Positions 1 through 64,000 of a DNA stretch of 64,000 nucleotides are shown one piece after another. The stretch is from a bacterium (GTDB taxonomy: Bacteria > Bacteroidota > Ignavibacteria > Kapaibacteriales > UBA7675). A model generated the notes under the pieces. The model worked only from the letters and a program-made list of their open reading frames with translations. It had not been told where the DNA came from and did no database searches. The stretch covers positions 124,001 to 188,000 of the forward strand of contig JAUIKM010000002.1 of the NCBI GenBank assembly GCA_030430495.1, given 5' to 3'. The position numbers and the translations under genes were made by a program. Every line of letters starts with the position of its first letter. Positions within the stretch are counted from its first letter, which is position 1.

Positions 1-1140
1 AAAAAAGGTACGCAGCGCTTTGAAGGACTTGAAAGCGACGTTGAACTTGCTTTTTTTGCCGTGCAGGCCGTGAAAAATGATGTCCCTTTCAATGTCTGTA
101 ATCACGTTGCGTAGACGCGATACATGCGAAGGCGCGATGTCGTCGATCGACGAGAGAATCTTGAACTCCGAGTTGTTTTTCTCGAAGAAAAACATCGTGA
201 ATGTTGCGCTGTTGTTCTGCTCGGCAAGGGCTTTGACAATGTCGATTTCAACCTGATTTGCTTCCGTGTCGCCCAACGAGTATCTGCGGGACATATCCTT
301 AATGTCGTCGAAGAATCCGTCCGGGTCCAGATCCAGAATCAGCTCCGGCACAAGGAAATAGTTAAGCCCGGAAAAGCGAAACTGCATGTGGTGTTCGACA
401 AACCACTTACCGCGTTCGACTATCTCAACGCCGGTGCGCGAGGTCGGGAAATTCCTCCATGCCAGCTTCTTGTTAAATCCTCCGGCGACGACAGACAATT
501 CCGTTTTGGGGGCGTAGAAGTTGTAAAAGCTGCTGAAACCGAAGACTTTGTCCTTTTGGCCGGTAATGGCGCAGAGCTTTTCGTTCGCGCTGATTTCCTG
601 CTTGCCGTCGCTGTAATAGTTCGGATCGACCGTGCGATTGCGGACTTCGTCAACTTTGGACTTCAGGAAAGGCGAGTCGCCGATGTACCTGCCGTCCAGT
701 TTGATCGACAGGGCGCAGCGGTCCATGTCGGAGATCTTTTCCGCCAATGCCCGGGCGGGCTTCTCGCTGTTTTTTAACAAATCTATTATATCGGCGAAGA
801 CGGTATCGAACTTCTCCAGAATCTTAACGAGTTTTTTGCCGGGTTTACTCGTGCTAAAGTTGGCTTTACCATTTACGATCAGTTCCGCGGGTTTATACAC
901 GTCAATAGCCGGGAATTCGGATGTTTGCTGCCCGGGTTTGGGGATCAAGAGGTATTTATCGCGTTTGTCCGGCTGGTACTCTTCCTGGTCTATGTCGTCG
1001 AATTCCCAGGTTCCGCCTTTGCGTTTGAAACAGATGAAAACTATCTGTCTGTTTCGGTAGTCCTCAATCGTTCCGAATGGATCGATGTTAACGACATCAT
1101 CCGGCAATAGTGCGCCCAGTTTGGCGAGTTTTTGAATCAT
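1..1140 (-). CDS. cas8b: Cas8b/Csh1-like type I-B CRISPR effector subunit, partial (runs off left edge)
   Basis: Reading the minus strand from the ATG at 1140 gives 380 uninterrupted codons to the window edge, so the C-terminus is missing. The protein starts MIQKLAKLGALLPDD. In the middle it has the layout of the Csh1/TM1802 branch of Cas8b, the large Cascade subunit that helps recognise PAM and target in type I-B systems: a K-L-C-A-I-T-G segment at about 188-194, then F-Y-N-F-Y, a GGFNKK stretch, NFP at 230-232, and a GLNYFLVPELI strand near 260-270. Family members usually have a C-x-x-C before and another after the NFP element. Here only C190 is present; the other expected positions are T193, S234 and G237, so the zinc knuckle looks lost. 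The partner genes (cas7, cas5, cas3) would lie beyond the left edge. No cas6 is visible upstream. No clear Shine-Dalgarno precedes the ATG, and the frame stays open about 57 codons further upstream without another ATG. Assignment rests on motif recognition only. Confidence 0.65.
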   Translation of the reverse strand, partial: MIQKLAKLGALLPDDVVNIDPFGTIEDYRNRQIVFICFKRKGGTWEFDDIDQEEYQPDKRDKYLLIPKPGQQTSEFPAIDVYKPAELIVNGKANFSTSKPGKKLVKILEKFDTVFADIIDLLKNSEKPARALAEKISDMDRCALSIKLDGRYIGDSPFLKSKVDEVRNRTVDPNYYSDGKQEISANEKLCAITGQKDKVFGFSSFYNFYAPKTELSVVAGGFNKKLAWRNFPTSRTGVEIVERGKWFVEHHMQFRFSGLNYFLVPELILDLDPDGFFDDIKDMSRRYSLGDTEANQVEIDIVKALAEQNNSATFTMFFFEKNNSEFKILSSIDDIAPSHVSRLRNVITDIERDIIFHGLHGKKSKFNVAFKSFKALRTFF

Positions 1141-1771
1141 GAGTTGCCAGGTAAGATGATCAATTTGTTTGTCGAACAAATCACATCCCTGCCGACATTG
1201 CTGGGGGGAGTCGGCCTCGGATATGAACGTGTAAAACAGGTCGATTGCCGGAAATTTGTTGGCGGATTCCGGGCTTGATGGAAATGTGCGACTTTGAGGC
1301 GGTTCGCAACATTATCTGCCTGCAATCTTACGCGACTACAAGCATTTCTCCAAGGGAAATTTTTGAGGTCTACCGCTGTTTTGCAGCGTCGGGGCCTGGT
1401 CCGCGCATTCGGAGATTGCCGTTATGCGTTGTTATAAAACGAGTTGCCGGGTTTAGTGGGCTGGCTGGTTGCCGGGTGTCATCTCTTTTGCCGGCGTGAG
1501 TAAAGTACCCGATCGCCGGGGATTGTATTAATAATGACATTCCAAAAGTGTATTATATCACGACCACAACATGATAAATAGGCATAGATCTCGGTAATAA
1601 ATCGTGCCGATCACCGGCTTGTTGACGTCGTCGGGTACTGTTCCATTCAATTGAAACGCGCCTTGATTCCGGAGGTCGGAACAAGGCGCTCTTGCCGCGG
1701 ACTATTCGCCCGCTTTTTTAGTTTCAGTTGGGCGGCTTCTTGCCGGTCCTGATTGTTGTTGTGTGGTCGGG
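1141..1771. other. Intergenic stretch upstream of the Cas8b-like gene
   Basis: No convincing gene is seen on either strand. The Cas8b frame remains open up to a TAA near 1312-1314 but offers no ATG, so an N-terminal extension from a rare start cannot be excluded. The 1500-1620 part is AT-rich (several TAATA and TATTA runs) and could hold the promoter of the minus-strand gene. No direct repeats of CRISPR type were seen. Confidence 0.5.
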
Positions 1772-2248
1772 TTAATCGGCGCTGGAACCAGAAACCATCT
1801 TCTTCAAAATCGCTATCTGCCCCAGGTGGTAATGCGTGTGTTCGATCAGCCCGTGCAGGTTGCGGTAGTAATCGCCGTATTTGGCGTCCTGAAAATCTTG
1901 CCACATCGTCTCGTCCGGCAGCGCTTCAATGCGCGCCGCCAGCTGCTCAACTTTGTCGAAAGCCGCCGCGCGCATGTTCTGCCAGTCCTCCTCGCTCTCG
2001 ATCGGCGGCAGCTCCCAACTGTATTTGTCGTGCGCGTCCAGCTTGCCGCCCTCCAGCACCGGCAGGATCGCCGAAACGTAATAGGTCATATGATAAAACA
2101 GCGCCGCAATAGTGTTAAATCCCTCGACCTTGGTTGTCGCCTGCCGCCAGGTGACGTCCGCCGTCTGGTCTCTGAGGTTCGTCGACGTCCAGTTGCCGCT
2201 GAAAAATACCTCGCGCAGGTGTTTGGCCGTGTGCCGTGTCAAGCTCAT
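1772..2248 (-). CDS. DinB-fold (DinB_2/DUF1572-like) putative metal-dependent hydrolase
   Basis: 158-residue protein, the usual size for the DinB/YfiT four-helix-bundle superfamily. The family typically binds a divalent metal through three histidines. Candidates here are the H in LFYHMTYYV (about residues 51-59) and two in the C-terminal helix HTHYHLGQIAILKK (about 137-150); H-x-x-x-H-x-G-Q-I is the family signature. Bacillithiol or mycothiol-dependent transferases belong to the same superfamily, so detoxification is possible, but substrate and pathway cannot be read from the sequence. The start at 2248 is preceded by GGAG about ten bases upstream. It stands alone on the minus strand between the Cas8b-like fragment and the toxin-antitoxin-like pair. 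Family placement is fairly firm, function is not. Confidence 0.8.
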   Translation of the reverse strand: MSLTRHTAKHLREVFFSGNWTSTNLRDQTADVTWRQATTKVEGFNTIAALFYHMTYYVSAILPVLEGGKLDAHDKYSWELPPIESEEDWQNMRAAAFDKVEQLAARIEALPDETMWQDFQDAKYGDYYRNLHGLIEHTHYHLGQIAILKKMVSGSSAD

Positions 2249-2412
2249 GAATGTTCGTCTCCGGATTTCCGTTGAAATGTATTCCCGGGCGGCGGCATTG
2301 TTAAGAGGTAGGAGGAGAGGTGCGCCGTCGCCTGTAAAAGCCCAATCTACGAAGGCGCAAGTGGCGAAACAAGGACTACGCTATTTATGGAGAGCTGTGT
2401 CAAGCTCGGCTG

Positions 2413-2925
2413 TTATCCGGTTGCGCGGCGGCATTGGAACCGGATGTTCAATTCCCTGACCAACTGAAAATCGTCGATACAGTGCACTCCCATGTTTTTG
2501 CATACATTGGGTATCTTGATACGCTCAGGTCTTTTGGAGGTGTTCATCTGTTCCTGGGTGACGACCGTCGCTTGTGCATTCATTGCATGTGCAATGATCC
2601 ACGGGTCCGCCATTGAGCGCTGTTTAATACTGTCTACCAGGCGCTTGTGTGAGGGGTCGCGCTCGAATATTTCTCTTACACAAAGTGTGACGTCTTCAGT
2701 TGTGTTCGCAACCGGAATTTCACTACTGTTAAGCCATTCCGTCAGATCATCTTCGGTTTTGTTTATTTCGTCAAGTACCTCTTGCGGAATAAACAAAATT
2801 CGTTCACGACCCAGTTGATTGAGAATTTTCCAATAGTCTGGGCAAAGATCTTGCGAATAATACGTTCGCCAGGCCTGAATCAACACATTTGAATCGAGGC
2901 AGTAGCGATTGTTGTTGGTCGTCAT
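2413..2925 (-). CDS. DUF4411 PIN-domain protein, putative toxin RNase
   Basis: 170 residues. The N-terminus reads Y-C-L-D-S-N-V-L-I-Q-A-W, the first acidic residue and strand of a PIN nuclease fold, followed by the DUF4411 feature CPDYW near residue 28. A conserved E lies in the PQEVLDEI helix (about 48-55), and the later D of MADPWIIAHAM (about 104-114) completes the usual acidic metal site. PIN toxins cut RNA with Mg2+ or Mn2+. The gene starts two bases after the stop of the upstream XRE/ImmA-IrrE gene, so the two are surely cotranscribed and probably translationally coupled. This pairing recurs in many bacterial accessory regions and is generally read as a toxin-antitoxin module. The catalytic residues appear intact. 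The RNA target is unknown. Confidence 0.8.
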   Translation of the reverse strand: MTTNNNRYCLDSNVLIQAWRTYYSQDLCPDYWKILNQLGRERILFIPQEVLDEINKTEDDLTEWLNSSEIPVANTTEDVTLCVREIFERDPSHKRLVDSIKQRSMADPWIIAHAMNAQATVVTQEQMNTSKRPERIKIPNVCKNMGVHCIDDFQLVRELNIRFQCRRATG

Positions 2926-2927
2926 TT

Positions 2928-4100
2928 TTACAAATAGACTTCGAGTTTGGAGAATTTGGTTGTTGGAGTTTCCAGTAAGGTGCTGGCCAAGGCGGGATCA
3001 ACCGCCCCCTGTCGAAACGAGTCGAGAACGATGCGAGTAAACTGTCTGCTGTTTTTGTTAACCCTCAGCAAGTAAGGGCTTGGGCCGCCGGTATTTTCGG
3101 ATTGTTTTTTTTGAGCCTGTTTCCTCGCCTCCGCTTCCAGGTGTTCCCGAAACCTGGTTTCGGCTTCGCCGGCTAAAGACCTGTATGACCGTTGATTGAT
3201 CAACTCCAGATTTCGTAGTCGGACAATGAACGCAAAAGAACTGACGCCATATAATCTGGCGATGCGGTAAATACTGTCAATTGATCGAAATTCAGATATG
3301 GAATGTCGCTCGATTGTCGTTTGAGGCATGAGGGCATGCGCGGCGACTTGATTGCAAAGTATTTCCACTGGATGAATGTTGTTGCCGTAGCTGCTGTGAA
3401 TATCTACATCGATAGAAATTCCCGATGCCGCAATCCAGATATGCGCCAGTTCGTGAACGAGCGTAAACAATTGAGCCGCGCGCCAATCTCGTGTATTGAT
3501 AAATACAAATGGCGCATATTTATCGGCGATGGCAAAACCTTGTATTTCTTTTGGATCTAACGGCATTCTCGAATGCATCGAACTTGTGCGTGAAACAAAC
3601 ACGCCTTTTGTTTCCGTCCGATTGATCCACACTCTCATTGGATCATCATTTTCATAGTTGAGCGGGTCGATCTCCAGAGTCTGCAAAATGTGTTGCGCGA
3701 TTTCCTCCGGGGAGTCATTCACGCTGAATCGCCCGACGTAAGGCAGACGGTCTTCACCACTTTCTTCGATCAATTCCTGCAGCCACGCCTGTCTCCGTTG
3801 TATCTCGCGAATAATAAAAATCGAAGCAGTGCCGAGAGGAACCGATCCTTTCCTGCGAAAATCCTGCAATGGTTCAAAGTCGTTCGGAATATCCGGCAAA
3901 AAAAACAGCGCAAAAGGCCTGCGGTAAAATTTCGCCAGATTCCGCGCCTGCTTGATGGTTGGAACTGCCTCGCCGTTCTCCCACAATTGAAGCTTCGCTA
4001 TAGGAACGGCAGCCCGTCGTGCGGCGTCTTCTTCGGTGATTCTTGCACTGGTGCGCGCCCACTTGAGTACTTCAGGTGTTATATTTGCCTTGTCCGCCAT
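2928..4100 (-). CDS. XRE-family HTH + ImmA/IrrE metallopeptidase (COG2856), putative antitoxin/regulator
   Basis: 390 residues. An N-terminal helix-turn-helix of XRE type (about 8-62: ITPEVLKWAR, then IAKLQLWENGEAVPTIKQ) is followed by an ImmA/IrrE zinc metallopeptidase domain with HELAH at 216-220 and the downstream N-Q-V-A-A-H-A-L-M-P segment usual for the family. In relatives the HTH part binds DNA and the peptidase part can cleave a repressor or modulate a partner. The start at 4100 was preferred over an upstream ATG at 4181 because a CGAGG ribosome site lies just before it and homologues begin close to the HTH. It is the first gene of a two-gene unit with the DUF4411 PIN protein, which suggests autoregulation by the HTH domain, as usual for type II toxin-antitoxin operons. 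The region is visibly AT-richer than most of the window, consistent with horizontal acquisition. Confidence 0.85.
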   Translation of the reverse strand: MADKANITPEVLKWARTSARITEEDAARRAAVPIAKLQLWENGEAVPTIKQARNLAKFYRRPFALFFLPDIPNDFEPLQDFRRKGSVPLGTASIFIIREIQRRQAWLQELIEESGEDRLPYVGRFSVNDSPEEIAQHILQTLEIDPLNYENDDPMRVWINRTETKGVFVSRTSSMHSRMPLDPKEIQGFAIADKYAPFVFINTRDWRAAQLFTLVHELAHIWIAASGISIDVDIHSSYGNNIHPVEILCNQVAAHALMPQTTIERHSISEFRSIDSIYRIARLYGVSSFAFIVRLRNLELINQRSYRSLAGEAETRFREHLEAEARKQAQKKQSENTGGPSPYLLRVNKNSRQFTRIVLDSFRQGAVDPALASTLLETPTTKFSKLEVYL

Positions 4101-4473
4101 CAATAGCCTCGATAGTAGAAAACCGGGATACTCGCTGCGTTTTACTATCAGCTTGCACACCAGCAATTCCGCCGCTTGCATCAGAAAACAGAGCTCAAAG
4201 TACGAAATATTGTCAAGAGAATGAAAGGTAATTGCGACTGGTTATCACGAGTCGGGAGCTGGGATATTTGTGGTCTCGCCGCTTCAGCGTTATACGGTAT
4301 TGTCCGCTTCTCACTGTGTGGCAATCAAAAAGAAAAAGGCGCCCAGCGAAGCTACAGCGCCCATTTCAGATTGAATTGTTAAGCGATGTTAAACCGCCCC
4401 CGCCACAAAAACAGCCCGATAAAGCCATTTTTGTTTGTCAGCGGGAGCGAAGCGTCAAATCACCGAGGCAGTC
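4101..4473. other. Intergenic stretch between antitoxin-like gene and sulfatase
   Basis: No gene is supported. The left part must hold the promoter of the minus-strand XRE/PIN unit. At 4428-4440 there is a T-rich element, TTTTTGTTTGTCA, that recurs near other gene 3' ends in this window; it lies 33 bases beyond the sulfatase stop codon. A weak inverted pair of GGCGCCC and GCGCCC occurs around 4338-4363. Confidence 0.5.
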
Positions 4474-6186
4474 TTAAACCATCGGGATGTCGTTGCGCAG
4501 CAAGTCCTGTTCGCGCTGTTTAAGCAGCGCAGCCATTTCAACGCGTTTGCGCGCCACAAAATGCTGCACGGCCTTCGGCAGGTCCTGCACGAGCGGGTTG
4601 TCCGGGTAAGCCAGGTTGACGTACTCGTAGGGGTAACGGCGCAGGTAATTCGTTAAAAACTGCTCGGCCTTGCCGTCGTCCATCTCGTCCTCGCCGTGCT
4701 GTTTAAGCAGCGCTTTTTCCGCGTCGATTGCCGCCTGTGAAACCTCGTCTTCCGTGTGCACGCCGACCAGGAAATACAGCTCGTACTCGTCTTTGTAGGC
4801 CGAGTCGGCGCGGAAGTAGTGCGCGTATTTCCACTTGTGCGAACGCACGCTGCGCAGGCGGTCCGCGGCGGGAATCGGTTCGGCGCTGCCCGTCTGCCCG
4901 GCGCGAATGTCGTCGTAGGTGAACATCACCGAAGTCTGAATCGGCTCGCTGAGGTCGTTAAACAAACTGGGCGACATATCGACGCCTTTTGTGCCGTCGG
5001 GCGCCGTGACGAGGTCCTTGCCTGCGACGGTGTTAACCATTCCGGCGAGCGTCGGCATCATGTCGATCAGGCTGATAAGCTGGCGGTCGTCGGTCTGACC
5101 GCGGCGTTTGTTAAACAGAATCGGATTGGAGAACACCATCGGAATGCGGATGGTCTCTTCGTAGGTATTGTACGCTTTCTGGCGCATGCCGCCGTGCGCC
5201 ATGCCCATCTCGCCGTGGTCGGCAATTTTAACAATGACGGTGTCCTTGCCCAGTTCGGTCGGTGTGCGGTCGCCGTTGCTGTCTGGGCTGTCGTAAAAGA
5301 GATTGAGCAGCTTGCCGATTTCGCTGTCGACCAGGCTTTGCAGGTTGCCGTAAAAGTTAATGTATTCCAGCTGTTGTTTGGGGTCGGTCAGTCCGCCCAG
5401 CCCACGGAGTGCGCCGACTTTCTGCATCCAGTGCGCGCTCGGTTTGAAGTTGGTGACGAGTTGTTCGCTGGAGCTGGCGGGCAGGGCGATTTCGTTCACC
5501 AGATCGTCGTCGCAGTATCCGGCCTGTATATAGGTGTCGGGATAGGTTAACACGTCGTGTGGGTTTACCAGCGAAACAATCATGAAAAAGGGCTGCGGGT
5601 CCAGGCCCTGCCGCACGCGCGTCTCTTGTTCGGCCTGGTGTTGTTTAATCGCCTGAATGGTCTGGGCGATGTACTCGGCGTCGTGGTTGGCAAAACCGCC
5701 GCCGCAGTTTTCCAGTTTGACGTCCTCGCCGGCGTCCGGCGCCACCCAGCCTTCAAAACCGTAGAGCGCAATGTCGGCGCGCATCAGCGATTTTTCCGGG
5801 TGCACGTGGTTTTCTCCGCCTTTGTTTAAGTGCCACTTGCCGCGGTAGTAGTTGCGATAAGTTCCGCGCATCATCGTGGCCAGGTTGGGTGTGGAGGGGT
5901 CCAGCGTGGGCTCCGGCGGGGAGTAAATGCTGCCGTATGTGAGTGTGTCCTTGACGCCGTGTTGCGCCGGGTACAGGCTGGTCAGCAGCGTGGAGCGGCT
6001 GGGCGAGCACATGCAGGTGTTGCAGAAAGCATTGGCATAACTGACGCCGTTTTGTTTAAGCAATGTAATGTTGGGCTGGTACTTTTCCTCCCAACCCTCG
6101 GGGTAGTGCTGGGTGGCGCGGTCCTGATCCGTAATAATAATCAGAACATTGGGCGCGTGCGCCGCGCCGCCTGTTGGAGTCGACAT
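4474..6186 (-). CDS. Sulfatase (formylglycine-dependent, alkaline-phosphatase superfamily)
   Basis: 570 residues from the ATG at 6186, which has a GGGAG ribosome site about ten bases upstream; an in-frame ATG at 6348 is less likely. The N-terminal NVLIIITDQDR is the first metal-binding strand of sulfatases. The catalytic motif C-S-P-S-R lies at 60-64 (C60 matures to formylglycine through the C-x-P-x-R rule), inside a cysteine-rich NTCMC run. A second metal-binding segment, KIADHGEMG (about 315-323), is also present. Sulfatases remove sulfate esters from glycans, aryl sulfates or other substrates. No signal peptide is seen, so the enzyme appears cytoplasmic or needs an unrecognised export route. 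No sulfatase-maturing enzyme is in the window. Substrate cannot be deduced. Transcribed alone on the minus strand. Confidence 0.88.
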   Translation of the reverse strand: MSTPTGGAAHAPNVLIIITDQDRATQHYPEGWEEKYQPNITLLKQNGVSYANAFCNTCMCSPSRSTLLTSLYPAQHGVKDTLTYGSIYSPPEPTLDPSTPNLATMMRGTYRNYYRGKWHLNKGGENHVHPEKSLMRADIALYGFEGWVAPDAGEDVKLENCGGGFANHDAEYIAQTIQAIKQHQAEQETRVRQGLDPQPFFMIVSLVNPHDVLTYPDTYIQAGYCDDDLVNEIALPASSSEQLVTNFKPSAHWMQKVGALRGLGGLTDPKQQLEYINFYGNLQSLVDSEIGKLLNLFYDSPDSNGDRTPTELGKDTVIVKIADHGEMGMAHGGMRQKAYNTYEETIRIPMVFSNPILFNKRRGQTDDRQLISLIDMMPTLAGMVNTVAGKDLVTAPDGTKGVDMSPSLFNDLSEPIQTSVMFTYDDIRAGQTGSAEPIPAADRLRSVRSHKWKYAHYFRADSAYKDEYELYFLVGVHTEDEVSQAAIDAEKALLKQHGEDEMDDGKAEQFLTNYLRRYPYEYVNLAYPDNPLVQDLPKAVQHFVARKRVEMAALLKQREQDLLRNDIPMV

Positions 6187-6673
6187 GGTAGTCTCCCGGG
6201 TAAATCGAACAGTGAAGAAACTGTGAGCTTGCGACGAAGCAATCGCCGTCCGCCGGTCCGAACGTTCAAGTGGCGGATCAGGCGCTGCGGGTATGGTTAA
6301 CCGCAAAGCGTTGGGCGGCAAATCCATGCGCGGCGTTGTTTGGTGCACCTGTCGGCCGCCGGCAATGGATTTGCATCGTCGGACGGCAATCTAGGTGCAA
6401 GCTTCGTTTCAAGCAAACGCCGCGGACACAACTGATAAATAATTGCACGGAAACACGTCGCGGACTATATTCACGCCGAGCGTACTCAATGTGCCGGACA
6501 ATCTGCTTTCCCATAGTTTAGTATTCTGGCGTGCAAGGGAAGTGTTTTGCGCGTGCGTTGTCTTCAGTCTATCTCTTCGGCACAGGCGTGGTTCGCCTGC
6601 CCGGTCGCTTTCGCGACCAGTCCTGCTTCCTTTGAACTCAATTGCCGCTTTATACAAGTTCCGGTAAGGTACA
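6187..6673. other. Divergent intergenic region, sulfatase / repeat-protein operon
   Basis: About 490 bases between two divergently transcribed units, expected to hold both promoters. No supported gene, tRNA or strong inverted repeat was found. The plus-strand gene that follows starts at 6674 behind a GGTAAGG sequence that can serve as ribosome site. Confidence 0.45.
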
Positions 6674-8896
6674 ATGTTGCATACTGTACGATTATTCTCC
6701 GCAATCGTCATCGTGTTGATGGCGAGTTCCAGCCTCCTGGCTAATGGCGTTTCCAACATCGGCTCGGCCTTCAGTTATCAGGGCCGCCTGACCGACAACG
6801 GCGGAACGCCGCAATCGGGCTCCTTTGATTTCCGCTTCAGCCTGTACGACGCGTCCATTGCGGGCACGCCGGTTTCCACGACGGTTTCATCGGCGAACGT
6901 GACAGTCACGAACGGCGTGTTTACTGTCATGCTGGACTTCGGGTCTTCGGCCTTCGACGGCTCACAGCGCTGGCTGGAAATCGAAGTGCGCGCCAGCGGC
7001 GGCGGTGTGTATACGACGCTCTCGCCGCGCCAGGAAGTCAAGGCGGTGCCCTACTCGCTGCAGGTGGCGGCGGGCGCTATCGGCGCCAACCAGCTGGCCA
7101 CGCCGGGCGACGGACAAGCCGGCCAGGTGCTGGCCTACAGCACGACGAACAGCACCGGCGTGACATGGGCCACCGTGTCGAGCGGCATTTTTGACCTGAC
7201 GCAGAACACGACGGCGACGATCGCCAATGTCAACACGGCGGCCAGTGTCTTTGTCTTCGGCGCACGCACGCTGGAGGACAATCCCAACGGCAGTTTCGAC
7301 GACGCGCGATTCTTTTTCGACCGCGAAAAAGGCGCGTTTTTCGCCGGTGAATTCAAGGACAGCGGCTCTTTCGGCTGGGACAACGATCTGATCGGCGACC
7401 ACGCCGTTTCGATGGGCTACAACAACATTGCCGAGGGCGATCGATCTGTCGCCATGGGCGGCGGCAATCGCGCCATCGGCATCGGTTCCGTCGCGCTCGG
7501 CGGTCGCACCGACGGCATTACGCTTGACGACTACAACCGCGCCGTTGGCAACAATTCCCTCGCGCTCGGCTCTCTTGACAACCTGTCCGAAGGCAATTAT
7601 TCCATTGCTGTCGGCCACAATTACAACCGCTCGCTGGGCGATTACAGCCTGGCTATCGGTCACAACAACAACCGCGCCAACGGGAACTATTCGATCGCCG
7701 TCGGCGACAACAGCAACATGACCGACGGCGATTTCAGCATTGCCATGGGCGCGAACGACAACCACTCCGCCGCCTACTCCATGGCCATCGGTCAGGCCTC
7801 CAATAATGCCTCGCAGTATTCGATTTCGATCGGCCATAACTACAACCGCACCGTTGGCAGTTACGCGCTGGCGCTGGGCCAGTCCGACAACCGCGCGAAC
7901 GCGAACTACTCCCTGGCCATCGGCAACAACTACAATCAGGCCGGTGCGAGCTACAGCCTCGCGTTAGGTCAGAACGACAACCGCGCGAGCGCGATGTATT
8001 CAATGGCGCTCGGCAGCGCCGACAACAAGGCCAGCAATACCTACACGGTTGCGGTCGGCAACGCCAACAACCTGGCCGGCGGAATGTACACCTTTGCGAT
8101 GGGTTCCAACGACAACAAAGCCAACGGCAACTATTCGATGGCGCATGGCAAGAGCAGCAACCACGCCGATGGCGATTATTCAATGGCCTTCGGGTCAAAC
8201 GAAAACCGTGCTATCGGCAACTACAGCCTCGCGTTCGGCAGCAGCAAAAACCGCGCCGAAGGCGCCAACTCGCTGGCCTTCGGCTCCAATGAAAACATCG
8301 CCCTGGGCGCGAACTCGGTCGCTCTCGGCTACAACAACCTGGCCGACGCAACAAGCTCGATCGCGATCGGCCGCGGTACGTCCTCCGAATCCTACGGCGA
8401 AACGGCACTCGGGATTTACAGCACGCGTTATACGGCCAACAGCACGGTCGCGCGCGACGACAGCGACCGTCTGCTGGTCATCGGCAACGGTATTGACGAA
8501 TTCAACCGCGCCGACGCACTCACAATCTGGAAAAGCGGCAAAGTCGACATTTACGGCGACGTCTGCGCCACCAGCCTGACCGTCAGCGTCGGCGTTACCG
8601 CCGCCAACCTGAGCGTCGGTACGAGCGGCGTGGTTGTGAGCGACGTCATCAAACGCACGGTGACGGTGGACGTGAGTTCGATTGCCGCGAACAGCTCCGG
8701 CGACGAGGTCATCACCTTCAGTGGTGCGGCGACGCAGGCCACGGTCAGCGTTTCGACGGAAAACCTGCTGCCGGCCGGACTGATGATCGCCTCGACAAAG
8801 TCGAACAACGGCAGCGTGACCATTCGTTTTTACAATGCGACCGGATCGCCGATTGACCCTGCTTCGATGGAGTTTTACATCACGGTAATCCGGTAG
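6674..8896 (+). CDS. Secreted protein with YadA-head-like (Hep_Hag) repeats and tail-fibre-like C-terminus
   Basis: 740 residues. A signal peptide (1 to about 23, LLANG) is followed by a domain at about 30-130 beginning FSYQGRLTDNGGTPQSGS, found in many secreted proteins of environmental bacteria. From about 235 to 570 there are some twenty repeats of 14-15 residues with the pattern Y-S-x-A-x-G-x-x-x-N-x-A, which match the trimeric left-handed beta-roll head of YadA-type adhesins. After the repeats, D-R-L-L-V-I-G-N-G and ADALTIWKSGKVDIYG resemble trimeric tail-fibre proteins of Bacteroidota. The last 80 residues (GLMIASTKS ... SMEFYITVIR) resemble a tail-fibre tip domain. There is no YadA beta-barrel anchor and no clear T9SS sorting domain, so surface attachment is unexplained. 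It is the first gene of an operon with a glycosyltransferase six bases downstream, suggesting that the Asn/Ser-rich repeats may be glycosylated (inference). Confidence 0.8.
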   Translation: MLHTVRLFSAIVIVLMASSSLLANGVSNIGSAFSYQGRLTDNGGTPQSGSFDFRFSLYDASIAGTPVSTTVSSANVTVTNGVFTVMLDFGSSAFDGSQRWLEIEVRASGGGVYTTLSPRQEVKAVPYSLQVAAGAIGANQLATPGDGQAGQVLAYSTTNSTGVTWATVSSGIFDLTQNTTATIANVNTAASVFVFGARTLEDNPNGSFDDARFFFDREKGAFFAGEFKDSGSFGWDNDLIGDHAVSMGYNNIAEGDRSVAMGGGNRAIGIGSVALGGRTDGITLDDYNRAVGNNSLALGSLDNLSEGNYSIAVGHNYNRSLGDYSLAIGHNNNRANGNYSIAVGDNSNMTDGDFSIAMGANDNHSAAYSMAIGQASNNASQYSISIGHNYNRTVGSYALALGQSDNRANANYSLAIGNNYNQAGASYSLALGQNDNRASAMYSMALGSADNKASNTYTVAVGNANNLAGGMYTFAMGSNDNKANGNYSMAHGKSSNHADGDYSMAFGSNENRAIGNYSLAFGSSKNRAEGANSLAFGSNENIALGANSVALGYNNLADATSSIAIGRGTSSESYGETALGIYSTRYTANSTVARDDSDRLLVIGNGIDEFNRADALTIWKSGKVDIYGDVCATSLTVSVGVTAANLSVGTSGVVVSDVIKRTVTVDVSSIAANSSGDEVITFSGAATQATVSVSTENLLPAGLMIASTKSNNGSVTIRFYNATGSPIDPASMEFYITVIR
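7396..8370 (+). repeat. About twenty 14-15-codon repeats (YadA-head-like ladder)
   Basis: In-frame tandem repeats of 42-45 bases inside the gene at 6674. Each unit has Y/N-S-x-A-x-G followed by an Asn-rich turn, typically N-D-N-R-A or N-Y-N-R. The units have diverged in nucleotide sequence, so the array is old and not a simple slippage tract. Most units are 15 residues, one longer than the common 14-residue head repeat. Confidence 0.8.
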
Positions 8897-8902
8897 GCGC
8901 CT

Positions 8903-10366
8903 GTGCACAACGACTCCCAGACAGCAGGAGCGGACTTGCGCGAACGCATCCGCGACGCCGGGCCGTACGAATTTCCGCTCGCCGATTCGGCGCGGGCGGT
9001 CATCCGGCCGCACGTCCGTCTGCTCTTTGTTCTGTTTCCCGCGGCATTCCTGGCCCTGGCGCTCGTGTTTCCGTTGAGCGTCGGATCCGTCGGTTTTGTC
9101 CTGGCGGTCACCGTCTTCAGCTCGCTGAACTGGTACCGCTGGCGCTTGCGCAACGACCCGATTCAGGAAGGCGGCGAAACGGATGCGCCGGAAGAGGCCA
9201 TCGACACGCTGCCGTCATTTACGATCATTATTCCGCTCAAAAACGAAGGCCGCGTGGTGCATCGCACGTTCGACGCCGTGCGCGCGCTGGAATACCCGGC
9301 CGAGCGCATTCAGGTGCTGGTGACGGTGGAGGACAACGACGCGCTGACGCATGCGACGATCAGCAGCTATGATCTGCCGCGCAACTTCCACGTCGTCAGG
9401 ATCCCCTGCCGCCCGCCCTTTACCAAGGGGCGCGCCCTGCAGCACGCGCTGCCGTTGGCGCGCGGCAAGTACCTGACGATTCTGGACGCCGAGAGCCGCC
9501 CTGAAAAGTATCAGCTCCTCAAGGCGGCGCGCGTGATGGAAACGGCCGACGGCCCCGTGTGCGCCCAGGCCGTCATCAAGATCGAGAACAAAAACGACAA
9601 CATTATTACGCGCTGGTTTGCCGCCGAATACATCGAGTGGTTCTACAAACACCAGCGCCGGCTTGTACAGGAAGGCATGCCGCTCGGATTGGCCGGCAAC
9701 TCCTTTTACCTGTCGACGGAACTGCTGCGCAGCATCGGCGGCTGGGACATGTACAACGTGACCGAGGACGCGGACCTGGCCGTGCGCCTGGTGGAGCGCG
9801 GCGTGCGTTTTGAGCACCTGAACAGCGTGACCTTTGAACCCTGTCCGCGCACGCTGGACGCCTGGGTTAAACAACGCGTCCGCTGGAACAAGGGGCTGAT
9901 GGTCACCAAGTTGCTGCACCTGAGCAAACCCGGCTTCGGCTTCAAAACCTTCAACCGCGCGCAGTGGTACAACTTCTGGTATCGCATGTTGTGCGGCGGC
10001 CTGGTGCCCTACGCCTTCCTGTTTACGCTCATTACGGGAACGTGGATTGCGCACTTCGGGGCCGACTGGCATCTGACCGTACTCAACGTTCTGATGATCG
10101 GCAACCTGCTGGTGTCTTTTGTCGTGGCGTATAAAACCGACGGTTTAAACATGCGCCACATGGGTTTGCCGTCCAGCCCCTGGCGGTTGACGCTCGGCAT
10201 ACTCTGCTACTGGACGATGTTCCTCTGGGCCGGCCTGCGAGCCTACGCCGAATACGTTCTGGCGCCGCTGCGCTGGCACAAGACCGACCATGATATTCTC
10301 GTCGACGACGCGCAGGCGGAGACGACACAACAACAGGCCGCAACAGCAGTTACGGCAGTTTCATGA
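8903..10366 (+). CDS. Membrane glycosyltransferase family 2 (processive-type, QxxRW)
   Basis: 487 residues from a GTG at 8903, six bases after the previous stop, with GGTAGG just before it. Two membrane helices lie at about 38-58 and 60-78, a GT2 catalytic domain at about 105-340, and three or four helices follow to about 455. Catalytic features: S-F-T-I-I-I-P-L-K-N-E-G at 105-116, a D-A-E-S at 195-198 in place of the common DAD/DxD, TEDADL at 287-292 (catalytic base) and QRVRW at 324-328. A W-H-K-T-D-H end near 465 is typical of this membrane GT2 group. Such enzymes transfer sugars from nucleotide-sugar donors to a growing polysaccharide or an acceptor at the membrane. Its place between two secreted-protein genes suggests a role in cell-surface glycan or glycoprotein synthesis; substrate unknown. 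Confidence 0.88.
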   Translation: MHNDSQTAGADLRERIRDAGPYEFPLADSARAVIRPHVRLLFVLFPAAFLALALVFPLSVGSVGFVLAVTVFSSLNWYRWRLRNDPIQEGGETDAPEEAIDTLPSFTIIIPLKNEGRVVHRTFDAVRALEYPAERIQVLVTVEDNDALTHATISSYDLPRNFHVVRIPCRPPFTKGRALQHALPLARGKYLTILDAESRPEKYQLLKAARVMETADGPVCAQAVIKIENKNDNIITRWFAAEYIEWFYKHQRRLVQEGMPLGLAGNSFYLSTELLRSIGGWDMYNVTEDADLAVRLVERGVRFEHLNSVTFEPCPRTLDAWVKQRVRWNKGLMVTKLLHLSKPGFGFKTFNRAQWYNFWYRMLCGGLVPYAFLFTLITGTWIAHFGADWHLTVLNVLMIGNLLVSFVVAYKTDGLNMRHMGLPSSPWRLTLGILCYWTMFLWAGLRAYAEYVLAPLRWHKTDHDILVDDAQAETTQQQAATAVTAVS

Positions 10367-10373
10367 TGCAATA

Positions 10374-12650
10374 ATGCTGGTGAAATTTATGCAGCTCCGC
10401 TTGGCACGCATTTTCATTCTCGTTTCGGTTGCCTGTCTGGCGTTTTTTCTGCCCGGCAGATTGTCAGCGCAATACAGCATCGAAAGCAGCTTTATCGGGC
10501 CCGCCGGTTTTGGTGTCGGCGACTGCGAAATTCTGTTGCGCGGCAACGCCGCCCAGCCTCTCTCGACAGCCAGTACTTCCGCCACGTTTACCGTGGAAAG
10601 CGGTTTCTGGCCGCCGGTAACGGGCAGTGACATCAGCCTGGTCAACAGCAACGTCAATGCCGCGCTCGACTATGCGGCAATAACCGCGGGCAATTCTTCC
10701 GTGCTGCTTACGCCCCTGAGCAACGACCTGCCGGCCAGCGGAATCACCATTCAGTTTGTCGAAGATCCGGCTCACGGTTCGGTTTCTTACACGCCGGGCA
10801 GCTCCAACGTCACGTACACGCCGGACGCCGGTTTTTCAGGTCTGGAGAGCTTTCAGTATATCGCACAGAACGCCAGCCTTTGCAGCTCCATCGGCACCAT
10901 CGTCATTTCCGTTGAACGTTCCTCAGGTGCGGACGTCTCCGCTTCCTGGTTCGATCAGCAGCGCAATAACAGCGACGGGGTGCGCGGACTTAAACGCGTC
11001 AACTGTCTGGCGATTACTCCGGACGGCAGCAATGTCTACGCCGCGGGCCGCAACGACCATTCCGTGGCCGTGTTTGCGCGCAACACGGAAACCGGCGATC
11101 TGTTTTACGTCGAACGCGAACGCGACAAACGCAACGGAATCACGTCCATGCGTTATCCCTCCGATGCCGTCGTCAGCCCCAAAGGCGCGCACGTCTACGT
11201 ATCGGCGGAGATCGGCAAATCCATCCAGATATTCGAGCGCAACCAGATCGACGGCTCTTTAACATTTCTCGACGACATTAAACAAGGCGACCTGTCGGGC
11301 GGACTGACCGTTAAAGGTCTCAACCGCGTCAGGGCGATTGCTGTCAGCCCCGACGGACGCAACATCTACGCCGCCGGTAAAAACGACAACGCAGTGTCTG
11401 TTTTTCATCGCACCGTTACAACCGGATCGCTCTGTTATATGGAGTGTTTCAAGGACGGCCAGGGCGGCGTCGACGGTCTGCGTTGTGCGCTCGATGTCAC
11501 CGTCAGCCCCGACGGCAAACACGTCTACGCCTGTGGATACAAGGACAATGCCGTGGCGGTGTTTTCGCGCGATCCCTACGACGGCCGGCTGACCTATGTC
11601 GAGCGTCAGAAGAACGGCCAGAATGGCGTGGTTTACATGAAAGGTCCGGCGGTTGTCGCCGTTTCGCCCAACGGCAAACACGTGTACGTCGGCTCTGTCG
11701 GCCACGACGCAGTGGTGGTGTTTAATCGCAACAGTTCGACCGGCGAGTTGGCGTTCCTGACGTCATACCGCAACGGCATCGACGGTCTGGACGGCATCAG
11801 CGGTATAGCTGTCAGTCCGCGCGGATCGGAAGTCCTGGTTACCGGTGAGGCCGATAATGCGCTGGTAGTCTTTAAACGCAACCAGCACACCGGTGTGTTG
11901 AAATACCTGGAAACGCGCTACGACGGCGTCGGCGGCGTGGACGGACTTAAACGCGCCAAATGTGTGCTGATCGACCCGCTGACGGAAAACATGTATTGCG
12001 CCGGCCAGTACGACGACGCCATTTCACAGTTTGCCGTTAACCTTAAACCCACGGCCGTCGACGACAATGGCGGCAGCCTGGGGGCCAACTCCGACATCGA
12101 CATTCTTGTGTTGAACAACGACTCAGATCCCGACTCCGACCCGCTGACGGTTATCTCCAAGACGGACGGCTCGCTCGGCTCGGTCAGCATCGCCGGTTCG
12201 GGCAATAAGGTGACGTATTTCTCCGGTCCTTCAACCGGCAACGACACGTTTACCTATACGATCAGCGACGGGCGCGGCGGCGAATCCACGGCGACGGTCA
12301 GCGTGCAGATTGTTAACACGAAGTCGGCTTTGACGTTTGATGCCGATCCTTCGTCAATGGGTGCGAGCGCTCGCGTCAGCGCCACGCCGAACCCCTTTGT
12401 GGATCAGGTTGCCATTGCGCTGCACCTGGACGCCGACGCACATGTTCAACTTCAGGTGATCGACATTCTGGGACGTCGCATGGCGCTGCTGCACGATGAC
12501 GCGTGCCTGGCCGGTCGCCATCAGTTTAAGTGGTCGGCCATTGCTCCGAACGGCGCTCCCGCCGAATCGGGCGCGTACTTTCTGACCGCGCGACTGCGCT
12601 ACAGCAACGGTGACGAAGAAACTCTGACGCTCAAACTCTTAAACAACTGA
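10374..12650 (+). CDS. Secreted beta-propeller protein (lactonase-like repeats) with cadherin-like domains and T9SS sorting domain
   Basis: 758 residues from the ATG at 10374, seven bases after the glycosyltransferase stop; a signal peptide ends near residue 33 (LSAQ). About 85-185 is a Big/cadherin-like domain (LLTPLSNDLPASG, TYTPDAGFSG). About 190-550 holds six or seven blades, each with AVSPDGxxVYAAGxNDNAVxVF and a tail TGxLxYxE, a YVTN/lactonase-type beta-propeller. A second cadherin-like domain (DILVLNNDSDPDSDPL) precedes a C-terminal domain from about 670 with TPNPF, IDILGRRM and SGAYFLTARL, which is the T9SS sorting fold. The protein is probably surface-attached or released and used for binding; the enzymatic residues of true lactonases were not identified. 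It closes the operon, with a strong terminator 20 bases downstream. Confidence 0.82.
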   Translation: MLVKFMQLRLARIFILVSVACLAFFLPGRLSAQYSIESSFIGPAGFGVGDCEILLRGNAAQPLSTASTSATFTVESGFWPPVTGSDISLVNSNVNAALDYAAITAGNSSVLLTPLSNDLPASGITIQFVEDPAHGSVSYTPGSSNVTYTPDAGFSGLESFQYIAQNASLCSSIGTIVISVERSSGADVSASWFDQQRNNSDGVRGLKRVNCLAITPDGSNVYAAGRNDHSVAVFARNTETGDLFYVERERDKRNGITSMRYPSDAVVSPKGAHVYVSAEIGKSIQIFERNQIDGSLTFLDDIKQGDLSGGLTVKGLNRVRAIAVSPDGRNIYAAGKNDNAVSVFHRTVTTGSLCYMECFKDGQGGVDGLRCALDVTVSPDGKHVYACGYKDNAVAVFSRDPYDGRLTYVERQKNGQNGVVYMKGPAVVAVSPNGKHVYVGSVGHDAVVVFNRNSSTGELAFLTSYRNGIDGLDGISGIAVSPRGSEVLVTGEADNALVVFKRNQHTGVLKYLETRYDGVGGVDGLKRAKCVLIDPLTENMYCAGQYDDAISQFAVNLKPTAVDDNGGSLGANSDIDILVLNNDSDPDSDPLTVISKTDGSLGSVSIAGSGNKVTYFSGPSTGNDTFTYTISDGRGGESTATVSVQIVNTKSALTFDADPSSMGASARVSATPNPFVDQVAIALHLDADAHVQLQVIDILGRRMALLHDDACLAGRHQFKWSAIAPNGAPAESGAYFLTARLRYSNGDEETLTLKLLNN

Positions 12651-12956
12651 TGCCGAGCAACTGATAATTAAAAGCCGGGAGCGCGTATGTTCCCGGCTTT
12701 TTTTGTTTAAATGCTTCCGGCTGCACGACGAGCAAAAGAAAAAAGCAAGCCATGGCATAGCCGGGGCGAAGCGCTCATGAAGTGTAATCGAGGTTTTGTA
12801 AGACCGCTTTGAGCTGCCTGCGGCATCTCAGGCTCTCCTGATTATTTTGTTTGTCAGCGTGTGTAAAAACCCCGGGTACGTCCAAAATCCGCCAGATTTA
12901 ATGATTAGGTAATATATTAAGTTGCCGCGTCTTTGTATATTGGCATTTTATAAGGA
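12651..12956. other. Intergenic region between operons
   Basis: Apart from the terminator, this stretch holds a T-rich element at 12845-12859 identical over 15 bases to one at 4429-4443. The AT-rich 12900-12956 part is the likely promoter region of the next gene, whose ATG follows AAGGA directly. No gene is supported. Confidence 0.4.
12669..12704 (+). terminator. Rho-independent terminator after the repeat-protein operon
   Basis: AAAGCCGGGA at 12671-12680 pairs with TCCCGGCTTT at 12691-12700 across a ten-base loop, followed by a run of T residues to 12704. It ends the operon that starts at 6674. Confidence 0.9.
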
Positions 12957-14009
12957 ATGAGCTGCCCTTTAACTCGAAAAACGACAGCGGAAGCGGTGAA
13001 ACCTCGCGATTACTCGAATTGGCGACCTGTTGTGTCGCGCATTATTCCAACTATCGGCTGCGTTGCGGTTGTCGTATTGCTTAATTGCGTGGCGGTTCAG
13101 GCGCAATGGCGCGGCGACGGCACGCAGCGCTGTGAAGCGGGCGTGCCTTACGTTCCGCTGAGCACCCTGCCGGAACTGCGCACGGACATGCCGCTGGACT
13201 GCATGGTGGCGTATATCGCGATGGATTCGATTGCGCGGACGTTAACACACGCTGATAGAGGCTACATCCGAAGCTTTCCGTTGAATACGTCACTGGATAC
13301 ATTTCGCGTATTGGCGCGATTCTATTACGCAGCGTACGATTACGATCCCGTCCTTTTGCGACGCTACCTCAGGCACACCTATGATAAAATCAACGATTCG
13401 GTCCACAACTACACAGCGTTTCCGGTGTATTTGCATGCGGGAATTGAGCGCGCTTCGCGAACCCGTCTGAGTCAGGAATTCTGTCTTCTCATTCAGGCCT
13501 CAATCATTGTTAAAGCTCGCGTGGTTGAAATCAGGCGAGGAGAGGATTCCACTCATGCCGCACCAAAATCGTGGGTGAATTTTGCGTGCGAGGTAACTGA
13601 TAGATTCAAAGGACTTAAACTGCCGGAGAACTGCATCAATGAGTCGTCTGTTTCAAATCTATCTGGTGGAGATCACAGACAGTCCGTTGTTATCAGCGGC
13701 GATTGTTTAGTTTACGGGCACATGGAGGGCCAAACTGCCGGCCGGCTTTCTCTGATTCCCATGTCTGAAGGAACTATTGTTGAACCGACCGTTGGGGACG
13801 AAGTCTATCTGTTTCTGATGGTCGGGATCGACGACAACTGGATACGCGTTACGCCACAAAATACCTGCGAGGAGTCTGGCGGCGTGTTTATAGTCAAAGA
13901 CGGCAAAGTCCAGGACAAGGGCGATTTCTGGGGGCTTGGAACCGAGCCGACCGAAGCCGACTTCCGCGCCAATCTGGAGCAGAAAATCAGTGAAATCAAG
14001 AGCTGGTGA
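12957..14009 (+). CDS. Secreted protein of unknown function, paralogue 1 of a tandem pair
   Basis: 350 residues with an N-terminal membrane/signal segment ending near residue 50 (AVQAQ). I do not recognise a family. The mature start, QWRGDGTQ, and about 45 residues after it are almost identical to the next gene, and so are the last 45 residues (a GGVFIVKDGKVQDKGDFWG-like block followed by TEPTEADFRANLEQKI). Between them the two proteins differ widely, with shared short elements such as TYDKINDSVHNY. Two internal cysteines near the C-terminal half may pair. No T9SS domain is seen. The SD-like AAGGA touches the ATG. The middle is AT-richer than the ends. Confidence 0.75.
   Translation: MSCPLTRKTTAEAVKPRDYSNWRPVVSRIIPTIGCVAVVVLLNCVAVQAQWRGDGTQRCEAGVPYVPLSTLPELRTDMPLDCMVAYIAMDSIARTLTHADRGYIRSFPLNTSLDTFRVLARFYYAAYDYDPVLLRRYLRHTYDKINDSVHNYTAFPVYLHAGIERASRTRLSQEFCLLIQASIIVKARVVEIRRGEDSTHAAPKSWVNFACEVTDRFKGLKLPENCINESSVSNLSGGDHRQSVVISGDCLVYGHMEGQTAGRLSLIPMSEGTIVEPTVGDEVYLFLMVGIDDNWIRVTPQNTCEESGGVFIVKDGKVQDKGDFWGLGTEPTEADFRANLEQKISEIKSW
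13104..13240 (+). repeat. 5' conserved block of the 12957/14106 pair (copy 1; copy 2 at 14224-14360)
   Basis: The two blocks of about 137 bases differ at only about two positions by direct comparison. They encode the mature N-terminus of both paralogues. Sequence similarity drops abruptly at both borders. Confidence 0.85.
13887..14007 (+). repeat. 3' conserved block of the 12957/14106 pair (copy 1; copy 2 at 15024-15144)
   Basis: About 120 bases coding the C-terminal ends, with about two differences between copies. Together with the 5' block it frames a strongly diverged centre. Confidence 0.82.
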
Positions 14010-14105
14010 TATGCCCTGTCCCAGGTGGAACACGTAGCCACTACGTATTGCATTTCAATGTTAAATGGTTGAATTTGGCGGCACAAAGAATATTAACCAA
14101 AGCAG

Positions 14106-15152
14106 ATGTTGAATATGACCTCACGCCAAACATCCGAAGACCGGTATCGCGGACGGCCGCTGCTGTTTTCAGTATTAATGCTGCTGTTAATGTACCTGGC
14201 AAATCCGTCGACCGTGTTTTCGCAATGGCGCGGCGACGGCACGCAGCGCTATGAAGCGGGCGTGCCTTACGTTCCGCTGAGCACCCTGCCGGAACTGCAC
14301 ACGGACATGCCGCTGGACTGCATGGTGGCGTATATCGCGATGGATTCGATTGCGCGGACAATCTCGGATTACGAGATGATTCGCGAGTTTCCGGCCAGGA
14401 CATCGCTCGACACCTTGAGATTGCTGGCGCGCTATTATTATGCCTTGTACGACTATGATCCGCTGTTGATAAAACGGTATATTAATCACACCTATGACAA
14501 GATTAACGATTCTGTTCACAACTACATGACTTTTCCAGTGAATGGACACACTGGAGTTCGCAGTGCGGTACGGGGCAGGGCGGCTTTTAGTGATAGCCAC
14601 AGGATGCTTCTCTTTCCGGGTTTTGTAGTTCGTGCACGTGTGATTGAGGTTAAAGACGGGATTGATTCTACCTACAACGATAACAAGACTGCGTGGGTCA
14701 ATGTTGCCTGCCAGGTGCTGGATACGATCAAGGGCATGCATTTGCCTTCCAACTGCGCACTGACTGGCTCCAATTCTGGCAAAAATAGCCCAAGGATTGA
14801 GTCTGCTTCGCTTCCTATCCAGAGCTGTCTTATATATGGTCACCCACGATGGTGGACAGGCAAGTCGATAGAATCCAACCCTTTTGAGTTGTCGACGATG
14901 GATAGAACCATTGTGCGCCCGGAAGTTGATGATGTCGTGTATTTATTTTTAACCATGTTGTTTAGCACCGACCAGATAATAATCGTACCCGACAACAGCT
15001 ACGAACCCACCGGCGGCATCTTTGTAGTCAAAGACGGCAAAGTCCAGGACAAGGGCGATTTCTGGGGGCTTGGAACCGAACCGACCGAAGCCGACTTCCG
15101 CGCCAATCTGGAGCAGAAAATCAGCGAAATCAAGAGCTGGTGGATTGACTGA
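14106..15152 (+). CDS. Secreted protein of unknown function, paralogue 2 of a tandem pair
   Basis: 348 residues; the signal peptide ends near residue 40 (TVFSQ) and is unrelated in sequence to that of its neighbour at 12957. Mature residues 40-85 and the last 45 residues match paralogue 1 with only about two base changes in each block, while the central roughly 220 residues are strongly diverged in sequence. A D-K-I-N-D-S-V-H-N-Y motif is retained near residue 130. The gene lies 96 bases after paralogue 1 and 60 bases before the metzincin gene; all three may form one transcription unit. The start could also be the ATG three codons later. No known domain recognised. Confidence 0.75.
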   Translation: MLNMTSRQTSEDRYRGRPLLFSVLMLLLMYLANPSTVFSQWRGDGTQRYEAGVPYVPLSTLPELHTDMPLDCMVAYIAMDSIARTISDYEMIREFPARTSLDTLRLLARYYYALYDYDPLLIKRYINHTYDKINDSVHNYMTFPVNGHTGVRSAVRGRAAFSDSHRMLLFPGFVVRARVIEVKDGIDSTYNDNKTAWVNVACQVLDTIKGMHLPSNCALTGSNSGKNSPRIESASLPIQSCLIYGHPRWWTGKSIESNPFELSTMDRTIVRPEVDDVVYLFLTMLFSTDQIIIVPDNSYEPTGGIFVVKDGKVQDKGDFWGLGTEPTEADFRANLEQKISEIKSWWID

Positions 15153-15212
15153 TAGTTATCCCGAACATTCACGACAAAACAATTTAACACCTCAATAAAC
15201 ACGGGCGCCGTA

Positions 15213-16937
15213 ATGTTTGCCAACAAGATGTTTGTGTTATGCACAGTTGTGTTAACAGGTCTGTCTGCTACATTGCCGCTGGCGGCGGACAGCCGGGTGA
15301 CTTTTGAACTCGACGGACTGCCGATGAGCAACTTTGTCAATCGCACGTCATACATCGTTACCGTCTGGGCCAAGACGGGCGACCACGACTGGGAAATCAG
15401 CGCGTTTAACCTCGGTGTGGAATACAACGGCGACGCCTTGCTTGCGCCGGAACTGGTTCAGGTTAATCCCTATGTGCTGGACGATTCGTACAGCGTCGAC
15501 CTTACGTTGAACCCCGGCTGGGTACCGCCCTGGTTCAGACTGAACGTTCTGAAGTTTGTCGGGCCGCGCGCGCTTGTGCCGGCGTACAGCCGCGTCTGGC
15601 TGGCGCGCATTCGCCTGACACTGATTGCAAGCGATCCATCCGACATGCAAACCATGATGCTGGAGAGCGACGATCTGCGGATCAAGGAAGGCGATATTAT
15701 CAGTCAGGTTTTTCACGGTGACGTGATGTTAAACTACGGCGCCGATGACGAGCTCGGCTGGAACGTTCCGTCCGCCGGGAATTCACAGCAGATTGCACAT
15801 TGCAACAACGCATTCTACAGATTCGAGAACTGCCAGGATTTTGACGAGTGGTTTACAAGCGATCCGCTGAGCAACGGCGCGGCCAGATGGTTTCCCGAAT
15901 CCGGGACAGGAGGGTTTGCGCAGGTATACTATCGATACGACTTTGACAACGATGGATTGCCCTCCGGACCTGACGAATCTTTTGAATTCGATTCCGAGGT
16001 TCTCGAGGCGATAGGTGATGAATGCATTTGCGCCTGGTCCGCGCAGACCGGCGACCGAATGCATTGGACTGAAGCGACCGCTGGAGGTCGAATGCATTTT
16101 ACAACCCTTTTCGACGACATGGGATCTGCCGACGAAGCCTCAAGCCTGGCTGCCGTAACGCAACTAGTCTCTATAGATTCCTCACCTGAAGAAAAGCCGA
16201 TTCGAATTGTCGATACGACGCAGTGCGGACCGCTCAATAAGAGAAAAAGCAGTCGAATTGTTTTCAACAATACACCCGAATTCTACAGAAACTACCCAGA
16301 CGTCCGCTGGACCACTTGCGCGCCTCACGGCGACGGGCCCTTCGGTTGTGATGAACCCGTCGGTATTTCATTGATCGACTTCCGCTCGGTGTTTCATCAC
16401 GAGCTGGGGCACTACCTTGGCCTGGCGCATTCGGTGCATCCCGACGACCTTATGCACGGCTGGGGCACCAGAACGAACGATGTCCAGGTGAAATTTACGC
16501 AGTGCGACGCCGACCGCCTGCGTCGCTTGTACAGTCCGGGAATCATCGGCGAGCCGCCGGTCAATTTCGGCGCGCGGCGCGGAAAATATCACGACGCCAT
16601 TTTGATGGAAAGTTGTTCGGTGATCGACGACGTCAAAGTGCGGGAAGATGTTAAAAGTCATGACGCCGGCGCAATCGCCGAGCTGCGGATACTGCCGACC
16701 CCTCTGACATCCGGCCAGGGATTTGTGATTCACTATTCAATACCGGAAAGCGGGCCGCTGCGCCTGAGCATGTATGACGCCTTCGGCCGCAGGATTGCCA
16801 CACTGCTGAACGATTATCGCAGTGCGGGTGAATACGTTCTGCACGTTGACGGATCGGATATTGCGACGGGGATGGTCCTGTTCCGACTGGAAATGCCCGG
16901 CCTTGTGTTGGCCGAAAAAAGCCTGGTGAGCCGGTGA
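15213..16937 (+). CDS. Secreted metzincin (matrixin-like) metalloprotease with cohesin-like N-domain and T9SS sorting domain
   Basis: 574 residues with a signal peptide of about 24 residues (LPLAADS). About 28-190 is a beta-sandwich-like region resembling cohesin-type domains (FNLGVEYNGDALLAPELVQVN, then WLARIRLTLIAS). The protease domain has HHELGHYLGLAH with zinc ligands H396, H400 and H406, catalytic E397, and a Met-turn at D-D-L-M-H-G (M414), so all metzincin hallmarks are intact. The C-terminal domain from about 490 (ILPTPLTSGQGF, LSMYDAFGRRIATL, GMVLFRLEM) is a T9SS sorting domain. It is expected to act outside the cell as an endopeptidase; target unknown. Several cysteines at about 225-285 and 345-360 suggest disulfides. 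Confidence 0.85.
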   Translation: MFANKMFVLCTVVLTGLSATLPLAADSRVTFELDGLPMSNFVNRTSYIVTVWAKTGDHDWEISAFNLGVEYNGDALLAPELVQVNPYVLDDSYSVDLTLNPGWVPPWFRLNVLKFVGPRALVPAYSRVWLARIRLTLIASDPSDMQTMMLESDDLRIKEGDIISQVFHGDVMLNYGADDELGWNVPSAGNSQQIAHCNNAFYRFENCQDFDEWFTSDPLSNGAARWFPESGTGGFAQVYYRYDFDNDGLPSGPDESFEFDSEVLEAIGDECICAWSAQTGDRMHWTEATAGGRMHFTTLFDDMGSADEASSLAAVTQLVSIDSSPEEKPIRIVDTTQCGPLNKRKSSRIVFNNTPEFYRNYPDVRWTTCAPHGDGPFGCDEPVGISLIDFRSVFHHELGHYLGLAHSVHPDDLMHGWGTRTNDVQVKFTQCDADRLRRLYSPGIIGEPPVNFGARRGKYHDAILMESCSVIDDVKVREDVKSHDAGAIAELRILPTPLTSGQGFVIHYSIPESGPLRLSMYDAFGRRIATLLNDYRSAGEYVLHVDGSDIATGMVLFRLEMPGLVLAEKSLVSR

Positions 16938-17080
16938 CGTTCAAAGCCTTTGCGGGCGGATAAACAAGTTCACTCGGCGGACGGCAGCGCAATGCGGATC
17001 GGCTCTCGGCTTCCGATACCGCAAAGTCCGCCGAATGAACAATTACTCCACTAGATTTGCATACTGCATCTGGTCCGATG

Positions 17081-17449
17081 TTAATCTATCGAGACCTTGC
17101 ATTCTTCAACCGTCACCGAGGTAAACGGCGAGGGCATCGGGCAGGTTTGGCCGACGAGGCAGCGCACAGGCAAAATGTCGGTGCCGGTGCAGGGTCCAAT
17201 AACCTGGACTTTAACCGCCGTGATGCAGCAAACTTCGTCAACGTGAATGCGGTCGTGGGCGCGGACTCTAAACGTCGTTTGAGCTCCGACGCAGGTTCCG
17301 TCAGGCGTTACAGTGATTTCAACGGCGCAGGGGCCGTCATTTACAAAAGTCCAGCCGTCCGGGCAGTCCGCCTGGATTGCCGCGGGCGTCAATGCCGCGA
17401 CGACAAATGTTAAACACAGTGCCGTAAGTACAGCATACATACGTTGCAT
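17081..17449 (-). CDS. Small secreted Cys-rich protein, paralogue A
   Basis: 122 residues: a signal peptide to about 27 (AAIQA) and then a mature domain of about 95 residues with nine cysteines, starting D-C-P-D-G-W-T-F-V-N-D-G-P-C. It has 9 cysteines in the same order as the neighbour at 17578, including a C-C pair after D-R-I-x-x-x-x-x. Family not recognised; the odd cysteine number leaves one free or allows dimerisation. It has no sorting domain, so it is likely periplasmic or released by another route. Transcribed on the minus strand, 128 bases downstream of paralogue B, possibly from the same promoter. Confidence 0.75.
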   Translation of the reverse strand: MQRMYAVLTALCLTFVVAALTPAAIQADCPDGWTFVNDGPCAVEITVTPDGTCVGAQTTFRVRAHDRIHVDEVCCITAVKVQVIGPCTGTDILPVRCLVGQTCPMPSPFTSVTVEECKVSID

Positions 17450-17577
17450 GATGTCTCCATTGGTAAACAGTTGATAAAGCGTTAATTAACACGAGTAACC
17501 TGACTGTATTCCAATTGCGCGCGCGCGACGCCGGACTCTTTCCGGCGCCGCAGGCTGAACGCCCGCAACGGTAAAAC

Positions 17578-17952
17578 TCAGTACAATTTGACGCCGCACT
17601 CACCGACGCTGACAGCGTTGAATGGCGCGGGCAGATCACAGATAGTGTTGGCCCGGCAGTACACCGGCCAGCCGTCGTCCACACCGAAACAGGGATCGCC
17701 GACCTGGATTTTAACTTCCTTGATACAGCAAATCTCGCGGTGGCGAATGCGGTCCTGCGCCGGAACCGTAAAGCTCAGGTCCGCACCGATGCAGTCGCCT
17801 GTCGGAGTCACGGTTATGATTATGGGGCAGGGGCCGTCGTTCACAAAGGTCCAGCCGCTGTCGGCGCAGTCGGCATTGATATTTGCGGGGACAACGGCCG
17901 CGGCAAAGAGAAAACAGCAGACCACAGCGCACACAGACAGGAGGCGTTTCAT
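17578..17952 (-). CDS. Small secreted Cys-rich protein, paralogue B
   Basis: 124 residues with a signal peptide to about 27 (ANINA). The mature part shares W-T-F-V-N-D-G-P-C, I-T-V-T-P, D-R-I, C-C-I and a C-terminal E-C with paralogue A, and all nine cysteines align. The two have diverged to roughly half identity, so the duplication is older than the other pairs in this window. No catalytic motif is visible. A role as a structural or inhibitor-like extracellular domain is possible but unsupported. Confidence 0.75.
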   Translation of the reverse strand: MKRLLSVCAVVCCFLFAAAVVPANINADCADSGWTFVNDGPCPIIITVTPTGDCIGADLSFTVPAQDRIRHREICCIKEVKIQVGDPCFGVDDGWPVYCRANTICDLPAPFNAVSVGECGVKLY

Positions 17953-18321
17953 TGGAACTCCCTGAATCAGTAATGTTTAATATGTTGGTACTTTCAGGCG
18001 GCAGTGGACCTGAATTCAAAACGGCAGTGAATTACAAGCTTGAACGGCACTTTCAGTTTTACGTGGTTGCAATATTCAGGCTGGTGTTGTCACACCGCGC
18101 CGAAGCGAATTCTGTAAAAGCCAGACAACACTTTAACAGTGTATGTAGATGGAGTGTGGCAAAATTCAGACGCTTTTCACGGTTTTTGTGGATGAAATGC
18201 GTCTGCTGACGAATTGCCTCGTCGCATACCGGGCAGTGGCGAGAAGAGCTCCCTTTGCTCTTCTGCGACGCGACACTGCGAAGATTATAAAAGCTGAATA
18301 AAAAAACAAATCTGTTTTCAG
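17953..18321. other. Intergenic stretch with a hairpin at 18234-18278
   Basis: No gene is supported. AGAAGAGC at 18242-18249 pairs exactly with GCTCTTCT at 18257-18264, and an outer CAGTG/CACTG pair extends it. It lacks a T-run on either strand, so it is a weak terminator candidate for the minus-strand gene ending at 18322. The left part must contain the promoter for the Cys-rich pair. Confidence 0.5.
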
Positions 18322-19869
18322 TTAATTGTGTAAAAAGTTGCCAGACATTTGAATTCCGTTACCTGACACAAAAATCAGGTAAACGCCCGGAGCAAGATCG
18401 GCGATGGCAATGCCGCCGTCGTTCTGATCGTTTTCGGCAGTCAGAATCACGTGTTTGGCGATTTTTCCATCAAGCGACATCAACCGGACGGTGAGATCGC
18501 TGTTTAGACACTCCGGCGGCAGCTCGAATCGCAGAATATCGCCGGCAGGGTTTGGAAACAGATGAAGGCGTCGCACCGCGCTCTTTCCATTGGATCCGTT
18601 TGTGGCGTGTACCGTGGTTGCCACCGCATCGTCAAACTCAAAAGCGCCGATGGAACGGGGCAGGCCGTAGCGGCGACCTTCGTGATCGAACTGCGGAAAC
18701 TCAACCACACGGCCCCGGCCGATGGCGGGGCTTCCGGCGCGCAATTTGAAGTTCTGTTCACTCACGTTTTCAAACTGCGGGTCCATGGCCCAGACCGAAT
18801 GCGCATCAAAGATGATGTCCTCCAGCTCGAACATGTCCGGATAGTCGGTGTTGAACCACAGGTTATAGTCGATCGTGTAACTTTCCGGCCGTGTATTCGG
18901 GCCGATGTTCACGACGGTACTCAGCCGCGCATCCACAACGACCAGGTTGTTGCTGAAGACGTTGTCGCCGTTCAACACAAAACGCTGCGGATCCACACTT
19001 TCCTGCAGCACGCGAAAGACCCACTTGCCGGGCCGGAAGATTGTGTTGTTGACGACTTCCACGCGCACGCAGCCGACGTAGGCTATCGGTGCTTCGCTGC
19101 CGCTGAAAATGTTGGCGTAGACGTAGAGATCGGCGGCTTCAAACGGAGCGTCGATCGGGCGGAAGAACGCCAGCCCGGTACTGCCGCCCAGGTTGACGGC
19201 GCGTGCACCCGCCTCGTCAAAACGGTTGCGTCGGATTGTGATGAACTGCGTGCCGCCCTTGGCCTGGATGCCGCTCGCACCCAGATTGACCAGGGTGTTG
19301 CCTTCGATGACGCCCTGGTGGCAACCAACCATGTCGATGCCCGAGCCGCCCGCCGCGCCGTTGATAAAAGTGCATTGACGCACGCTGAAGTTGTCCAGTC
19401 CCGAGAGTTTGAGAAGGTCGTTGTTGCCGTCGGCGTCGATGTTGCGGAAGACGCAGCGTTCAATCTCCACCTGTTGCGCCGGCGTTGTGTCGTCGCCTCC
19501 GTCGTCAATATTGACGCCGTTGCCGCGCTGTCCTTCGAACACAAAGCCGCTGATGTGCAGCCAGGCCGGATTGCTGATGTGCATCGCTTCGGTGCCGCCG
19601 CTGATTATCACTTCTCCCTCACCGCTTTCCCCCAGGAGATGGATGCGCGCTTCGGCCGAGCCACGGACGTTCGTCAGGAAATTTCCGCCGGGCCACTCGC
19701 CGCTGCGCACGATGACGCTGTCGCCAGGCTGTGCGGCTTGCACGCCGGCGACAATCGAGGTGAATTCATCGCTCGGGCCGACGTAGAGTGTACGGCCCGA
19801 CAGCGGATGGTGCAAAACTCCATGACAAACAAAAGTCAGCAAACAAAAGAGTACAGTGCGAGACTTCAT
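18322..19869 (-). CDS. Secreted right-handed parallel beta-helix protein with T9SS sorting domain
   Basis: 515 residues from the ATG at 19869, chosen because a signal peptide starts there (MKSRTVLFCLLTFVCHG); the longer frame to 19920 has no such peptide. TLYVGPSDEFTSIVAGVQAAQPGDSVIV is the classical N-cap of pectate-lyase-like beta-helix proteins. About 80-330 contains repeated strands of the type VEIERCVFRNIDADG, FSVRQCTFING, GVIEGNTLVNLGASGI, ITIRRNRFDEAGA (PbH1/DUF1565-like coils). The end from about 430 (LHLFPNPAGD, RLMSLDGKIAKHV, APGVYLIFVSG) is a T9SS sorting domain. Such proteins bind or cleave polysaccharides; I could not identify catalytic residues, so activity is open. Confidence 0.85.
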   Translation of the reverse strand: MKSRTVLFCLLTFVCHGVLHHPLSGRTLYVGPSDEFTSIVAGVQAAQPGDSVIVRSGEWPGGNFLTNVRGSAEARIHLLGESGEGEVIISGGTEAMHISNPAWLHISGFVFEGQRGNGVNIDDGGDDTTPAQQVEIERCVFRNIDADGNNDLLKLSGLDNFSVRQCTFINGAAGGSGIDMVGCHQGVIEGNTLVNLGASGIQAKGGTQFITIRRNRFDEAGARAVNLGGSTGLAFFRPIDAPFEAADLYVYANIFSGSEAPIAYVGCVRVEVVNNTIFRPGKWVFRVLQESVDPQRFVLNGDNVFSNNLVVVDARLSTVVNIGPNTRPESYTIDYNLWFNTDYPDMFELEDIIFDAHSVWAMDPQFENVSEQNFKLRAGSPAIGRGRVVEFPQFDHEGRRYGLPRSIGAFEFDDAVATTVHATNGSNGKSAVRRLHLFPNPAGDILRFELPPECLNSDLTVRLMSLDGKIAKHVILTAENDQNDGGIAIADLAPGVYLIFVSGNGIQMSGNFLHN

Positions 19870-20134
19870 GTGGAATGTTCCGATTGACCGGCAAAAGCGT
19901 GAAGTTACCAAAGGTGTCAATGCGGGGCAAGGCAGGTCCGCCGCGATTCATCCCGGCGGCCGGTCATCCCGCAAACCGGGGAAGGGCATGTAACGGAATG
20001 CGCGGCGAGGTTATCAATTCCAGTGCTGCCGCGATCCAGAAAAATACGCCGGACACACCTCAAACGCGGCTCCACAGCCGCACATTCGCGCGCGGCGACA
20101 TACACACACTATCTGGACACTCTCAGAGGCTGCA

Positions 20135-21736
20135 ATGAGAACTTTACTTTCGGTATTACCGCGCAGGGCGGTGTGCGCTTTATTGGTGGTCGGTCTGACG
20201 CTGCTGCCTCGGCAGTCTGCGGCACAACTGTTGTTTGAGCAAGTCAGCACAGATGCCAATCAGGTTGAGGTGTTTACGACCAATTACGGCATCGTGGGGC
20301 TGGATGTGCAGAACACCGCGGCGGGCGCATTCTGGCCGCGCTCCAATGATTTCCCGGGGGCGTACATGTTCGGCGCCGGCGTGTGGTTCGGGGCCATTGC
20401 ACATGTGGATGACAAGCCGGAAAAACGCGTTTTTATGAGTTTTAACCCAAATACGAGCTTGTCCTGGGCGGCGCCGGGCGATGTCTCGGACGGTCCCGCG
20501 CTGCAGGACGACGCGGCGTCCATTTCCAAATACCGCATTTACCGTTCGACTGATTACAATCCGGCGGGGCGGCCGCTGGACGGAGAAGCGCCGGGCTGGC
20601 CGTTGTGGAATCCGGACCAGTTGCAAACGGGAGTGTTGACGGGCGAGCTGGGCCGCTACGTGAACGACCTTGAGGACCGCAGCGTGGCCGTGCAGCACTC
20701 CGAACCGGTGTACGTCTCGGACGAGGATCTGATCTGCCGCTTCAAAGACACGGATGTCAATCGGTACGAAGGCGGGGCGGCAAGCGCGCGGCCGATCGGT
20801 TTGCAGTTTGAACAGGCGCTCTATTCCTGGGCGGATCCGGAGAATGAAAATTACGTGTTGTTGCGCTACGACGTCACGAACGTCAGCGGGACTGATCTGC
20901 AGGACTGCGTGTTCGGCCTGATGAACGACTTTGATATCGGCGAGCCGCTCAATTCAAAACACCCGTCATTGAACGACCGGATGGTTTACCACGAGGAACT
21001 GGCGGGGCGTCGGATGGTGGTTATGTGGTCGGAAAATGGCAGCGACGTGAAGTTCCAGGGCTACGGGTACTTCGGCATGGCGATGATGCAGTCGCCGATG
21101 TTGGACGACGACAACTATGTGATTCAGGACGGCGACCCGACCGACTACGACGCGCAGATCGGTTTAACAACGCTGCGGTTTTCCGATCTGGGCAACAACC
21201 CGATGACGGCCGAGGATCGCTACGACTTTATGACTTCGGGTGATTTTGAGTCGGCGTTTGCGCCGGATGACTATCGCGTTTTGTTCGGCAGCGGAACGTT
21301 TAATCTGCGAGCGGGGGAGACGGCGCGTTTTGTCATTGGATTGTTTTTTGCTCCGAGCGTTTCGGGCGTTCCGGACGGATCGCCCGAAGACCTGGCAAAT
21401 CTGGTGGCGGAAGTCGACAAGGGCCACCGTGCCTGGAGCGGCCGTGCTATTTCAGGCGTTGAAGAATCAGCCGCACATGATGTTGTTCTGCAGTTAAGTC
21501 CCAATCCCGTACGCGATCGGTTAAACATTGTGTTTAAGAACTGGCCGCCCGGCAAGACTGTGAAAATTGATATTCTGGACCAGGCGGGGCGCACGCTGCT
21601 GAAGCAGCAGCGTCACGTCGCGGAGCAGGACGAGACAATCACCTTGCCGCTGGACGGGCTGGCGGCGGGATCGTATTTCTGTCGCCTGCGCGCGGGCGAA
21701 CGGCAAGAGACGCGTGGGTTTGTGCTGCTGCCCTGA
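20135..21736 (+). CDS. Secreted T9SS cargo protein of unknown function, paralogue 1
   Basis: 533 residues with signal peptide 1 to about 30 (QSAAQ). The body (about 30-440) is a conserved architecture seen in FCB-group secreted proteins with no assigned function: FTTNYGIVGLDV, FWPR, GAYMFGAGVWFGA, WAAPGDVSDGPA, SDEDLICRFKDTDVNRYEGG, VLLRYDVTNVSGTDL and FGLMNDFDIGE. From about 455 there is a T9SS sorting domain (SPNPVRDRLNIVF, IDILDQAGRTLL, AAGSYFCRLRAGE). GAGG lies seven bases before the start. The same ribosome-site context, TCAGAGGCTGC, precedes paralogue 2, showing that the duplication includes the upstream leader. Confidence 0.8.
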   Translation: MRTLLSVLPRRAVCALLVVGLTLLPRQSAAQLLFEQVSTDANQVEVFTTNYGIVGLDVQNTAAGAFWPRSNDFPGAYMFGAGVWFGAIAHVDDKPEKRVFMSFNPNTSLSWAAPGDVSDGPALQDDAASISKYRIYRSTDYNPAGRPLDGEAPGWPLWNPDQLQTGVLTGELGRYVNDLEDRSVAVQHSEPVYVSDEDLICRFKDTDVNRYEGGAASARPIGLQFEQALYSWADPENENYVLLRYDVTNVSGTDLQDCVFGLMNDFDIGEPLNSKHPSLNDRMVYHEELAGRRMVVMWSENGSDVKFQGYGYFGMAMMQSPMLDDDNYVIQDGDPTDYDAQIGLTTLRFSDLGNNPMTAEDRYDFMTSGDFESAFAPDDYRVLFGSGTFNLRAGETARFVIGLFFAPSVSGVPDGSPEDLANLVAEVDKGHRAWSGRAISGVEESAAHDVVLQLSPNPVRDRLNIVFKNWPPGKTVKIDILDQAGRTLLKQQRHVAEQDETITLPLDGLAAGSYFCRLRAGERQETRGFVLLP

Positions 21737-22207
21737 TGTTTGGTCGTTTGACGTTCGTTCCGGCGCTCGGCATGCAGTGGCGCCCGGTTAACGCTACAAA
21801 TAAAAGGGCGGACGGCGTTGGCCGAACCGCCCTTGTTGTTCCGGACCTGGTGACGCTGCTTGGCGCTGGTCGATTCTCACTCGTTGACAAACAAAATGTC
21901 AAGGAAAATGTCGGGGGATATCAGGCGGTTTATGTGTGTCCGTGAAAGCAAAACCACACAACAACCGTTTGTCTGGAGAAACGTTACGCTATTTAAGGCA
22001 TAAATCCATGGATATTTTTGATGTGCGCAACATTAATTGCTATTTTCTATTGTTTGACTCCAGGTGTGTAACCGATCAATCGTCGAGTTCATCAACACTA
22101 GCGCATTGAGAATTAAACGACAGGTCTGACTCTTTTTACATGTATTCTGTCGGTCGGATAAACTCAACGCGCTTAACAACACTCAAGTACACAATTCAGA
22201 GGCTGCG
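21737..22207. other. Intergenic region between the two 20135/22208 paralogues
   Basis: It holds the putative terminator, a T-rich element on the minus strand at 21884-21901 (GACATTTTGTTTGTCAAC) and an AT-rich segment at 21990-22160 that is the likely promoter region for the second paralogue. No gene is supported. Confidence 0.45.
21802..21841 (+). terminator. Putative terminator downstream of the 20135 gene
   Basis: AAGGGCGG at 21804-21811 pairs with CCGCCCTT at 21827-21834, followed by GTTGTT. The T-run is interrupted, so efficiency is uncertain. Confidence 0.65.
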
Positions 22208-23812
22208 ATGAAATTCCTTACCCATGCTGCAACTACGTGTCTGGCTGTACTGTTAATAGCCGTCGCATCCGCGATGCTGCCGGTTAACAGTTCCGGCCAA
22301 CAATTGTTTGAGCAGCGCGCCACCGGCGCTAATGAGGTTGAACTGTTTACCACCAACTACGGCGTAACAGGATTAAACGTTTCCGGCACGGCTGCCGGTG
22401 GATTCTGGCCGCGTTCCAGCGCGCAACCCGGTGCATATATGTTTGGTGCGGGGCTGTGGTTCGGGACGATTTCGGATGAGGACGGCACGCCTGTAAAACG
22501 CATTTTCAAAACCTACAATCCCAATTCAGGCAACTCCTGGGCGGCGCCCGGCGACGTATCCGACGGGCCGGCGATGCAATCCGACGCGGCGTCTGTTTCC
22601 AAATACCGCATTTACAGTTCAGTCGACTACGGCGCGGATGGGCAGCCACTCAGCGGCGATGCGCCGGGCTGGCCGATGTGGAGTAACGGGCAGGGCGAAG
22701 TCGGATCAAAAACGGGGAACCTGGGAACCTATGTGAGCAATGTTAACGATCGCAACATGGAAGTGATGAGTGCCGGTCCGGCCTTTGTTTCCGACGAGGA
22801 TCTGATTTGCCGTTTTAAGGACAGCGACGTCAACCTGTACGAGGGCGGCGCGGCAAATGCAAATCCGATTGGCCTGCAGTTTGAACAGGCAATCTATTCC
22901 TGGGCCGACAGCGATCACGAAAATTTCGTGCTCCTGCGCTATGACGTGACCAACGTCAGCGGTGAAGATCTGCACGACTGTTTTATCGGGCATGCGGGCG
23001 ACTTTGACATAGGCAATCCTGCGGTCAGCAGCGTGCGTTCGGCCGGCAACGATCGTATCACGTACTTCGAGCAGCTGTCGGGGCGCCAGATGGTGGTTCT
23101 GTGGTCGGAGAATGACGCAGACGTCCAGGGGATGGATTATGGTTATTTCGGCGTGGCGATGATGCAATCGCCGACGCTCGACGACGATGGTTTTGTGATT
23201 CAGGGCGCCGACCCGACGGATTACCAGGCGCAGATTGGTTTAACTTCGGTAAGAAACTGGGTGATTCAAAACGATCCGACGGACGCCGAAGAATCCTACG
23301 ATTTTATGTCCGGAAATCTGTTTGACAGCCAATCTGACGCGGGCGATAAACGACTGATGTTTTCCAGCGGCGGGTTTAACCTTCGCGCCGGCGAAACGGC
23401 GCGTTTTGTGTTTGGCTTTTTCTTTGCACCGAGCGCCAGCGGCATACCTAACGGTCTGTTAACGGACGTTGAGCTGCTGGTTGACGAAGTCGACAAAGGT
23501 CATGAACTCTGGAGCGGCCGCGTGGTTTCGACCGTCGGCCATTCCACAACAGCCGACTTTGGTTTATCACTGAGTCCGAATCCCGCGCGCGATCAGTTGA
23601 ATATTGCGTTTAACAGCGCGACGCCCGGCGCGCCGGCGACGATTGACATTCTGGACCAGACGGGCCGCATTGTGCTGACGCAGCGAGTGCGTACGGCTGC
23701 GCAAAAGGAATCGGTCGCTTTTGTGCTGGACGACCTGGCGGCGGGCTCGTATTTCTGTCGTTTAAGTACGGGCGACGGACATCAGACGGCGGGCTTTGTG
23801 GTTGTGCGTTAG
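22208..23812 (+). CDS. Secreted T9SS cargo protein of unknown function, paralogue 2
   Basis: 534 residues, colinear with the 20135 protein over its entire length, including FTTNYGVTGLNV, WAAPGDVSDGPA, FVSDEDLICRFKDSDVN, VLLRYDVTNVSGEDL, a DFDIG element and the T9SS sorting domain (SPNPARDQLNI, IDILDQTGRIVL, AAGSYFCRLSTGD). Signal peptide 1 to about 34 (NSSGQ). Differences are spread evenly rather than concentrated in one segment, unlike the other duplicated groups here. It has its own terminator. Function is unknown; as a T9SS cargo protein it should be exported to the surface or medium. Confidence 0.8.
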   Translation: MKFLTHAATTCLAVLLIAVASAMLPVNSSGQQLFEQRATGANEVELFTTNYGVTGLNVSGTAAGGFWPRSSAQPGAYMFGAGLWFGTISDEDGTPVKRIFKTYNPNSGNSWAAPGDVSDGPAMQSDAASVSKYRIYSSVDYGADGQPLSGDAPGWPMWSNGQGEVGSKTGNLGTYVSNVNDRNMEVMSAGPAFVSDEDLICRFKDSDVNLYEGGAANANPIGLQFEQAIYSWADSDHENFVLLRYDVTNVSGEDLHDCFIGHAGDFDIGNPAVSSVRSAGNDRITYFEQLSGRQMVVLWSENDADVQGMDYGYFGVAMMQSPTLDDDGFVIQGADPTDYQAQIGLTSVRNWVIQNDPTDAEESYDFMSGNLFDSQSDAGDKRLMFSSGGFNLRAGETARFVFGFFFAPSASGIPNGLLTDVELLVDEVDKGHELWSGRVVSTVGHSTTADFGLSLSPNPARDQLNIAFNSATPGAPATIDILDQTGRIVLTQRVRTAAQKESVAFVLDDLAAGSYFCRLSTGDGHQTAGFVVVR

Positions 23813-23880
23813 TCTGTACGATCAAAGCAGAATTTCAGACCTGAAGCCCGACGGCCTTCAGTACTGTTCACAGATTTAGG

Positions 23881-23917
23881 GCGAGCGGCATTGTGCCGCT
23901 CGTTGTGTTTGTCGTTT
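23881..23917 (+). terminator. Rho-independent terminator after the 22208 gene
   Basis: GAGCGGCA at 23883-23890 pairs perfectly with TGCCGCTC at 23894-23901 across three bases, followed by the T-rich GTTGTGTTTGTCGTTTT. Confidence 0.85.
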
Positions 23918-23980
23918 TGCAAGAGATCGGGAATTTTACAGGCTCTGTTCTGCGTTCAGGGGTTGTTTAACTGTCCAGTT

Positions 23981-24430
23981 TCAAAACGCCGTAGCCCGGA
24001 AGTGCGCCGCCGTCACAACATCCCAGGTGTTGCCGTCCGGGTCCTGCACTTCAATGGACCATCCAACACCCTGGTGTAGTGGAATCGGCAGGTCCTGGCG
24101 GACAGGAATATTCTCAGCTTTACAGGCCTCAATAACCTGGTGCAAATCGTTGACAAAAATCGTCATGCAGGGTTGCCAGGCGTCTTGGGCGTCTCGATCA
24201 AAAGGGCGGTAGCCGTCCTTCCTGGTGTCGGGCTTCGCAGCTCCCTTGTTGATCGAGAATGTGAAGCCTCCCGGATCGCCGTAGAAGACAAACGGTTCTT
24301 TCCCACCACCCGCCGCAATTTCTCTGACACCAAGGATGTTGGAAAAGAAATGTCGGCTTTTGGCCACGTCGCGCACCCAGAAGGCGACGTTGATAAATGT
24401 GCCCCTGACAGGGCTATGAGTGTGACTCAT
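23981..24430 (-). CDS. VOC-superfamily (glyoxalase/bleomycin-resistance-like) protein
   Basis: 149 residues from the ATG at 24430, the usual size of a single VOC domain. The upstream frame to 24664 lacks homologous character and overlaps the next gene, so the short start is preferred. Features: FINVAFWVRDVAKSRHFFSNILGV (first beta-alpha-beta unit), EPFVFYGDPGGFTFSI, TIFVNDLHQVIEACKAENIPV, and the terminal IEVQDPDGNTWDVV, where E and D are the usual metal-site region. VOC proteins act as glyoxalases, dioxygenases, thiol transferases or antibiotic binders; the substrate cannot be told. It lies downstream of the triple protease array on the same strand, 148 bases away. Confidence 0.85.
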   Translation of the reverse strand: MSHTHSPVRGTFINVAFWVRDVAKSRHFFSNILGVREIAAGGGKEPFVFYGDPGGFTFSINKGAAKPDTRKDGYRPFDRDAQDAWQPCMTIFVNDLHQVIEACKAENIPVRQDLPIPLHQGVGWSIEVQDPDGNTWDVVTAAHFRATAF

Positions 24431-24578
24431 TCGATTGTGAATCTCAGGAGTTGGAAACAAATCGTCTATCGTGTTACCAGGGCACACGGCACGACCTCCA
24501 GGTTCGAAAATTCCCATAGAAATCATGGCGCCGTTGCACAGGCCATGATTGTGATCATGAACGACAGCAGCCGGAGCG

Positions 24579-27500
24579 CTATCGCTGAATCCGAACCAGG
24601 CGTGTCTCAACCTGATCCGCGCCCGTGAACGTACAGAAGAACCACCCTGACGGTAGATCCACAATTTTCAGATCAAACGTCGAAGCGCCTTGCGCGAACG
24701 AGCCTTCGTGAATGTTGCGCACCCGGCGGCCCAGCACATCACTGAGCACCAGGCGCGCCGTCATGGCATACGGTAAATTCAATTCTATCGTCGCAGTCTT
24801 ATTGTCCGTCTGCACGATTCCGAACGCCAACGGCGCGCCCAACACAATCTGTCTGTGATCGGCGGCGCAAACCTCCGAGGCCGTGAACTCAAAGGCGGCG
24901 CGGCCCGCTGTTAAACACTCATCAAGCGTGAAATCGAAGATTTCCACCATGCTCTGGAGAGTATCGCCCAGCAGCGCCATAAACTCCAGCTCAAGCAGCG
25001 TTTCGCCGTCATATCCGGCCGGGCGCAGGCCGCGCAGATTGTGTTCGGCGAAACGGCGTGCACCGTCGACCACCGTGCGCGGCGCGGCCGGACTCAGCAG
25101 CTCCAGCATGGTCTGGTCGTAGCGCAGCGTGAGGCTGAAACTGCGCGCGTCGCCGGACGGCGCGGGCATGTTTTGTTTAACGGTCACGCGGAAGCTTGCG
25201 CCGGGATCGGCGGACATGGTCGCCGGTTCAAACTCAAGCTGAATGCCTTCCGCTTGTTCAACGAGCAGGGCGTCGCGGTGTTCACAGCCGCCGGCATCAA
25301 TCGCTGTGAGCGAAAGCATTCCTTCGGGCGTGGAAGTGTTTAACTCGATCGTCGGCGTTGCGGCTCCGTTTGACCATTGGTAGGATTTAAACTCATCGGC
25401 GACGCCGAGTTGCAGCGTCGCGTTGCAGAGTAAGACGTCGCCGCCGAGGTCGACGCTGTTTTCAACAACCGCGACAGTATTCGTTGAACTGCGCGCACAG
25501 CCGGAGGGCGGCACAACTTCGGCGCTTACTTCAATCGACTGCGTCGACTGCAACAGCGGCGCATTGAATCGAATATCAAGGCGCGGTTGCGGCGGATCGC
25601 CGGTCGGTGCAGCGCCCGCCAAGGCCAGCTTGTTTAACACAATGCCGGACGCATCCGCGCTGAAGTCGCTCCAGGCCGCGCCGTTCACGAAGACTTCGGT
25701 CGGCGCAGCCGCCAGCGGCGGCGTGCACCTGATGCGCAGCTCAAAGTTTTGCAGCGGCGCAAGGCTGCTGTTCGACAGGTCGAGCGCATACAACAGCCCG
25801 TTGTTGCGACAGGCGTTTATGTCCTGACGCAATCGCAGACCCGAACGCCGCGGCCGTAGCTCGGCGGCGGCCAGCACAAATTCCTCCGCACCGCGCCGCA
25901 CAATGTTGATGTAGTGCGGCAGGCCGTCGGCCAAGGCCGGATCGGCAACAACGCGCATGGTAAAAAAGCCGCAGCCGATGCTGTCGAATTGCAGGTCCGC
26001 CGGACGCGCCAGCAGCTCATCGTTGTTTAAGTCAAAGTCGCCGCTCAGGTACTGCACACCCGGCGGCAGCAGGGCTTTGAGTTCGAAGTTGAGCTCACTG
26101 TCCTCAAAGTCTTTGCAGACGCGAACCTGCACGTCGACCGGCGCACCGGCGCAGTCGTTCACCTGTTTAACAAAGGCTTTCACTTGTGCCGGAACGTAGG
26201 CGGCCAGCGGGATGAGTTCGAGATCGTCGAGGAGCACATCAATAAATGCACCGTCATTCCGCTCCGGCTCGCGAGATAGAAATAAGACCCATTGATCATC
26301 GCCCCCAATTAAAAATGGATCACTGACAACATTGGACCATTCAAATAATGGTGCATTCGAACCAAATTTCACTGCAGGGAAGTTCTCATCGGGTTCACGA
26401 AAGTCATTCTGTTCTCCGCAAAACGACACTGAATCAAAGTAAACGTGAATTTCGGGTTTGTCGAACGGCTGAGTCGAGTTGCCGAATCTGATAGGATAAA
26501 TTTTAGCTCTTACAATGTAGTTAATCCCTTGCATCCGATTACCGGCAAGATGTTGAAAGACTCCCTCTCTGTTCTCGATACAAAACAAATAGTAGAGATT
26601 CTTGGTGTCACTGTCCCAGGAATCTGGTCCAAACCGACTGATTGTAGGTGTTACATTGTCGTTTCTCTCAAAGGAGTCTGATTTATTAATACGTTCATAA
26701 ATATCGGGAGACCAAATCGGCATCCATCCTGAAGTTCTGGATACATCACCCGTGCATTCTGAACTTTCTAAGTCACCAAGAAATCCATTTGACAGTGACA
26801 ACTCAAAATCTCCATTACACAGCAAATTGACCGTCGGCCAGGTGCAGGGCGGTAAGGCCGGAAACTCAACTTCAAGAAAGACATAGGTGATGTTACCACT
26901 AAGTCCGCCGCGATGCGGCAGGTAGCGCAATACAATTGTACCGCGAAAACCCGGATCGGGGTCGATGACCAATTGCTCGCTGTTGTTTAAGTCCGTCCGC
27001 GACAGCAGCGCGCCGCTTGTGCCGAGCACTTCAAGACAGGCAATCTTGTCAGTGTTTACATCGTTGGCGGCCAGATCATCAAACGCCAGCACAATCGGCT
27101 CAGTCGAAACAAACGGTCCGGACGGACGGTCGTTAACACCCGCGGGCAATCCGCGGCAGACGGCATAGTCATCGCGAAAGCGCGTTGCATTGCCGGGCGT
27201 CCCATAGACGCCGCTGAGGGCATAGCCCAGGTCGCAGAGCGCGGCGACCTCGTCGGCATGCGGCAGACGTTTGATTTCACCGGGCCTGATTTCGTGATGC
27301 AGGACCCGTCCCATACCATCGGCGGCGCAGTTTTCATCAAAATGACTCAGGCTGCCGCCCGCGCGCCAGGGTTGCGGCGTGTAAACGGCCGCGTTGAACA
27401 GATTGACTCCGGCAAAAACAACCGGCGTGTTGGACTGTGAACAAGGCGTCTGCAACAGTGCGCGGTCGTAGGGCGCAGGATTCAGCTCGTAACAGCCGTT

Positions 27501-28226
27501 GTTCTGCGCCACCAGCGGCGTGAGGCCCGCGCTGGAATTTAACTGCAAAAAAGAGTCGTAGCGCGTGAACCAGTTTGTGCCGGCGAGTACCGAGTTGCCG
27601 TCCGCACCGATGAAAGAGGCCAGTCCAAGCGCATGCAGCATTTCGTGCAGCACGACCGAGTAGAGGTCGACATCGGTAAAACTGAGGGCGTCGGGATCGA
27701 GGTTAAAGGCATGCGCAAAGTTGATCACAATGCGCGCATGATGATCGGGTGTGCTGCTCCAGCCCGCGTATGGATCGCCGAGGGCATTGATCGCCTGCCA
27801 GAGTGCGCCGTCGAGCAGGCCGGTGTTGGACGCGCCGTCGACGCGGTAGACCGCCGAGGCAAAAGCCGCCGCATTGTCGGTCGGGTCGACGTAGGCTTCA
27901 ACACGAATACGCGCTGCGCCGGCATTCGCCGGACGATCAAACAACTGTGACAGGTCGGAGAGCACGGCGCAGACCACGGCGCAGCGCGCATCCCCAATCC
28001 CGCCGGGCGCGCTGAACAGGCCCGCTTCATCGACAAATTGCACTTCAAAGAAACCGGCGCGGCAGTCGGACGCGCCGAGCGTTTGATCCGGCGAATGTTT
28101 TGCGGCGGCCGGGACCGGGCGGCCGAGGCGATCAACCCAGGATTGCGCGCTGGATTCGGCGCGGAGCAGAGCCGTGAGGAGCAAAAACGCCAGGATTGCC
28201 GCGGCCGCGCGATATGTGTTTAACAT
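24579..28226 (-). CDS. Multidomain secreted metalloprotease-like T9SS protein, array copy C
   Basis: 1215 residues from the ATG at 28226 (a TTG at 28238 overlapping the previous stop is also possible). Signal peptide 1 to about 28 (AESSAQ). About 30-340 is a zincin domain with HEMLHALGLAS at 194-204; the third zinc ligand at the matrixin position is Ser, so it is probably the His of the later SLSHFDE, as in relatives with a distal ligand. About 470-665 is a galactose-binding/CBM-like core starting LLCNGDFE and ending LLDDLELIPLA. Then come a DUF11-like domain with CAGAPVDVQVRVCKDFEDSE, an Ig-like CHU_C module (SYQWSNGAATPTIEL), a cohesin-like domain (PGASFRVTVKQN, SLTLRYDQTMLELL) and the sorting domain. 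Its C-terminal sequence (NIHEGSFAQG...) differs from copies A and B. It is the last gene of the array. Expected to be a surface or released protease that binds glycans; activity untested. Confidence 0.82.
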   Translation of the reverse strand: MLNTYRAAAAILAFLLLTALLRAESSAQSWVDRLGRPVPAAAKHSPDQTLGASDCRAGFFEVQFVDEAGLFSAPGGIGDARCAVVCAVLSDLSQLFDRPANAGAARIRVEAYVDPTDNAAAFASAVYRVDGASNTGLLDGALWQAINALGDPYAGWSSTPDHHARIVINFAHAFNLDPDALSFTDVDLYSVVLHEMLHALGLASFIGADGNSVLAGTNWFTRYDSFLQLNSSAGLTPLVAQNNGCYELNPAPYDRALLQTPCSQSNTPVVFAGVNLFNAAVYTPQPWRAGGSLSHFDENCAADGMGRVLHHEIRPGEIKRLPHADEVAALCDLGYALSGVYGTPGNATRFRDDYAVCRGLPAGVNDRPSGPFVSTEPIVLAFDDLAANDVNTDKIACLEVLGTSGALLSRTDLNNSEQLVIDPDPGFRGTIVLRYLPHRGGLSGNITYVFLEVEFPALPPCTWPTVNLLCNGDFELSLSNGFLGDLESSECTGDVSRTSGWMPIWSPDIYERINKSDSFERNDNVTPTISRFGPDSWDSDTKNLYYLFCIENREGVFQHLAGNRMQGINYIVRAKIYPIRFGNSTQPFDKPEIHVYFDSVSFCGEQNDFREPDENFPAVKFGSNAPLFEWSNVVSDPFLIGGDDQWVLFLSREPERNDGAFIDVLLDDLELIPLAAYVPAQVKAFVKQVNDCAGAPVDVQVRVCKDFEDSELNFELKALLPPGVQYLSGDFDLNNDELLARPADLQFDSIGCGFFTMRVVADPALADGLPHYINIVRRGAEEFVLAAAELRPRRSGLRLRQDINACRNNGLLYALDLSNSSLAPLQNFELRIRCTPPLAAAPTEVFVNGAAWSDFSADASGIVLNKLALAGAAPTGDPPQPRLDIRFNAPLLQSTQSIEVSAEVVPPSGCARSSTNTVAVVENSVDLGGDVLLCNATLQLGVADEFKSYQWSNGAATPTIELNTSTPEGMLSLTAIDAGGCEHRDALLVEQAEGIQLEFEPATMSADPGASFRVTVKQNMPAPSGDARSFSLTLRYDQTMLELLSPAAPRTVVDGARRFAEHNLRGLRPAGYDGETLLELEFMALLGDTLQSMVEIFDFTLDECLTAGRAAFEFTASEVCAADHRQIVLGAPLAFGIVQTDNKTATIELNLPYAMTARLVLSDVLGRRVRNIHEGSFAQGASTFDLKIVDLPSGWFFCTFTGADQVETRLVRIQR

Positions 28227-28234
28227 CGGCAAGG

Positions 28235-31200
28235 TCAATCCACTCGCAGGGTTTCCGTCCGAACGCCTGACGCACTGTACAGACTGCAGAAATACAGGCC
28301 CGGCGACAGCATTGCTTCATTAACTGTAAATTCTTTCGCACCGGATTCAAGTTCACCGCTGAACACCGTCGCTACCCGGCGGCCCAGCACATCACTGAGC
28401 ACCAGGCGTGCCGTCATGGCATACGGTAAATTCAATTCTATCGTCGCAGTCTTATTGTCCGTCTGGACAATCCCGAACGCCAACGGCGCGCCGAGAACAA
28501 TCTGTCTGTGCTCGGCGGCGCAAACCTCCGAGGCCGTGAATTCGAGGGTTGTACGTCCAGCTGTTAAACAGTCGTCAAGCGTGAAGTCGAAGATTTCCAC
28601 TGCGTCTTGCAGCCTGTCGCCCAGCAGCGCCATAAACTCCAGCTCAAGCAGCGTTTCGCCGTCATACGCGGCGGGACGCAGGCCGCGCAGATTGTGTTCG
28701 GCATAACGACGTGCGCCGGCGACCACGGTGCGCGGCGCGGCCGGACTCAACAGCTCCAGCATGGTCTGGTCGTAGCGCAGCGTGAGGCTGAAACTGCGCG
28801 CGTCGCCCGTCGGCGCCGGCATGGTTTGTTTAACCGTCACGCGGAAGCTTGCGCCGGGATCGGCGGAAATGTTCGCCGGTTCAATGCTGAGCTGAATGCG
28901 TTCGGCTTGTTCGACGAGCACGGCGTCGCGGTGTTCACAGCCGCCGGCATCAATCGCTGTGAGCGAAAGCATTCCTTCGGGCGTGGAAGTGTTTAACTCG
29001 ATCGTCGGCGTTATCGCTCCGTTTGACCATTGGTAGGAACTGTACTCATCGGTCACGGCGAGTTGCAGCGGCGCGTCGCAGAGCAGCACATCGCCGCCGA
29101 GATCGACGCTGTTTTCAACGACTGTGACATTATTTGTTGTGCTGCGGGCACAGCCGGAGGGCGGCACAACTTCGGCGCTCACTTCCAGCGCTTGAGTAGA
29201 TTGTAAAATCGCTGCGTTAAAACGCACATCGAGGCGCGGGCGCGGCGGATCACCCGTCGGCGCAGCGCCCGCCAACGCCAGCTTGTTTAACACGATGCCG
29301 GACGCATCCGCGCTGAATTCACTCCAGACCGCGCCGTTCACCAATACTTCCGTCGGCGCAGCCGCCAGGGGCGGCGTGCAGGTCAGGCGCAACTCAAAAG
29401 ATGGCAGCGTTGCAAGACGTTTGTTTGACAGGTCGAGTGAATACCGAAGCCCGTTGTTGCGGCAGGCGTTTAACTCCTGACGCAATCGCAGACCCGAACG
29501 ACGCGGGCGCAGTTCGGCGGCGGCCAGGACAAATTCCTCCGCACCGCGCCGCACGATGTTGATGTAGTGCGGCAGTCCGTCGGCGAGCGCCGGATCAGCC
29601 GCGACGCGCATATTGAAGAAACCGCAGCCGATACTGTCGTATTGCAGCTCCGCCGGCCGCGCCAGCAGCTCATCGTTGTTTAAGTCAAAGTCGCCGCTCA
29701 GGTACTGCACGCCGGGCGGCAGCAGGGCTTTTAGCTCAAAGTCGATTTCGCTGTCCTCGAAATCTTTGCACACGCGGACCTGCACATCGACCGGCGCGCC
29801 GGCGCAGTCGTTCACCTGATTAACAAATGTTTTAATCTGTGCCGGCACGTAGGCGGCCAGAGGGATGAGTTCGAGGTCGTCGAGGAGCATGTTAACAAAG
29901 GCTTCGTCGTTTCGTACAGCGTCGCGCGGCAGGAAAAATATCCACTTGTCTTGTTCGGTTAAAACGAAGGGTTTGCTGACTGCTGTAGTCCAGGCAAACA
30001 AAGGCATGCCGGTACCAAGTTTGACATGCGGGGCGTCCCAGCGGCGATTGCGGTAATTGTCGTTTTCATCACAAAACGAGATTGAGTCAAAGTACACGCG
30101 GAGTTCAGGAATGTCGTAGGGAGCGTCGAAATTGCCGAATCTGATTGGATAACACTTCGCCCTGACAATGAATTGAGTGTTGAGCTGGGACTGTGTCGGT
30201 TCAATGGGTTGGAAAACGCCTTCAAAACCACTCACACCAAAAAGATAGTAATGGTTTTCCTTATAACTATCCCAGGAGTCGGGACCAAATCGATTTGAGA
30301 AAGAGTCGTCAAACACATTCTCGTCATCCCGGATAAATCTGTTCGTTTGATCGACTCTTTCATATAAATCAGGGGTTTTGATGGGAAACCATCCTTGAGT
30401 TCTTGTGAACTCGTTGAGACATTCAACAAGTCGCTCAACTCCCACAAACCCACTAGCCAATGAGTTCTCAAAACCCCCATTACACAGCAAGTTCGCCGTC
30501 GGCCAGGTACAGGGCGGCAAGGCCGGAAACTCAACTTCAAGAAAGACATAAGTGATGTTGCCGCTGAGTCCGCCGCCTTGCGGCAGATAACGCAGCACAA
30601 TCGTGCCGCGAAAACCCGGATCGGGGTCGATGACCAGTTGGTCTCCATTGTTTAAGTCCGTGCGTGACAGCAATGCGCCGCTGGTGCCGAGCACTTCAAG
30701 GCAGGCAATCTTGTCAATGTTACTATCGTTGGCGGCCAGATCATCAAACGCCAGCACAATCGGTTCTGTCGATAGATACGGCCCGGACGGTCGGTCGTTA
30801 ACGCCCGCGGGCAATCCATCGCAGGCGGCATAGTCGTCGCGAAAACGCGTTGCATTAACCGGCGTGCCGTAGACGCCGCTGAGGGCATAACCCAGGTCGC
30901 AGAGCGCGGCGACCTCGTCGGCATGCGGCAGGCGTTTGATTTCACCGGGCCTGATCTCATGATGCAGGACCCGTCCCATACCATCGGCGGCGCAGTTTTC
31001 ATCAAAATGACTCAGGCTGCCGCCCGCACGCCAGGGTTGCGGCGTGTACACGGCCGCGTTTAACAGATTGACTCCGGCAAAGACGACCGGAGCAGAAGTT
31101 TGTGAGCAGGGCGTCTGTAACAGTGCGCGGTCGTAGGGCGCAGGATTCAGCTCGTAACAGCCGTTGTTCGGCGCGACAAGCGGCGTCAGGCCCGCATTGA

Positions 31201-31891
31201 TGTTTAACTGCAAAAAAGAGTCATAGCGCGTGAACCAGTTTGTGCCTGCGAGGACCGAGTTGCCGTCCGCGCCGACAAAAGACGCCAAACCGAGTGCGTG
31301 CAGCATCTCGTGTAGCACAACCGAATAGAGGTCGACATCGCTAAAACTGACGGCGTCGGGATCGAGGTTAAACGTCTGTGCAAAGTTGATTACAATCCGC
31401 GCGTGATGGTCGGGTGTGTTGCTCCAGCCCGCGTATGGATCGCCGGGGGCATTGATCGCCTGCCAGAGTGCGCCGTCGAGCAGGCCGGTGTTGGACGCGC
31501 CGTCGACGCGGTAGACCGCCGAGGCGAATGCCGCCGCATTGTCGGTCGGGTCGGCATAGGCTTCAACGCGGATCAGCGCCGCGCCGGCATTCGCCGGACG
31601 ATCAAACAACTGTGACAGGTCGGAGAGCACGGCGCAGACGACGGCGCAGCGCGCATCCCCAATCCCACCGGGCGCGCTGAACAGGCCCGCGTCGTCGACA
31701 AATTGCACCTCAAAAAAACCGGCGCGGCAGTCGGCCGCGCCAAGCGTTTGATCCGGCGAATGTTTTGCGGCGGCCGGGACCGGGCGGCCGAGGCGATCAA
31801 CCCAGGATTGCGCGCTGGATTCGGCGCGGAGCAGAGCCGTGAGGAGCAAAAACGCCAGGATTGCCGCGGCCGCGCGATATGTGTTTAACAT
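28235..31891 (-). CDS. Multidomain secreted metalloprotease-like T9SS protein, array copy B (mosaic)
   Basis: 1218 residues, same domain order as copy C: zincin with HEMLHALGLASF, galactose-binding-like core, DUF11-like, CHU_C-like, cohesin-like and sorting domain. The signal peptide is identical to that of copy C, while the last 50 residues (after LSDVLGRRV) are identical to copy A, so this gene is a hybrid in its ends. Inside, some blocks match A (SGCARSTTNNVTVVENS) and some match C (LAFGIVQTDNKTATIEL); others are private (LATLPSFELRLTC). Its core (about 470-670) is nearer to A than to C, for example in P-I-E-P-x-Q-S-Q and SFCDEND. Eight bases separate its stop from the ATG of copy C. The same eight bases separate copy A from it, which points to tight translational coupling. 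Confidence 0.82.
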   Translation of the reverse strand: MLNTYRAAAAILAFLLLTALLRAESSAQSWVDRLGRPVPAAAKHSPDQTLGAADCRAGFFEVQFVDDAGLFSAPGGIGDARCAVVCAVLSDLSQLFDRPANAGAALIRVEAYADPTDNAAAFASAVYRVDGASNTGLLDGALWQAINAPGDPYAGWSNTPDHHARIVINFAQTFNLDPDAVSFSDVDLYSVVLHEMLHALGLASFVGADGNSVLAGTNWFTRYDSFLQLNINAGLTPLVAPNNGCYELNPAPYDRALLQTPCSQTSAPVVFAGVNLLNAAVYTPQPWRAGGSLSHFDENCAADGMGRVLHHEIRPGEIKRLPHADEVAALCDLGYALSGVYGTPVNATRFRDDYAACDGLPAGVNDRPSGPYLSTEPIVLAFDDLAANDSNIDKIACLEVLGTSGALLSRTDLNNGDQLVIDPDPGFRGTIVLRYLPQGGGLSGNITYVFLEVEFPALPPCTWPTANLLCNGGFENSLASGFVGVERLVECLNEFTRTQGWFPIKTPDLYERVDQTNRFIRDDENVFDDSFSNRFGPDSWDSYKENHYYLFGVSGFEGVFQPIEPTQSQLNTQFIVRAKCYPIRFGNFDAPYDIPELRVYFDSISFCDENDNYRNRRWDAPHVKLGTGMPLFAWTTAVSKPFVLTEQDKWIFFLPRDAVRNDEAFVNMLLDDLELIPLAAYVPAQIKTFVNQVNDCAGAPVDVQVRVCKDFEDSEIDFELKALLPPGVQYLSGDFDLNNDELLARPAELQYDSIGCGFFNMRVAADPALADGLPHYINIVRRGAEEFVLAAAELRPRRSGLRLRQELNACRNNGLRYSLDLSNKRLATLPSFELRLTCTPPLAAAPTEVLVNGAVWSEFSADASGIVLNKLALAGAAPTGDPPRPRLDVRFNAAILQSTQALEVSAEVVPPSGCARSTTNNVTVVENSVDLGGDVLLCDAPLQLAVTDEYSSYQWSNGAITPTIELNTSTPEGMLSLTAIDAGGCEHRDAVLVEQAERIQLSIEPANISADPGASFRVTVKQTMPAPTGDARSFSLTLRYDQTMLELLSPAAPRTVVAGARRYAEHNLRGLRPAAYDGETLLELEFMALLGDRLQDAVEIFDFTLDDCLTAGRTTLEFTASEVCAAEHRQIVLGAPLAFGIVQTDNKTATIELNLPYAMTARLVLSDVLGRRVATVFSGELESGAKEFTVNEAMLSPGLYFCSLYSASGVRTETLRVD

Positions 31892-31899
31892 CGGCAAGG

Positions 31900-34800
31900 T
31901 CAATCCACTCGCAGGGTTTCCGTCCGAACGCCTGACGCACTGTACAGACTGCAGAAATACAGGCCCGGCGACAGCATTGCTTCATTAACTGTAAATTCTT
32001 TCGCACCGGATTCAAGTTCACCGCTGAACACCGTCGCTACCCGGCGGCCCAGCACATCGCTCAGCACGATGTGTGCCCGCATGTGGGTGGGCGCGTTGAC
32101 TGAAACGCGCACTGTGCCGCCTTCCGCTTTAACAACTCCAAACGTCAAGGGCGCGCCGAGCACAATCTGTCTGTGATCGGCGGCGCAAACCTCCGAGGCC
32201 GTGAACTCAAGGGCGGCGCGTCCGGCAGTTAAACACTCATCAAGCGTGAAATCGAACACTTCTACCCTGCTTTGGGCCGTGTCCCCCAGCAGCGCCATGA
32301 ACTCCAGCTCAAGCAGCGTTTCGCCGTCATATCCGGCCGGGCGCAGGCCGCGCAGATTGTGTTCGGCGAAACGGCGTGCACCGTCGACCACCGTGCGCGG
32401 CGCGGCCGGACTCAGCAGCTCCAGCATGGTCTGGTCGTAGCGCAGCGTGAGGCTGAAACTGCGCGCGTCGCCGGACGGCGCAACCATGTTTTGTTTAACG
32501 GTCACGCGGAAGCTTGCGCCGGGATCGGCGGACACGTCCGCCGGATCGATTAACAATTGAATGCCTTCGGCTTGTTCGACGAGCACGGCATCGCGGTGTT
32601 CACAACCGCCGGCATCAATCGCTGTGAGCGAAAGCATTCCTTCGGGCGTGGAAGTGTTTAACTCGATCGTCGGCGTTGCGGCTCCGTTTGACCATTGGTA
32701 GGAATTGTACACATCAGCCACGCCGATCTGGAGCGGCGCATCGCAGAGCAGGACATCGCCGCCGAGATCGACGCTGTTTTCAACGACTGTGACATTATTT
32801 GTTGTGCTGCGGGCACAGCCGGAGGGCGGCACAACTTCGGCGCTCACTTCCAGCGCTTGAGTAGATTGTAAAATCGCTGCGTTAAAACGCACATCGAGGC
32901 GCGGGCGCGGCGGATCACCCGTCGGCGCAGCGCCCGCCAACGCCAGCTTGTTTAACACGATGCCGGACGCATCCGCGCTGAAGTCGCTCCAGGCCGCGCC
33001 GTTCACGAAAACTTCGGTCGGCGCAGCCGCCAGCGGCGGCGTGCACCTGATGCGCAGCTCAAAGTTTTGCAGCGGCGCAAGGCTGCTGTTCGACAGGTCG
33101 AGCGCATACAACAGCCCGTTGTTGCGGCAGGCGTTTAACTCCTGGCGCAATCGCAGGCCGGAACGACGCGGGCGCAATTCGGCGGCGGCCAGGACAAATT
33201 CCTCCGCACCGCGCCGCACGATGTTGATGTAGTGCGGCAGGCCGTCGGCGAGCGCCGGATCAGCCGCGACGCGCATGAAAAAAAAACCGCAGCCGAGACT
33301 GTCGTATTGCAGCTCCGCCGGACGCGCCAGCAGTTCGCCGTTGTTTAAGTCAAAGTCGCCGCTCAGGTACTGCACACCCGGCGGCAGCAGGGCTTTGAGT
33401 TCGAAGTCAAGCTCACTGTCCTCAAAGTCTTTACACACACGCACCTGAACGTCGACCGGCGCGCCGGCGCAGTCGTTGACTTGATTCACAAATGTTTTTA
33501 TCTGCGCCGGGACGTATGCGGCCAGCGGGATGAGTTCGAGGTCGTCGAGGAGCATGTTAATGAACGCGTCCGGATTGCGTACTGGATCATGCGGCAAAAA
33601 AAGCACCCATTTGTCATTTTCATCCAGCGTGAACGGTTCGCTCACGGCTGTCGACCATTCAAAAAGCGGTATTCCGGTGGCAAGCTTGATATAGGGGTCG
33701 TTGAAACGCCGGGTACGGTAGACATCGTTTTCATCGCAAAAAGAAATGGAGTCGAAATACACGCGTACTTCAGGTATGTCATAAGGTTGGTCGGAGTTGC
33801 CAAATCTGATCGGATAACACTTTGTCCTGACAATAAATTGTGTATTGAACTGCGACTGCGCCGGTTCAATGGGTTGAAAAACACCTTCAATACCACTGAT
33901 TCCGTAGAGATAAAAGCGATTATCAGGAAGCTTGTCCCAGGAATCCGGGCCAAATCTGTTCATGTGGGAATCGTCAGATACAAACTGATCGTGCCGAATG
34001 AACGTGTCACTATCTTGTATTCGTTCATAAATATCTGGCGAAAAGGTTGGAAACCAAGCCTGCATTCTCGTGAGTTCTTGATAACATGTCCGATCATCAA
34101 TATTCAAGTGACCACTCGTCAAAGAGTTCTCAAAATCCCCATTACACAGTAAATTAGCCGTCGGCCAGGTACAGGGCGGCAGGGCCGGAAATTCCACATC
34201 AATAAACACATAGGTGATATTGCCGCTTAACAGGCCGCGTTGCGGCAGGTAGCGCAGAACAATCGTGCCGCGAAACCCCGGATCGGGATCGACAGTCAAT
34301 TGTTCGCCGCTGTTTAAGTCCGTCCGCGACAGCAGCGCGCCGCTGGTTCCGATCACTTCGAGACAGGCAATCTTGTCGGTGTTAACATCGTTGGCGGCCA
34401 GATCATCAAACGCCAGCACAATCGGCTCAGTCGAAACAAACGGTCCGGACGGACGGTCGTTAACACCCGCGGGCAATCCATCGCAGGCGGCATAGTCGTC
34501 GCGAAAACGCGTTGCATTAACCGGCGCGCCGTAGACGCCGCTGATTGCATAACCAAGGTCGCAGAGCGCGGCGACTTCGCCCGCATGCGGCAGGCGTTTG
34601 ATTTCGCCTGGTGTGATTTCGTAATGCAAGACGCGTTCCAATCCATCGTCGGCGCAGTTTTCGTCGAAGTGGCTCAGACTGCCGCCCGCGCGCCAGGGTT
34701 GCGGCGTGTAAACGGCCGCGTTGAACAGATTGACTCCGGCAAAAACAACCGGCGTGTTGGACTGTGAACAGGGCGTCTGCAACAGTGCGCGGTCGTAGGG

Positions 34801-35544
34801 CGCAGGATTCAGCTCGTAACAGCCGTTGTTCGGCGCGACAAGCGGCGTCAGGCCCGCGTTGGAGTTTAACTGCAAAAAAGAGTCGTAGCGCGTAAACCAG
34901 GTGCTTCCGGCGAGGACCGAGTTGCCGTCCGCGCCGACAAAAGACGCCAGTCCAAGCGCATGCAGCATTTCGTGCAGCACGACCGAGTAGAGGTCGACAT
35001 CGGTAAAACTGACCGCGTCGGGATCGAGGTTAAAGGCATGCGCAAAGTTGATCACAATGCGCGCGTGATGGTCGGGTGTGTTGTTCCAGCCCGCATAAGT
35101 ATCGCCGCTTGAATTGATCGCCTGCCAGAGTGCGCCGTCGAGCAGGCCGGAGCTGGACGCGCCGTCGACGCGGTAGACCGCCGAGGCAAAAGCCGCCGCA
35201 TTGTCGGTCGGATCGACGTAGGCTTCAACACGAATACGCGCGGCGCCGGCATTCGCCGGACGATTAAATAGTTGCGACAGATCGGAGAGCACGGCGCAGA
35301 CCACCGCACAGCGCGCATCCCCAATCCCGCCGGGCGCGCTGAACAGGCCCGCTTCATCGACAAATTGCACTTCAAAAAAACCGGCGCGGCAGTCGGATGC
35401 GCCGAGCGTTTGATCCGGCGAATGTTTCGCGGCGGCCGGGATCGGGCGGCCGAGGCGATCGACCCAGGATTGCGCCTGTGAATCGACGCGGCCCAGGCAA
35501 ATCAGCAGTAGAACTGTCAGTATTTGTGAGAGTGTGTATTTCAT
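31900..35544 (-). CDS. Multidomain secreted metalloprotease-like T9SS protein, array copy A (promoter-proximal)
   Basis: 1214 residues from the ATG at 35544, where a signal peptide begins (MKYTLSQILTVLLLICLG); a longer frame to 35667 lacks one. This signal peptide is unlike those of B and C although the mature start QSWVDRLGRP is shared. The same domains follow: zincin HEMLHALGLASF, LLCNGDFE core, cohesin-like and sorting domain. The Met-turn region reads LERVLHYEITPGEI, with no Met at the usual place, so catalysis should be tested rather than assumed. Its 3' end, the 8-base spacer and the start of the next gene form a block identical to the one between B and C. As first gene it should carry the promoter, in the 177 bases before 35722. 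Confidence 0.82.
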   Translation of the reverse strand: MKYTLSQILTVLLLICLGRVDSQAQSWVDRLGRPIPAAAKHSPDQTLGASDCRAGFFEVQFVDEAGLFSAPGGIGDARCAVVCAVLSDLSQLFNRPANAGAARIRVEAYVDPTDNAAAFASAVYRVDGASSSGLLDGALWQAINSSGDTYAGWNNTPDHHARIVINFAHAFNLDPDAVSFTDVDLYSVVLHEMLHALGLASFVGADGNSVLAGSTWFTRYDSFLQLNSNAGLTPLVAPNNGCYELNPAPYDRALLQTPCSQSNTPVVFAGVNLFNAAVYTPQPWRAGGSLSHFDENCADDGLERVLHYEITPGEIKRLPHAGEVAALCDLGYAISGVYGAPVNATRFRDDYAACDGLPAGVNDRPSGPFVSTEPIVLAFDDLAANDVNTDKIACLEVIGTSGALLSRTDLNSGEQLTVDPDPGFRGTIVLRYLPQRGLLSGNITYVFIDVEFPALPPCTWPTANLLCNGDFENSLTSGHLNIDDRTCYQELTRMQAWFPTFSPDIYERIQDSDTFIRHDQFVSDDSHMNRFGPDSWDKLPDNRFYLYGISGIEGVFQPIEPAQSQFNTQFIVRTKCYPIRFGNSDQPYDIPEVRVYFDSISFCDENDVYRTRRFNDPYIKLATGIPLFEWSTAVSEPFTLDENDKWVLFLPHDPVRNPDAFINMLLDDLELIPLAAYVPAQIKTFVNQVNDCAGAPVDVQVRVCKDFEDSELDFELKALLPPGVQYLSGDFDLNNGELLARPAELQYDSLGCGFFFMRVAADPALADGLPHYINIVRRGAEEFVLAAAELRPRRSGLRLRQELNACRNNGLLYALDLSNSSLAPLQNFELRIRCTPPLAAAPTEVFVNGAAWSDFSADASGIVLNKLALAGAAPTGDPPRPRLDVRFNAAILQSTQALEVSAEVVPPSGCARSTTNNVTVVENSVDLGGDVLLCDAPLQIGVADVYNSYQWSNGAATPTIELNTSTPEGMLSLTAIDAGGCEHRDAVLVEQAEGIQLLIDPADVSADPGASFRVTVKQNMVAPSGDARSFSLTLRYDQTMLELLSPAAPRTVVDGARRFAEHNLRGLRPAGYDGETLLELEFMALLGDTAQSRVEVFDFTLDECLTAGRAALEFTASEVCAADHRQIVLGAPLTFGVVKAEGGTVRVSVNAPTHMRAHIVLSDVLGRRVATVFSGELESGAKEFTVNEAMLSPGLYFCSLYSASGVRTETLRVD

Positions 35545-35721
35545 GCCACAGGTTCGGGGCGTATCATCGATCAATATCAGCATTATTCGGCTAAGGGCGA
35601 TTCGATTGTTTTGTACCGAGCACATTTCGTGCCGTGATGAAGTTCTTACAAGACGGTCCGCGAACACAAACCCTGGTCCGCGGACCGACGCCGGGCGGTT
35701 GGGAGCAACCCGGCTTTTAAC

Positions 35722-37428
35722 CTATTCTTTCATCACCAGCACCGTGTTGGCTGTGTTACCCGTGCTGAGCACCTGCAAATAGTACTGCCCGTTCGGTTCG
35801 GAGTTGATGTCGACCGGGAAGTCAAACACACCCGTACCGAGCGAACCCAGATCGACGTTCAGAATCTCAAAACCGTAGAGATCGCTGATGTTGTAGGAGA
35901 CGTCCTTGGGCGCACTCAGATCAAGCCGCAGCGTGAACGCGCCGCCGGAGGGATTCGGCAGAATGAAAACGTCCGGCCGGTCGTTGTCGTCCTCGTCCTG
36001 CAGCGGGCAAGCGCCCAGTTCGATCGTCGCCTGCATCGTGCAGCCGCGCGCATCGATGACCGTGACGGTGATCGGCCCGCTGGGCCGCGGCACATTCGTG
36101 AACCAGTCGTAGTACTGCGCCGAATAATGCGACCACTCGTAGCTGTATGGTTCGACGCCGCCGCTAACGATCGCTTTGATCGTCGCCCAGCAGTCGACGC
36201 CGTATTGACCGCTCGTGTAGTCTTCGACCTCGAAGGTGATTTCGATGGGAGGGTCTTTGAGCGGATCTTCAATTTCTATGGAGAGCACCTTAGAACATCC
36301 ATTTGCGTCGGTGACGGTAACGGTATAGTCGCCAGGTTCCAGGTCAACCGGATTGAGTGGGTCGGCTGGGTTGAGTACGCCATCCAGCGGCTTAAACCAC
36401 TCCACCTCATATTCCGGCGTTCCGCCGGAAATCTCGATCTCGATGGCTCCGCCGCTTGTCGCACCGCAGGGGATGATGGCCGTCACCGCGGCCTCGACGG
36501 CGAGCAGGACGTCGGATTCCTTGATTGTGAACGGATAGTCGGTTTTGCACAGGGCGTTATCGTCGAGCGCGTCGACCCGGACCACATATGTGCCGGGAGC
36601 CAGGTTGTCATAACCCGTCACGCCTTCCGCGTATTCGGTCAAGGGCACCAGTGTCGGCTGTGAGTTGTCGTAGAGCCGATGTTTGTAGGGCAGTCGCATG
36701 GCGCCGGCCGTGCCGCCGATGGTATTGAAACTGATGCTGCCGTCGGCCGACCCGGTGCAGGTAACATCCTTTACGACAACGTCGATCAGCTCGGCATGGT
36801 CGAAGAGGTACAGTTCCTCATCGTAACAGCCGTTGTCGTCGATCACACGCAGGGTGTAGTAGCCGCGTTCGGGAAAATTCAGGCTGTCGTGGGTTCCCAC
36901 AAGATTGCCGTCGGCGTCGTACCAACGGTAGTCAAGCGATCCGACGCCTCCCTTGGATTTGGCGCAGGCATAGTCTGCGGTAGAGCACATACTTGAGACA
37001 CATCTCAGATAACCGTCAATGCAATACGGCCCCTGGTCCAATTCGATCGCGACGGTGTCGCAACAGCCGTAATAGTCACAGACTTCAATGAAATGACCGC
37101 CGCGGCAATAACCCGTCACTTCAATAATGCTGCTTTCGCCGTCGGTAAATTGTGGTTCTTTCTGGTCCAGATTGCCCCAGTCGGGAATAAACTTCCAACT
37201 GACGGGCCACTTGCCTGGAGCCACGTCAATCTGAATACGCGCGCCGGCCGACTTGTAGCAGTCATCGACGGTACTGGGAAAAATTTCCAGCACCGTCACC
37301 GTCGGCGGCGTACAGGTTTGAGACGTGACGGTGATTGTTGTCGGCGGGCCGAGCAGGGCCAGGACAAGGCAAAACATGGCGAGATGTCCGGGCGAAAAAA
37401 TCGCCGCGCGTTTGCTTTGAAAAGACAT
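35722..37428 (-). CDS. Secreted SprB/PKD-repeat protein with T9SS sorting domain
   Basis: 568 residues from the ATG at 37428, chosen because it precedes a signal segment (MFCLVLALLGPPTTITVTSQ). After a Cys-rich N-terminal part (about 35-170, with paired C-C and C-x-x-C spacing) come repeats of SprB type: VTCTGSADGSISFNTIGGTAG, LAPGTYVVRVDALDDNALCKTDYPF, then GGAIEIEISGGTPEYEVEWF with LEPGDYTVTVTDANGCSK, and a further SGGVEPYSYEW with VTVIDARGCT. SprB repeats occur in Bacteroidota surface adhesins, including gliding-motility proteins. The C-terminus from about 480 (ILPNPSGGAFTLRL, ISDLYGFEILNV, NGQYYLQVLSTG) is a T9SS sorting domain. It lies upstream of the triple array on the same strand, 177 bases away, so cotranscription is possible. 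Confidence 0.82.
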   Translation of the reverse strand: MSFQSKRAAIFSPGHLAMFCLVLALLGPPTTITVTSQTCTPPTVTVLEIFPSTVDDCYKSAGARIQIDVAPGKWPVSWKFIPDWGNLDQKEPQFTDGESSIIEVTGYCRGGHFIEVCDYYGCCDTVAIELDQGPYCIDGYLRCVSSMCSTADYACAKSKGGVGSLDYRWYDADGNLVGTHDSLNFPERGYYTLRVIDDNGCYDEELYLFDHAELIDVVVKDVTCTGSADGSISFNTIGGTAGAMRLPYKHRLYDNSQPTLVPLTEYAEGVTGYDNLAPGTYVVRVDALDDNALCKTDYPFTIKESDVLLAVEAAVTAIIPCGATSGGAIEIEISGGTPEYEVEWFKPLDGVLNPADPLNPVDLEPGDYTVTVTDANGCSKVLSIEIEDPLKDPPIEITFEVEDYTSGQYGVDCWATIKAIVSGGVEPYSYEWSHYSAQYYDWFTNVPRPSGPITVTVIDARGCTMQATIELGACPLQDEDDNDRPDVFILPNPSGGAFTLRLDLSAPKDVSYNISDLYGFEILNVDLGSLGTGVFDFPVDINSEPNGQYYLQVLSTGNTANTVLVMKE

Positions 37429-37974
37429 AAAATCATACCTTTGGTTTGATATTGTATGCACGGTGATCGGCCGTCCGTGGAAATCGTCGTCAAACATATT
37501 CCGCGGCGGTCGTTTCACCAATTATTGCGATATGTCAATTGCTGTAGCCACAGAATAGCAGCGACACCGTCTGTGATTTTGAATGTGGGACGTTAAATCA
37601 CTGGTCGGCGCGAAGTTGGGAGTTCCCTGGTGGACGCCTGCTTTGAATTGGTACAGGCGGCCGAAGGGCATGCTGGGGAGCAATAGCCGCCAAGATAAAT
37701 GAATCAGGAAAATTATCCAAGATAAGTTTTGGTTTTGGGTGAATTTTCCTACAGTCGACATTCTTTTCACCCAAGATCAGTCAGAGTATCAGTCGAGTTG
37801 AGGCACGGCACGGCAGGACCGAGTTCGTTGTCAGTACGATCGATTCCCTACCACGGTCGCCTGGTTCTGTGATATTGCCAGGAAACGCCGTTTGATCCCA
37901 ATTGTGTTAAACAAATGCAGGTCCTGGAAAATACCCCGTCTGCAGATATGGTACAGTACTTCACGTGAGCGAGG
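37429..37974. other. Intergenic stretch, no supported gene
   Basis: About 550 bases between two minus-strand genes. An 82-codon minus-strand frame here has a low-complexity composition and no family features, so I do not call it. The part near 37430-37520 should carry the promoter of the SprB-type gene. Confidence 0.4.
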
Positions 37975-39534
37975 TTAAAACCTCGCGCCGGCTTGTTCTT
38001 TTTCTATCGTCCGGATTTCCCGACGAATGAATTCCCAGATGTGCTCGTACGGTATGATTTCTTCTAGCGGCATGACAAATTCTCCAGAGGACTCTTCCTG
38101 TTTACAGCGAATCAGATGTTCAACAAGCTTCGCTGTTTTACAGTCAGTATCACCGGGATGAAAGTCGCAGTTTCGCATCAAAACGATCATCCGCACTAAA
38201 ATGTCTGCTCGATAGTAGCCGCCCGCCGCTTCGCGGTTGCGCTGGATTTTGAACATGAGTGTCTGAATCGTCCTGATACGGGAGTCCAGCAAGTCGAAAA
38301 GCCGTCGCCGCAAGAAGTGCAGTATCTGAAACATGAGTATTGCCAGGTACATTCCGGCGCGATCCAGCCGGGTCACCGTCAGTTCTTCCAGAATATAGTT
38401 GAGTTGAAAGCGTGAGCCGCGTACTGTCAGGTCAAGTGGAAGGGTTTCAGAGTCATCCAGAACAAAGCGCAGGAACGCTTCGTAAATGCTCCATTTTTCC
38501 CGCCTGAGTGGACTGCGCCGAAATCGAGGTTGGGCCAGAGTCCACTTAAACAACTCGACCGCGCTCGGATAATCCTGCAAGTGCAGACAAATCAGAAACT
38601 GTGTTTCCACCCCGGTAAACCAGTTTTCAGTACCAGCCTCTTCGTAGCGCAGTGCAGTGACAATGGCGTTCAAAGCCGACTCTCGGTTCCTGGCGAAATA
38701 ATGACATCGACTGATGTGATAATTAGTAATAAACCTGTGCGAAGGTAAATCAAACTGTGGATGGCAGTTGAGAAATTCAAGATATGCTTTGTAGACATCG
38801 AGAGCTTCATCCAACTTCCCGCTCATGCGCTTGACTGCACCGGCAAACCTCATGTAATAGAGTTCCAAAGAACGAGTATGAAATCGTTGCCTATCATTCT
38901 CCAACTCGGGAAGTTCAGCTTGTAAATCCCTTACAGTAGCTGGAGGAACCACTAACGTACTTGACAACTCAAGTTTTATTCTGGCGCGCAAGCTGGAGGC
39001 GTTGAATTCTGCTGCATTGATCTTCATAAGATGCAGCAATGCTTTCTGGTGCCGGTTGAAGTCTTTGCGTTTCCCAACGAGGCTATAATAGTCGCGCAAC
39101 ATCTCGTTGCACCTTATCTGGAAGTGCGTAAAGTGGTATTCATCGGCAGTTTTCAGCGCACGTGATGCGATCCTGATCATTGCCTCATGCTTGCCCGTCC
39201 ATTCAAGAATTTCCGCAACGAACACTTCGCGTTTAACTTTGTATAGGCTCATGGTATAGAGCGACACGGTCGGGTGTCGGAATCGCAGGAAGAAAAACAG
39301 CGTTTCCAGTTTTTCGGTTAACAGAAATTTGGTGGAGTGATAGCGCCGTTTGCCGACGGCATCCGTAGAGAACAGCGTTTTCATGGCCTGAGTATCTTCT
39401 TCAAACTCGCCATCTTCAATACCTTGCAGGAGTCGGGCATGATTGGTGTCCTGTTTGAAGAGGAACTGCCAGGCCGGTGAGCGGCGACTGGTGTACTGAC
39501 GTACGACCGAAATCAATTGGCGAATGTGGTTCAT
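37975..39534 (-). CDS. Cytoplasmic helical-repeat (TPR-like) protein of unknown function
   Basis: 519 residues, almost entirely alpha-helical by composition, no signal peptide and no membrane segment. Paired amphipathic helices recur, for example RSLELYYMRFAGAVKRMSGKLDEALDVYKAYLEFL and NYHISRCHYFARNRESALNAIVTALRYEEAGTE, with the alternating small and aromatic residues of TPR solenoids. I recognise a general similarity to long uncharacterised proteins of Saprospira-like Bacteroidota but no named family. It may be a scaffold for protein interaction. It uses an ATG at 39534 and is slightly AT-richer than the large secreted genes. No partner gene is evident on the same strand upstream. Confidence 0.7.
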   Translation of the reverse strand: MNHIRQLISVVRQYTSRRSPAWQFLFKQDTNHARLLQGIEDGEFEEDTQAMKTLFSTDAVGKRRYHSTKFLLTEKLETLFFFLRFRHPTVSLYTMSLYKVKREVFVAEILEWTGKHEAMIRIASRALKTADEYHFTHFQIRCNEMLRDYYSLVGKRKDFNRHQKALLHLMKINAAEFNASSLRARIKLELSSTLVVPPATVRDLQAELPELENDRQRFHTRSLELYYMRFAGAVKRMSGKLDEALDVYKAYLEFLNCHPQFDLPSHRFITNYHISRCHYFARNRESALNAIVTALRYEEAGTENWFTGVETQFLICLHLQDYPSAVELFKWTLAQPRFRRSPLRREKWSIYEAFLRFVLDDSETLPLDLTVRGSRFQLNYILEELTVTRLDRAGMYLAILMFQILHFLRRRLFDLLDSRIRTIQTLMFKIQRNREAAGGYYRADILVRMIVLMRNCDFHPGDTDCKTAKLVEHLIRCKQEESSGEFVMPLEEIIPYEHIWEFIRREIRTIEKEQAGARF

Positions 39535-39699
39535 CGGTCGGCCCCTGATAGCTCATAAATGCTGGCAAGGTCATCCGCTTCGCAGAAATACAAAAAAATT
39601 ATGGACCTAAGCGATACTGGCAAAAAGGATTCGTGGCGCGAGATCAGAAGTGTATTCTTCCCCAAATGGTTTTTTACATCCCAACCGTGAGGATTCGCG

Positions 39700-39912
39700 A
39701 TGGCACTCGAATTGTTATTGTGCTTTCTGCTGCACCTTTCCATAATCGTCAGTCCCGGCCAATATTACGAAAGTGAAATCGACGCGTTTTATCAGGACAA
39801 CCAGGCCGAAGTGGACGATCTGTACGGATCGCCCGAGGAATCACAGATTGTACAGACATACAGTCCCGCACTCGAATTCATCGAAATTCTCGATGACAAT
39901 ATTCTGAACTAG
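39700..39912 (+). CDS. Small acidic protein with hydrophobic N-terminus, unknown
   Basis: 70 residues: a hydrophobic leader (about 3-18) followed by an acidic tail rich in E, D and Y. A GAGG lies seven bases before the ATG, which supports translation. No family recognised. The leader could be a signal peptide or a membrane anchor. Diverges from the helical-repeat gene at 37975. Confidence 0.4.
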   Translation: MALELLLCFLLHLSIIVSPGQYYESEIDAFYQDNQAEVDDLYGSPEESQIVQTYSPALEFIEILDDNILN

Positions 39913-40052
39913 GCCGAAACACGACATGTGATGACCGGTGCGGCAGCCGTAGCGAATCGGCCGAAAGCATCCGGATAATGGCAGTCGGTGAAAATAACCT
40001 TTTGACCTGATTTCCCCAAATACCGTCTTTGGCGAATTCGGACCGGCAGCGC

Positions 40053-40262
40053 TCAGTAGTGATCTATTGACTTGTCATCTGACGTATTGGCGCTGCCGTT
40101 GTCGTTGTCCGGTGTTTTGCGGGTTCGATCCGGGGCAAACGTGCCATAGCGGCCGCAGGCGCGGCAGTGATACTTCTGTTTGCCAGTGGGGGTCGTGCCG
40201 TTGTAGACGGTTCGATACGAACCGCAACGCGGGCAGGCCCGTCGAGGGATGGAAAGGTTCAT
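40053..40262 (-). CDS. Small zinc-ribbon protein resembling the IS1 InsA N-terminus
   Basis: 69 residues. Residues 8-40 read C-P-R-C-G-S, then N-G-T-T-P-T-G-K-Q-K-Y-H-C-R-A-C-G-R-Y, a four-cysteine zinc ribbon with the same pattern as the first domain of IS1-type transposases. The InsA helix-turn-helix and any InsB catalytic part are missing; instead a short polar tail (DNDNGSANTSDDKS) follows. No terminal inverted repeats were seen, so this is either a remnant or a domesticated DNA-binding ribbon. It begins nine bases after the stop of the 166-residue gene at 40272, so the two probably form one operon. Confidence 0.6.
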   Translation of the reverse strand: MNLSIPRRACPRCGSYRTVYNGTTPTGKQKYHCRACGRYGTFAPDRTRKTPDNDNGSANTSDDKSIDHY

Positions 40263-40271
40263 AAGTCGGGT

Positions 40272-40772
40272 TCAGTCGGTCGAGTCTTCAGACTGGGTTA
40301 ACAAGTCTTCCGATGATGATTGTTCTTTGGCTTTCAGATACAGGTTGGCCAGGGTATCACGCATAGACAGTGGATTCCCCATTTCATCAATCAGGGAAAG
40401 TTTCCAGTTGTCGGTCAGTTCCGCGTCTTTCTGGATAGTTCTTTTCAGCGACATAACGGCGCTGACATTCCCGATGGCACTGTTTGGGAATCTGGACGCC
40501 TGAATGTCGAGGTAGGCGCGATAGTAACGCAGGGCGGTTTGTTCAACGTCGAGCAGGAATTGTTCCAATGACTGGCTTTCGATTGCATCGACAAATAACC
40601 GAGCTGCGGCGATCGGAAAATGGTTTGTCAATACGGTCAGAGACAGGCGTCGTTGGGCCATATAGACCAGTTCTTCGTCGTCCCACAATTTGAGTATATG
40701 TTCATCCACGGTGGTTCTCGTTAGTTTTCGCGATGTGCCGGCCGCCCGTCCCACCGTACGGCCAGGACACAT
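40272..40772 (-). CDS. Conserved-looking protein of unknown function, partner of zinc-ribbon gene
   Basis: 166 residues, helical, no signal peptide or membrane segment. Sequence includes LKLWDDEELVYMAQRRLSLT and LRYYRAYLDIQASRFPNSAIG, then SLIDEMGNPLSMRDTLANLYLKAKEQ. I recognise no family. The true start may be a GTG at 40709 rather than the ATG at 40772, because the first 21 residues look poorly structured. The spacing of nine bases to the zinc-ribbon gene indicates joint expression; a small regulatory or mobile-element-derived pair is possible but not shown. Confidence 0.5.
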   Translation of the reverse strand: MCPGRTVGRAAGTSRKLTRTTVDEHILKLWDDEELVYMAQRRLSLTVLTNHFPIAAARLFVDAIESQSLEQFLLDVEQTALRYYRAYLDIQASRFPNSAIGNVSAVMSLKRTIQKDAELTDNWKLSLIDEMGNPLSMRDTLANLYLKAKEQSSSEDLLTQSEDSTD

Positions 40773-41328
40773 CGCTGAGCCAAGGAAGGAGCCTTGGGCC
40801 GTTTAACTTCTGTGCTGGGTGAAGTTATTGGAGGTGAAAGGGCCGTGCAAATCATCAGTCGGCAACTTTTTGACCGGATTGTAGTGCAGACGTCCAGACA
40901 AAGCCAGTAACAATGCGGTCCGGCAAAAAAATCACGGGAAAAACAAGCCTAAGAGCTGCGTTGGACCGCGCACCTCTTAGGTCAAAGTGGTACAACCAGG
41001 GAGATTCCTATTATTCGATTGTCCTATGTTCATATGGTGGCTGGAATGTCGATACGATGGAGGCAGGAGATTCCGGAATGCCCATCGCCGTGTTTAAAAC
41101 CCGCCGACAGCCCCGCAGCGCTAAACCCCGAGACGTTCAACAAAAAAGCTTCAAACTCACAGTCTCCGGGCTGTAAACGCAGTGGTTAACAAAAGAGAAA
41201 AGCCAGCCGGAATGTCCGCAGGACGGCGCAGCGGTCTGAGTCGGAGGTGCCGTGTCGATTAAACAACAATGGCGCCGCGAATGCTTCACGACGCCATGCA
41301 TTTGTTGGCAAATGTTAAGCCGGGTGCG
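40773..41328. other. Intergenic stretch with one doubtful small frame
   Basis: A plus-strand frame of 87 codons at 40913-41176 has an ATG but no ribosome site and no recognisable family, so I do not call it as a gene. The rest has no supported feature; the left part should carry the promoter of the minus-strand pair at 40053-40772. Confidence 0.4.
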
Positions 41329-42204
41329 TCAGAAGTCGGCGCCGCCGTCCTGCAGCATTTCCTTGACGTCACCGACAAGGCTGTTCAGTTTGGCCGCGTC
41401 GATGCCCGCATTGGCCAGGACGGCCTCGCTGATATCGGCCCATTCGGCTACGTCGGGCGTTTCGCGAATAATGTTAACAGCGTGTTCGGCCAGTTTAACA
41501 ACCGTCAGCATGTCGATCGTTTTTTTGGACTCCTCGTCGCCCTGCAGCGTGGCGGCCGTCAGGTCGTGATGCAGCAGCACGCAGCGCAGGTGTTCCTCGG
41601 GCAGATCCCAGGATTTGCAGACCACGTAACCGACAATGGCGTGATCGCTGCCGTATTTTTCGTTCTCGACGTCCGTGATTTTGCGTTCTGACGACGCCTG
41701 CGCCGCGGAATAAACTTCCTCGTAGTCCTTGAATCGCTGGCTGAGCAGGGGAATGCCGCAGTTCATGAACAGGCCGGCCACATAGGCCTCGTCCGGCGCT
41801 ACCGTCAGTCGCAGCTTGCGCGCCAGGAAAAGCGCCGCACCCGCCACCGCGTTGGAGCGCGCCCAGAAATCCTGCATAAACTGCCCCTTGATAAAACTGG
41901 AGGCGGCTTGCAGGGAGAGGCTCATGACAACACAAAATACGTTGCGATAGCCGAGTTGCAGGACGGCGTGCTGAATTGAACCGATTTTACCCCGCGCACC
42001 GAAAAATGGCGAGTTGGCGCGTTTAATTGTTGCAGCGCTGATACGCACATCCGAGCCGATAATATCCGTAATGCGTTGCATATCCGGATCCTCCTTGGCC
42101 TGTTCCGCCATGAGGTCCTTGATGATCGCAAGCTGAGCGGGAATCGTAATACCCGACAGGATCGACTGAGTCGCTTTCAGGCGCTCCTGAAAATCTGTAT
42201 TCAT
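41329..42204 (-). CDS. HDOD-domain signalling protein
   Basis: 291 residues covering one HDOD domain (HD-related output domain without full catalytic motif). Typical elements: ITIPAQLAIIKDLMAEQAKEDPDMQRITDIIGSDVRISAATIKRANSPFFG (about 19-69), IGSIQHAVLQLGYRNVFCVVMSLS, FWARSNAVAGAALFLARKL, EAYVAGLFMNCGIPLLSQRF, DHAIVGYVVCKSWDLPEEH, CVLLHHD. HDOD proteins act in signal transduction, chemotaxis, competence and stress regulation, mostly by unknown biochemistry. The protein is cytoplasmic and monocistronic as far as the window shows. It has no attached receiver, GGDEF or EAL domain. Confidence 0.9.
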   Translation of the reverse strand: MNTDFQERLKATQSILSGITIPAQLAIIKDLMAEQAKEDPDMQRITDIIGSDVRISAATIKRANSPFFGARGKIGSIQHAVLQLGYRNVFCVVMSLSLQAASSFIKGQFMQDFWARSNAVAGAALFLARKLRLTVAPDEAYVAGLFMNCGIPLLSQRFKDYEEVYSAAQASSERKITDVENEKYGSDHAIVGYVVCKSWDLPEEHLRCVLLHHDLTAATLQGDEESKKTIDMLTVVKLAEHAVNIIRETPDVAEWADISEAVLANAGIDAAKLNSLVGDVKEMLQDGGADF

Positions 42205-42325
42205 GCAGTGCTTCCACTATCTGTAAAATGGCACATCCAGGTCGCCCGAAAATATCCATTTTCAACAAGTGAACAAAGAACCGGGCTTGCGAGCGGGGCC
42301 GGCCTGCGACTTCCGGCGCGTCGGA

Positions 42326-45300
42326 TCACGGCACCTGAGAGATCCTGAACGAGTTGTTGCGGACGATGACGCGGTCGAGCGACGTCACCACGCCGTCGCG
42401 GTTCGCGTCCCAGGGCAGGTAGCCAACCTCAAAGCTGTGGCGGCGCACTTCCACACGGTCGCGCGCATTGATGAAGCCGTCCTGCGTGACGTCGCCGCCG
42501 AACGCACCGTAAACGTCGGGCGCCAATTCCAGCGTCGGATCCTGAAAATCGCGGAAAGCCGTGCCCGCCGCACGGAAGTCGATCCCGGCGCGGCAGTCGT
42601 CGCTGCGGACCAGAGCGGCGGCCGACATGATCGATAGATGGCTGGGCATGTGGACCACGACCAGAACGGAATCAAAGCCAAAGTCGGGAGGCAGCAATAT
42701 ACCGTCGGCGCCGTCCACTTCGCGAACCACGCCGTCGCGGTCGAGCAGGGCGGCGCGGCGCAGCAGCACCGTCGCGGCATCTTCCGGATCGCGCAATTCG
42801 ACCAGAATCCAGTCGCTGATCTGCGCCGCGGCAAAGCCGATCAGCTCCGTGCCGCCGTAGTTGTGCGGTGCGATGTCGAAAGGTTGCCCCTCCGGCAGCA
42901 GTCCGTTGTCGCGCAGGTCCGTGCGCATGGCGCCGCCGTCGTACGCGCCTTCGAGCAGCAGGTCGATCGAAAGGTGAATGGCGCCGACCGTCACCGTCAC
43001 CTCATCGGCGGCGCTGCATCCGTGGATCGTAGCGACGGTGACGCGATAGGTTCCGCTGCTCGCCGCAATGATGCTCTGTGTCGTCGCACCATTGCTCCAC
43101 AGATAGGTCGCAAAACCGCCGCCGGCGTCGAGCTCAACCGCCTGGCCGCCGCAGAACTCCAGCGGCCCGTCGGCCGAGATCTGCGGTGCGGGCAGTGAAT
43201 TAACCGTCACCGTGATAGAACTCGTCTGCCTGCATCCGTGGATCGTGCCGACCGTGACGCGGTAGACGCCGCTCTCCGCGACCGTAATTGCCGGCGATGT
43301 AGCGCCGTTGTTCCACAGAATAAACGTGTATTGCGAGCCTACGCTGAGCCTGACGTCGCCGCCGGCACAGAACTCGGTCGGTCCATCCGTGTGGATGTTC
43401 GGCCGCGGCAGTTCGTAAACCGTCACGGTCATGGCGCTGGACTGCGTGCAGCCCTGCACATTGGCGACGGTAACGCGGTAGACGCCGCTCTGCGCCGCGA
43501 CAATTGTCTGCGTCGTTTCACCGGTATTCCACAGATAAGTCGCAAAACCGTCGCCGGCGTCCAGCTCGACATCTTGCCCTTCACAAAATTCAATCGGTCC
43601 GCTGTTAACAATTGTCGCCACGGGCAGGTCGTGCCGCGTTAAACTGATGCTCGTGGATCCCGAACAGTTGTTGGCATTTGTCACCACGACGCTGTACGTG
43701 CCGCTCGCGTCAACGACAATGGTCTGACTGGTCGCGCCGTTGCTCCATTTGTAACTCGTGAATCCCCAGCCTGCGTCCAATGTGCGCGTTTCACCTGCGC
43801 AAAAGTCCGTTGAACCATCCGTAGCTATGCGGGGCTGCAGGAATGTGTTAAGTCGCACTTCAACAATTTCCGTCGTGGCCCGGCAGCCGAATTCGCTCGT
43901 GATTGCACAGTAAACCTGCGAGGTCGAGTTAAGCGTGATTGTCCGTCCGAGCGTGCCGTCGCTCCATTCGTAGGTCTCGTATCCGGCCGGTGCAAACAGC
44001 GTGACGTCTTCGCCGGGGCAAAGCGTCGTCGGCCCGTCCGATGTTACCGTCGTCCGCGGCAGGGCGTGAATTGTTAACTCAACCGAGGCGCTGGATTGGC
44101 AGAGCTGTGCATTGGCGACGGTGACGCTGAATGTTAACACCGACGAGGTGCCGGTTGCAATCGAATGCTGCACGCCAATCACCTGCGTCGTAGAGCCGTT
44201 GCTCCACAGGTAGGCGCTGAATCCGGGGCCGGCGTCGAGCAGCAGCGTCTCGTCTTCACAAATTTCGGTCACGCCGCCGCTGTTGATGTGCGCGGTCGGC
44301 AGGCTGTTGACAGTAATGCTGACAGACGTGCTTGCCGAGCATCCGTTGCCGTTGGTTACGGTTACTGCAAAAATGCCGCTCTGGTTAACCACTATGCTGG
44401 AAGTCGTCGCGCCGTTGGACCATTGAACGCTTGAAAAATGGTCGCCGACGTCGAGTGTGACGTCTTCACCCTGGCAGAATTCGGTCGGCCCGTCGGCTGT
44501 AATCTGCGGTTGCGGCAGGTTAAACACGGTGACGGCAATCGACGTGCTCGCCGAGCAGCCATTGCCGTTTGTCACTGTCACTTCAAAAATGCCGCTTTGG
44601 TTAACCGTAGTGCTGGAAGTCGTCGCGCCGTTGGACCAGAGAATGCTCGCAAACTGCTCGCCGACGTCGAGCGTGACGTCTTCACCCTGGCAGAAGACCG
44701 TTAGCCCGTCGGCTGTAATCGTCGGCTGCGGCAGGTTAAACACGGTGACGGCAATCGACGTGCTCGCCGAGCAGCCGTTGCCGTTTGTCACTGTCACCTC
44801 AAAAATGCCGCTTTGGTTAACTGTAATGCTGGAAGTCGTCGCGCCGTTGGACCAGAGAATGCTTGAAAAATGGTCGCCGGCGTCGAGCGTGACGTCTTCA
44901 CCCAGGCAGAATTCGATCGGTCCGTCGGCCGTAATCGTCGGCTGCGGCAGGTTAAACACGGTGACGGCAATCGACGTACTCGCCGAGCAGCCGTTGCCGT
45001 TTGTCACTGTCACCTCAAAAATACCGCTTTGGTTAACCGTAATGCTGGAAGTCGTCGCGCCGTTGGACCAGAGAATGCTCGCAAACTGCTCGCCGACGTC
45101 GAGCGTGACGTTTTCGCCCAGGCAGAATTCCGTCGGTCCATCGGCCGTGATATTCGGCACGGGGCTTGTCAGCACGGTGACGGAGATTGATGTGCCGGCG
45201 GAACATCCGTTTGCATTTGTGACGAGCACACTGAAAACACCGCCCTGATTGACCGTGATTGATGCGGCTGTCGCGCCGTTGCTCCACAGCACTTCGGCCC

Positions 45301-48300
45301 AGCTATCGCCGACGTCGAGCGTGACATCGTCCTCCGGGCAGATCGTGGTCGGCCCGTCGGCCGCAATCTGCGGACTCGGATTGTTAAACACGGTGACATT
45401 TACGGTTGTGGCCTCGCTGCAGCCGAACTCCGTACTGACGAGCGCGCTGTAAAATCCGCTCTCGCTGACGGTAATGGAATTGTCGAGCGAGCCCGTGCTC
45501 CACAGCACCTCGGCCCAATGGTCGCCGACGTCGAGCGTGACGTCGCCGCCCGCGCAGAATTCCAGCGGCCCGTCGGCCGCGATCTGCGGGTCGGGCGCGG
45601 AGTACACAGTCACCGAGATTGAAGTTGAAGCCATGCAGCCGTCAAGCGTCGCGACCGTCGCCGTGTACAGGCCCGTCTCGCGAACAGTAATCGCGCGATT
45701 CGTCGAACCGTCGCTCCACAAAATGCTCGCCCACGTGTTGCCGACGTCGAGTTTAACACTCCTGCCGTCGCAGAACTCTGTCGGGCCGTTGGGCGCGATC
45801 GTCGGCTCCGGCAGGTTAAACACCGTGACCGTCATCGAACTCGAGGCCTGGCAGCCGTTGCCGTTGAATACCGTCGCCGTGTAAACGCCGCTTTGATTGA
45901 CCGCAATGGCATTTGTCGTCGCGCCGTTGGACCACAGCACGGAACTGAAAGTGTCGCCGACGTCGAGCGTGACGTCCTCGTCGGCGCAGAACTCGGTCGG
46001 TCCGTCCGCTATAATCGTCGGCGCCGGCAGGTCATACACCGTAATTGTGATCGAGGTCGCCGCCGTGCATCCGTTGGCCGTCGTGACGGTCGCCGTATAA
46101 ACGCCGCTGTTGTTTACCGAAATTGCCGCTGTAGACACACCGTTGGACCAGCGTACCGAGGCGTAGGAATTTCCGACGTCAAGCGTGACGTCGTCACCGT
46201 CGCAGAATTCGGTCGGCCCGTCCGCTGCAATCGTCGGCGCAGGCAGTTCAAAGACGGTTACCGAGATTGACGTCGAAGCGGCGCAGCCGCTTGAGTTTAC
46301 AACGGTGGCCGTAAACAGACCGCTTTGATTAACCGCAATACTTGAAGTTGTTGCACCATTGGACCACAGCACGGAAGCAAAAGTGTCGCCGACGTCGAGC
46401 CGGACGTCCTCATCGGCGCAGAATTCGGTCGGCCCGTCGGGAGTAATCGTGGGTTGCGGCAGGTTAAACACCGTCACGGAGATCGATGTCGACGCCGAAC
46501 ATCCATTGGCAGTTGTGACGGTCGCCGTGTATAGTCCTGTTTGATTAACAGTAATTGCGCCGGAAGTCTCGCCGTTGGACCAGAGGACGGAAGCAAAAGT
46601 GTCGCCTACGTCGAGCGTGACGTCTTCATCGGCGCAGAACTCGGTCGGTCCGTCGACGGCAATTGTCGGTGCGGGCAACTCAAAGACCGTCACGGAAACA
46701 GAGCTTGATGCCACACAGCCGTTTGTGTTTACTACGGTGGCCGTAAACAGACCGCTTTGATTAACCGTAATACTTGAAGTTGTTGCGCCGTTGGACCACA
46801 GCACGGAAGCAAAAGTGTCGCCTACGTCGAGCGTGACGTCCTCGTCGGCGCAGAACTCGGTCGGTCCGTCGGGAGTAATCGTGGGTTGCGGCAGGTTAAA
46901 CACCGTCACGGAGATCGATGTCGACGCCGAACATCCATTGGCAGTTGTAACGGTCGCCGAATAGATTCCCGTTTGGTTAACGGAAATTGCCGTTGTTGTT
47001 GCGCCGTTGGACCACAAAACGGACGCAAAGGAATTGCCAAGGTCGAGCGTGACGTCCTCGTCGGCACAGAACTCGGTCGGTCCGCCGGGAGTAATCGTGG
47101 GTTGCGGCAGGTTAAACACCGTCACGGAGATCGATGTCGTCGCCGAACAACCGTTGGCATTTGTAACGGTCGCCGAATAGATCCCCGTTTGGTTAACGGA
47201 AATTGCCGTTGTTGTTGCGCCGTTGGACCAGAGGACGGAAGCAAAGGAATTGCCAAGGTCGAGCGTGACGTCCTCGTCGGCGCAGAATTCGGTCGGTCCG
47301 TCGGGAGTAATCGTGGGTTGCGGCAGGTTAAACACCGTCACGGAGATTGATGTCGTCGCCGAACATCCATTGGCAGTTGTAACGATCGCCGAATAGATCC
47401 CCGTTTGGTTAACGGAAATTGCCGTTGTTGTTGCGCCGTTGGACCAGAGGACGGAAGCAAAAGTGTCACCCACGTCGAGCGTGATGTCCCCGTCGGCGCA
47501 GAATTCGGTCGGTCCGTCGGGAGTAATTGCCGGTTGCGGCAGGTTAAACATCGTGATTGAAATCGACGTGCTCGCCGAACAACCGTTGGCAGTTGTAACG
47601 GTCGCCGAATAGATTCCCGTTTGGTTAACGGTAATTGCCGTTGTTGTTGCGCCGTTGGACCACAAAACGGAAGCAAAAGTGTCACCCACGTCGAGCGTGA
47701 CGTCCCCGTCGGCGCAGAATTCGGTCGGTCCGTCGGGAGTAATTGTCGGTTGCGGCAGGTTGAACACCGTGATTGAAATCGACGTGCTCGCCGAACAACC
47801 GTTGGCATTTGTTACAGTTGCCTCAAAAATGCCGCTTTGTTTAACCACGATGCTGGAAGTTGTTGCGCCGTTGGACCAGAGGATGCTCGCAAACTGCTCG
47901 CCGAGGTCGAGTGTGACGTCCTCGTCGCCACAGAAAGTTGTCGGTCCGTCGGTTGTGATTGTCGGCTCGGGCAAATCCAGGACTGTCACGGAAATGGACG
48001 TAGTGGCCGAACATCCGTTGGCATTTGTGACGGTCGCCGTGTAAACACCCGATTGATTTACGCTGATACTATTTAACGTCGAACCGTTGGACCATAAAAC
48101 AGACGCAAAAGACTCGCCAACGCCGAGTGTGACGTCTTCATCGGCGCAGAAGGTCGTTGGGCCGTCGGCGGCAATGATCGGCTCGGGCAGGTTGTACACC
48201 GTCACAGAAATTGACGTAGTGGCCGAACATCCGTTGGCATTTGTGACGGTCGCCGTGTAAATACCCGGTTGATTTACGCTGATGCTATTTAACGTCGAAC

Positions 48301-51300
48301 CGTTGGACCATAAAACAGACGCAAAAGACTCGCCGACGCCGAGTGTGACGTCTTCATCGGCGCAGAAGGTCGTTGGGCCGTCGGCGGCAATGATCGGCTC
48401 GGGCAGGTTGTACACCGTCACAGAAATTGACGTAGTCGCCGAACATCCGTTGGCATTTGTGACGGTCGCCGTGTAAATATCCGATTGATTTACGCTGATA
48501 CTATTTAATGTCGAACCGTTGGACCATAAAACAGACGTAAAAGTGTCGCCGACGTCCAGCGTGACGTCGCTGTCGGCGCAGAAGCTGGTCGGCCCGTCGG
48601 CGAGAATGACGGGCTCCGGATTGTCAAACACGGTGATGTTAATCGAATCCGTGTCGCTGCAACCATTCGCGTTTGTGGCGGTGACGCTGTACAGGCCGCC
48701 CTCGCTCACGGTGATTTCCGGCGTAGTTAAACCGTTGCTCCACAGGACCGACGTCCAGCCGTCGCCGGCGTCGAGCGTCACGCTGCCGCCCGAACAAAAA
48801 CTCGTCGGCCCGTCGGCATTGATGTTGACGTGCGGCAGATCAAACACGGTGATCGTCGGTGAAGTTGCTTCGGCCGTGCAGCCGCCCAGGGCTGTGACGC
48901 TGACCGAATACTGCCCGCTCTGATTCACCGTGATTTTCTGTGTAAGCGCGCCGTTGCTCCACAGATAGTCTAAATGCCCCGCCCCGGCGTCCAGCACGAC
49001 TGAATCGCCGGCGCAAAAACTCGTCGGTCCCTCGGGCGTGACCGCCACATAAAAGCGGCAGTACTCAATTGGCGTTGCGGCATCGGACTCATAGGGGCCG
49101 GCGACGGCGCGCACGTCGTAGTAGTATTTCCGGCCGAATGTTAACAGGCCGTGGGCGTAACTCGTGGTTGCAGGCCCGACAGAGGCTATCTCACTTAAAC
49201 TGCCGGGCGAGGCGCCGCGGTAGATGCGGAAGGCGGCGAGGTCTTCCGCGCCGGCGTCCTGCCATTCGACGCGGACGCTGTCACCGTCGGTGTAGACGTT
49301 AATATTTAGCGGCGCCGGGATCGGCACGACGGCAAAGTTGAAGTTGCTGTTGTCGAACACAATTGGATGTTTGGAGTCGGCCGCGCGCACGCGCAGGCTG
49401 CTGCCCGGCACGTCCGGCACGCGCCAGCTGTAACTGCCGGTATTGGCGGTGGAGCGTTCGATTTTATGCCAGTTTAAACCGCCGTTCTCGGAGTAATCCA
49501 GCCGGATGGCGGAAATGTTGCCGACGGCATTATCCCACTGAATTGTTTTACGCGCACCCACCTGCCAGCTCTCGCCGCCGTTGGGCGTCTGCAGTGCCAG
49601 CGTCGGAGCGATGACGTCGTTGTAGCGCGCCGCCGAATCGTTGCTGTTGTCCGTGTCGCTCGCCAGAAAAGCGCGCGCGTACATGATGTAACGGCTGCTG
49701 ATCGCCACGCCGACTTCGGGGAAGTCGACCGTGTCGATCGTGTTGGCGGAAATCAGCGGAATCGTGGCCGAAGTCGCAAAGACTTCGGCGCGCAGCGGCT
49801 GGCTCACCATGCGGAACGTGACCGGCAGGTTTTTAACCGCATTGCTGCCGTTGTTGCGAATTTCCACGCGGGGCACAAAAGATGCGGTGTCGTCGCCGCC
49901 CGGCGTCGGGAAGAGAATCTCGCGCACTTCAATATCGTTGTTAACTGTGATGCTGAAAGCCGTGTCACTCACGTCCATCAGCCCGGCGTTGTTGCGGTCG
50001 TAGATGCGCAGGCGCGCCAGGTCCGTGTTGATCGCCGGCACCGTCCAGTTGTACTCTTCCGTGCTGGCCGTCTGGTTCGTGCGCACCGAATACCAGCTCG
50101 CTCCGTCGTCCGGCGAAAACTCGATCATAACGGTGCTGATGACCGTTCTGTCCCATTCAATTTTGCTTGTCGATCCGGAGATATACGTCGTGTCTTTGTT
50201 GTGACTTGTCAACTCCAGCGTGCCGGAGAACGAGCCCACGACGGCAAATGGTTGTTTAAGTTCGTTGTTGACAGTTTTTGAGTCGCCGGTAAGAGCGATG
50301 TCAACGCGCGAAAAATAATCGCCGAGCGTAGCCAGCGAGGTCGAGGCAAACGTGACGTGTTTAACTTCGCCGGCGTCAAGGTCGACCGTCGCGGTGGAAC
50401 TCCAGACCTCGGTGCCGTCGAATTCCTCAATTGTGAAGGTCACGTCCAGATCGCTCTGGTCGTCCGTGCCGACGTTTTTCACCACCGCTTCCGGCACAAA
50501 CCAGGTGTCGTCTTCCACCGATGCGCCCGGCGCGGGCAACGTTACGTCCATCACGGCGACGTCCTTGGCGGCCGACTCTTCCTCGCGGTAAATGCAGGCG
50601 CCGTTTTCGCAGCGGAAGCGAATCAGCGTCGAGACGATCGGATGCAGGTAGAGCCCCTTGCCGGCGGGCTGCAGGTGACAGTAGCTCATGATCGTGCCGC
50701 GGCGGTTGATGCGCGTCGGAAAACACCCGCCTTCGGCTGTCCAGCACGAGTCGATCGCCGGATTCCAGTTGCAGTTGTGAGTGTGCGACGAGCCGAAGTT
50801 GTGGCCCAGCTCGTGCGCCGTCACGTCCGTGTCCCACACGTAGCTCGTCGTTGGATAACTGACGTTGTTGTTCAGGCCGCTGACGCCGTAGCCGTAGCCG
50901 CTGAGCAGGCTGCTGCACAGCACGTTGACCCAGGCCACGCCGCCGATGCCGTTGCGCCCCGAAAAGAGGTGCGCCAGGCTGCGGTTGACGTCGCGCATGT
51001 TGGTGTTCCAGTGCGGCCGCATGTCGAACAGCATCTCCGTCGCGTCGGTGTCGTCGTAGGGGTCGCCGCTGCGCCAGACGCGCAGGTAGGGCACGCGCAG
51101 CCGCACGTTGACGTCGCGCGTGTACACGGCCGAAACCGCGCCCATAACCGTCCGCGCGTAGTTGACGGAGCGCGACAAATTTGAGCCGTGGTCGTTGTAA
51201 AACTGCGAGTCGCAGTCGATGGCGATGGACGCCACGAGGATGTCGCTGCTGTTCAGGCGGTCACCGGAGCCTTTTTGCTGCGCGCCGCGATTCATCAGAG

Positions 51301-52180
51301 ATTCCTGGACGCGCTCGTCGTAGTCGTCCAGCGTCTCACTTGCACAGCCGGCTTCCGCGACGCCGGGGCGCGGCGGCAGGTCGACGAGCGTTTCGTCGTA
51401 GACGATCACGGTGGAAGTCTGCTCCGAGGGTTCGCCGAGGGGCGCAATCATGTAGCGCCGCGCGGGCCGTCCCATTTCCTCCGGCAGGTCCACGTAGCCG
51501 CTCGCGTAGCCGTTGAAGACCGCCAGATAGACAAAGGAGCGGGGTTCGCCGGCGACCATGCCGGACAGGAACAGCGCCGGGTCCGGGCTGTAGGGCATTT
51601 CAGACTCGCCGTCCGCCACCACCACGCGGGCGTCGTCCTCGAGAACCTTGAAACGTTTCACCCACACGCGCACTGTGCGCGTCGGGCTCAATGGCAAACA
51701 AAAAGGCCGTTCAGCAGCGACGGGGAAGCCGTCAAGCTGCAATGAAAATTCTACGGGATTGACCTGGAAAAATGCGGCCTCCGCCGGAAGTGTGTCGGTC
51801 GCGGGCCGCGGAACAGCGCGGAACAGCGCGCCCTCCGCGCTGTTGGGGTCGCAGGGAACTTTGTCGCCGTCAACCGGTACGGCGGGATCCACGAACTGAA
51901 AATTGCGATAGCGATCGGGCAGGCCGGGGATCGTGATGAAAGCCGAATCGCGGGCTTTTCCATGCGCGTGACGGCAATTGTCATTGCATCGATGATAGTC
52001 GGGCACGGCGACTTCACGTGAAGAAGACCGCGCATTTGCGGACGAAGCGCCGGAGTGTTGCGCCAGAGCGGGAAGGGAAAACAGGAGCATGACAACGCAC
52101 GCGAACGACGCGCGGCGCAGCGAAAGCAGGAACAAAGCTATCACGATACCTCTCTGACTCAAATTGACGGAATCCCGCAT
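42326..52180 (-). CDS. Giant secreted protease-adhesin: metzincin, CARDB/FnIII domains, 28 Ig-like modules, dockerin-like tail
   Basis: 3284 residues. A signal region lies at about 10-40 (FSLPALAQ). A propeptide-like part is followed by a reprolysin-type metzincin domain (about 310-530) with HELGHNFGSSH at 456-466, zinc ligands H456, H460 and H466, and a Met-turn G-T-I-M-S-Y (M498); all are intact. About 545-1040 holds CARDB-like domains (VMDVTLPAPGASVEDD, VREILFPTPGGDDTAS), beta-sandwich modules with SKIEWDRTVI and KTIQWDNAVG, and an FnIII domain (NINVYTDGDSVRVEWQD). From about 1044 to 3067 there are 28 Ig-like modules, each with two conserved cysteines in D-G-P-T-x-F-C and N-G-C. The last 60 residues carry two EF-hand-like loops (DVTQDGFINARD, DANRDGVVTSLD), a dockerin-like end instead of the T9SS domain used by neighbouring cargo. 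Probably a long surface adhesin with proteolytic head; ligand unknown. Confidence 0.85.
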   Translation of the reverse strand: MRDSVNLSQRGIVIALFLLSLRRASFACVVMLLFSLPALAQHSGASSANARSSSREVAVPDYHRCNDNCRHAHGKARDSAFITIPGLPDRYRNFQFVDPAVPVDGDKVPCDPNSAEGALFRAVPRPATDTLPAEAAFFQVNPVEFSLQLDGFPVAAERPFCLPLSPTRTVRVWVKRFKVLEDDARVVVADGESEMPYSPDPALFLSGMVAGEPRSFVYLAVFNGYASGYVDLPEEMGRPARRYMIAPLGEPSEQTSTVIVYDETLVDLPPRPGVAEAGCASETLDDYDERVQESLMNRGAQQKGSGDRLNSSDILVASIAIDCDSQFYNDHGSNLSRSVNYARTVMGAVSAVYTRDVNVRLRVPYLRVWRSGDPYDDTDATEMLFDMRPHWNTNMRDVNRSLAHLFSGRNGIGGVAWVNVLCSSLLSGYGYGVSGLNNNVSYPTTSYVWDTDVTAHELGHNFGSSHTHNCNWNPAIDSCWTAEGGCFPTRINRRGTIMSYCHLQPAGKGLYLHPIVSTLIRFRCENGACIYREEESAAKDVAVMDVTLPAPGASVEDDTWFVPEAVVKNVGTDDQSDLDVTFTIEEFDGTEVWSSTATVDLDAGEVKHVTFASTSLATLGDYFSRVDIALTGDSKTVNNELKQPFAVVGSFSGTLELTSHNKDTTYISGSTSKIEWDRTVISTVMIEFSPDDGASWYSVRTNQTASTEEYNWTVPAINTDLARLRIYDRNNAGLMDVSDTAFSITVNNDIEVREILFPTPGGDDTASFVPRVEIRNNGSNAVKNLPVTFRMVSQPLRAEVFATSATIPLISANTIDTVDFPEVGVAISSRYIMYARAFLASDTDNSNDSAARYNDVIAPTLALQTPNGGESWQVGARKTIQWDNAVGNISAIRLDYSENGGLNWHKIERSTANTGSYSWRVPDVPGSSLRVRAADSKHPIVFDNSNFNFAVVPIPAPLNINVYTDGDSVRVEWQDAGAEDLAAFRIYRGASPGSLSEIASVGPATTSYAHGLLTFGRKYYYDVRAVAGPYESDAATPIEYCRFYVAVTPEGPTSFCAGDSVVLDAGAGHLDYLWSNGALTQKITVNQSGQYSVSVTALGGCTAEATSPTITVFDLPHVNINADGPTSFCSGGSVTLDAGDGWTSVLWSNGLTTPEITVSEGGLYSVTATNANGCSDTDSINITVFDNPEPVILADGPTSFCADSDVTLDVGDTFTSVLWSNGSTLNSISVNQSDIYTATVTNANGCSATTSISVTVYNLPEPIIAADGPTTFCADEDVTLGVGESFASVLWSNGSTLNSISVNQPGIYTATVTNANGCSATTSISVTVYNLPEPIIAADGPTTFCADEDVTLGVGESFASVLWSNGSTLNSISVNQSGVYTATVTNANGCSATTSISVTVLDLPEPTITTDGPTTFCGDEDVTLDLGEQFASILWSNGATTSSIVVKQSGIFEATVTNANGCSASTSISITVFNLPQPTITPDGPTEFCADGDVTLDVGDTFASVLWSNGATTTAITVNQTGIYSATVTTANGCSASTSISITMFNLPQPAITPDGPTEFCADGDITLDVGDTFASVLWSNGATTTAISVNQTGIYSAIVTTANGCSATTSISVTVFNLPQPTITPDGPTEFCADEDVTLDLGNSFASVLWSNGATTTAISVNQTGIYSATVTNANGCSATTSISVTVFNLPQPTITPGGPTEFCADEDVTLDLGNSFASVLWSNGATTTAISVNQTGIYSATVTTANGCSASTSISVTVFNLPQPTITPDGPTEFCADEDVTLDVGDTFASVLWSNGATTSSITVNQSGLFTATVVNTNGCVASSSVSVTVFELPAPTIAVDGPTEFCADEDVTLDVGDTFASVLWSNGETSGAITVNQTGLYTATVTTANGCSASTSISVTVFNLPQPTITPDGPTEFCADEDVRLDVGDTFASVLWSNGATTSSIAVNQSGLFTATVVNSSGCAASTSISVTVFELPAPTIAADGPTEFCDGDDVTLDVGNSYASVRWSNGVSTAAISVNNSGVYTATVTTANGCTAATSITITVYDLPAPTIIADGPTEFCADEDVTLDVGDTFSSVLWSNGATTNAIAVNQSGVYTATVFNGNGCQASSSMTVTVFNLPEPTIAPNGPTEFCDGRSVKLDVGNTWASILWSDGSTNRAITVRETGLYTATVATLDGCMASTSISVTVYSAPDPQIAADGPLEFCAGGDVTLDVGDHWAEVLWSTGSLDNSITVSESGFYSALVSTEFGCSEATTVNVTVFNNPSPQIAADGPTTICPEDDVTLDVGDSWAEVLWSNGATAASITVNQGGVFSVLVTNANGCSAGTSISVTVLTSPVPNITADGPTEFCLGENVTLDVGEQFASILWSNGATTSSITVNQSGIFEVTVTNGNGCSASTSIAVTVFNLPQPTITADGPIEFCLGEDVTLDAGDHFSSILWSNGATTSSITVNQSGIFEVTVTNGNGCSASTSIAVTVFNLPQPTITADGLTVFCQGEDVTLDVGEQFASILWSNGATTSSTTVNQSGIFEVTVTNGNGCSASTSIAVTVFNLPQPQITADGPTEFCQGEDVTLDVGDHFSSVQWSNGATTSSIVVNQSGIFAVTVTNGNGCSASTSVSITVNSLPTAHINSGGVTEICEDETLLLDAGPGFSAYLWSNGSTTQVIGVQHSIATGTSSVLTFSVTVANAQLCQSSASVELTIHALPRTTVTSDGPTTLCPGEDVTLFAPAGYETYEWSDGTLGRTITLNSTSQVYCAITSEFGCRATTEIVEVRLNTFLQPRIATDGSTDFCAGETRTLDAGWGFTSYKWSNGATSQTIVVDASGTYSVVVTNANNCSGSTSISLTRHDLPVATIVNSGPIEFCEGQDVELDAGDGFATYLWNTGETTQTIVAAQSGVYRVTVANVQGCTQSSAMTVTVYELPRPNIHTDGPTEFCAGGDVRLSVGSQYTFILWNNGATSPAITVAESGVYRVTVGTIHGCRQTSSITVTVNSLPAPQISADGPLEFCGGQAVELDAGGGFATYLWSNGATTQSIIAASSGTYRVTVATIHGCSAADEVTVTVGAIHLSIDLLLEGAYDGGAMRTDLRDNGLLPEGQPFDIAPHNYGGTELIGFAAAQISDWILVELRDPEDAATVLLRRAALLDRDGVVREVDGADGILLPPDFGFDSVLVVVHMPSHLSIMSAAALVRSDDCRAGIDFRAAGTAFRDFQDPTLELAPDVYGAFGGDVTQDGFINARDRVEVRRHSFEVGYLPWDANRDGVVTSLDRVIVRNNSFRISQVP
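42985..49048 (-). repeat. 28 Ig-like modules of about 216 bp (72 residues) in tandem
   Basis: Each unit runs P-x-I-x-x-D-G-P-T-x-F-C, then V-T-L-D-V-G, L-W-S-N-G, V-N-Q-S-G-x-Y/F, N-G-C, V-T-V. Span divided by 216 gives 28, matching a count of the FC motifs. Neighbouring units 4 and 5 (counted from the N-terminus, near 48139-48570) are nearly identical in nucleotides at an offset of exactly 216, showing recent amplification. The units at both ends of the array are the most diverged. Confidence 0.92.
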
Positions 52181-52514
52181 TTGACCGAACCGCAGGCGGC
52201 GCGGAAAGAATTGCCGGTTGATGCTGCTGAGCGCTCCGGCTCAGAGGTTGAAATCCGGCAGCGACAAAAGGCGCACCGGACGACTGGTGTTTATTTCATA
52301 TTTTTGATTCCGCACGCCCGTTGTGCCGCAGGCATGTGATCAATCCGAGTAGTCAGGGCCTGTCGGGACGACAGGACGCGAAAAATAGCGTTCCGAATGA
52401 TGATAGTCAATTGTTTGCCGCGGCTGAAAATCCGCGGGCGGGCGGAACGACACCTGGCTGTAATGAAATGTGCGGTGTATCGTTGCGGACGCAACACCGC
52501 ATGGCGACGAAAAC
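52181..52514. other. Divergent region between giant gene and murB
   Basis: 334 bases that should hold both promoters. No supported gene or strong structure. The plus-strand murB start at 52515 has no clear purine-rich ribosome site. Confidence 0.4.
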
Positions 52515-53528
52515 ATGAAAATCTATTTTGACCATCCCCTGGATTCCCATACGACCTTCGGCGTTGCCGCACGGGCGGCGCAGTTCATCCGGATCGAGGA
52601 TGTAGTTGATATTCCGGCCGCGCTGGAAATCGCCGGCGGTTCCGGCAAAGCGCCCTATATCCTGGGCGGCGGCAGCAATGTGCTGATTACCGAAGACCTG
52701 GCCGACGCGGTACTTTCGATTGGCTTGCGCGGCATCGAGACGGAGGAACACGGCGACGAAGTAATTGTGACGGCCGCCGCGGGCGAAAACTGGCACGAAC
52801 TGGTCGAAGTCTGCGTGGAACGCGGCTGGGGCGGCATCGAAAACCTGGCGCTGATCCCCGGATCCGTCGGCGCGGCGCCCGTCCAGAACATCGGCGCCTA
52901 CGGCGTGGAGCTGGCCGACGTGCTGGAGCGCGTCGAGGTCTACGACATCAATCGCGGCGAATCGTATTCCATGACGCCGGCCGAGTGTTATTTCAGTTAT
53001 CGCGACAGCATCTTCAAACAGGACCGCAGCCAAAGCCGCATCATCACTTCTGTCTCCCTGCGTCTCTCGCGCACGGCCGCGCTGAACACGTCATACGGCG
53101 CAATTGAACAGGAACTGGCTGCCATCCCCGCCGACAAACGCAGTTTCCGCGACGTCTTTGAGGCCGTGATTCGCATCCGCCGATCCAAACTGCCCGACCC
53201 GAAGGTGATCGGCAACGCCGGCAGTTTTTTCAAGAATCAGATCGTGCACGAGTCGCTCCTGGAAAGTCTCCGTCAAGACTATCCCGATATTCCTCTCTGG
53301 CAGGTGGACGAGGACATGTACAAAATCCCGGCGGGCTGGTTGATCGAATACTGCGGCCTGAAAGGCCTGCGGCGGGGCAATACGGGCACCTACGAAAAAC
53401 AGGCCCTGGTGCTGGTCAACCACGGCGGCGCCACGGGCGAAGAGATCTGGCAATTTGCGCAGTACGTGCGCCGAACGGTCAAAAAAGAGTTCGGTTTTCA
53501 GCTGGCATGGGAGGTGAACGTCTGGTGA
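52515..53528 (+). CDS. murB: UDP-N-acetylenolpyruvoylglucosamine reductase (MurB)
   Basis: 337 residues from the ATG at 52515; an in-frame upstream start at 52470 would add 15 unrelated residues. MurB uses NADPH and FAD to reduce UDP-GlcNAc-enolpyruvate to UDP-MurNAc in cytoplasmic peptidoglycan synthesis. Seen: D-S-H-T-T-F-G-V near the start, the FAD-binding GGGSNVLITE at 51-60, ALIPGSVGAAPVQNIGAYGVE (about 112-132), catalytic R163 in SYRDSIF, the general acid S237 in GNAGSFFKN, and E333 in W-E-V-N-V-W at the very end. The overall layout matches type I MurB (E. coli-like). It is followed 35 bases later by crcB on the same strand. Confidence 0.96.
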   Translation: MKIYFDHPLDSHTTFGVAARAAQFIRIEDVVDIPAALEIAGGSGKAPYILGGGSNVLITEDLADAVLSIGLRGIETEEHGDEVIVTAAAGENWHELVEVCVERGWGGIENLALIPGSVGAAPVQNIGAYGVELADVLERVEVYDINRGESYSMTPAECYFSYRDSIFKQDRSQSRIITSVSLRLSRTAALNTSYGAIEQELAAIPADKRSFRDVFEAVIRIRRSKLPDPKVIGNAGSFFKNQIVHESLLESLRQDYPDIPLWQVDEDMYKIPAGWLIEYCGLKGLRRGNTGTYEKQALVLVNHGGATGEEIWQFAQYVRRTVKKEFGFQLAWEVNVW

Positions 53529-53562
53529 GCATACCATTCCGCGTCACCGGGGAGTTCGGGCA

Positions 53563-53943
53563 ATGTTGACGCTGACGGCGATTTTTGTCGGCGGCGGCCT
53601 CGGCAGCGTCTGTCGTTACCTGATTTCGCTTTTTGTGGCGGAGCGCAGTTCGGGCGCTTTCCCCTGGGGCACGCTGGCGGTCAACGTCGTCGGCTCGTTT
53701 CTGATCGGCCTGATCGTGGCGGCGGCGGCGCGTCATTTTGAGGATCTGCCGGAGGCGCTGCGTCTGGGCGCGGCGGTCGGTTTCTGCGGCGGCTTCACGA
53801 CTTTTTCGACTTTCAGCATGGAAGCGGTGCGCCTGCTGCGCGACGGGCAGACGGCGACGGCGCTGCTCTACGTGGGCGCGAGCGTTGTTCTCTCGCTGGC
53901 GGGATTCTGGCTGGCGGACCTGTTGATTCGCGGTCTGCGTTAG
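53563..53943 (+). CDS. crcB: Fluoride ion channel CrcB/FluC
   Basis: 126 residues with four membrane helices, the standard length of a single Fluc subunit. Hallmarks: GGGLGSVCRYLIS, WGTLAVNVVGSFLIG (N in the second helix), and GFCGGFTTFSTFSMEA, with the phenylalanines that line the fluoride pathway. Fluc dimers export fluoride to protect the cell. It follows murB by 35 bases, so the two share transcription. No fluoride riboswitch is visible in the short gap. Confidence 0.95.
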   Translation: MLTLTAIFVGGGLGSVCRYLISLFVAERSSGAFPWGTLAVNVVGSFLIGLIVAAAARHFEDLPEALRLGAAVGFCGGFTTFSTFSMEAVRLLRDGQTATALLYVGASVVLSLAGFWLADLLIRGLR

Positions 53944-53960
53944 GTTCGCCGACTGATCGC

Positions 53961-54012
53961 TTTGCCCCGGCATTGCCATTTGGGGCAGGCTCTATGACTT
54001 TTTTGTTTGTCA
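53961..54012 (+). terminator. Putative terminator between convergent crcB and 54033 gene
   Basis: TGCCCC at 53963-53968 pairs with GGGGCA at 53982-53987; a T-rich tract, TTTTTTGTTTGTCA, follows at 53999-54012. The T-run starts some twelve bases after the stem, so the fit is imperfect. The T-rich element matches those at 4428 and 62032. Confidence 0.55.
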
Positions 54013-54032
54013 ACGGGGGAGAAATTTCAAAC

Positions 54033-57000
54033 TCACCTGAGCATCAACAAGCGATAATCCCGCAACTCGCCGGCGCGCAGCTCAACGTGATACACTCCGC
54101 GCGCAAACTCTTCACTCAACTCAAAGACTCTGAAGCTGTCGGCTCCGTGGCCGGCTGCCGGCCGGCGCCGCTCGAGGACTTTCACGCCGGCGCTGTTGAA
54201 CACTGTGAGCACCGTTTCCTCGCTGCGCGAAACCACCGCGCCGATTGTAAACTGGCCGTCCGCCGGGTTGGGCGTCACGCTCCGAATGCCGAAAGTCGTC
54301 GTAAAATCCAGCCCGAAGTTGACACAGAACGGATCGACCGACAGCTGACCGTTTTCCGTTTCGACTGCCAGGTCTTCGCCGCCGGTCCAGGTGAAGTCTT
54401 CGATGATGATCGGCGTGACGGGGAAATTCTCGTCGTACATCACGCGGCCGTCCAGATAGAGCAAAGTGTCGCCGGGGACGGCGGAGGACGGCATTGTAAA
54501 CGACGTAGTGAGCAGATGATCGTCGCCGTCGCGGCTCCGCGTCGTGGCGGCTGCAAAACGGAAGGCTTCGGGCAGGAAAACGCGCCGATCGATCCGCACC
54601 GTAATGTCAAAACTGCCGGGCGTCAGACGCGGCAGACTCAGCTCGCGCAGCAGCAGCGGCAGCGTCACGATTGAATTGTCGGGCGCAAAACGAAGATCTG
54701 GATACTCGACGAGCATCACTTCGCGTTCGGTGACCACGCCGCGCAGCGGAATCCGCAGCGTTGGGCCGCAGATGCCGCCTTGTGTGTAAATGTTCAGTTC
54801 GTCACTGAAAATGCCTTCCTGCGCCGACTGCAGTCCGACGGTGAACACATGGCTTTCAGCGGGGTTGATGTCGAGCGGCAGGACAAAATCCGCGTCGATG
54901 GAAAACGGAGCGCCGAGTCCACTCAGTCTGATAATGCGCAGCGGTGCGGAACCCTCATTTTTCAGTTCAAAACTCTGTGTTCCTCTCTGCCCCGGCTTGA
55001 GGATGTCGAAGTCCACTTCCGTCGGCGTGACCGCCAGGCCCGCGCCGAACAGACTGCCTTTCAGGTGCACGACCTGCGTGATGTCGCAGGGCTCAAAATG
55101 TATCGTGAGTGTGCCGCTGTAGTCGCCCGTGGCGGTGGGCGCAAAACGGATGTCCACGTCGCGCAGTTCTCCGGCCTCCAGCGTGCTGCCCGCCTGCAGG
55201 GTGGTGCTGAACGGCGCGCTGATTTCGACCCTGTCGATCTCAAATTCGCCGGCGCGATCGGGGGCGGGCAGCAGGCTCAGCGTGATCGTCGAGTCGCGCC
55301 GGCCGCAGGCCAGCGGGTCGCCGAAATCGATGCTGTCCGGCAGTCCCAGGTGCGGCGCTTCGCTGCGGCCGCTGTAGGGAACAAAGAGATGTTCCTCGCA
55401 GAAATCGACCTCAAACTGCACCGCCGCGATTTCCTGCGTCGGCTGCGTCGGGCTGTAGCGCAGGCGCAGCGCCGCCACGCCGTTGGGCGGCACCTGTATC
55501 GGCAGCGCGTCGATCGGCTCGATCGTCAGCGGCTTGACGATGCGCACGATGCTGATCGGCTGGGAGCCGCGATTGTTGAAAATGACTTCAGACTCCGAAC
55601 TGCGCTCGCAGCTCAGCAGCGGCGGAAAATTGATCTGCTTTGCGTCCAGCGGAAGCACGTCGTCGATGAACCTGGCGCTCAGATCCACTTCCAGCGTGCC
55701 GGAGCAGTCGGAAGTGCTCAGCGCATAGTCGATGCCCAGCTGGCCGACCACCAGATTGACGCCGCTCAGCGGCAGGATCGACAGGTCGACGCTTCCACCC
55801 GCCGGGATCGGGTCGTCGATGGCGTCCGGCGCGACGCTGAAGGCGGGGCTGATGCGAATCTCGCCGATGTCGAGATCTTCTTCCGCCGTATTGGTGATGC
55901 GCAGGGTGCGCGCCTGCGGCGTGGCGCAGAGCGGCACATTGCCGAAGTCGATGTTGTCCGGCTGCGCCAGCAGCGCCGCCTCGGCTTTTTCCACCTGGAT
56001 TGTCAAGGCCAGGTCGCGCACGCAGGGGCGTCCTTGCAGATCGAGGACGGCGGTTACGCGGCCGGGCGAATCCTTGTTTATGCGCACTTCCACCTGAACC
56101 GTGGCCCGCGCGGCGATTTCGCTGTCCGCCGCGGGCTGCGACAAAATCTGCAGCACGGCCGGATTGCGGCTCTCGGCGCCGACCCACTGGATACTTTCAA
56201 GGCCGTCGTTCTGGACGGTCAGCAGGACAATTTTTTCATTTTCGCAGGCGCCGATCGAGACGTCCAACGGCCCGTCGACCAGCAAGAGGCGTCCCGGCGT
56301 GCGCTGGCGCACGTCGATGCTCGCCGTTTTGCTGCAGCCGTTGGCGCCGAAACCGATGACCGTGTAGATGTCGGCTTTGTCGACAACGATCGAGGGCGAC
56401 TGGCTTTCCGTCGACCACAGGTAGCTGTCGAAGTCGCCGACGGCTCTCAGGGTGACGGTCTCACCGACGCAGAGCGGCAGGCTGCCTTCCGTCGGCACGA
56501 TTTCCAGCTCCGGGATGCCGTAGTTCAGGAACATGGCCCACAGGGCATTGTGCGGTTTGCTGATCAGGGTCATTCTGAAATCTGTTGCGCCGGCCGGCAC
56601 GTAGTTGTTCAGTTTTGCCAGGACATCATTGCCGCCCATCAACGGGTCGGCCGTATCTTCCAGCTGTCCGCGCAGAATCCCGTCAAAGTAGCTGAAGTTG
56701 GCGGACGGACCGCCACAGGCGCCGGACTGCGGATCTTTGCCGCCGATCTTGCCCAGCGAGTTGTCGTTGACAACAATTTCCGCGGCGTCGCTGTCGGCGT
56801 TGCAGATATAGCCGCACATAAGCCCCAGTCCCAGGTCGAAGCAGCTGGGCGGCGTCAGGTCCAGAGAATAGTTCACCGGATCGTAGGTGAAGTTGGAGTC
56901 GTTGAGCAGAATCTCGACGTTCGTCGCCTTCAGGTCGGCGCGTTCAAAACATACCCACAGGTAGAAATCGGCGTAGCGGCTCGAGGCTTGGCTCTGCGGT

Positions 57001-57446
57001 GGAATGTCGATCAGGTAGACGCTGCGGTTCGTTTGTATCCGGCCTGTCACGTCCACGGCATGCACGCCCGAATTGTCGCCGAATTCGCTGTTGAAGTTGA
57101 CGGACACCTGGTTGGAGGCGTCCAGTTGCAGCGGCGCGCCGTCAAAGCCGATCGTCAGCGGTTTGACCGCGCCGTGCCGCCCCGCCAGCAGATAGGCCTG
57201 CCGAACCGCGCAGCCCGCCGGGATCGCAATGGTCAACTCGCCCGATCCGGTGCTGGTGGCCGGAGGTGAATAGCCGCCGCCCGTCGCGCCGCCGTGGATC
57301 ACCTGACGGAAAAAAACGTCCTGAGCGCTCGCGCTTTCAGGCGCGCCGACAAACAAAAAAATCGCAAGGAAACAAGTCAGGAACAGGTCCGCGGCAAGAC
57401 CCGGAATGCGGCTCCGCAGTGTAAACAGATGTGTGACTGGCAACAT
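54033..57446 (-). CDS. Large secreted ASH/Ig-domain protein with cohesin-like segment and T9SS sorting domain
   Basis: 1137 residues from the ATG at 57446, chosen because the signal segment (LFLTCFLAIFLFVG ... SASAQ) follows. About 45-330 is a beta-rich N-terminal domain (QVIHGGATGGGYSPPATSTG, then AIPAGCAVRQAYLLAG) of a type seen in other secreted FCB proteins. About 345-420 is an Ig-like module with LPLCVGETVTLRAVGDFDSYLW. About 430-900 holds several ASPM-SPD-2-Hydin-type beta domains (NIDFGNVPLC, SIDFGDPLACGRRD, EVDFDILKPGQRGTQSFELKNEGSAPLRI). A cohesin-like region follows (LRFAPDNSIVTLPLLLREL), then a T9SS sorting domain from about 1060 (SVTPNPADGQFTI, TVFNSAGVKVLE, ARGVYHVELRAGE). No catalytic motif is seen; it is probably a structural or adhesive surface protein. 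Confidence 0.82.
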   Translation of the reverse strand: MLPVTHLFTLRSRIPGLAADLFLTCFLAIFLFVGAPESASAQDVFFRQVIHGGATGGGYSPPATSTGSGELTIAIPAGCAVRQAYLLAGRHGAVKPLTIGFDGAPLQLDASNQVSVNFNSEFGDNSGVHAVDVTGRIQTNRSVYLIDIPPQSQASSRYADFYLWVCFERADLKATNVEILLNDSNFTYDPVNYSLDLTPPSCFDLGLGLMCGYICNADSDAAEIVVNDNSLGKIGGKDPQSGACGGPSANFSYFDGILRGQLEDTADPLMGGNDVLAKLNNYVPAGATDFRMTLISKPHNALWAMFLNYGIPELEIVPTEGSLPLCVGETVTLRAVGDFDSYLWSTESQSPSIVVDKADIYTVIGFGANGCSKTASIDVRQRTPGRLLLVDGPLDVSIGACENEKIVLLTVQNDGLESIQWVGAESRNPAVLQILSQPAADSEIAARATVQVEVRINKDSPGRVTAVLDLQGRPCVRDLALTIQVEKAEAALLAQPDNIDFGNVPLCATPQARTLRITNTAEEDLDIGEIRISPAFSVAPDAIDDPIPAGGSVDLSILPLSGVNLVVGQLGIDYALSTSDCSGTLEVDLSARFIDDVLPLDAKQINFPPLLSCERSSESEVIFNNRGSQPISIVRIVKPLTIEPIDALPIQVPPNGVAALRLRYSPTQPTQEIAAVQFEVDFCEEHLFVPYSGRSEAPHLGLPDSIDFGDPLACGRRDSTITLSLLPAPDRAGEFEIDRVEISAPFSTTLQAGSTLEAGELRDVDIRFAPTATGDYSGTLTIHFEPCDITQVVHLKGSLFGAGLAVTPTEVDFDILKPGQRGTQSFELKNEGSAPLRIIRLSGLGAPFSIDADFVLPLDINPAESHVFTVGLQSAQEGIFSDELNIYTQGGICGPTLRIPLRGVVTEREVMLVEYPDLRFAPDNSIVTLPLLLRELSLPRLTPGSFDITVRIDRRVFLPEAFRFAAATTRSRDGDDHLLTTSFTMPSSAVPGDTLLYLDGRVMYDENFPVTPIIIEDFTWTGGEDLAVETENGQLSVDPFCVNFGLDFTTTFGIRSVTPNPADGQFTIGAVVSRSEETVLTVFNSAGVKVLERRRPAAGHGADSFRVFELSEEFARGVYHVELRAGELRDYRLLMLR

Positions 57447-57758
57447 GTCGGCGAAGTAGAATATTCGGTTTACGGGATCGGAATCCCGGCTGGGTGTATG
57501 CTGCGAGGGCGGGCAGGGCGGCAATGTACGTTGCAAGTGATACATAAACAATCCGTTTTGCCGTGCACAATTGTGAGCCTGTCGGTTTTGAGGCCCTCTA
57601 CGTGGTCATTTCATCCGATCGCAGAGAGAACCCGGCCGCGGCGGATTTGTCCCAATTCCCCTTCCCGGCGTAAATTGCCGCTCATTTTTTATCAGGCGAC
57701 GCTGCGCCCGGCATTTGACGGCGCGGCCGTTTGATGCGCCGACATGCGGGAGGATTTC
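57447..57758. other. Divergent intergenic region
   Basis: 312 bases between a minus-strand and a plus-strand gene, expected to hold both promoters. No supported gene. A strong GGGAGG ribosome site at 57748-57753 lies just before the nitrilase start. Confidence 0.45.
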
Positions 57759-58589
57759 ATGACGAGTTTGCGACTGGCTGTAGTTCAGTTTTCGGCGCAA
57801 TTTGGTGAGGTCGGCGCAAATATCGCGGCGCTGGAAGCACTGCTGGAACCGGTGGAAGCCGATATTATCGTGCTGCCGGAGCTGTGCACCACCGGCTACT
57901 TTTTTCAGTCGCGCGATGAATCGGCGCGGTACGCCGAGGCCGTCGACGGTCCCTCCTGCGAGCTGTTCCGGCGCACGGCGGCGGCCAAAAACGCCATCGT
58001 GGTGGGCGGTTTTGCCGAACGCGCCGGCACAGAGATGTACAACAGCTGCGCGCTCGTTGCACCGGAAGACGGCGAGGTGCGGGTCTACCGCAAAATCCAC
58101 CTGTTCTACCGCGAGAAATTTGCCTTTGACGTGGGCGACAAAGCCTGGTTCAACGTGTACAACGCCGCGCGCGACGTCAACATCGGCATGATGGTCTGTT
58201 ACGACTGGCGTTTCCCCGAGGCGGCGCGCAGCCTGATGCTCGCCGGCGCCGACCTGGTCGTCTGTCCGTCCAATCTCGTCACCGAGGCCTGGCGCAAGGT
58301 CATGCCCGCGCGCGCCATCGAAAACAAAGTCTACATGGCCGTGGCCAACCGCGCCGGCGCGGAAACGCGCGGCGACGAAACGCTCGTGTTCAAGGGCGAC
58401 TCCGCCGTCTACGGCTACAACGGCGACGAGCTGGCTCTGGCCGACCCGCACAGCAACGTGGTGATCTACGCCGACATCCTGCCCGCCAAAACGCGCGACA
58501 AGTCGTTCAACGCTTTCAACGACGTGCGCCACGACCGCGTCCCCGCCGCGTATGCCGCACTCTGCAGGCCGAACGAAGGGCGGGCCTGA
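57759..58589 (+). CDS. Nitrilase-superfamily carbon-nitrogen hydrolase (amidase)
   Basis: 276 residues. The start at 57759 is chosen over one 15 bases upstream because a GGGAGG ribosome site has proper spacing only for it. The catalytic triad is intact: E41 in V-L-P-E-L, K112 in Y-R-K-I-H-L, and C147 in MMVCYDWRFPE, with a second conserved Glu near 119 (YREK). The fold and length fit omega-amidase- or N-carbamoyl-amidase-like enzymes that hydrolyse amides to acid and ammonia. The substrate cannot be fixed from the motifs. Cytoplasmic. malQ begins 33 bases downstream on the same strand, so a shared transcript is likely. Confidence 0.92.
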   Translation: MTSLRLAVVQFSAQFGEVGANIAALEALLEPVEADIIVLPELCTTGYFFQSRDESARYAEAVDGPSCELFRRTAAAKNAIVVGGFAERAGTEMYNSCALVAPEDGEVRVYRKIHLFYREKFAFDVGDKAWFNVYNAARDVNIGMMVCYDWRFPEAARSLMLAGADLVVCPSNLVTEAWRKVMPARAIENKVYMAVANRAGAETRGDETLVFKGDSAVYGYNGDELALADPHSNVVIYADILPAKTRDKSFNAFNDVRHDRVPAAYAALCRPNEGRA

Positions 58590-58622
58590 GCCGACATATC
58601 AGAACTATTGAAAGACTTCTCC

Positions 58623-60152
58623 ATGAATTTCTCGACCCTGCGACTGTCCGGCATTCTGCTGCATATTTCTTCGCTGCCCGCCGCTGCGGGAGAAGCGGAT
58701 CAGGGCATCGGCGACCTGGGCGACGGCGCCCGCGCCTTCGTCGATTTTTTGCAGGCGGCCGGGCAGAGCTGCTGGCAGGTGCTGCCGATCGGTCCGACGG
58801 GCTACGGCGACAGCCCCTACGCCTCGTATTCGGCTTTTGCCGGCAACCCCGATTTCATCAGCCTGGAGGACCTGCGGCGGCGCGGCTACCTGAGCGCCTC
58901 CGAGCTGCCGGTCCTGGCGCGCACGCGCAAACACGCGCATATCGGCGCGGCGCGCGAAGTGAAAATGCCGGCGCTGCGGCGCGCCTGGCAGCGCTTCTGC
59001 AGCGCGCGCACGTCCGCCGAGAGCGGCGCTTTTCATCATTGGGCCGCGCAGCAGGGCGACTGGCTGGACGACTTTGCACTGTTCATGACGCTGAAAGACC
59101 TGCACGGCGGCGGCGCCTGGTACAACTGGCCGCGCGAGTACAAACTACGCGATCCGGCCGCCCTGCAGGCGCTGCGGGGCTCACAGCGCGAACTCTTCGA
59201 TTTTCATCGCTGGCTGCAGTGGCTGTTCAGCGAGCAGTGGCGCGGCCTGCGCGCCTACGCCGCCGCGCGCGGCGTGCAACTGATGGGCGACATCCCGATC
59301 TTTGCCGCGGATGACTCGGCCGACGTCTGGGCGCATCCCGGACAGTTTCTGCTGGACGGCGAGCGCCGCCCGACCGTCGTGGCCGGCGTGCCGCCGGACT
59401 ATTTCTCCACAACCGGTCAGCGCTGGGGCAACCCGCTCTACGACTGGGACGCCATGCGCCGCGACAACTTTGGCTGGTGGAACGCGCGCCTGCGGCGCAT
59501 GCTCGACTGTTTTGACCTGCTGCGCATCGACCACTTTCGCGGCTTTGAGGCTTTCTGGGCGATTCCCGCCGCCGATGACACCGCCGTCAACGGCCGCTGG
59601 GTCAAGGCGCCCGGCGGCGAGCTCTTTGCCGAAGTGCGCCGCCGCCACGGCGCGCTGCCGCTGATAGCCGAGGACCTGGGCCTGATCACGCCGGAAGTTG
59701 TAGCCCTGCTGCGCGAATGCGGATTCCCCGGCATGAAAGTCCTGCAGTTCGGCTTTGAGAGCCGCGACCCGCGCAACGACTTCCTGCCGCACAACTTTGA
59801 GCGCAACTGCGTGGTCTATACCGGCACGCACGACAATGCGCCGACGGCCGCCTGGCACCGCGCCGCGTCGGATGAGGTCAGGGATTTTGTAGAACGGTAC
59901 ACCGGCGTGCGCAGCTCCGCGCGCGTCGTGCGCGAGCTGATCCGCGCCGCGCTGGCTTCGCCCGCCCGGCTCTGCCTCTTCCCGCTGCAGGACGTCCTGG
60001 CGCAGGGCAAGAGCCGTCGCATGAACGAACCCGGACAGGCGCGCGGCAATTGGTCCTACCGCATCGAGGCCGCGGACCTGGCGTCCGACGTCGCGGCGGA
60101 CCTGCGCGAACTCACCGCGCTCTACAACCGCCTGGCCTCGCCTTCCGCCTGA
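58623..60152 (+). CDS. malQ: 4-alpha-glucanotransferase (amylomaltase, GH77)
   Basis: 509 residues from the ATG at 58623. MalQ moves maltooligosaccharide segments between alpha-1,4-glucans in cytoplasmic maltodextrin and glycogen metabolism. Visible hallmarks: GILLHISSLP at the start, WQVLPIGPTGYGDSPYAS (about 51-68), GDIPIFAADDSADVW (about 222-236), VAGVPPDYFSTTGQRWGNPLY, the nucleophile D303 in L-R-I-D-H-F-R-G, acid/base E350 in LIAEDLG, and D404 in YTGTHDNAP. The length matches plain bacterial MalQ without extra starch-binding domain. The catalytic residues are intact. Second in a probable pair with the nitrilase gene. Confidence 0.96.
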   Translation: MNFSTLRLSGILLHISSLPAAAGEADQGIGDLGDGARAFVDFLQAAGQSCWQVLPIGPTGYGDSPYASYSAFAGNPDFISLEDLRRRGYLSASELPVLARTRKHAHIGAAREVKMPALRRAWQRFCSARTSAESGAFHHWAAQQGDWLDDFALFMTLKDLHGGGAWYNWPREYKLRDPAALQALRGSQRELFDFHRWLQWLFSEQWRGLRAYAAARGVQLMGDIPIFAADDSADVWAHPGQFLLDGERRPTVVAGVPPDYFSTTGQRWGNPLYDWDAMRRDNFGWWNARLRRMLDCFDLLRIDHFRGFEAFWAIPAADDTAVNGRWVKAPGGELFAEVRRRHGALPLIAEDLGLITPEVVALLRECGFPGMKVLQFGFESRDPRNDFLPHNFERNCVVYTGTHDNAPTAAWHRAASDEVRDFVERYTGVRSSARVVRELIRAALASPARLCLFPLQDVLAQGKSRRMNEPGQARGNWSYRIEAADLASDVAADLRELTALYNRLASPSA

Positions 60153-60255
60153 AGCGCCGCCATGCCGTTCGCCCGCTTTTGTGTACTTTTGCGCAGCTCC
60201 GCCGCGGCTTCGGCGGCGTTGTCCTGCTGCTTCCAACCACAAACCACGATAGTTC

Positions 60256-61971
60256 ATGCGACATTTTCAGCGCTGTTTCCGCTTAGTTTTGTTGGTCGTC
60301 TGTGTGCTGATGTTTTGCGCCGCAGAGCGGCCGCTCGCCGCGCAGGATTCGGCCGAAAAGGTCGATCTCAGCTCGCCCTACGGCACGATCCGCACGCACC
60401 TGATTTTCCTGCAGGAAAAAAACTACAAGCCGGATTCGGCCGCGCTGACGCTCAACATGGTGGACAATCGCACCAGCGAGGCGCGCGAAATCGCCGTCAA
60501 ACTCAAGGAATTTCTCGACTTCCGCGGTTTGCTCGTGGAGATGGACAAGGTACCGACCAACTCCGCCTACATCGACACAAGCACCGGCGAAGCGACCTTC
60601 ACGCCTTTTCACGACTACCCGACGATCTATGTCGAAAAAGTCGGCAAGCGCTGGTTGTATTCGGAGAGCACGGTTAACGCGGTGCCGGTGCTGTGGGAGC
60701 AGACGCAGACATGGACCTTTGAAGAATTCATCAGCACCTTTGACTCCATCGACGCCGATCGATATTTCGGCCTCAAACTGGGTCACTACGTCACGCTGTT
60801 TCTGATTCTGGCGCTGGCTTTTGTTTTCCACCGCATTCTGTCCTTTGTGCTCACGAGCGTGATCCTGCGCTACCTGGAAAAGTGGCTCAAAGGCGCGGTG
60901 GCGGTCGATTTTATCCACCAGGTGGCGCGCCCGCTCAGCTACCTGATCGTCTACGTGGCGATTATCGTGCTGGTGCCGACGCTCAAGCTGCCGCCTTTCC
61001 ACCAGAAATACCTGCAGTTGCTGCTGCAGCTGATGGCCTCGATCTACGGCATCATGATTTTCTACCGCGTCGTCGACCTGCTCGGCGCGTACTTTGAGAA
61101 AATCGCCGAAAAGACCGAGAGCACGCTGGACGATCATCTGGTGCCGCTGGCGCGCACGCTCACAAAAATCCTCGTGGTGCTCGGCGGGATAGCATTGATC
61201 CTGCAGAACTGGGGCATCAATATCACGGCGCTGCTGGCCGGCCTGTCCATCGGCGGTCTGGCTTTTGCCTTTGCCGCGCAGGACACCATCCGCAACTTCT
61301 TCGGCTCGATTATGATTTTTGTCGACAAACCCTTCCAGATCGGCGACTGGGTGGTGTTCGACGGCGGCGAGGGCACGGTGGAGGAAGTCGGCATCCGCAG
61401 CACGCGCGTGCGCACCTTCTACAATTCGCTGGTCTACGTGCCCAACGGCAAGCTGGCGGACATGATGGTGGACAACATGGGGCTGCGCCAGTACCGCCGT
61501 TTCAACACAAAGATCACGATCACCTACAGCACGAGCCCGGAGCAGGTGGACGCCTTTGTGCAGGGCCTGCGGCGCATCGTGGACACACATCCGAACACGC
61601 GCAAGGACTACTACCAGATCTTTTTCAACAACATGAGCGCCACCTCGCTCGACGTGCTTTTCTACATCTTTTTTGAGGTGCCGGACTGGACGGAGGAGCT
61701 GCGCGCGCGTCACGACGTTCTGCTGGCCATCATGAACCTGGCCAAAGCTCTCGGCGTGGAATTTGCCTTCCCGACGGAGACCATTCACATCGACAGCTGG
61801 CCGGCCGGCAACGCGGCTCAGTTGCCGGTCGATTCCGGCGGCGAGACTAACAAGATGGCTGTTGCTGAAGAAGAGGATTTTCGGAAAAGCATCGACGCGG
61901 TCATCGCCGACATGCTGGAGCGCAACCGCCTGGAAACCCAACGCCTGCAGCGCGAACGGGAGCAGAAATAA
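60256..61971 (+). CDS. MscS-family mechanosensitive ion channel with extracytoplasmic N-domain
   Basis: 571 residues. An N-terminal signal peptide (about 1-30, RPLAAQ) is followed by a soluble region of about 140 residues (STGEATFTPFHDYPTIYVEKVGKRWLY) and then membrane helices at about 176-198, 225-245, 255-275 and 295-315. The pore helix reads LLAGLSIGGLAFAFAAQDTIRNFFGSIMIFVDKPFQIGDWV, the hallmark of MscS, and the cytoplasmic beta and alpha/beta cage domains follow to about 520. The charged C-terminal tail ends in a coiled-coil-like RLETQRLQREREQK. Such channels release solutes on hypo-osmotic shock. Longer than E. coli MscS (286 residues) because of the N-domain. Confidence 0.92.
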   Translation: MRHFQRCFRLVLLVVCVLMFCAAERPLAAQDSAEKVDLSSPYGTIRTHLIFLQEKNYKPDSAALTLNMVDNRTSEAREIAVKLKEFLDFRGLLVEMDKVPTNSAYIDTSTGEATFTPFHDYPTIYVEKVGKRWLYSESTVNAVPVLWEQTQTWTFEEFISTFDSIDADRYFGLKLGHYVTLFLILALAFVFHRILSFVLTSVILRYLEKWLKGAVAVDFIHQVARPLSYLIVYVAIIVLVPTLKLPPFHQKYLQLLLQLMASIYGIMIFYRVVDLLGAYFEKIAEKTESTLDDHLVPLARTLTKILVVLGGIALILQNWGINITALLAGLSIGGLAFAFAAQDTIRNFFGSIMIFVDKPFQIGDWVVFDGGEGTVEEVGIRSTRVRTFYNSLVYVPNGKLADMMVDNMGLRQYRRFNTKITITYSTSPEQVDAFVQGLRRIVDTHPNTRKDYYQIFFNNMSATSLDVLFYIFFEVPDWTEELRARHDVLLAIMNLAKALGVEFAFPTETIHIDSWPAGNAAQLPVDSGGETNKMAVAEEEDFRKSIDAVIADMLERNRLETQRLQREREQK

Positions 61972-62014
61972 TGCGGCCCAACGGGAATTGACCGCCTGAT
62001 TACAGCGCCGTTCC

Positions 62015-62043
62015 GGCTCGTTTTTCTGAGCTTTTTGTTTGTC
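62015..62043 (+). terminator. Weak terminator-like element after the MscS gene
   Basis: GCTC pairs with GAGC around a short T-rich loop at about 62016-62031, followed by TTTTTGTTTGTC at 62032-62043. The stem is only about four base pairs, so I give it low weight; the T-rich tail matches elements elsewhere in the window. Confidence 0.35.
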
Positions 62044-62070
62044 TTTGCGGGGAAAAAACGAGGCGTGGCG

Positions 62071-62334
62071 TCAGGTGCGGCCCATGCCTTTGTAGAGGTC
62101 AAAGCGCGCTTTGTAGGCCACCAGGTTGAAGTCGCTGTCGCGCAGCGTGCCGCCCGAGGGCAAAAAGTAAAAGGTGGAGGTTGTTCCGGTGACGGCGCGG
62201 GAGATCACGCCGCGACCGTCCACGTAGAAGCGCAGGATTTTGTAGCCCAGGTGTTCGTCGGCCGTCTGCAGCTGCCGCTTCAGGTTGTCGTCGGAAAAGA
62301 GGTGGAGGTCCGTATCGGTTTGTTGATTTGGCAT
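62071..62334 (-). CDS. Small conserved-looking protein of unknown function
   Basis: 87 residues from the ATG at 62334; the frame extends further upstream, but that part overlaps the promoter region of secA and looks unstructured. The protein reads D-D-N-L-K-R-Q-L-Q-T-A-D, then LRFYVDGRGVISRAVTGTTSTFYFLPSGGTL and a basic-aromatic C-terminus. No signal peptide, no family recognised. It lies convergent to the MscS gene and divergent from secA. Confidence 0.6.
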   Translation of the reverse strand: MPNQQTDTDLHLFSDDNLKRQLQTADEHLGYKILRFYVDGRGVISRAVTGTTSTFYFLPSGGTLRDSDFNLVAYKARFDLYKGMGRT

Positions 62335-62576
62335 GGGAAAAGGATCCGAAGGAAAGAGCGCCGCGCTTTGGCCGCCGCGGCGAATAAGCGTAAATTCGGG
62401 ACTGCCTGACTGCAAAGAAATCCACGCCTTATGGCGGCGTCCAATATCACTGCCGGACGTGTTCACGGCTAACGCGGCGAACCACAATTTATTTGGCGGC
62501 GGACAGTCTTTGAACTCTCTTTTTCCGTCGCGCGCGCGGCGGGCCGAATTGCACTCACGAAGAGACACAAAATATT

Positions 62577-64000
62577 ATGTTAAAGTTCATCGAAAAACTC
62601 TTCGGCAGTAAACGCTCGAAAGACGTTCAGCATCTGCTGCCGCTGGTCGAAGAGATCAACGAGATCTACGCAACGCTCGAATCCCTGAGCGATGACGAGT
62701 TAAGAGCCAAAACCACGGCGTTCCGCGCGCTGATAAATGAACGCGCCGCCGAAGTGCGCGCCGACATCGAAACCCTGCGCGAAAAAATCCGCACCGAAGA
62801 CCTGAGCCACGAAGAAAAACTCGACACCTACGACGAACTGGCGCGGCTGGAAGACGAAGAGTACGAGTCCGTTCAGGACACGCTGGAAGAAATTCTGCCC
62901 GAAGCCTATGCCGTCATCAAAGAAACGTGCCGCCGCATGGTGGGCCACGTGTACAGCGCGGCCGATACCAAAGTCGAGTGGAAGGAAGTTCCCTACGACG
63001 TCCAGCTGATGGGCGCCATCGTGCTGCACCAGGGCAAAATTGCCGAGATGGCCACGGGTGAAGGTAAAACGCTCACCTCCGTCATGCCGCTCTACCTGAA
63101 TGCACTGCCGGCCAAAGGCGTGCACCTCGTGACGGTCAACGACTACCTGGCGCGCCGCGACGCCGAGTGGATGCAGCCGGTCTTCGACTTTCACGGTATC
63201 ACCATCGGCTGTGTGCAGGCCAACATGCCGCAGGACAAACGCAAGACGCAGTACGAATGCGACATCACCTACGGTACAAACAGCGAATTTGGTTTTGACT
63301 ATCTGCGCGACAACATGGTGGGCAACCGCGAATCCATGGTCCAGCGCGAACACTACTACTGTATTGTTGACGAGATCGACTCGGCGCTGATCGACGAAGC
63401 GCGCACGCCGCTGATCATCTCCGGCCCGGTGCAGCAGCAGACCGGTCACCAGTACGAAAAACTCAACCCGGCGGTCCGCCGCCTGGTGGAAATGCAGAAG
63501 CGCCAGGTGGCCCACTACGTCGTGGAAGCCGAACGCCTGTACAACGAAGCGGTCAAAAAGGGCAGCGAGGACAAACCGGACAAGGAACTGCTGGCCGAAG
63601 CCGGCGTCAACATCCTGCGCGCCTACCGCGGTTTCCCCAAAAACAAACGCTACATGAAGCTGGTGCAGGAGCCGCAGTTCATCAAACTGCGCACCGAGAC
63701 CGAGCTGGAGTACCTGCGCGACCAGGGCCGCCGCATGGCCGAGATCGACGAAGATCTCTACTACTCGATCGAGGAAAAACAGCACCAGATCGACCTGACG
63801 GAAAAAGGCCGCGAATTCCTCTCCGGCGCGCACGAAGACGCCGACATGTTCCTGATGATCGACATGGCGACCGAAATGAGCGCCATCGAAGGCAACACGG
63901 AGACGAACGAGGAGGAAAAACAGCTCAAAAAAGACGAGTTGATGCGCCAGTATTCGGAGCGCAGCGAGCGCATCCACGTCACCTCCCAGCTGCTGCGCGC
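62577..64000 (+). CDS. secA: Preprotein translocase ATPase SecA, partial (runs off right edge)
   Basis: The first 474 codons are present. SecA drives Sec-dependent export through SecYEG by ATP hydrolysis. Seen: L-F-G-S-K-R-S-K-D near the start, Walker A MATGEGKT at 158-165, [29 protein letters not shown], and the DEAD-type D-E-I-D at 265-268 followed by [17 protein letters not shown] charged insertion at about 50-110 ([21 protein letters not shown]) and a long insertion after residue 282 are typical of SecA from Bacteroidota and relatives, giving a protein of about 1000 residues or more. The ATG follows an AAGAGA sequence. All listed motifs are intact. The Sec route is required for the many signal-peptide proteins in this window. 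Confidence 0.97.

Follow-up and report, generated by a model that had tools for sequence, protein, structure and literature searches.

Three long genes, A, B and C in order of transcription, lie in tandem on the minus strand of the window, the 64-kb stretch of DNA that was analysed (Table 1). Their two internal junctions are identical base for base, while a domain in the middle of each gene has diverged, and this raises the question of how both conditions came to exist in the same genes and by what route the middle gene arose. The reading favoured here, with a probability of roughly 0.75, is that A, B and C belong to an old, lineage-specific family of T9SS-type, metalloprotease-like proteins that has become mosaic via gene conversion, with a diversified recognition domain that is sheltered from it.

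Array layout, junctions and further copies

As the first-pass annotation had observed, the two junctions are identical over 316 nucleotides (316 of 316). A mismatch flanks each edge. Counted from the start codon (ATG) of B or C, the tract extends from -167 to +149: it contains the end of the upstream gene with its TGA stop codon, then CCTTGCCG as an 8-nt spacer, and then the part of the next gene that encodes the signal peptide and about 25 residues more. The outer ends of the array are unique, the first ~27 residues being private to A and the last ~50 residues private to C. Since A and B are generally 85% identical, an identical run of 316 nt is far beyond chance: the 95th percentile of the longest identical run in codon-shuffled A/B controls is 63 nt, and the score of the A/B 3'-end tract in a Sawyer-type test was reached in 0 of 2000 permutations. 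Similarity at the offset of 3665 nt extends beyond the junction, at ~81-100% across most of the gene bodies, and falls to roughly 50-80% in one central domain only.

Table 1. Coordinates of the array, its domains and its shared tracts in the window
Feature	Position	Strand	Remarks
Gene A	31900..35544	-	first transcribed; own signal peptide, metalloprotease-like N-terminus, A-type variable domain, LRVD-type C-terminal domain
Gene B	28235..31891	-	middle; C-like start, mosaic body, chimeric C-terminal domain with A-like end
Gene C	24579..28226	-	last; RIQR-type C-terminal domain of its own, common to gene F (contig C50)
A/B junction, 316-nt identical tract	31743..32058	-	from the 3' end of A across the 8-nt spacer to codon 49 of B
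B/C junction, second copy of 316-nt identical tract	28078..28393	-	
HExxH motif (HEMLH) of B	31298..31312	-	plus invariant distal His (SHFDE)
A variable domain (predicted jelly roll), about aa 463-671	33532..34158	-	fold taken from B homologue
B variable domain (predicted jelly roll), aa 466-675	29867..30496	-	
C variable domain (predicted jelly roll), about aa 466-671	26214..26831	-	fold taken from B homologue
371-nt tract in B, aa 154-276	31064..31434 (edges approximate)	-	identical to E5 (C10)
340-nt tract in C	25751..26090 (edges approximate)	-	identical to gene D (C23)
230-nt tract in B	29088..29317	-	identical to A 32753-32982
182-nt tract in A	32300..32481	-	identical to C 24982-25163
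3' flank of C	24470..24578	-	87% identical to 3' flank of gene F (C50); match spans 24470-24620

A search of the 64-kb window against Rfam returned no match, and promoter and terminator scans gave counts at or below chance. A terminator-like hairpin followed by seven T (31719-31743, minus strand) lies inside gene B and abuts the edge of the 316-nt tract; the regional count of such hairpins equals chance. Immediately upstream of A, on the same strand, is a gene for a 599-aa protein with an SprB repeat (35722-37521). The window has other repeats as well. At 44394-48537, probably within a nearby open frame of 3304 residues, direct repeats recur every 216 nt (72 aa) and are exact over up to 101 nt; at 13102-15124, the members of repeat pairs are offset by 1119 and 1134 nt and are identical over up to 60 nt.

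The genome to which the window belongs (5.6 Mb in 80 contigs, with an estimated 4% missing) was searched for further copies. The three-gene array described by the first-pass annotation is present but not isolated: at least four further genes and two remnants, all at broken contig ends, lie elsewhere in this genome, and a second array has an identical junction pair of its own. Gene D (contig C23) is truncated at aa 52 by the contig end, genes E3 and E5 occupy contig C10 (4172 bp), and genes G3 and F are on contigs C47 and C50, respectively. E5 and G3, which represent complementary parts, probably belong to a single gene; if they are counted as such, the family has at least seven genes in total. 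The remnant downstream of D is a start of ~57 aa followed by a stop, and the gene downstream of G3 is broken after ~111 aa. In the latter remnant (L026 12045-12554) the family start gives way to unrelated coding sequence at an apparent recombination breakpoint, and the joined sequence has, in another frame, a resemblance by eye to a GyrI-like domain. C and F share their 3' ends and ~110 nt of downstream flank at 87% identity, so both represent one type of array end; the sequence that flanks A upstream has no second copy in the genome. Relatives from this order showed single copies only, one of them split across two frames (L037 1023-3310, G018:C91), either as a frameshifted gene or through sequencing error, and a search of genome contigs found one weak partial relative.

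The second array is broken over contig ends. Its E3/E5 junction on C10 and, on C47, the junction of G3 with the remnant are identical over 451 nt (-170 to +281). This pair is only 87% identical to the junction of the window, and the same segment in C23 is 93% identical to that of the window. Junction identity is array-specific, and constraint alone is therefore insufficient as an explanation. Selection on the start site, signal peptide and sorting domain might have been invoked because the tract includes the translation start, the signal peptide and the end of the sorting domain, but it is contradicted by the 87% identity of the second array's junction; with a different signal peptide in A and a different C-terminus in C, this explanation is barely credible.

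The ends of C10 and C50 have exactly 127 nt in common, and shared stretches of about this length are found at other contig ends too, as would be expected of an assembly with k = 127. The related copies break at such stretches, and the 316-nt repeat, being longer than the apparent k, was resolved only via further information, so that slight differences between junctions could have been collapsed in assembly. The case for gene conversion is drawn from one assembly, and an artefact by which near-identical junctions were collapsed into one consensus, or units were mis-joined or lost, has to be weighed for that assembly. It is unlikely to account for the pattern: collapse is unable to turn 85%-identical sequence into 316 nt of identity with sharp edges, A, B and C have distinct flanks inside a 259-kb contig, and the same pattern is found independently in the second array.

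Mosaic structure of the middle gene

Gene B was initially proposed to be a hybrid created by recent unequal crossing-over in an ancestral two-gene pair of A and C. For the two ends of B the two-parent description is correct: the start is C-like at 34 consecutive informative sites (aa 2-42), the end is A-like at 87 sites (aa 1173-1218), and the C-terminal domain is a chimera that flips from C-type to A-type, within 'VLSDVLGRRV', precisely at the edge of the tract. A crossover that made B a single-breakpoint hybrid would also have duplicated the junction and left both copies identical. It predicts, however, that B equals C up to one point and A past it, and the body of B is identical to neither: 302 sites match neither neighbour (349 are common to A only and 252 to C only), the longest tract in the body (371 nt) is shared with E5 and the closest counterpart of the central domain is found in E3, both genes lying on another contig, and silent sites in that domain are near saturation relative to both A and C. 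Outside the central domain, dS between B and C is 0.28-0.42. A recent crossover is thus unsupported, and distinctly unlikely to be the origin of the present sequence. The two-parent hybrid is too simple for the body of B, which is a mosaic of several paralogues; a single crossover between A and C did not produce it. An old crossover may perhaps have set up the gene order, but the present identity is not explained thereby. Between the two causes first suggested for that identity, a recent event or ongoing conversion, gene conversion is favoured; the divergence of the gene bodies speaks against the recent crossover.

Identical tracts that are significant by permutation connect B with E5 (371 nt), C with D (340 nt), A with B (230 nt), D with F (206 nt), B with D (197 nt), A with C (182 nt), and B with F (160 nt), several of them linking different contigs, and these tracts exceed what the overall divergence between paralogues allows. 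Trees of separate segments conflict with supports of 97-100: the partner of B is E5 in aa 49-276 (98) and F in aa 1001-1138 (99), and in the variable domain E5 groups with A (100). The 316-nt junction appears to be one among many conversion tracts, and the likeness of the regions flanking the central domain seems best explained by recombination.

According to the conversion reading, old duplications would have produced at least seven long genes for secreted metalloprotease-like proteins, standing in several arrays with neighbours 8 nt apart, a spacing that makes co-transcription probable. Gene conversion between these paralogues through homologous recombination, mainly in tracts of ~50-450 nt, would repeatedly replace sequence in the junctions, the protease part and the C-terminal half, and would leave the central domain of ~210 aa unhomogenised. 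Conversion would likewise have made both 316-nt junctions identical; the identity itself is observed, and the mechanism is what we infer from it.

Domains of the encoded proteins

No Pfam family matches proteins A, B and C at an E value of 0.01, no confident domain was found in them with Pfam and NCBIfam, and searches of PDB sequences gave nothing useful. HExxH and a further conserved histidine, as in zinc metalloproteases, are present: HEMLH is found in every complete N-terminus, and the distal histidine is invariant in an alignment that includes the relatives of the same order, suggesting that the N-terminal part may be an active protease. The NF038122 metalloprotease model scores 25-29 bits, over the HExxH region only, against a curated cutoff of 80. 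None of A, B and C has a C-terminal domain that reaches the Pfam cutoff for a T9SS tail, PF18962 being the best match for all five of the tails tested (14-24 bits, versus a cutoff of 27). The genome encodes SprA (TIGR04189, above cutoff) and at least 150 T9SS sorting domains, and the family is presumably secreted by T9SS. Two adjacent paralogues on the plus strand (20135-21736 and 22208-23812), encoding 533 and 534 aa, have T9SS sorting domains above the Pfam cutoff.

The central domain of ~210 aa begins with 'NLLCNGxFE' and ends with 'LLDDLEL'. Silent differences among A, B, C and D are 0.69-0.86 within it (aa 466-675), versus 0.11-0.38 in the coding flanks, and since the former values are near saturation, the copies are old. 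Where dN/dS can be estimated in this domain it is ~0.1, which lends no support to positive selection on the variable domain; many pairs are saturated at silent sites. A, E5 and F carry the same type of central domain, though F has a C-type end; the domain either escapes exchange or moves as an intact unit.

Modelling of the central domain with AlphaFold2 from 13 homologues predicts a jelly roll with moderate confidence (pTM 0.72, pLDDT 66); a model of B aa 24-690 from eight sequences (pLDDT 37) was set aside. The closest structural matches to the predicted domain are the MAM domain of meprin (Z 11.1) and the carbohydrate-binding module CBM4-2 of a Rhodothermus marinus xylanase (VIA Z 10.8), each with an rmsd of 3.3 over 146 aligned residues and tied within error; near behind are CBM22, CBM16, CBM61 and the Kgp K2 adhesin (Z 10.0). 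Foldseek ranks CBM4-2 first (E 5e-5). A Pfam search accepting matches up to E 10 returned no CBM family and no credible match for the central domain. The domain is predicted to be a jelly roll of the carbohydrate-binding type, and in a recognition role it would probably give every protein its own binding target.

Comparison with known families and significance

In the literature searched, no T9SS metalloprotease family subject to gene conversion was found. The proteases known as gingipains have a cysteine-protease fold, unlike the protease-like part described here with its HExxH motif. Recombining families of paralogues are known, among them msp2 and vlsE (PMC4534519) and the gingipain and haemagglutinin genes (PMC5266723). 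The T9SS surface proteins encoded by rgpA, kgp and hagA of Porphyromonas gingivalis are large and have protease domains and jelly-roll adhesin domains; repeats that are identical inside one gene or from gene to gene break assemblies, and the domain variants form mosaics (PMC5266723). The present family is similar in joining a protease-like part to a jelly roll, in its assembly-breaking repeats and in its mosaics, and its jelly roll has the Kgp K2 adhesin as one of the structural matches. Unlike rgpA, kgp and hagA, the genes of the present family stand in tandem, 8 nt apart, and each protein has one jelly roll, which is the unhomogenised part.

In msp2 and vlsE, segmental gene conversion with short tracts of variable length forms families of mosaic antigens (PMC4534519). 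Short tracts of variable length between paralogues, and a conserved frame around a variable domain, are seen here also. In contrast to msp2 and vlsE, the array of the window showed no single expression site supplied by silent cassettes: its copies are three full tandem open reading frames, and elsewhere in the genome there are two short remnants and other copies that are cut by contig ends. The low dN/dS of the variable domain is a further difference.

The combination of an HExxH protease domain with a MAM-like jelly roll is reminiscent of meprin (astacin plus MAM), the best VIA match being the MAM region of pro-meprin alpha, but no relation to meprin was evident from sequence, the two domains are separated here by an Ig-like stretch, and the tail resembles a T9SS sorting domain. 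The likeness to CBM4, which concerns the predicted fold of the model, is accompanied by no credible Pfam match, and here the module would be joined to a protease-like protein. In the concerted evolution of prokaryotes, recombination makes paralogues of the same genome more alike than they are to those of relatives (PMC6053082). Recombination appears to keep paralogues of the same genome alike in the present family too, with the difference that homogenisation is partial within each gene, one domain being spared. The present family is set apart from these recombining families by the type of protease, the tandem layout, and a diverse jelly roll amid a homogenised remainder.

A further possibility, which we consider rather unlikely, is that the arrays are a device for diversification, in which the conserved flanks would serve as recombination handles, kept alike by conversion, that reassort intact jelly-roll domains among co-expressed protease-like proteins; if so, they would generate a repertoire and need no silent cassettes for it. 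On the conversion reading, a single gene holds both a homogenised part and a part whose divergence is preserved, and a domain border clearly separates the two. The family lacks a confident Pfam match and couples a metalloprotease-like domain to a jelly roll resembling those of CBMs. In draft genomes such families are cut and their members under-counted; here the remaining copies could be seen only at the ends of contigs. The family may thus serve as a natural test of how gene conversion shapes the repertoires of secreted proteins beyond the well-studied pathogens.

Follow-up and report, generated by a model that had tools for sequence, protein, structure and literature searches.

In Porphyromonas gingivalis the cleaved-adhesin domains of Lys-gingipain, RgpA, and HagA are reported to occur as domain-level variants and to undergo exchange; the variation described there is from strain to strain, with the adhesin modules recurring inside one protein (PMC5266723). 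Treponema tprK, an example of silent-cassette antigenic variation, has a constant frame in which one or more internal segments vary, and homologous sequences undergo gene conversion with one another (PMC10063172). The tandem genes analyzed here appear to have a constant frame, a variable segment, and gene conversion in common with tprK; unlike the P. gingivalis adhesins, they are part of a set of paralogues, at least seven in this one genome, that have a single module apiece. In searches of the open-access literature we found no description of gene conversion or concerted evolution in tandem paralogues with a variable or escaping domain.

Results

Tandem genes and their products

Three tandem minus-strand genes, g3, g2, and g1, span positions 24579-35544 of the window, by which we mean the whole 64,000-nucleotide stretch analyzed; it lies in contig C63 of a 5.6-Mb genome assembled in 80 contigs. 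All three are open reading frames with the same layout: a signal-peptide-like start, an HExxH metalloprotease-like domain, an Ig-like region, a core of about 205 residues between CNGDFE and DDLEL, a C-terminal frame, and a tail (Table 1). The metalloprotease-like frame looks exported. For both g2 and g1 the ATG lies 8 nt downstream of the preceding gene's stop codon in the same sequence context, which suggests that the three genes are on a single transcript. The sequence around the g2/g1 junction is the same as that around the g3/g2 junction and closely resembles junctions in contigs C10, C47, and C23.

Table 1. Positions of the array genes and their features in the window
Feature	Positions	Strand	Description
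g3	31900..35544	-	First gene of array, ATG at 35544
g3 core (CNGDFE to DDLEL)	33532..34146	-	GC 0.45; CBM4/16/22-like beta-sandwich suggested by homology to g2 core
g3/g2 junction	31892..31902	-	Same as g2/g1 junction
g2	28235..31891	-	Second gene, architecture as g3
g2 core	29867..30484	-	GC 0.47; modeled by itself
g2 recombinant tail	28238..28456	-	g1-like first part; the rest (147 nt, 99 polymorphic sites) is identical to g3
g2/g1 junction	28227..28237	-	Stop codon and 8-nt spacer, then ATG
g1	24579..28226	-	Last array gene, architecture as g3, C-terminal tail of other type
g1 zinc-binding motif HEMLHALG	27624..27647	-	HExxH, from alignment of homologues
g1 core	26214..26819	-	GC 0.43, most AT-rich of the three; modeled with protease region

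Every one of the homologues aligned (15/15) has the HExxH motif, the LG next to it, and a distal His, which is g1 ORF residue 299 and probably a zinc ligand. The matrixin-like feature of family NF038122 (metallo_LGF), an HExxH zinc motif plus a further distal candidate ligand, is thus present; the NF038122 model itself gave 25.4-27.9 bits with g1-g3 (E 1.3e-05 to 2.3e-06), short of its curated cut-off of 80, and Pfam Peptidase_M10 gave 12-13 bits in g1 and g2, below its cut-off of 24. With TIGR04183/Por_Secre_tail (cut-off 23 bits) the scores were 14.1 for g2, 14.8 for g3, 13.7 and 21.3 for further copies on contigs C23 and C50, and 27.5 for a homologue from another genome (G011), and the g1 tail gave no match at E≤1; similarity of the array tails to T9SS sorting domains is weak or absent, and the g3 tail is possibly of T9SS type. 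A search of the open-access literature for Kapabacteria and type IX secretion gave a match on hot-spring CAZymes. The C-terminal 75 residues or so form a second diverged module besides the core and occur in two types, of which the g2 tail is a hybrid.

Further copies in the genome

A core profile search of the genome found seven cores, of which the window has three, C10 has two (C10a and C10b), and C23 and C50 have one each. All seven sit in the same frame, and the search revealed no free-standing or silent donor cores. The four additional core-bearing genes are all incomplete at contig ends, with two of the seven cores cut. A further C-terminal part lies at the end of C47 and may come from the gene that is truncated where C10 begins on its left side. 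The arrays outside the window end in truncated heads; the head on C47 breaks into GyrI-like sequence and that on C23 stops after about 45 codons. With 0/7 cores free-standing and the window genes open, we rejected antigenic variation by silent cassettes, in which one expressed copy is accompanied by partial silent donors; this family differs from such systems both in that no silent donors were found in the genome and in the low dN/dS of its cores.

Divergence and composition of the core

The three array proteins had been noted, from the sequence alone, to differ strongly between conserved borders, and they do so in windowed identity, pN, and pS. When g1-g3 were compared 50 codons at a time, the frame, leaving aside its head and tail, showed 76-100% protein identity and pS of 0-0.56; in the core, identity was 42-62% in 11 of 12 windows (86% in the remaining one, a g2-g3 window) and pS was 0.63-0.92. 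Divergence is not uniform along the genes; sliding windows show breaks at the core edges. On entry to the core at NGDFE (five-copy averages, 20-codon windows), pN rose from 0.02 to 0.34 and pS from about 0.36 to 0.71 as GC3 fell from 0.64 to 0.35; on exit at LLDDLEL, pN dropped from 0.17 to 0.03, pS fell back, and GC3 rose from 0.56 to 0.75. At either domain edge, divergence and GC3 both shift over a stretch of about 20 codons or less.

The AT-richness of the core, first noted by eye, was also confirmed, GC being 0.43-0.47 in the core vs 0.61 in the rest of the genes. Core GC3 was 0.40 in g1, 0.51 in g2, and 0.49 in g3 (0.39-0.51 across five full cores), vs 0.69-0.71 in the rest of the genes, and frame GC3 equaled the mean of the window, about 0.70. 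When long ORFs across the 64-kb stretch were cut into 134 segments of 200 codons (mean GC3 0.70, SD 0.10), the g1 core had the lowest value (0.40); this count omits g2, whose stop-to-stop frame overlaps g1.

At 4-fold sites, differences in frame segments were 0.05-0.32 for all copies, vs 0.50-0.92 between core types for most pairs, the exceptions lying in the second core half, at 0.34 for g2-C10b and 0.45 for C10b-C50. Copies that share a type (g3, C10a, and C50, compared over that same half) gave 0.24-0.31, as in the frame. Because differences at synonymous sites vary so strongly along the same gene, we concluded that its core and frame segments have different histories, or coalescence times; a higher tolerance of amino-acid change in the core, therefore, cannot account for the pattern.

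Recombination among copies

For the N-frame (four copies, 220 polymorphic sites), the longest run shared by a pair was never reached in 2000 permutations for five of six pairs and was reached 106 times for g1-C23; for the C-frame plus tail (six copies, 462 sites), it was never reached for 12 of 15 pairs, once for two pairs, and 52 times for C10b-C50, in a test that ignores clustering of constraint. Since the partner copy changes along the gene, constraint alone is insufficient to explain the shared runs; the frame segments are mosaics of copies. Core and frame distances were uncorrelated (Mantel r -0.35 with five copies and -0.39 with six, few copies and thus low power), and the closest cores, g3 and C10a, belong to a pair tied for the most distant N-frame. 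These results support the conclusion that, within this genome, a copy's core type is independent of the frame segments with which it is combined.

The C50 core is identical to that of C10b over its first 127 nt and g3/C10a-like thereafter. The ends of contigs C10 and C50 share exactly this length of 127 nt, the mark of an assembly-graph fork, so that assembly may have contributed to this splice. Core splices were found only in contig-end copies and could reflect assembly or strain mixing.

Fold of the core

The original prediction of a CBM-type beta-sandwich agrees with the structure models, which match CBM22, CBM16, and CBM4 folds. The model of the g2 core (pLDDT 67, pTM 0.73, the first 80 residues or so weak) gave CBM22 as its best Foldseek match (E 3.6e-05, probability 1.00), with CBM16 and CBM4 lower and TM about 0.3-0.4 by query length; VIA-align placed meprin, CBM36, and CBM22 at Z about 10 and rmsd about 3, with 117-143 residues aligned. 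The g1 core, modeled within a larger construct that included the protease region, matches CBM4-2 and others, and CBM-type beta-sandwich matches dominate the Foldseek results for this 652-residue model. Structures of the Kgp adhesins K3 and K1 were among the fold matches of the core; the gingipain protease presumably belongs to another family than that of g1-g3. Beta-sandwich domains of insecticidal proteins, also present in the fold lists, were taken solely as fold likeness.

Pfam CBM_4_9 (PF02018), the sequence family of CBM4, CBM16, and CBM22, did not recognize the window cores: two of 15 aligned cores matched at E≤1 (loci L078 and L079), only L078 passing the cut-off (31.8 bits), and g1, g2, and g3 gave no match. 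DUF642 was absent from the six Pfam families matching any of the 15 cores at E≤1. A sequence-profile search of solved structures gave no match up to E 5 with protease plus core and at best E 0.14 and 0.7 with the core alone, which we did not use. The models support a CBM4/CBM16/CBM22-type (galactose-binding-like) beta-sandwich in the sense of a shared fold only. Since fold likeness alone is shared, sugar binding does not follow from it, and the cores are best regarded as putative glycan-binding domains.

Selection on core and frame

Whole-core dN/dS, computable in three of ten pairs, was 0.09-0.16; dS was saturated in the other seven, where pN/pS was 0.25-0.43. Values were 0.06-0.10 for the second half of the core (7/7 pairs tried), 0.05-0.09 for its last 78 codons (four pairs), and 0.11 for its first half (computable in one of three pairs); those of the frame were 0.11-0.18 in the N-frame (ten pairs) and 0.16-0.23 in the C-frame (15 pairs). 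Core pN was about 2-10 times frame pN, and loops vary more than strands (invariant positions 28/123 outside strands vs 25/66 within, Fisher p 0.04). With core dN/dS low and synonymous sites near saturation, the differences are old and conserved: the cores are old and individually conserved, not hypervariable. With dS saturated in seven of ten whole-core pairs, positive selection may have acted in an early burst when the core types split. Saturated synonymous change together with low dN/dS makes an origin by a diversity-generating retroelement unlikely.

Homologues in other genomes

The protease-Ig-core architecture also occurs in Kapaibacteria/Ignavibacteria, other Bacteroidota, and Acidobacteriota. 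The named relatives detected through homology are for the most part metagenome assemblies of Ignavibacteria/Kapaibacteria, the group to which this organism probably belongs. Among 123 genomes of the order, this one and eight others match the protease-core profile (E≤1e-8), and each of those eight, out of 122 others searched, has a single locus. Six of 395 genomes drawn from the phylum matched at 1e-20, with at most two candidates scored per genome and copy number not read from this draw. The genomes searched all lie outside the genus; a contig scan with g1 found no named close relative, and an alignment-based scan gave distant homologues only.

Twelve distinct homologues, from 27 loci scanned, hold protease and core in one ORF, and in 8/12 core GC3 was below that of the rest of the gene, mostly by 0.1 or less. 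This count left out L080 (a near-copy of L079), L062-L064 (the same genes as L082, L085, and L086), L088 (core on separate ORFs), and the remaining loci without an NG(G/D/S)FE core in the ORF.

The ratio of core to frame protein distance was 3.6-9.3 in nine of ten pairs from this genome (1.4 for g3-C10a) and just 0.6-2.6 in eight comparisons between genomes, so that an intrinsically fast core is no explanation. All five full cores from this genome group together in a single clade (100/100), and so do their frames (95/98); the g2 core is only 16-25% identical to the 12 cores from outside that were aligned with it. With own cores and own frames each a single clade, we saw no exchange with the sampled genomes.

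Discussion

The best account of these results, and in our judgment a reasonably probable one, is an amplified gene family in which recombination has homogenized the frame and diverged but conserved CBM-like cores have escaped. The ancestral gene would have been present in one copy and encoded an exported protein, metalloprotease-like and with a CBM-like domain. In this lineage it would have been amplified into tandem arrays whose genes lie close together and are probably co-transcribed. Unequal crossing-over and gene conversion between copies would then keep the protease, Ig-like, and C-terminal parts alike; this homogenization is shown by the mosaic segments and low synonymous divergence of the frame. 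The carbohydrate-binding-type cores would already have diverged into several types, and their sequence difference may block conversion at the domain edges. Selection keeps each core type intact, as the low core dN/dS shows, and occasional recombination would move or splice cores, as seen in the contig-end copies. The outcome would be an exported chassis that stays constant and bears, all at once, a number of putative ligand-binding modules that are fixed and differ from one another. Against this account, core GC3 lies below that of both the frame and the window mean, and missing homogenization alone cannot give AT-richness.

The main rival, precisely for the AT-richness, is replacement of the cores from AT-rich, unsampled close relatives through homologous recombination at the conserved borders. 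Such import, which we consider unlikely overall, would bring saturated divergence and low GC together, and it fits the low core GC3, the breaks close to the domain edges, and the lack of correlation between core and frame relatedness. Against it, the full cores form one clade far from the outside cores, so the donors would all have to come from one unsampled group; moreover, lower core GC3 in most of the homologues indicates that some of the AT bias may be intrinsic. The AT-richness is, then, only partly explained, the size of the drop staying unaccounted for.

A domain evolving fast under diversifying selection, whether for new ligands or for evasion of phage, predator, or host, would be expected to show the raised pN of the core and its variable loops; it is very improbable given dN/dS of 0.05-0.16 wherever computable and the low pN/pS of the saturated pairs, and we rejected positive selection and hypervariability of the core on the low dN/dS. 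The weakest alternative, and one we scarcely credit, is ordinary paralogue divergence with a core-restricted mutation hotspot or AT-biased mutation: synonymous and nonsynonymous change do rise where AT content rises, but the border coincides with a protein domain, the frame is itself a mosaic, which a hotspot would not produce, core/frame ratios between genomes are low, and core pairs of the same type differ at 4-fold sites no more than frames do.

The idea of a variable cassette in a constant frame therefore stands within this genome, where core and frame assort independently, and is not supported for exchange with other genomes, the cores being one clade; rapid change of ligand or evasion, also proposed, is not supported in view of the low core dN/dS and near-saturated synonymous sites. 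Related genomes do carry a homologous domain at the same position, which had been foreseen as a point against the cassette; the lack of exchange foreseen with it did not hold, exchange being seen only between copies of this genome. An amplified family with a homogenized frame suggests a single chassis on which several binding types are fixed, and not a disguise that changes quickly.

We propose tentatively that the bacterium displays together, without switching, proteases on one recombination-homogenized chassis, with putative glycan-binding heads that differ from protease to protease and are anciently conserved, and that divergence insulates the specificity domain from gene conversion while recombination at domain edges can splice heads. 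All copies may be made together, and different cores may bind different glycans. If core types do bind different glycans, many specificities would be held at once on one secreted protease by such arrays in uncultured Bacteroidota. A protein-domain boundary is here also a boundary of concerted evolution, the frame and the binding-type domain differing in history, and genome-wide searches for such domain-bounded synonymous saturation inside homogenized paralogues could reveal the specificity domains of unknown proteins.

Truncated copies, homologues and flanks of the protease-like array

Two contigs of the studied genome carried incomplete heads of the array gene. On C47, the gene was truncated to its first ~110 codons, and these were joined to the terminal part of a GyrI-like gene read in a different frame; this fusion is a deletion scar or an array remnant. 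On C23, a second head lay beyond the last copy and ran for ~45 codons to a stop, and it is another array remnant.

Among homologues in other genomes, a Bacteroidetes MAG encoded a related protease ORF followed by three tandem ORFs, each starting with an NG(D/S)FE domain, which form another tandem family of such domains. The G018 homologue was split by a frame change and contained a TGA inside the protease region, reflecting a sequence error or a broken gene.

Upstream of the window array, on the same strand, was a gene whose product has SprB repeats and a T9SS sorting domain that scores near the cut-off. The segments directly downstream of the last copy resembled each other on C63 (the window's contig) and C50, so both arrays may have arisen by duplication of a single locus, flank included.

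Coordinates of the features described
Feature	Location	Coordinates
Truncated head, GyrI-like fusion	C47 (L050)	4048-4605
Second head	C23 (L047)	3490-3640
Protease and tandem ORFs	Bacteroidetes MAG (L088)	13426-17535
Split homologue	G018 (L053)	about 1700
SprB-repeat gene	C63	35722-37521
Downstream flank	C63	24480-24620
Downstream flank	C50 (L049)	3640-3770
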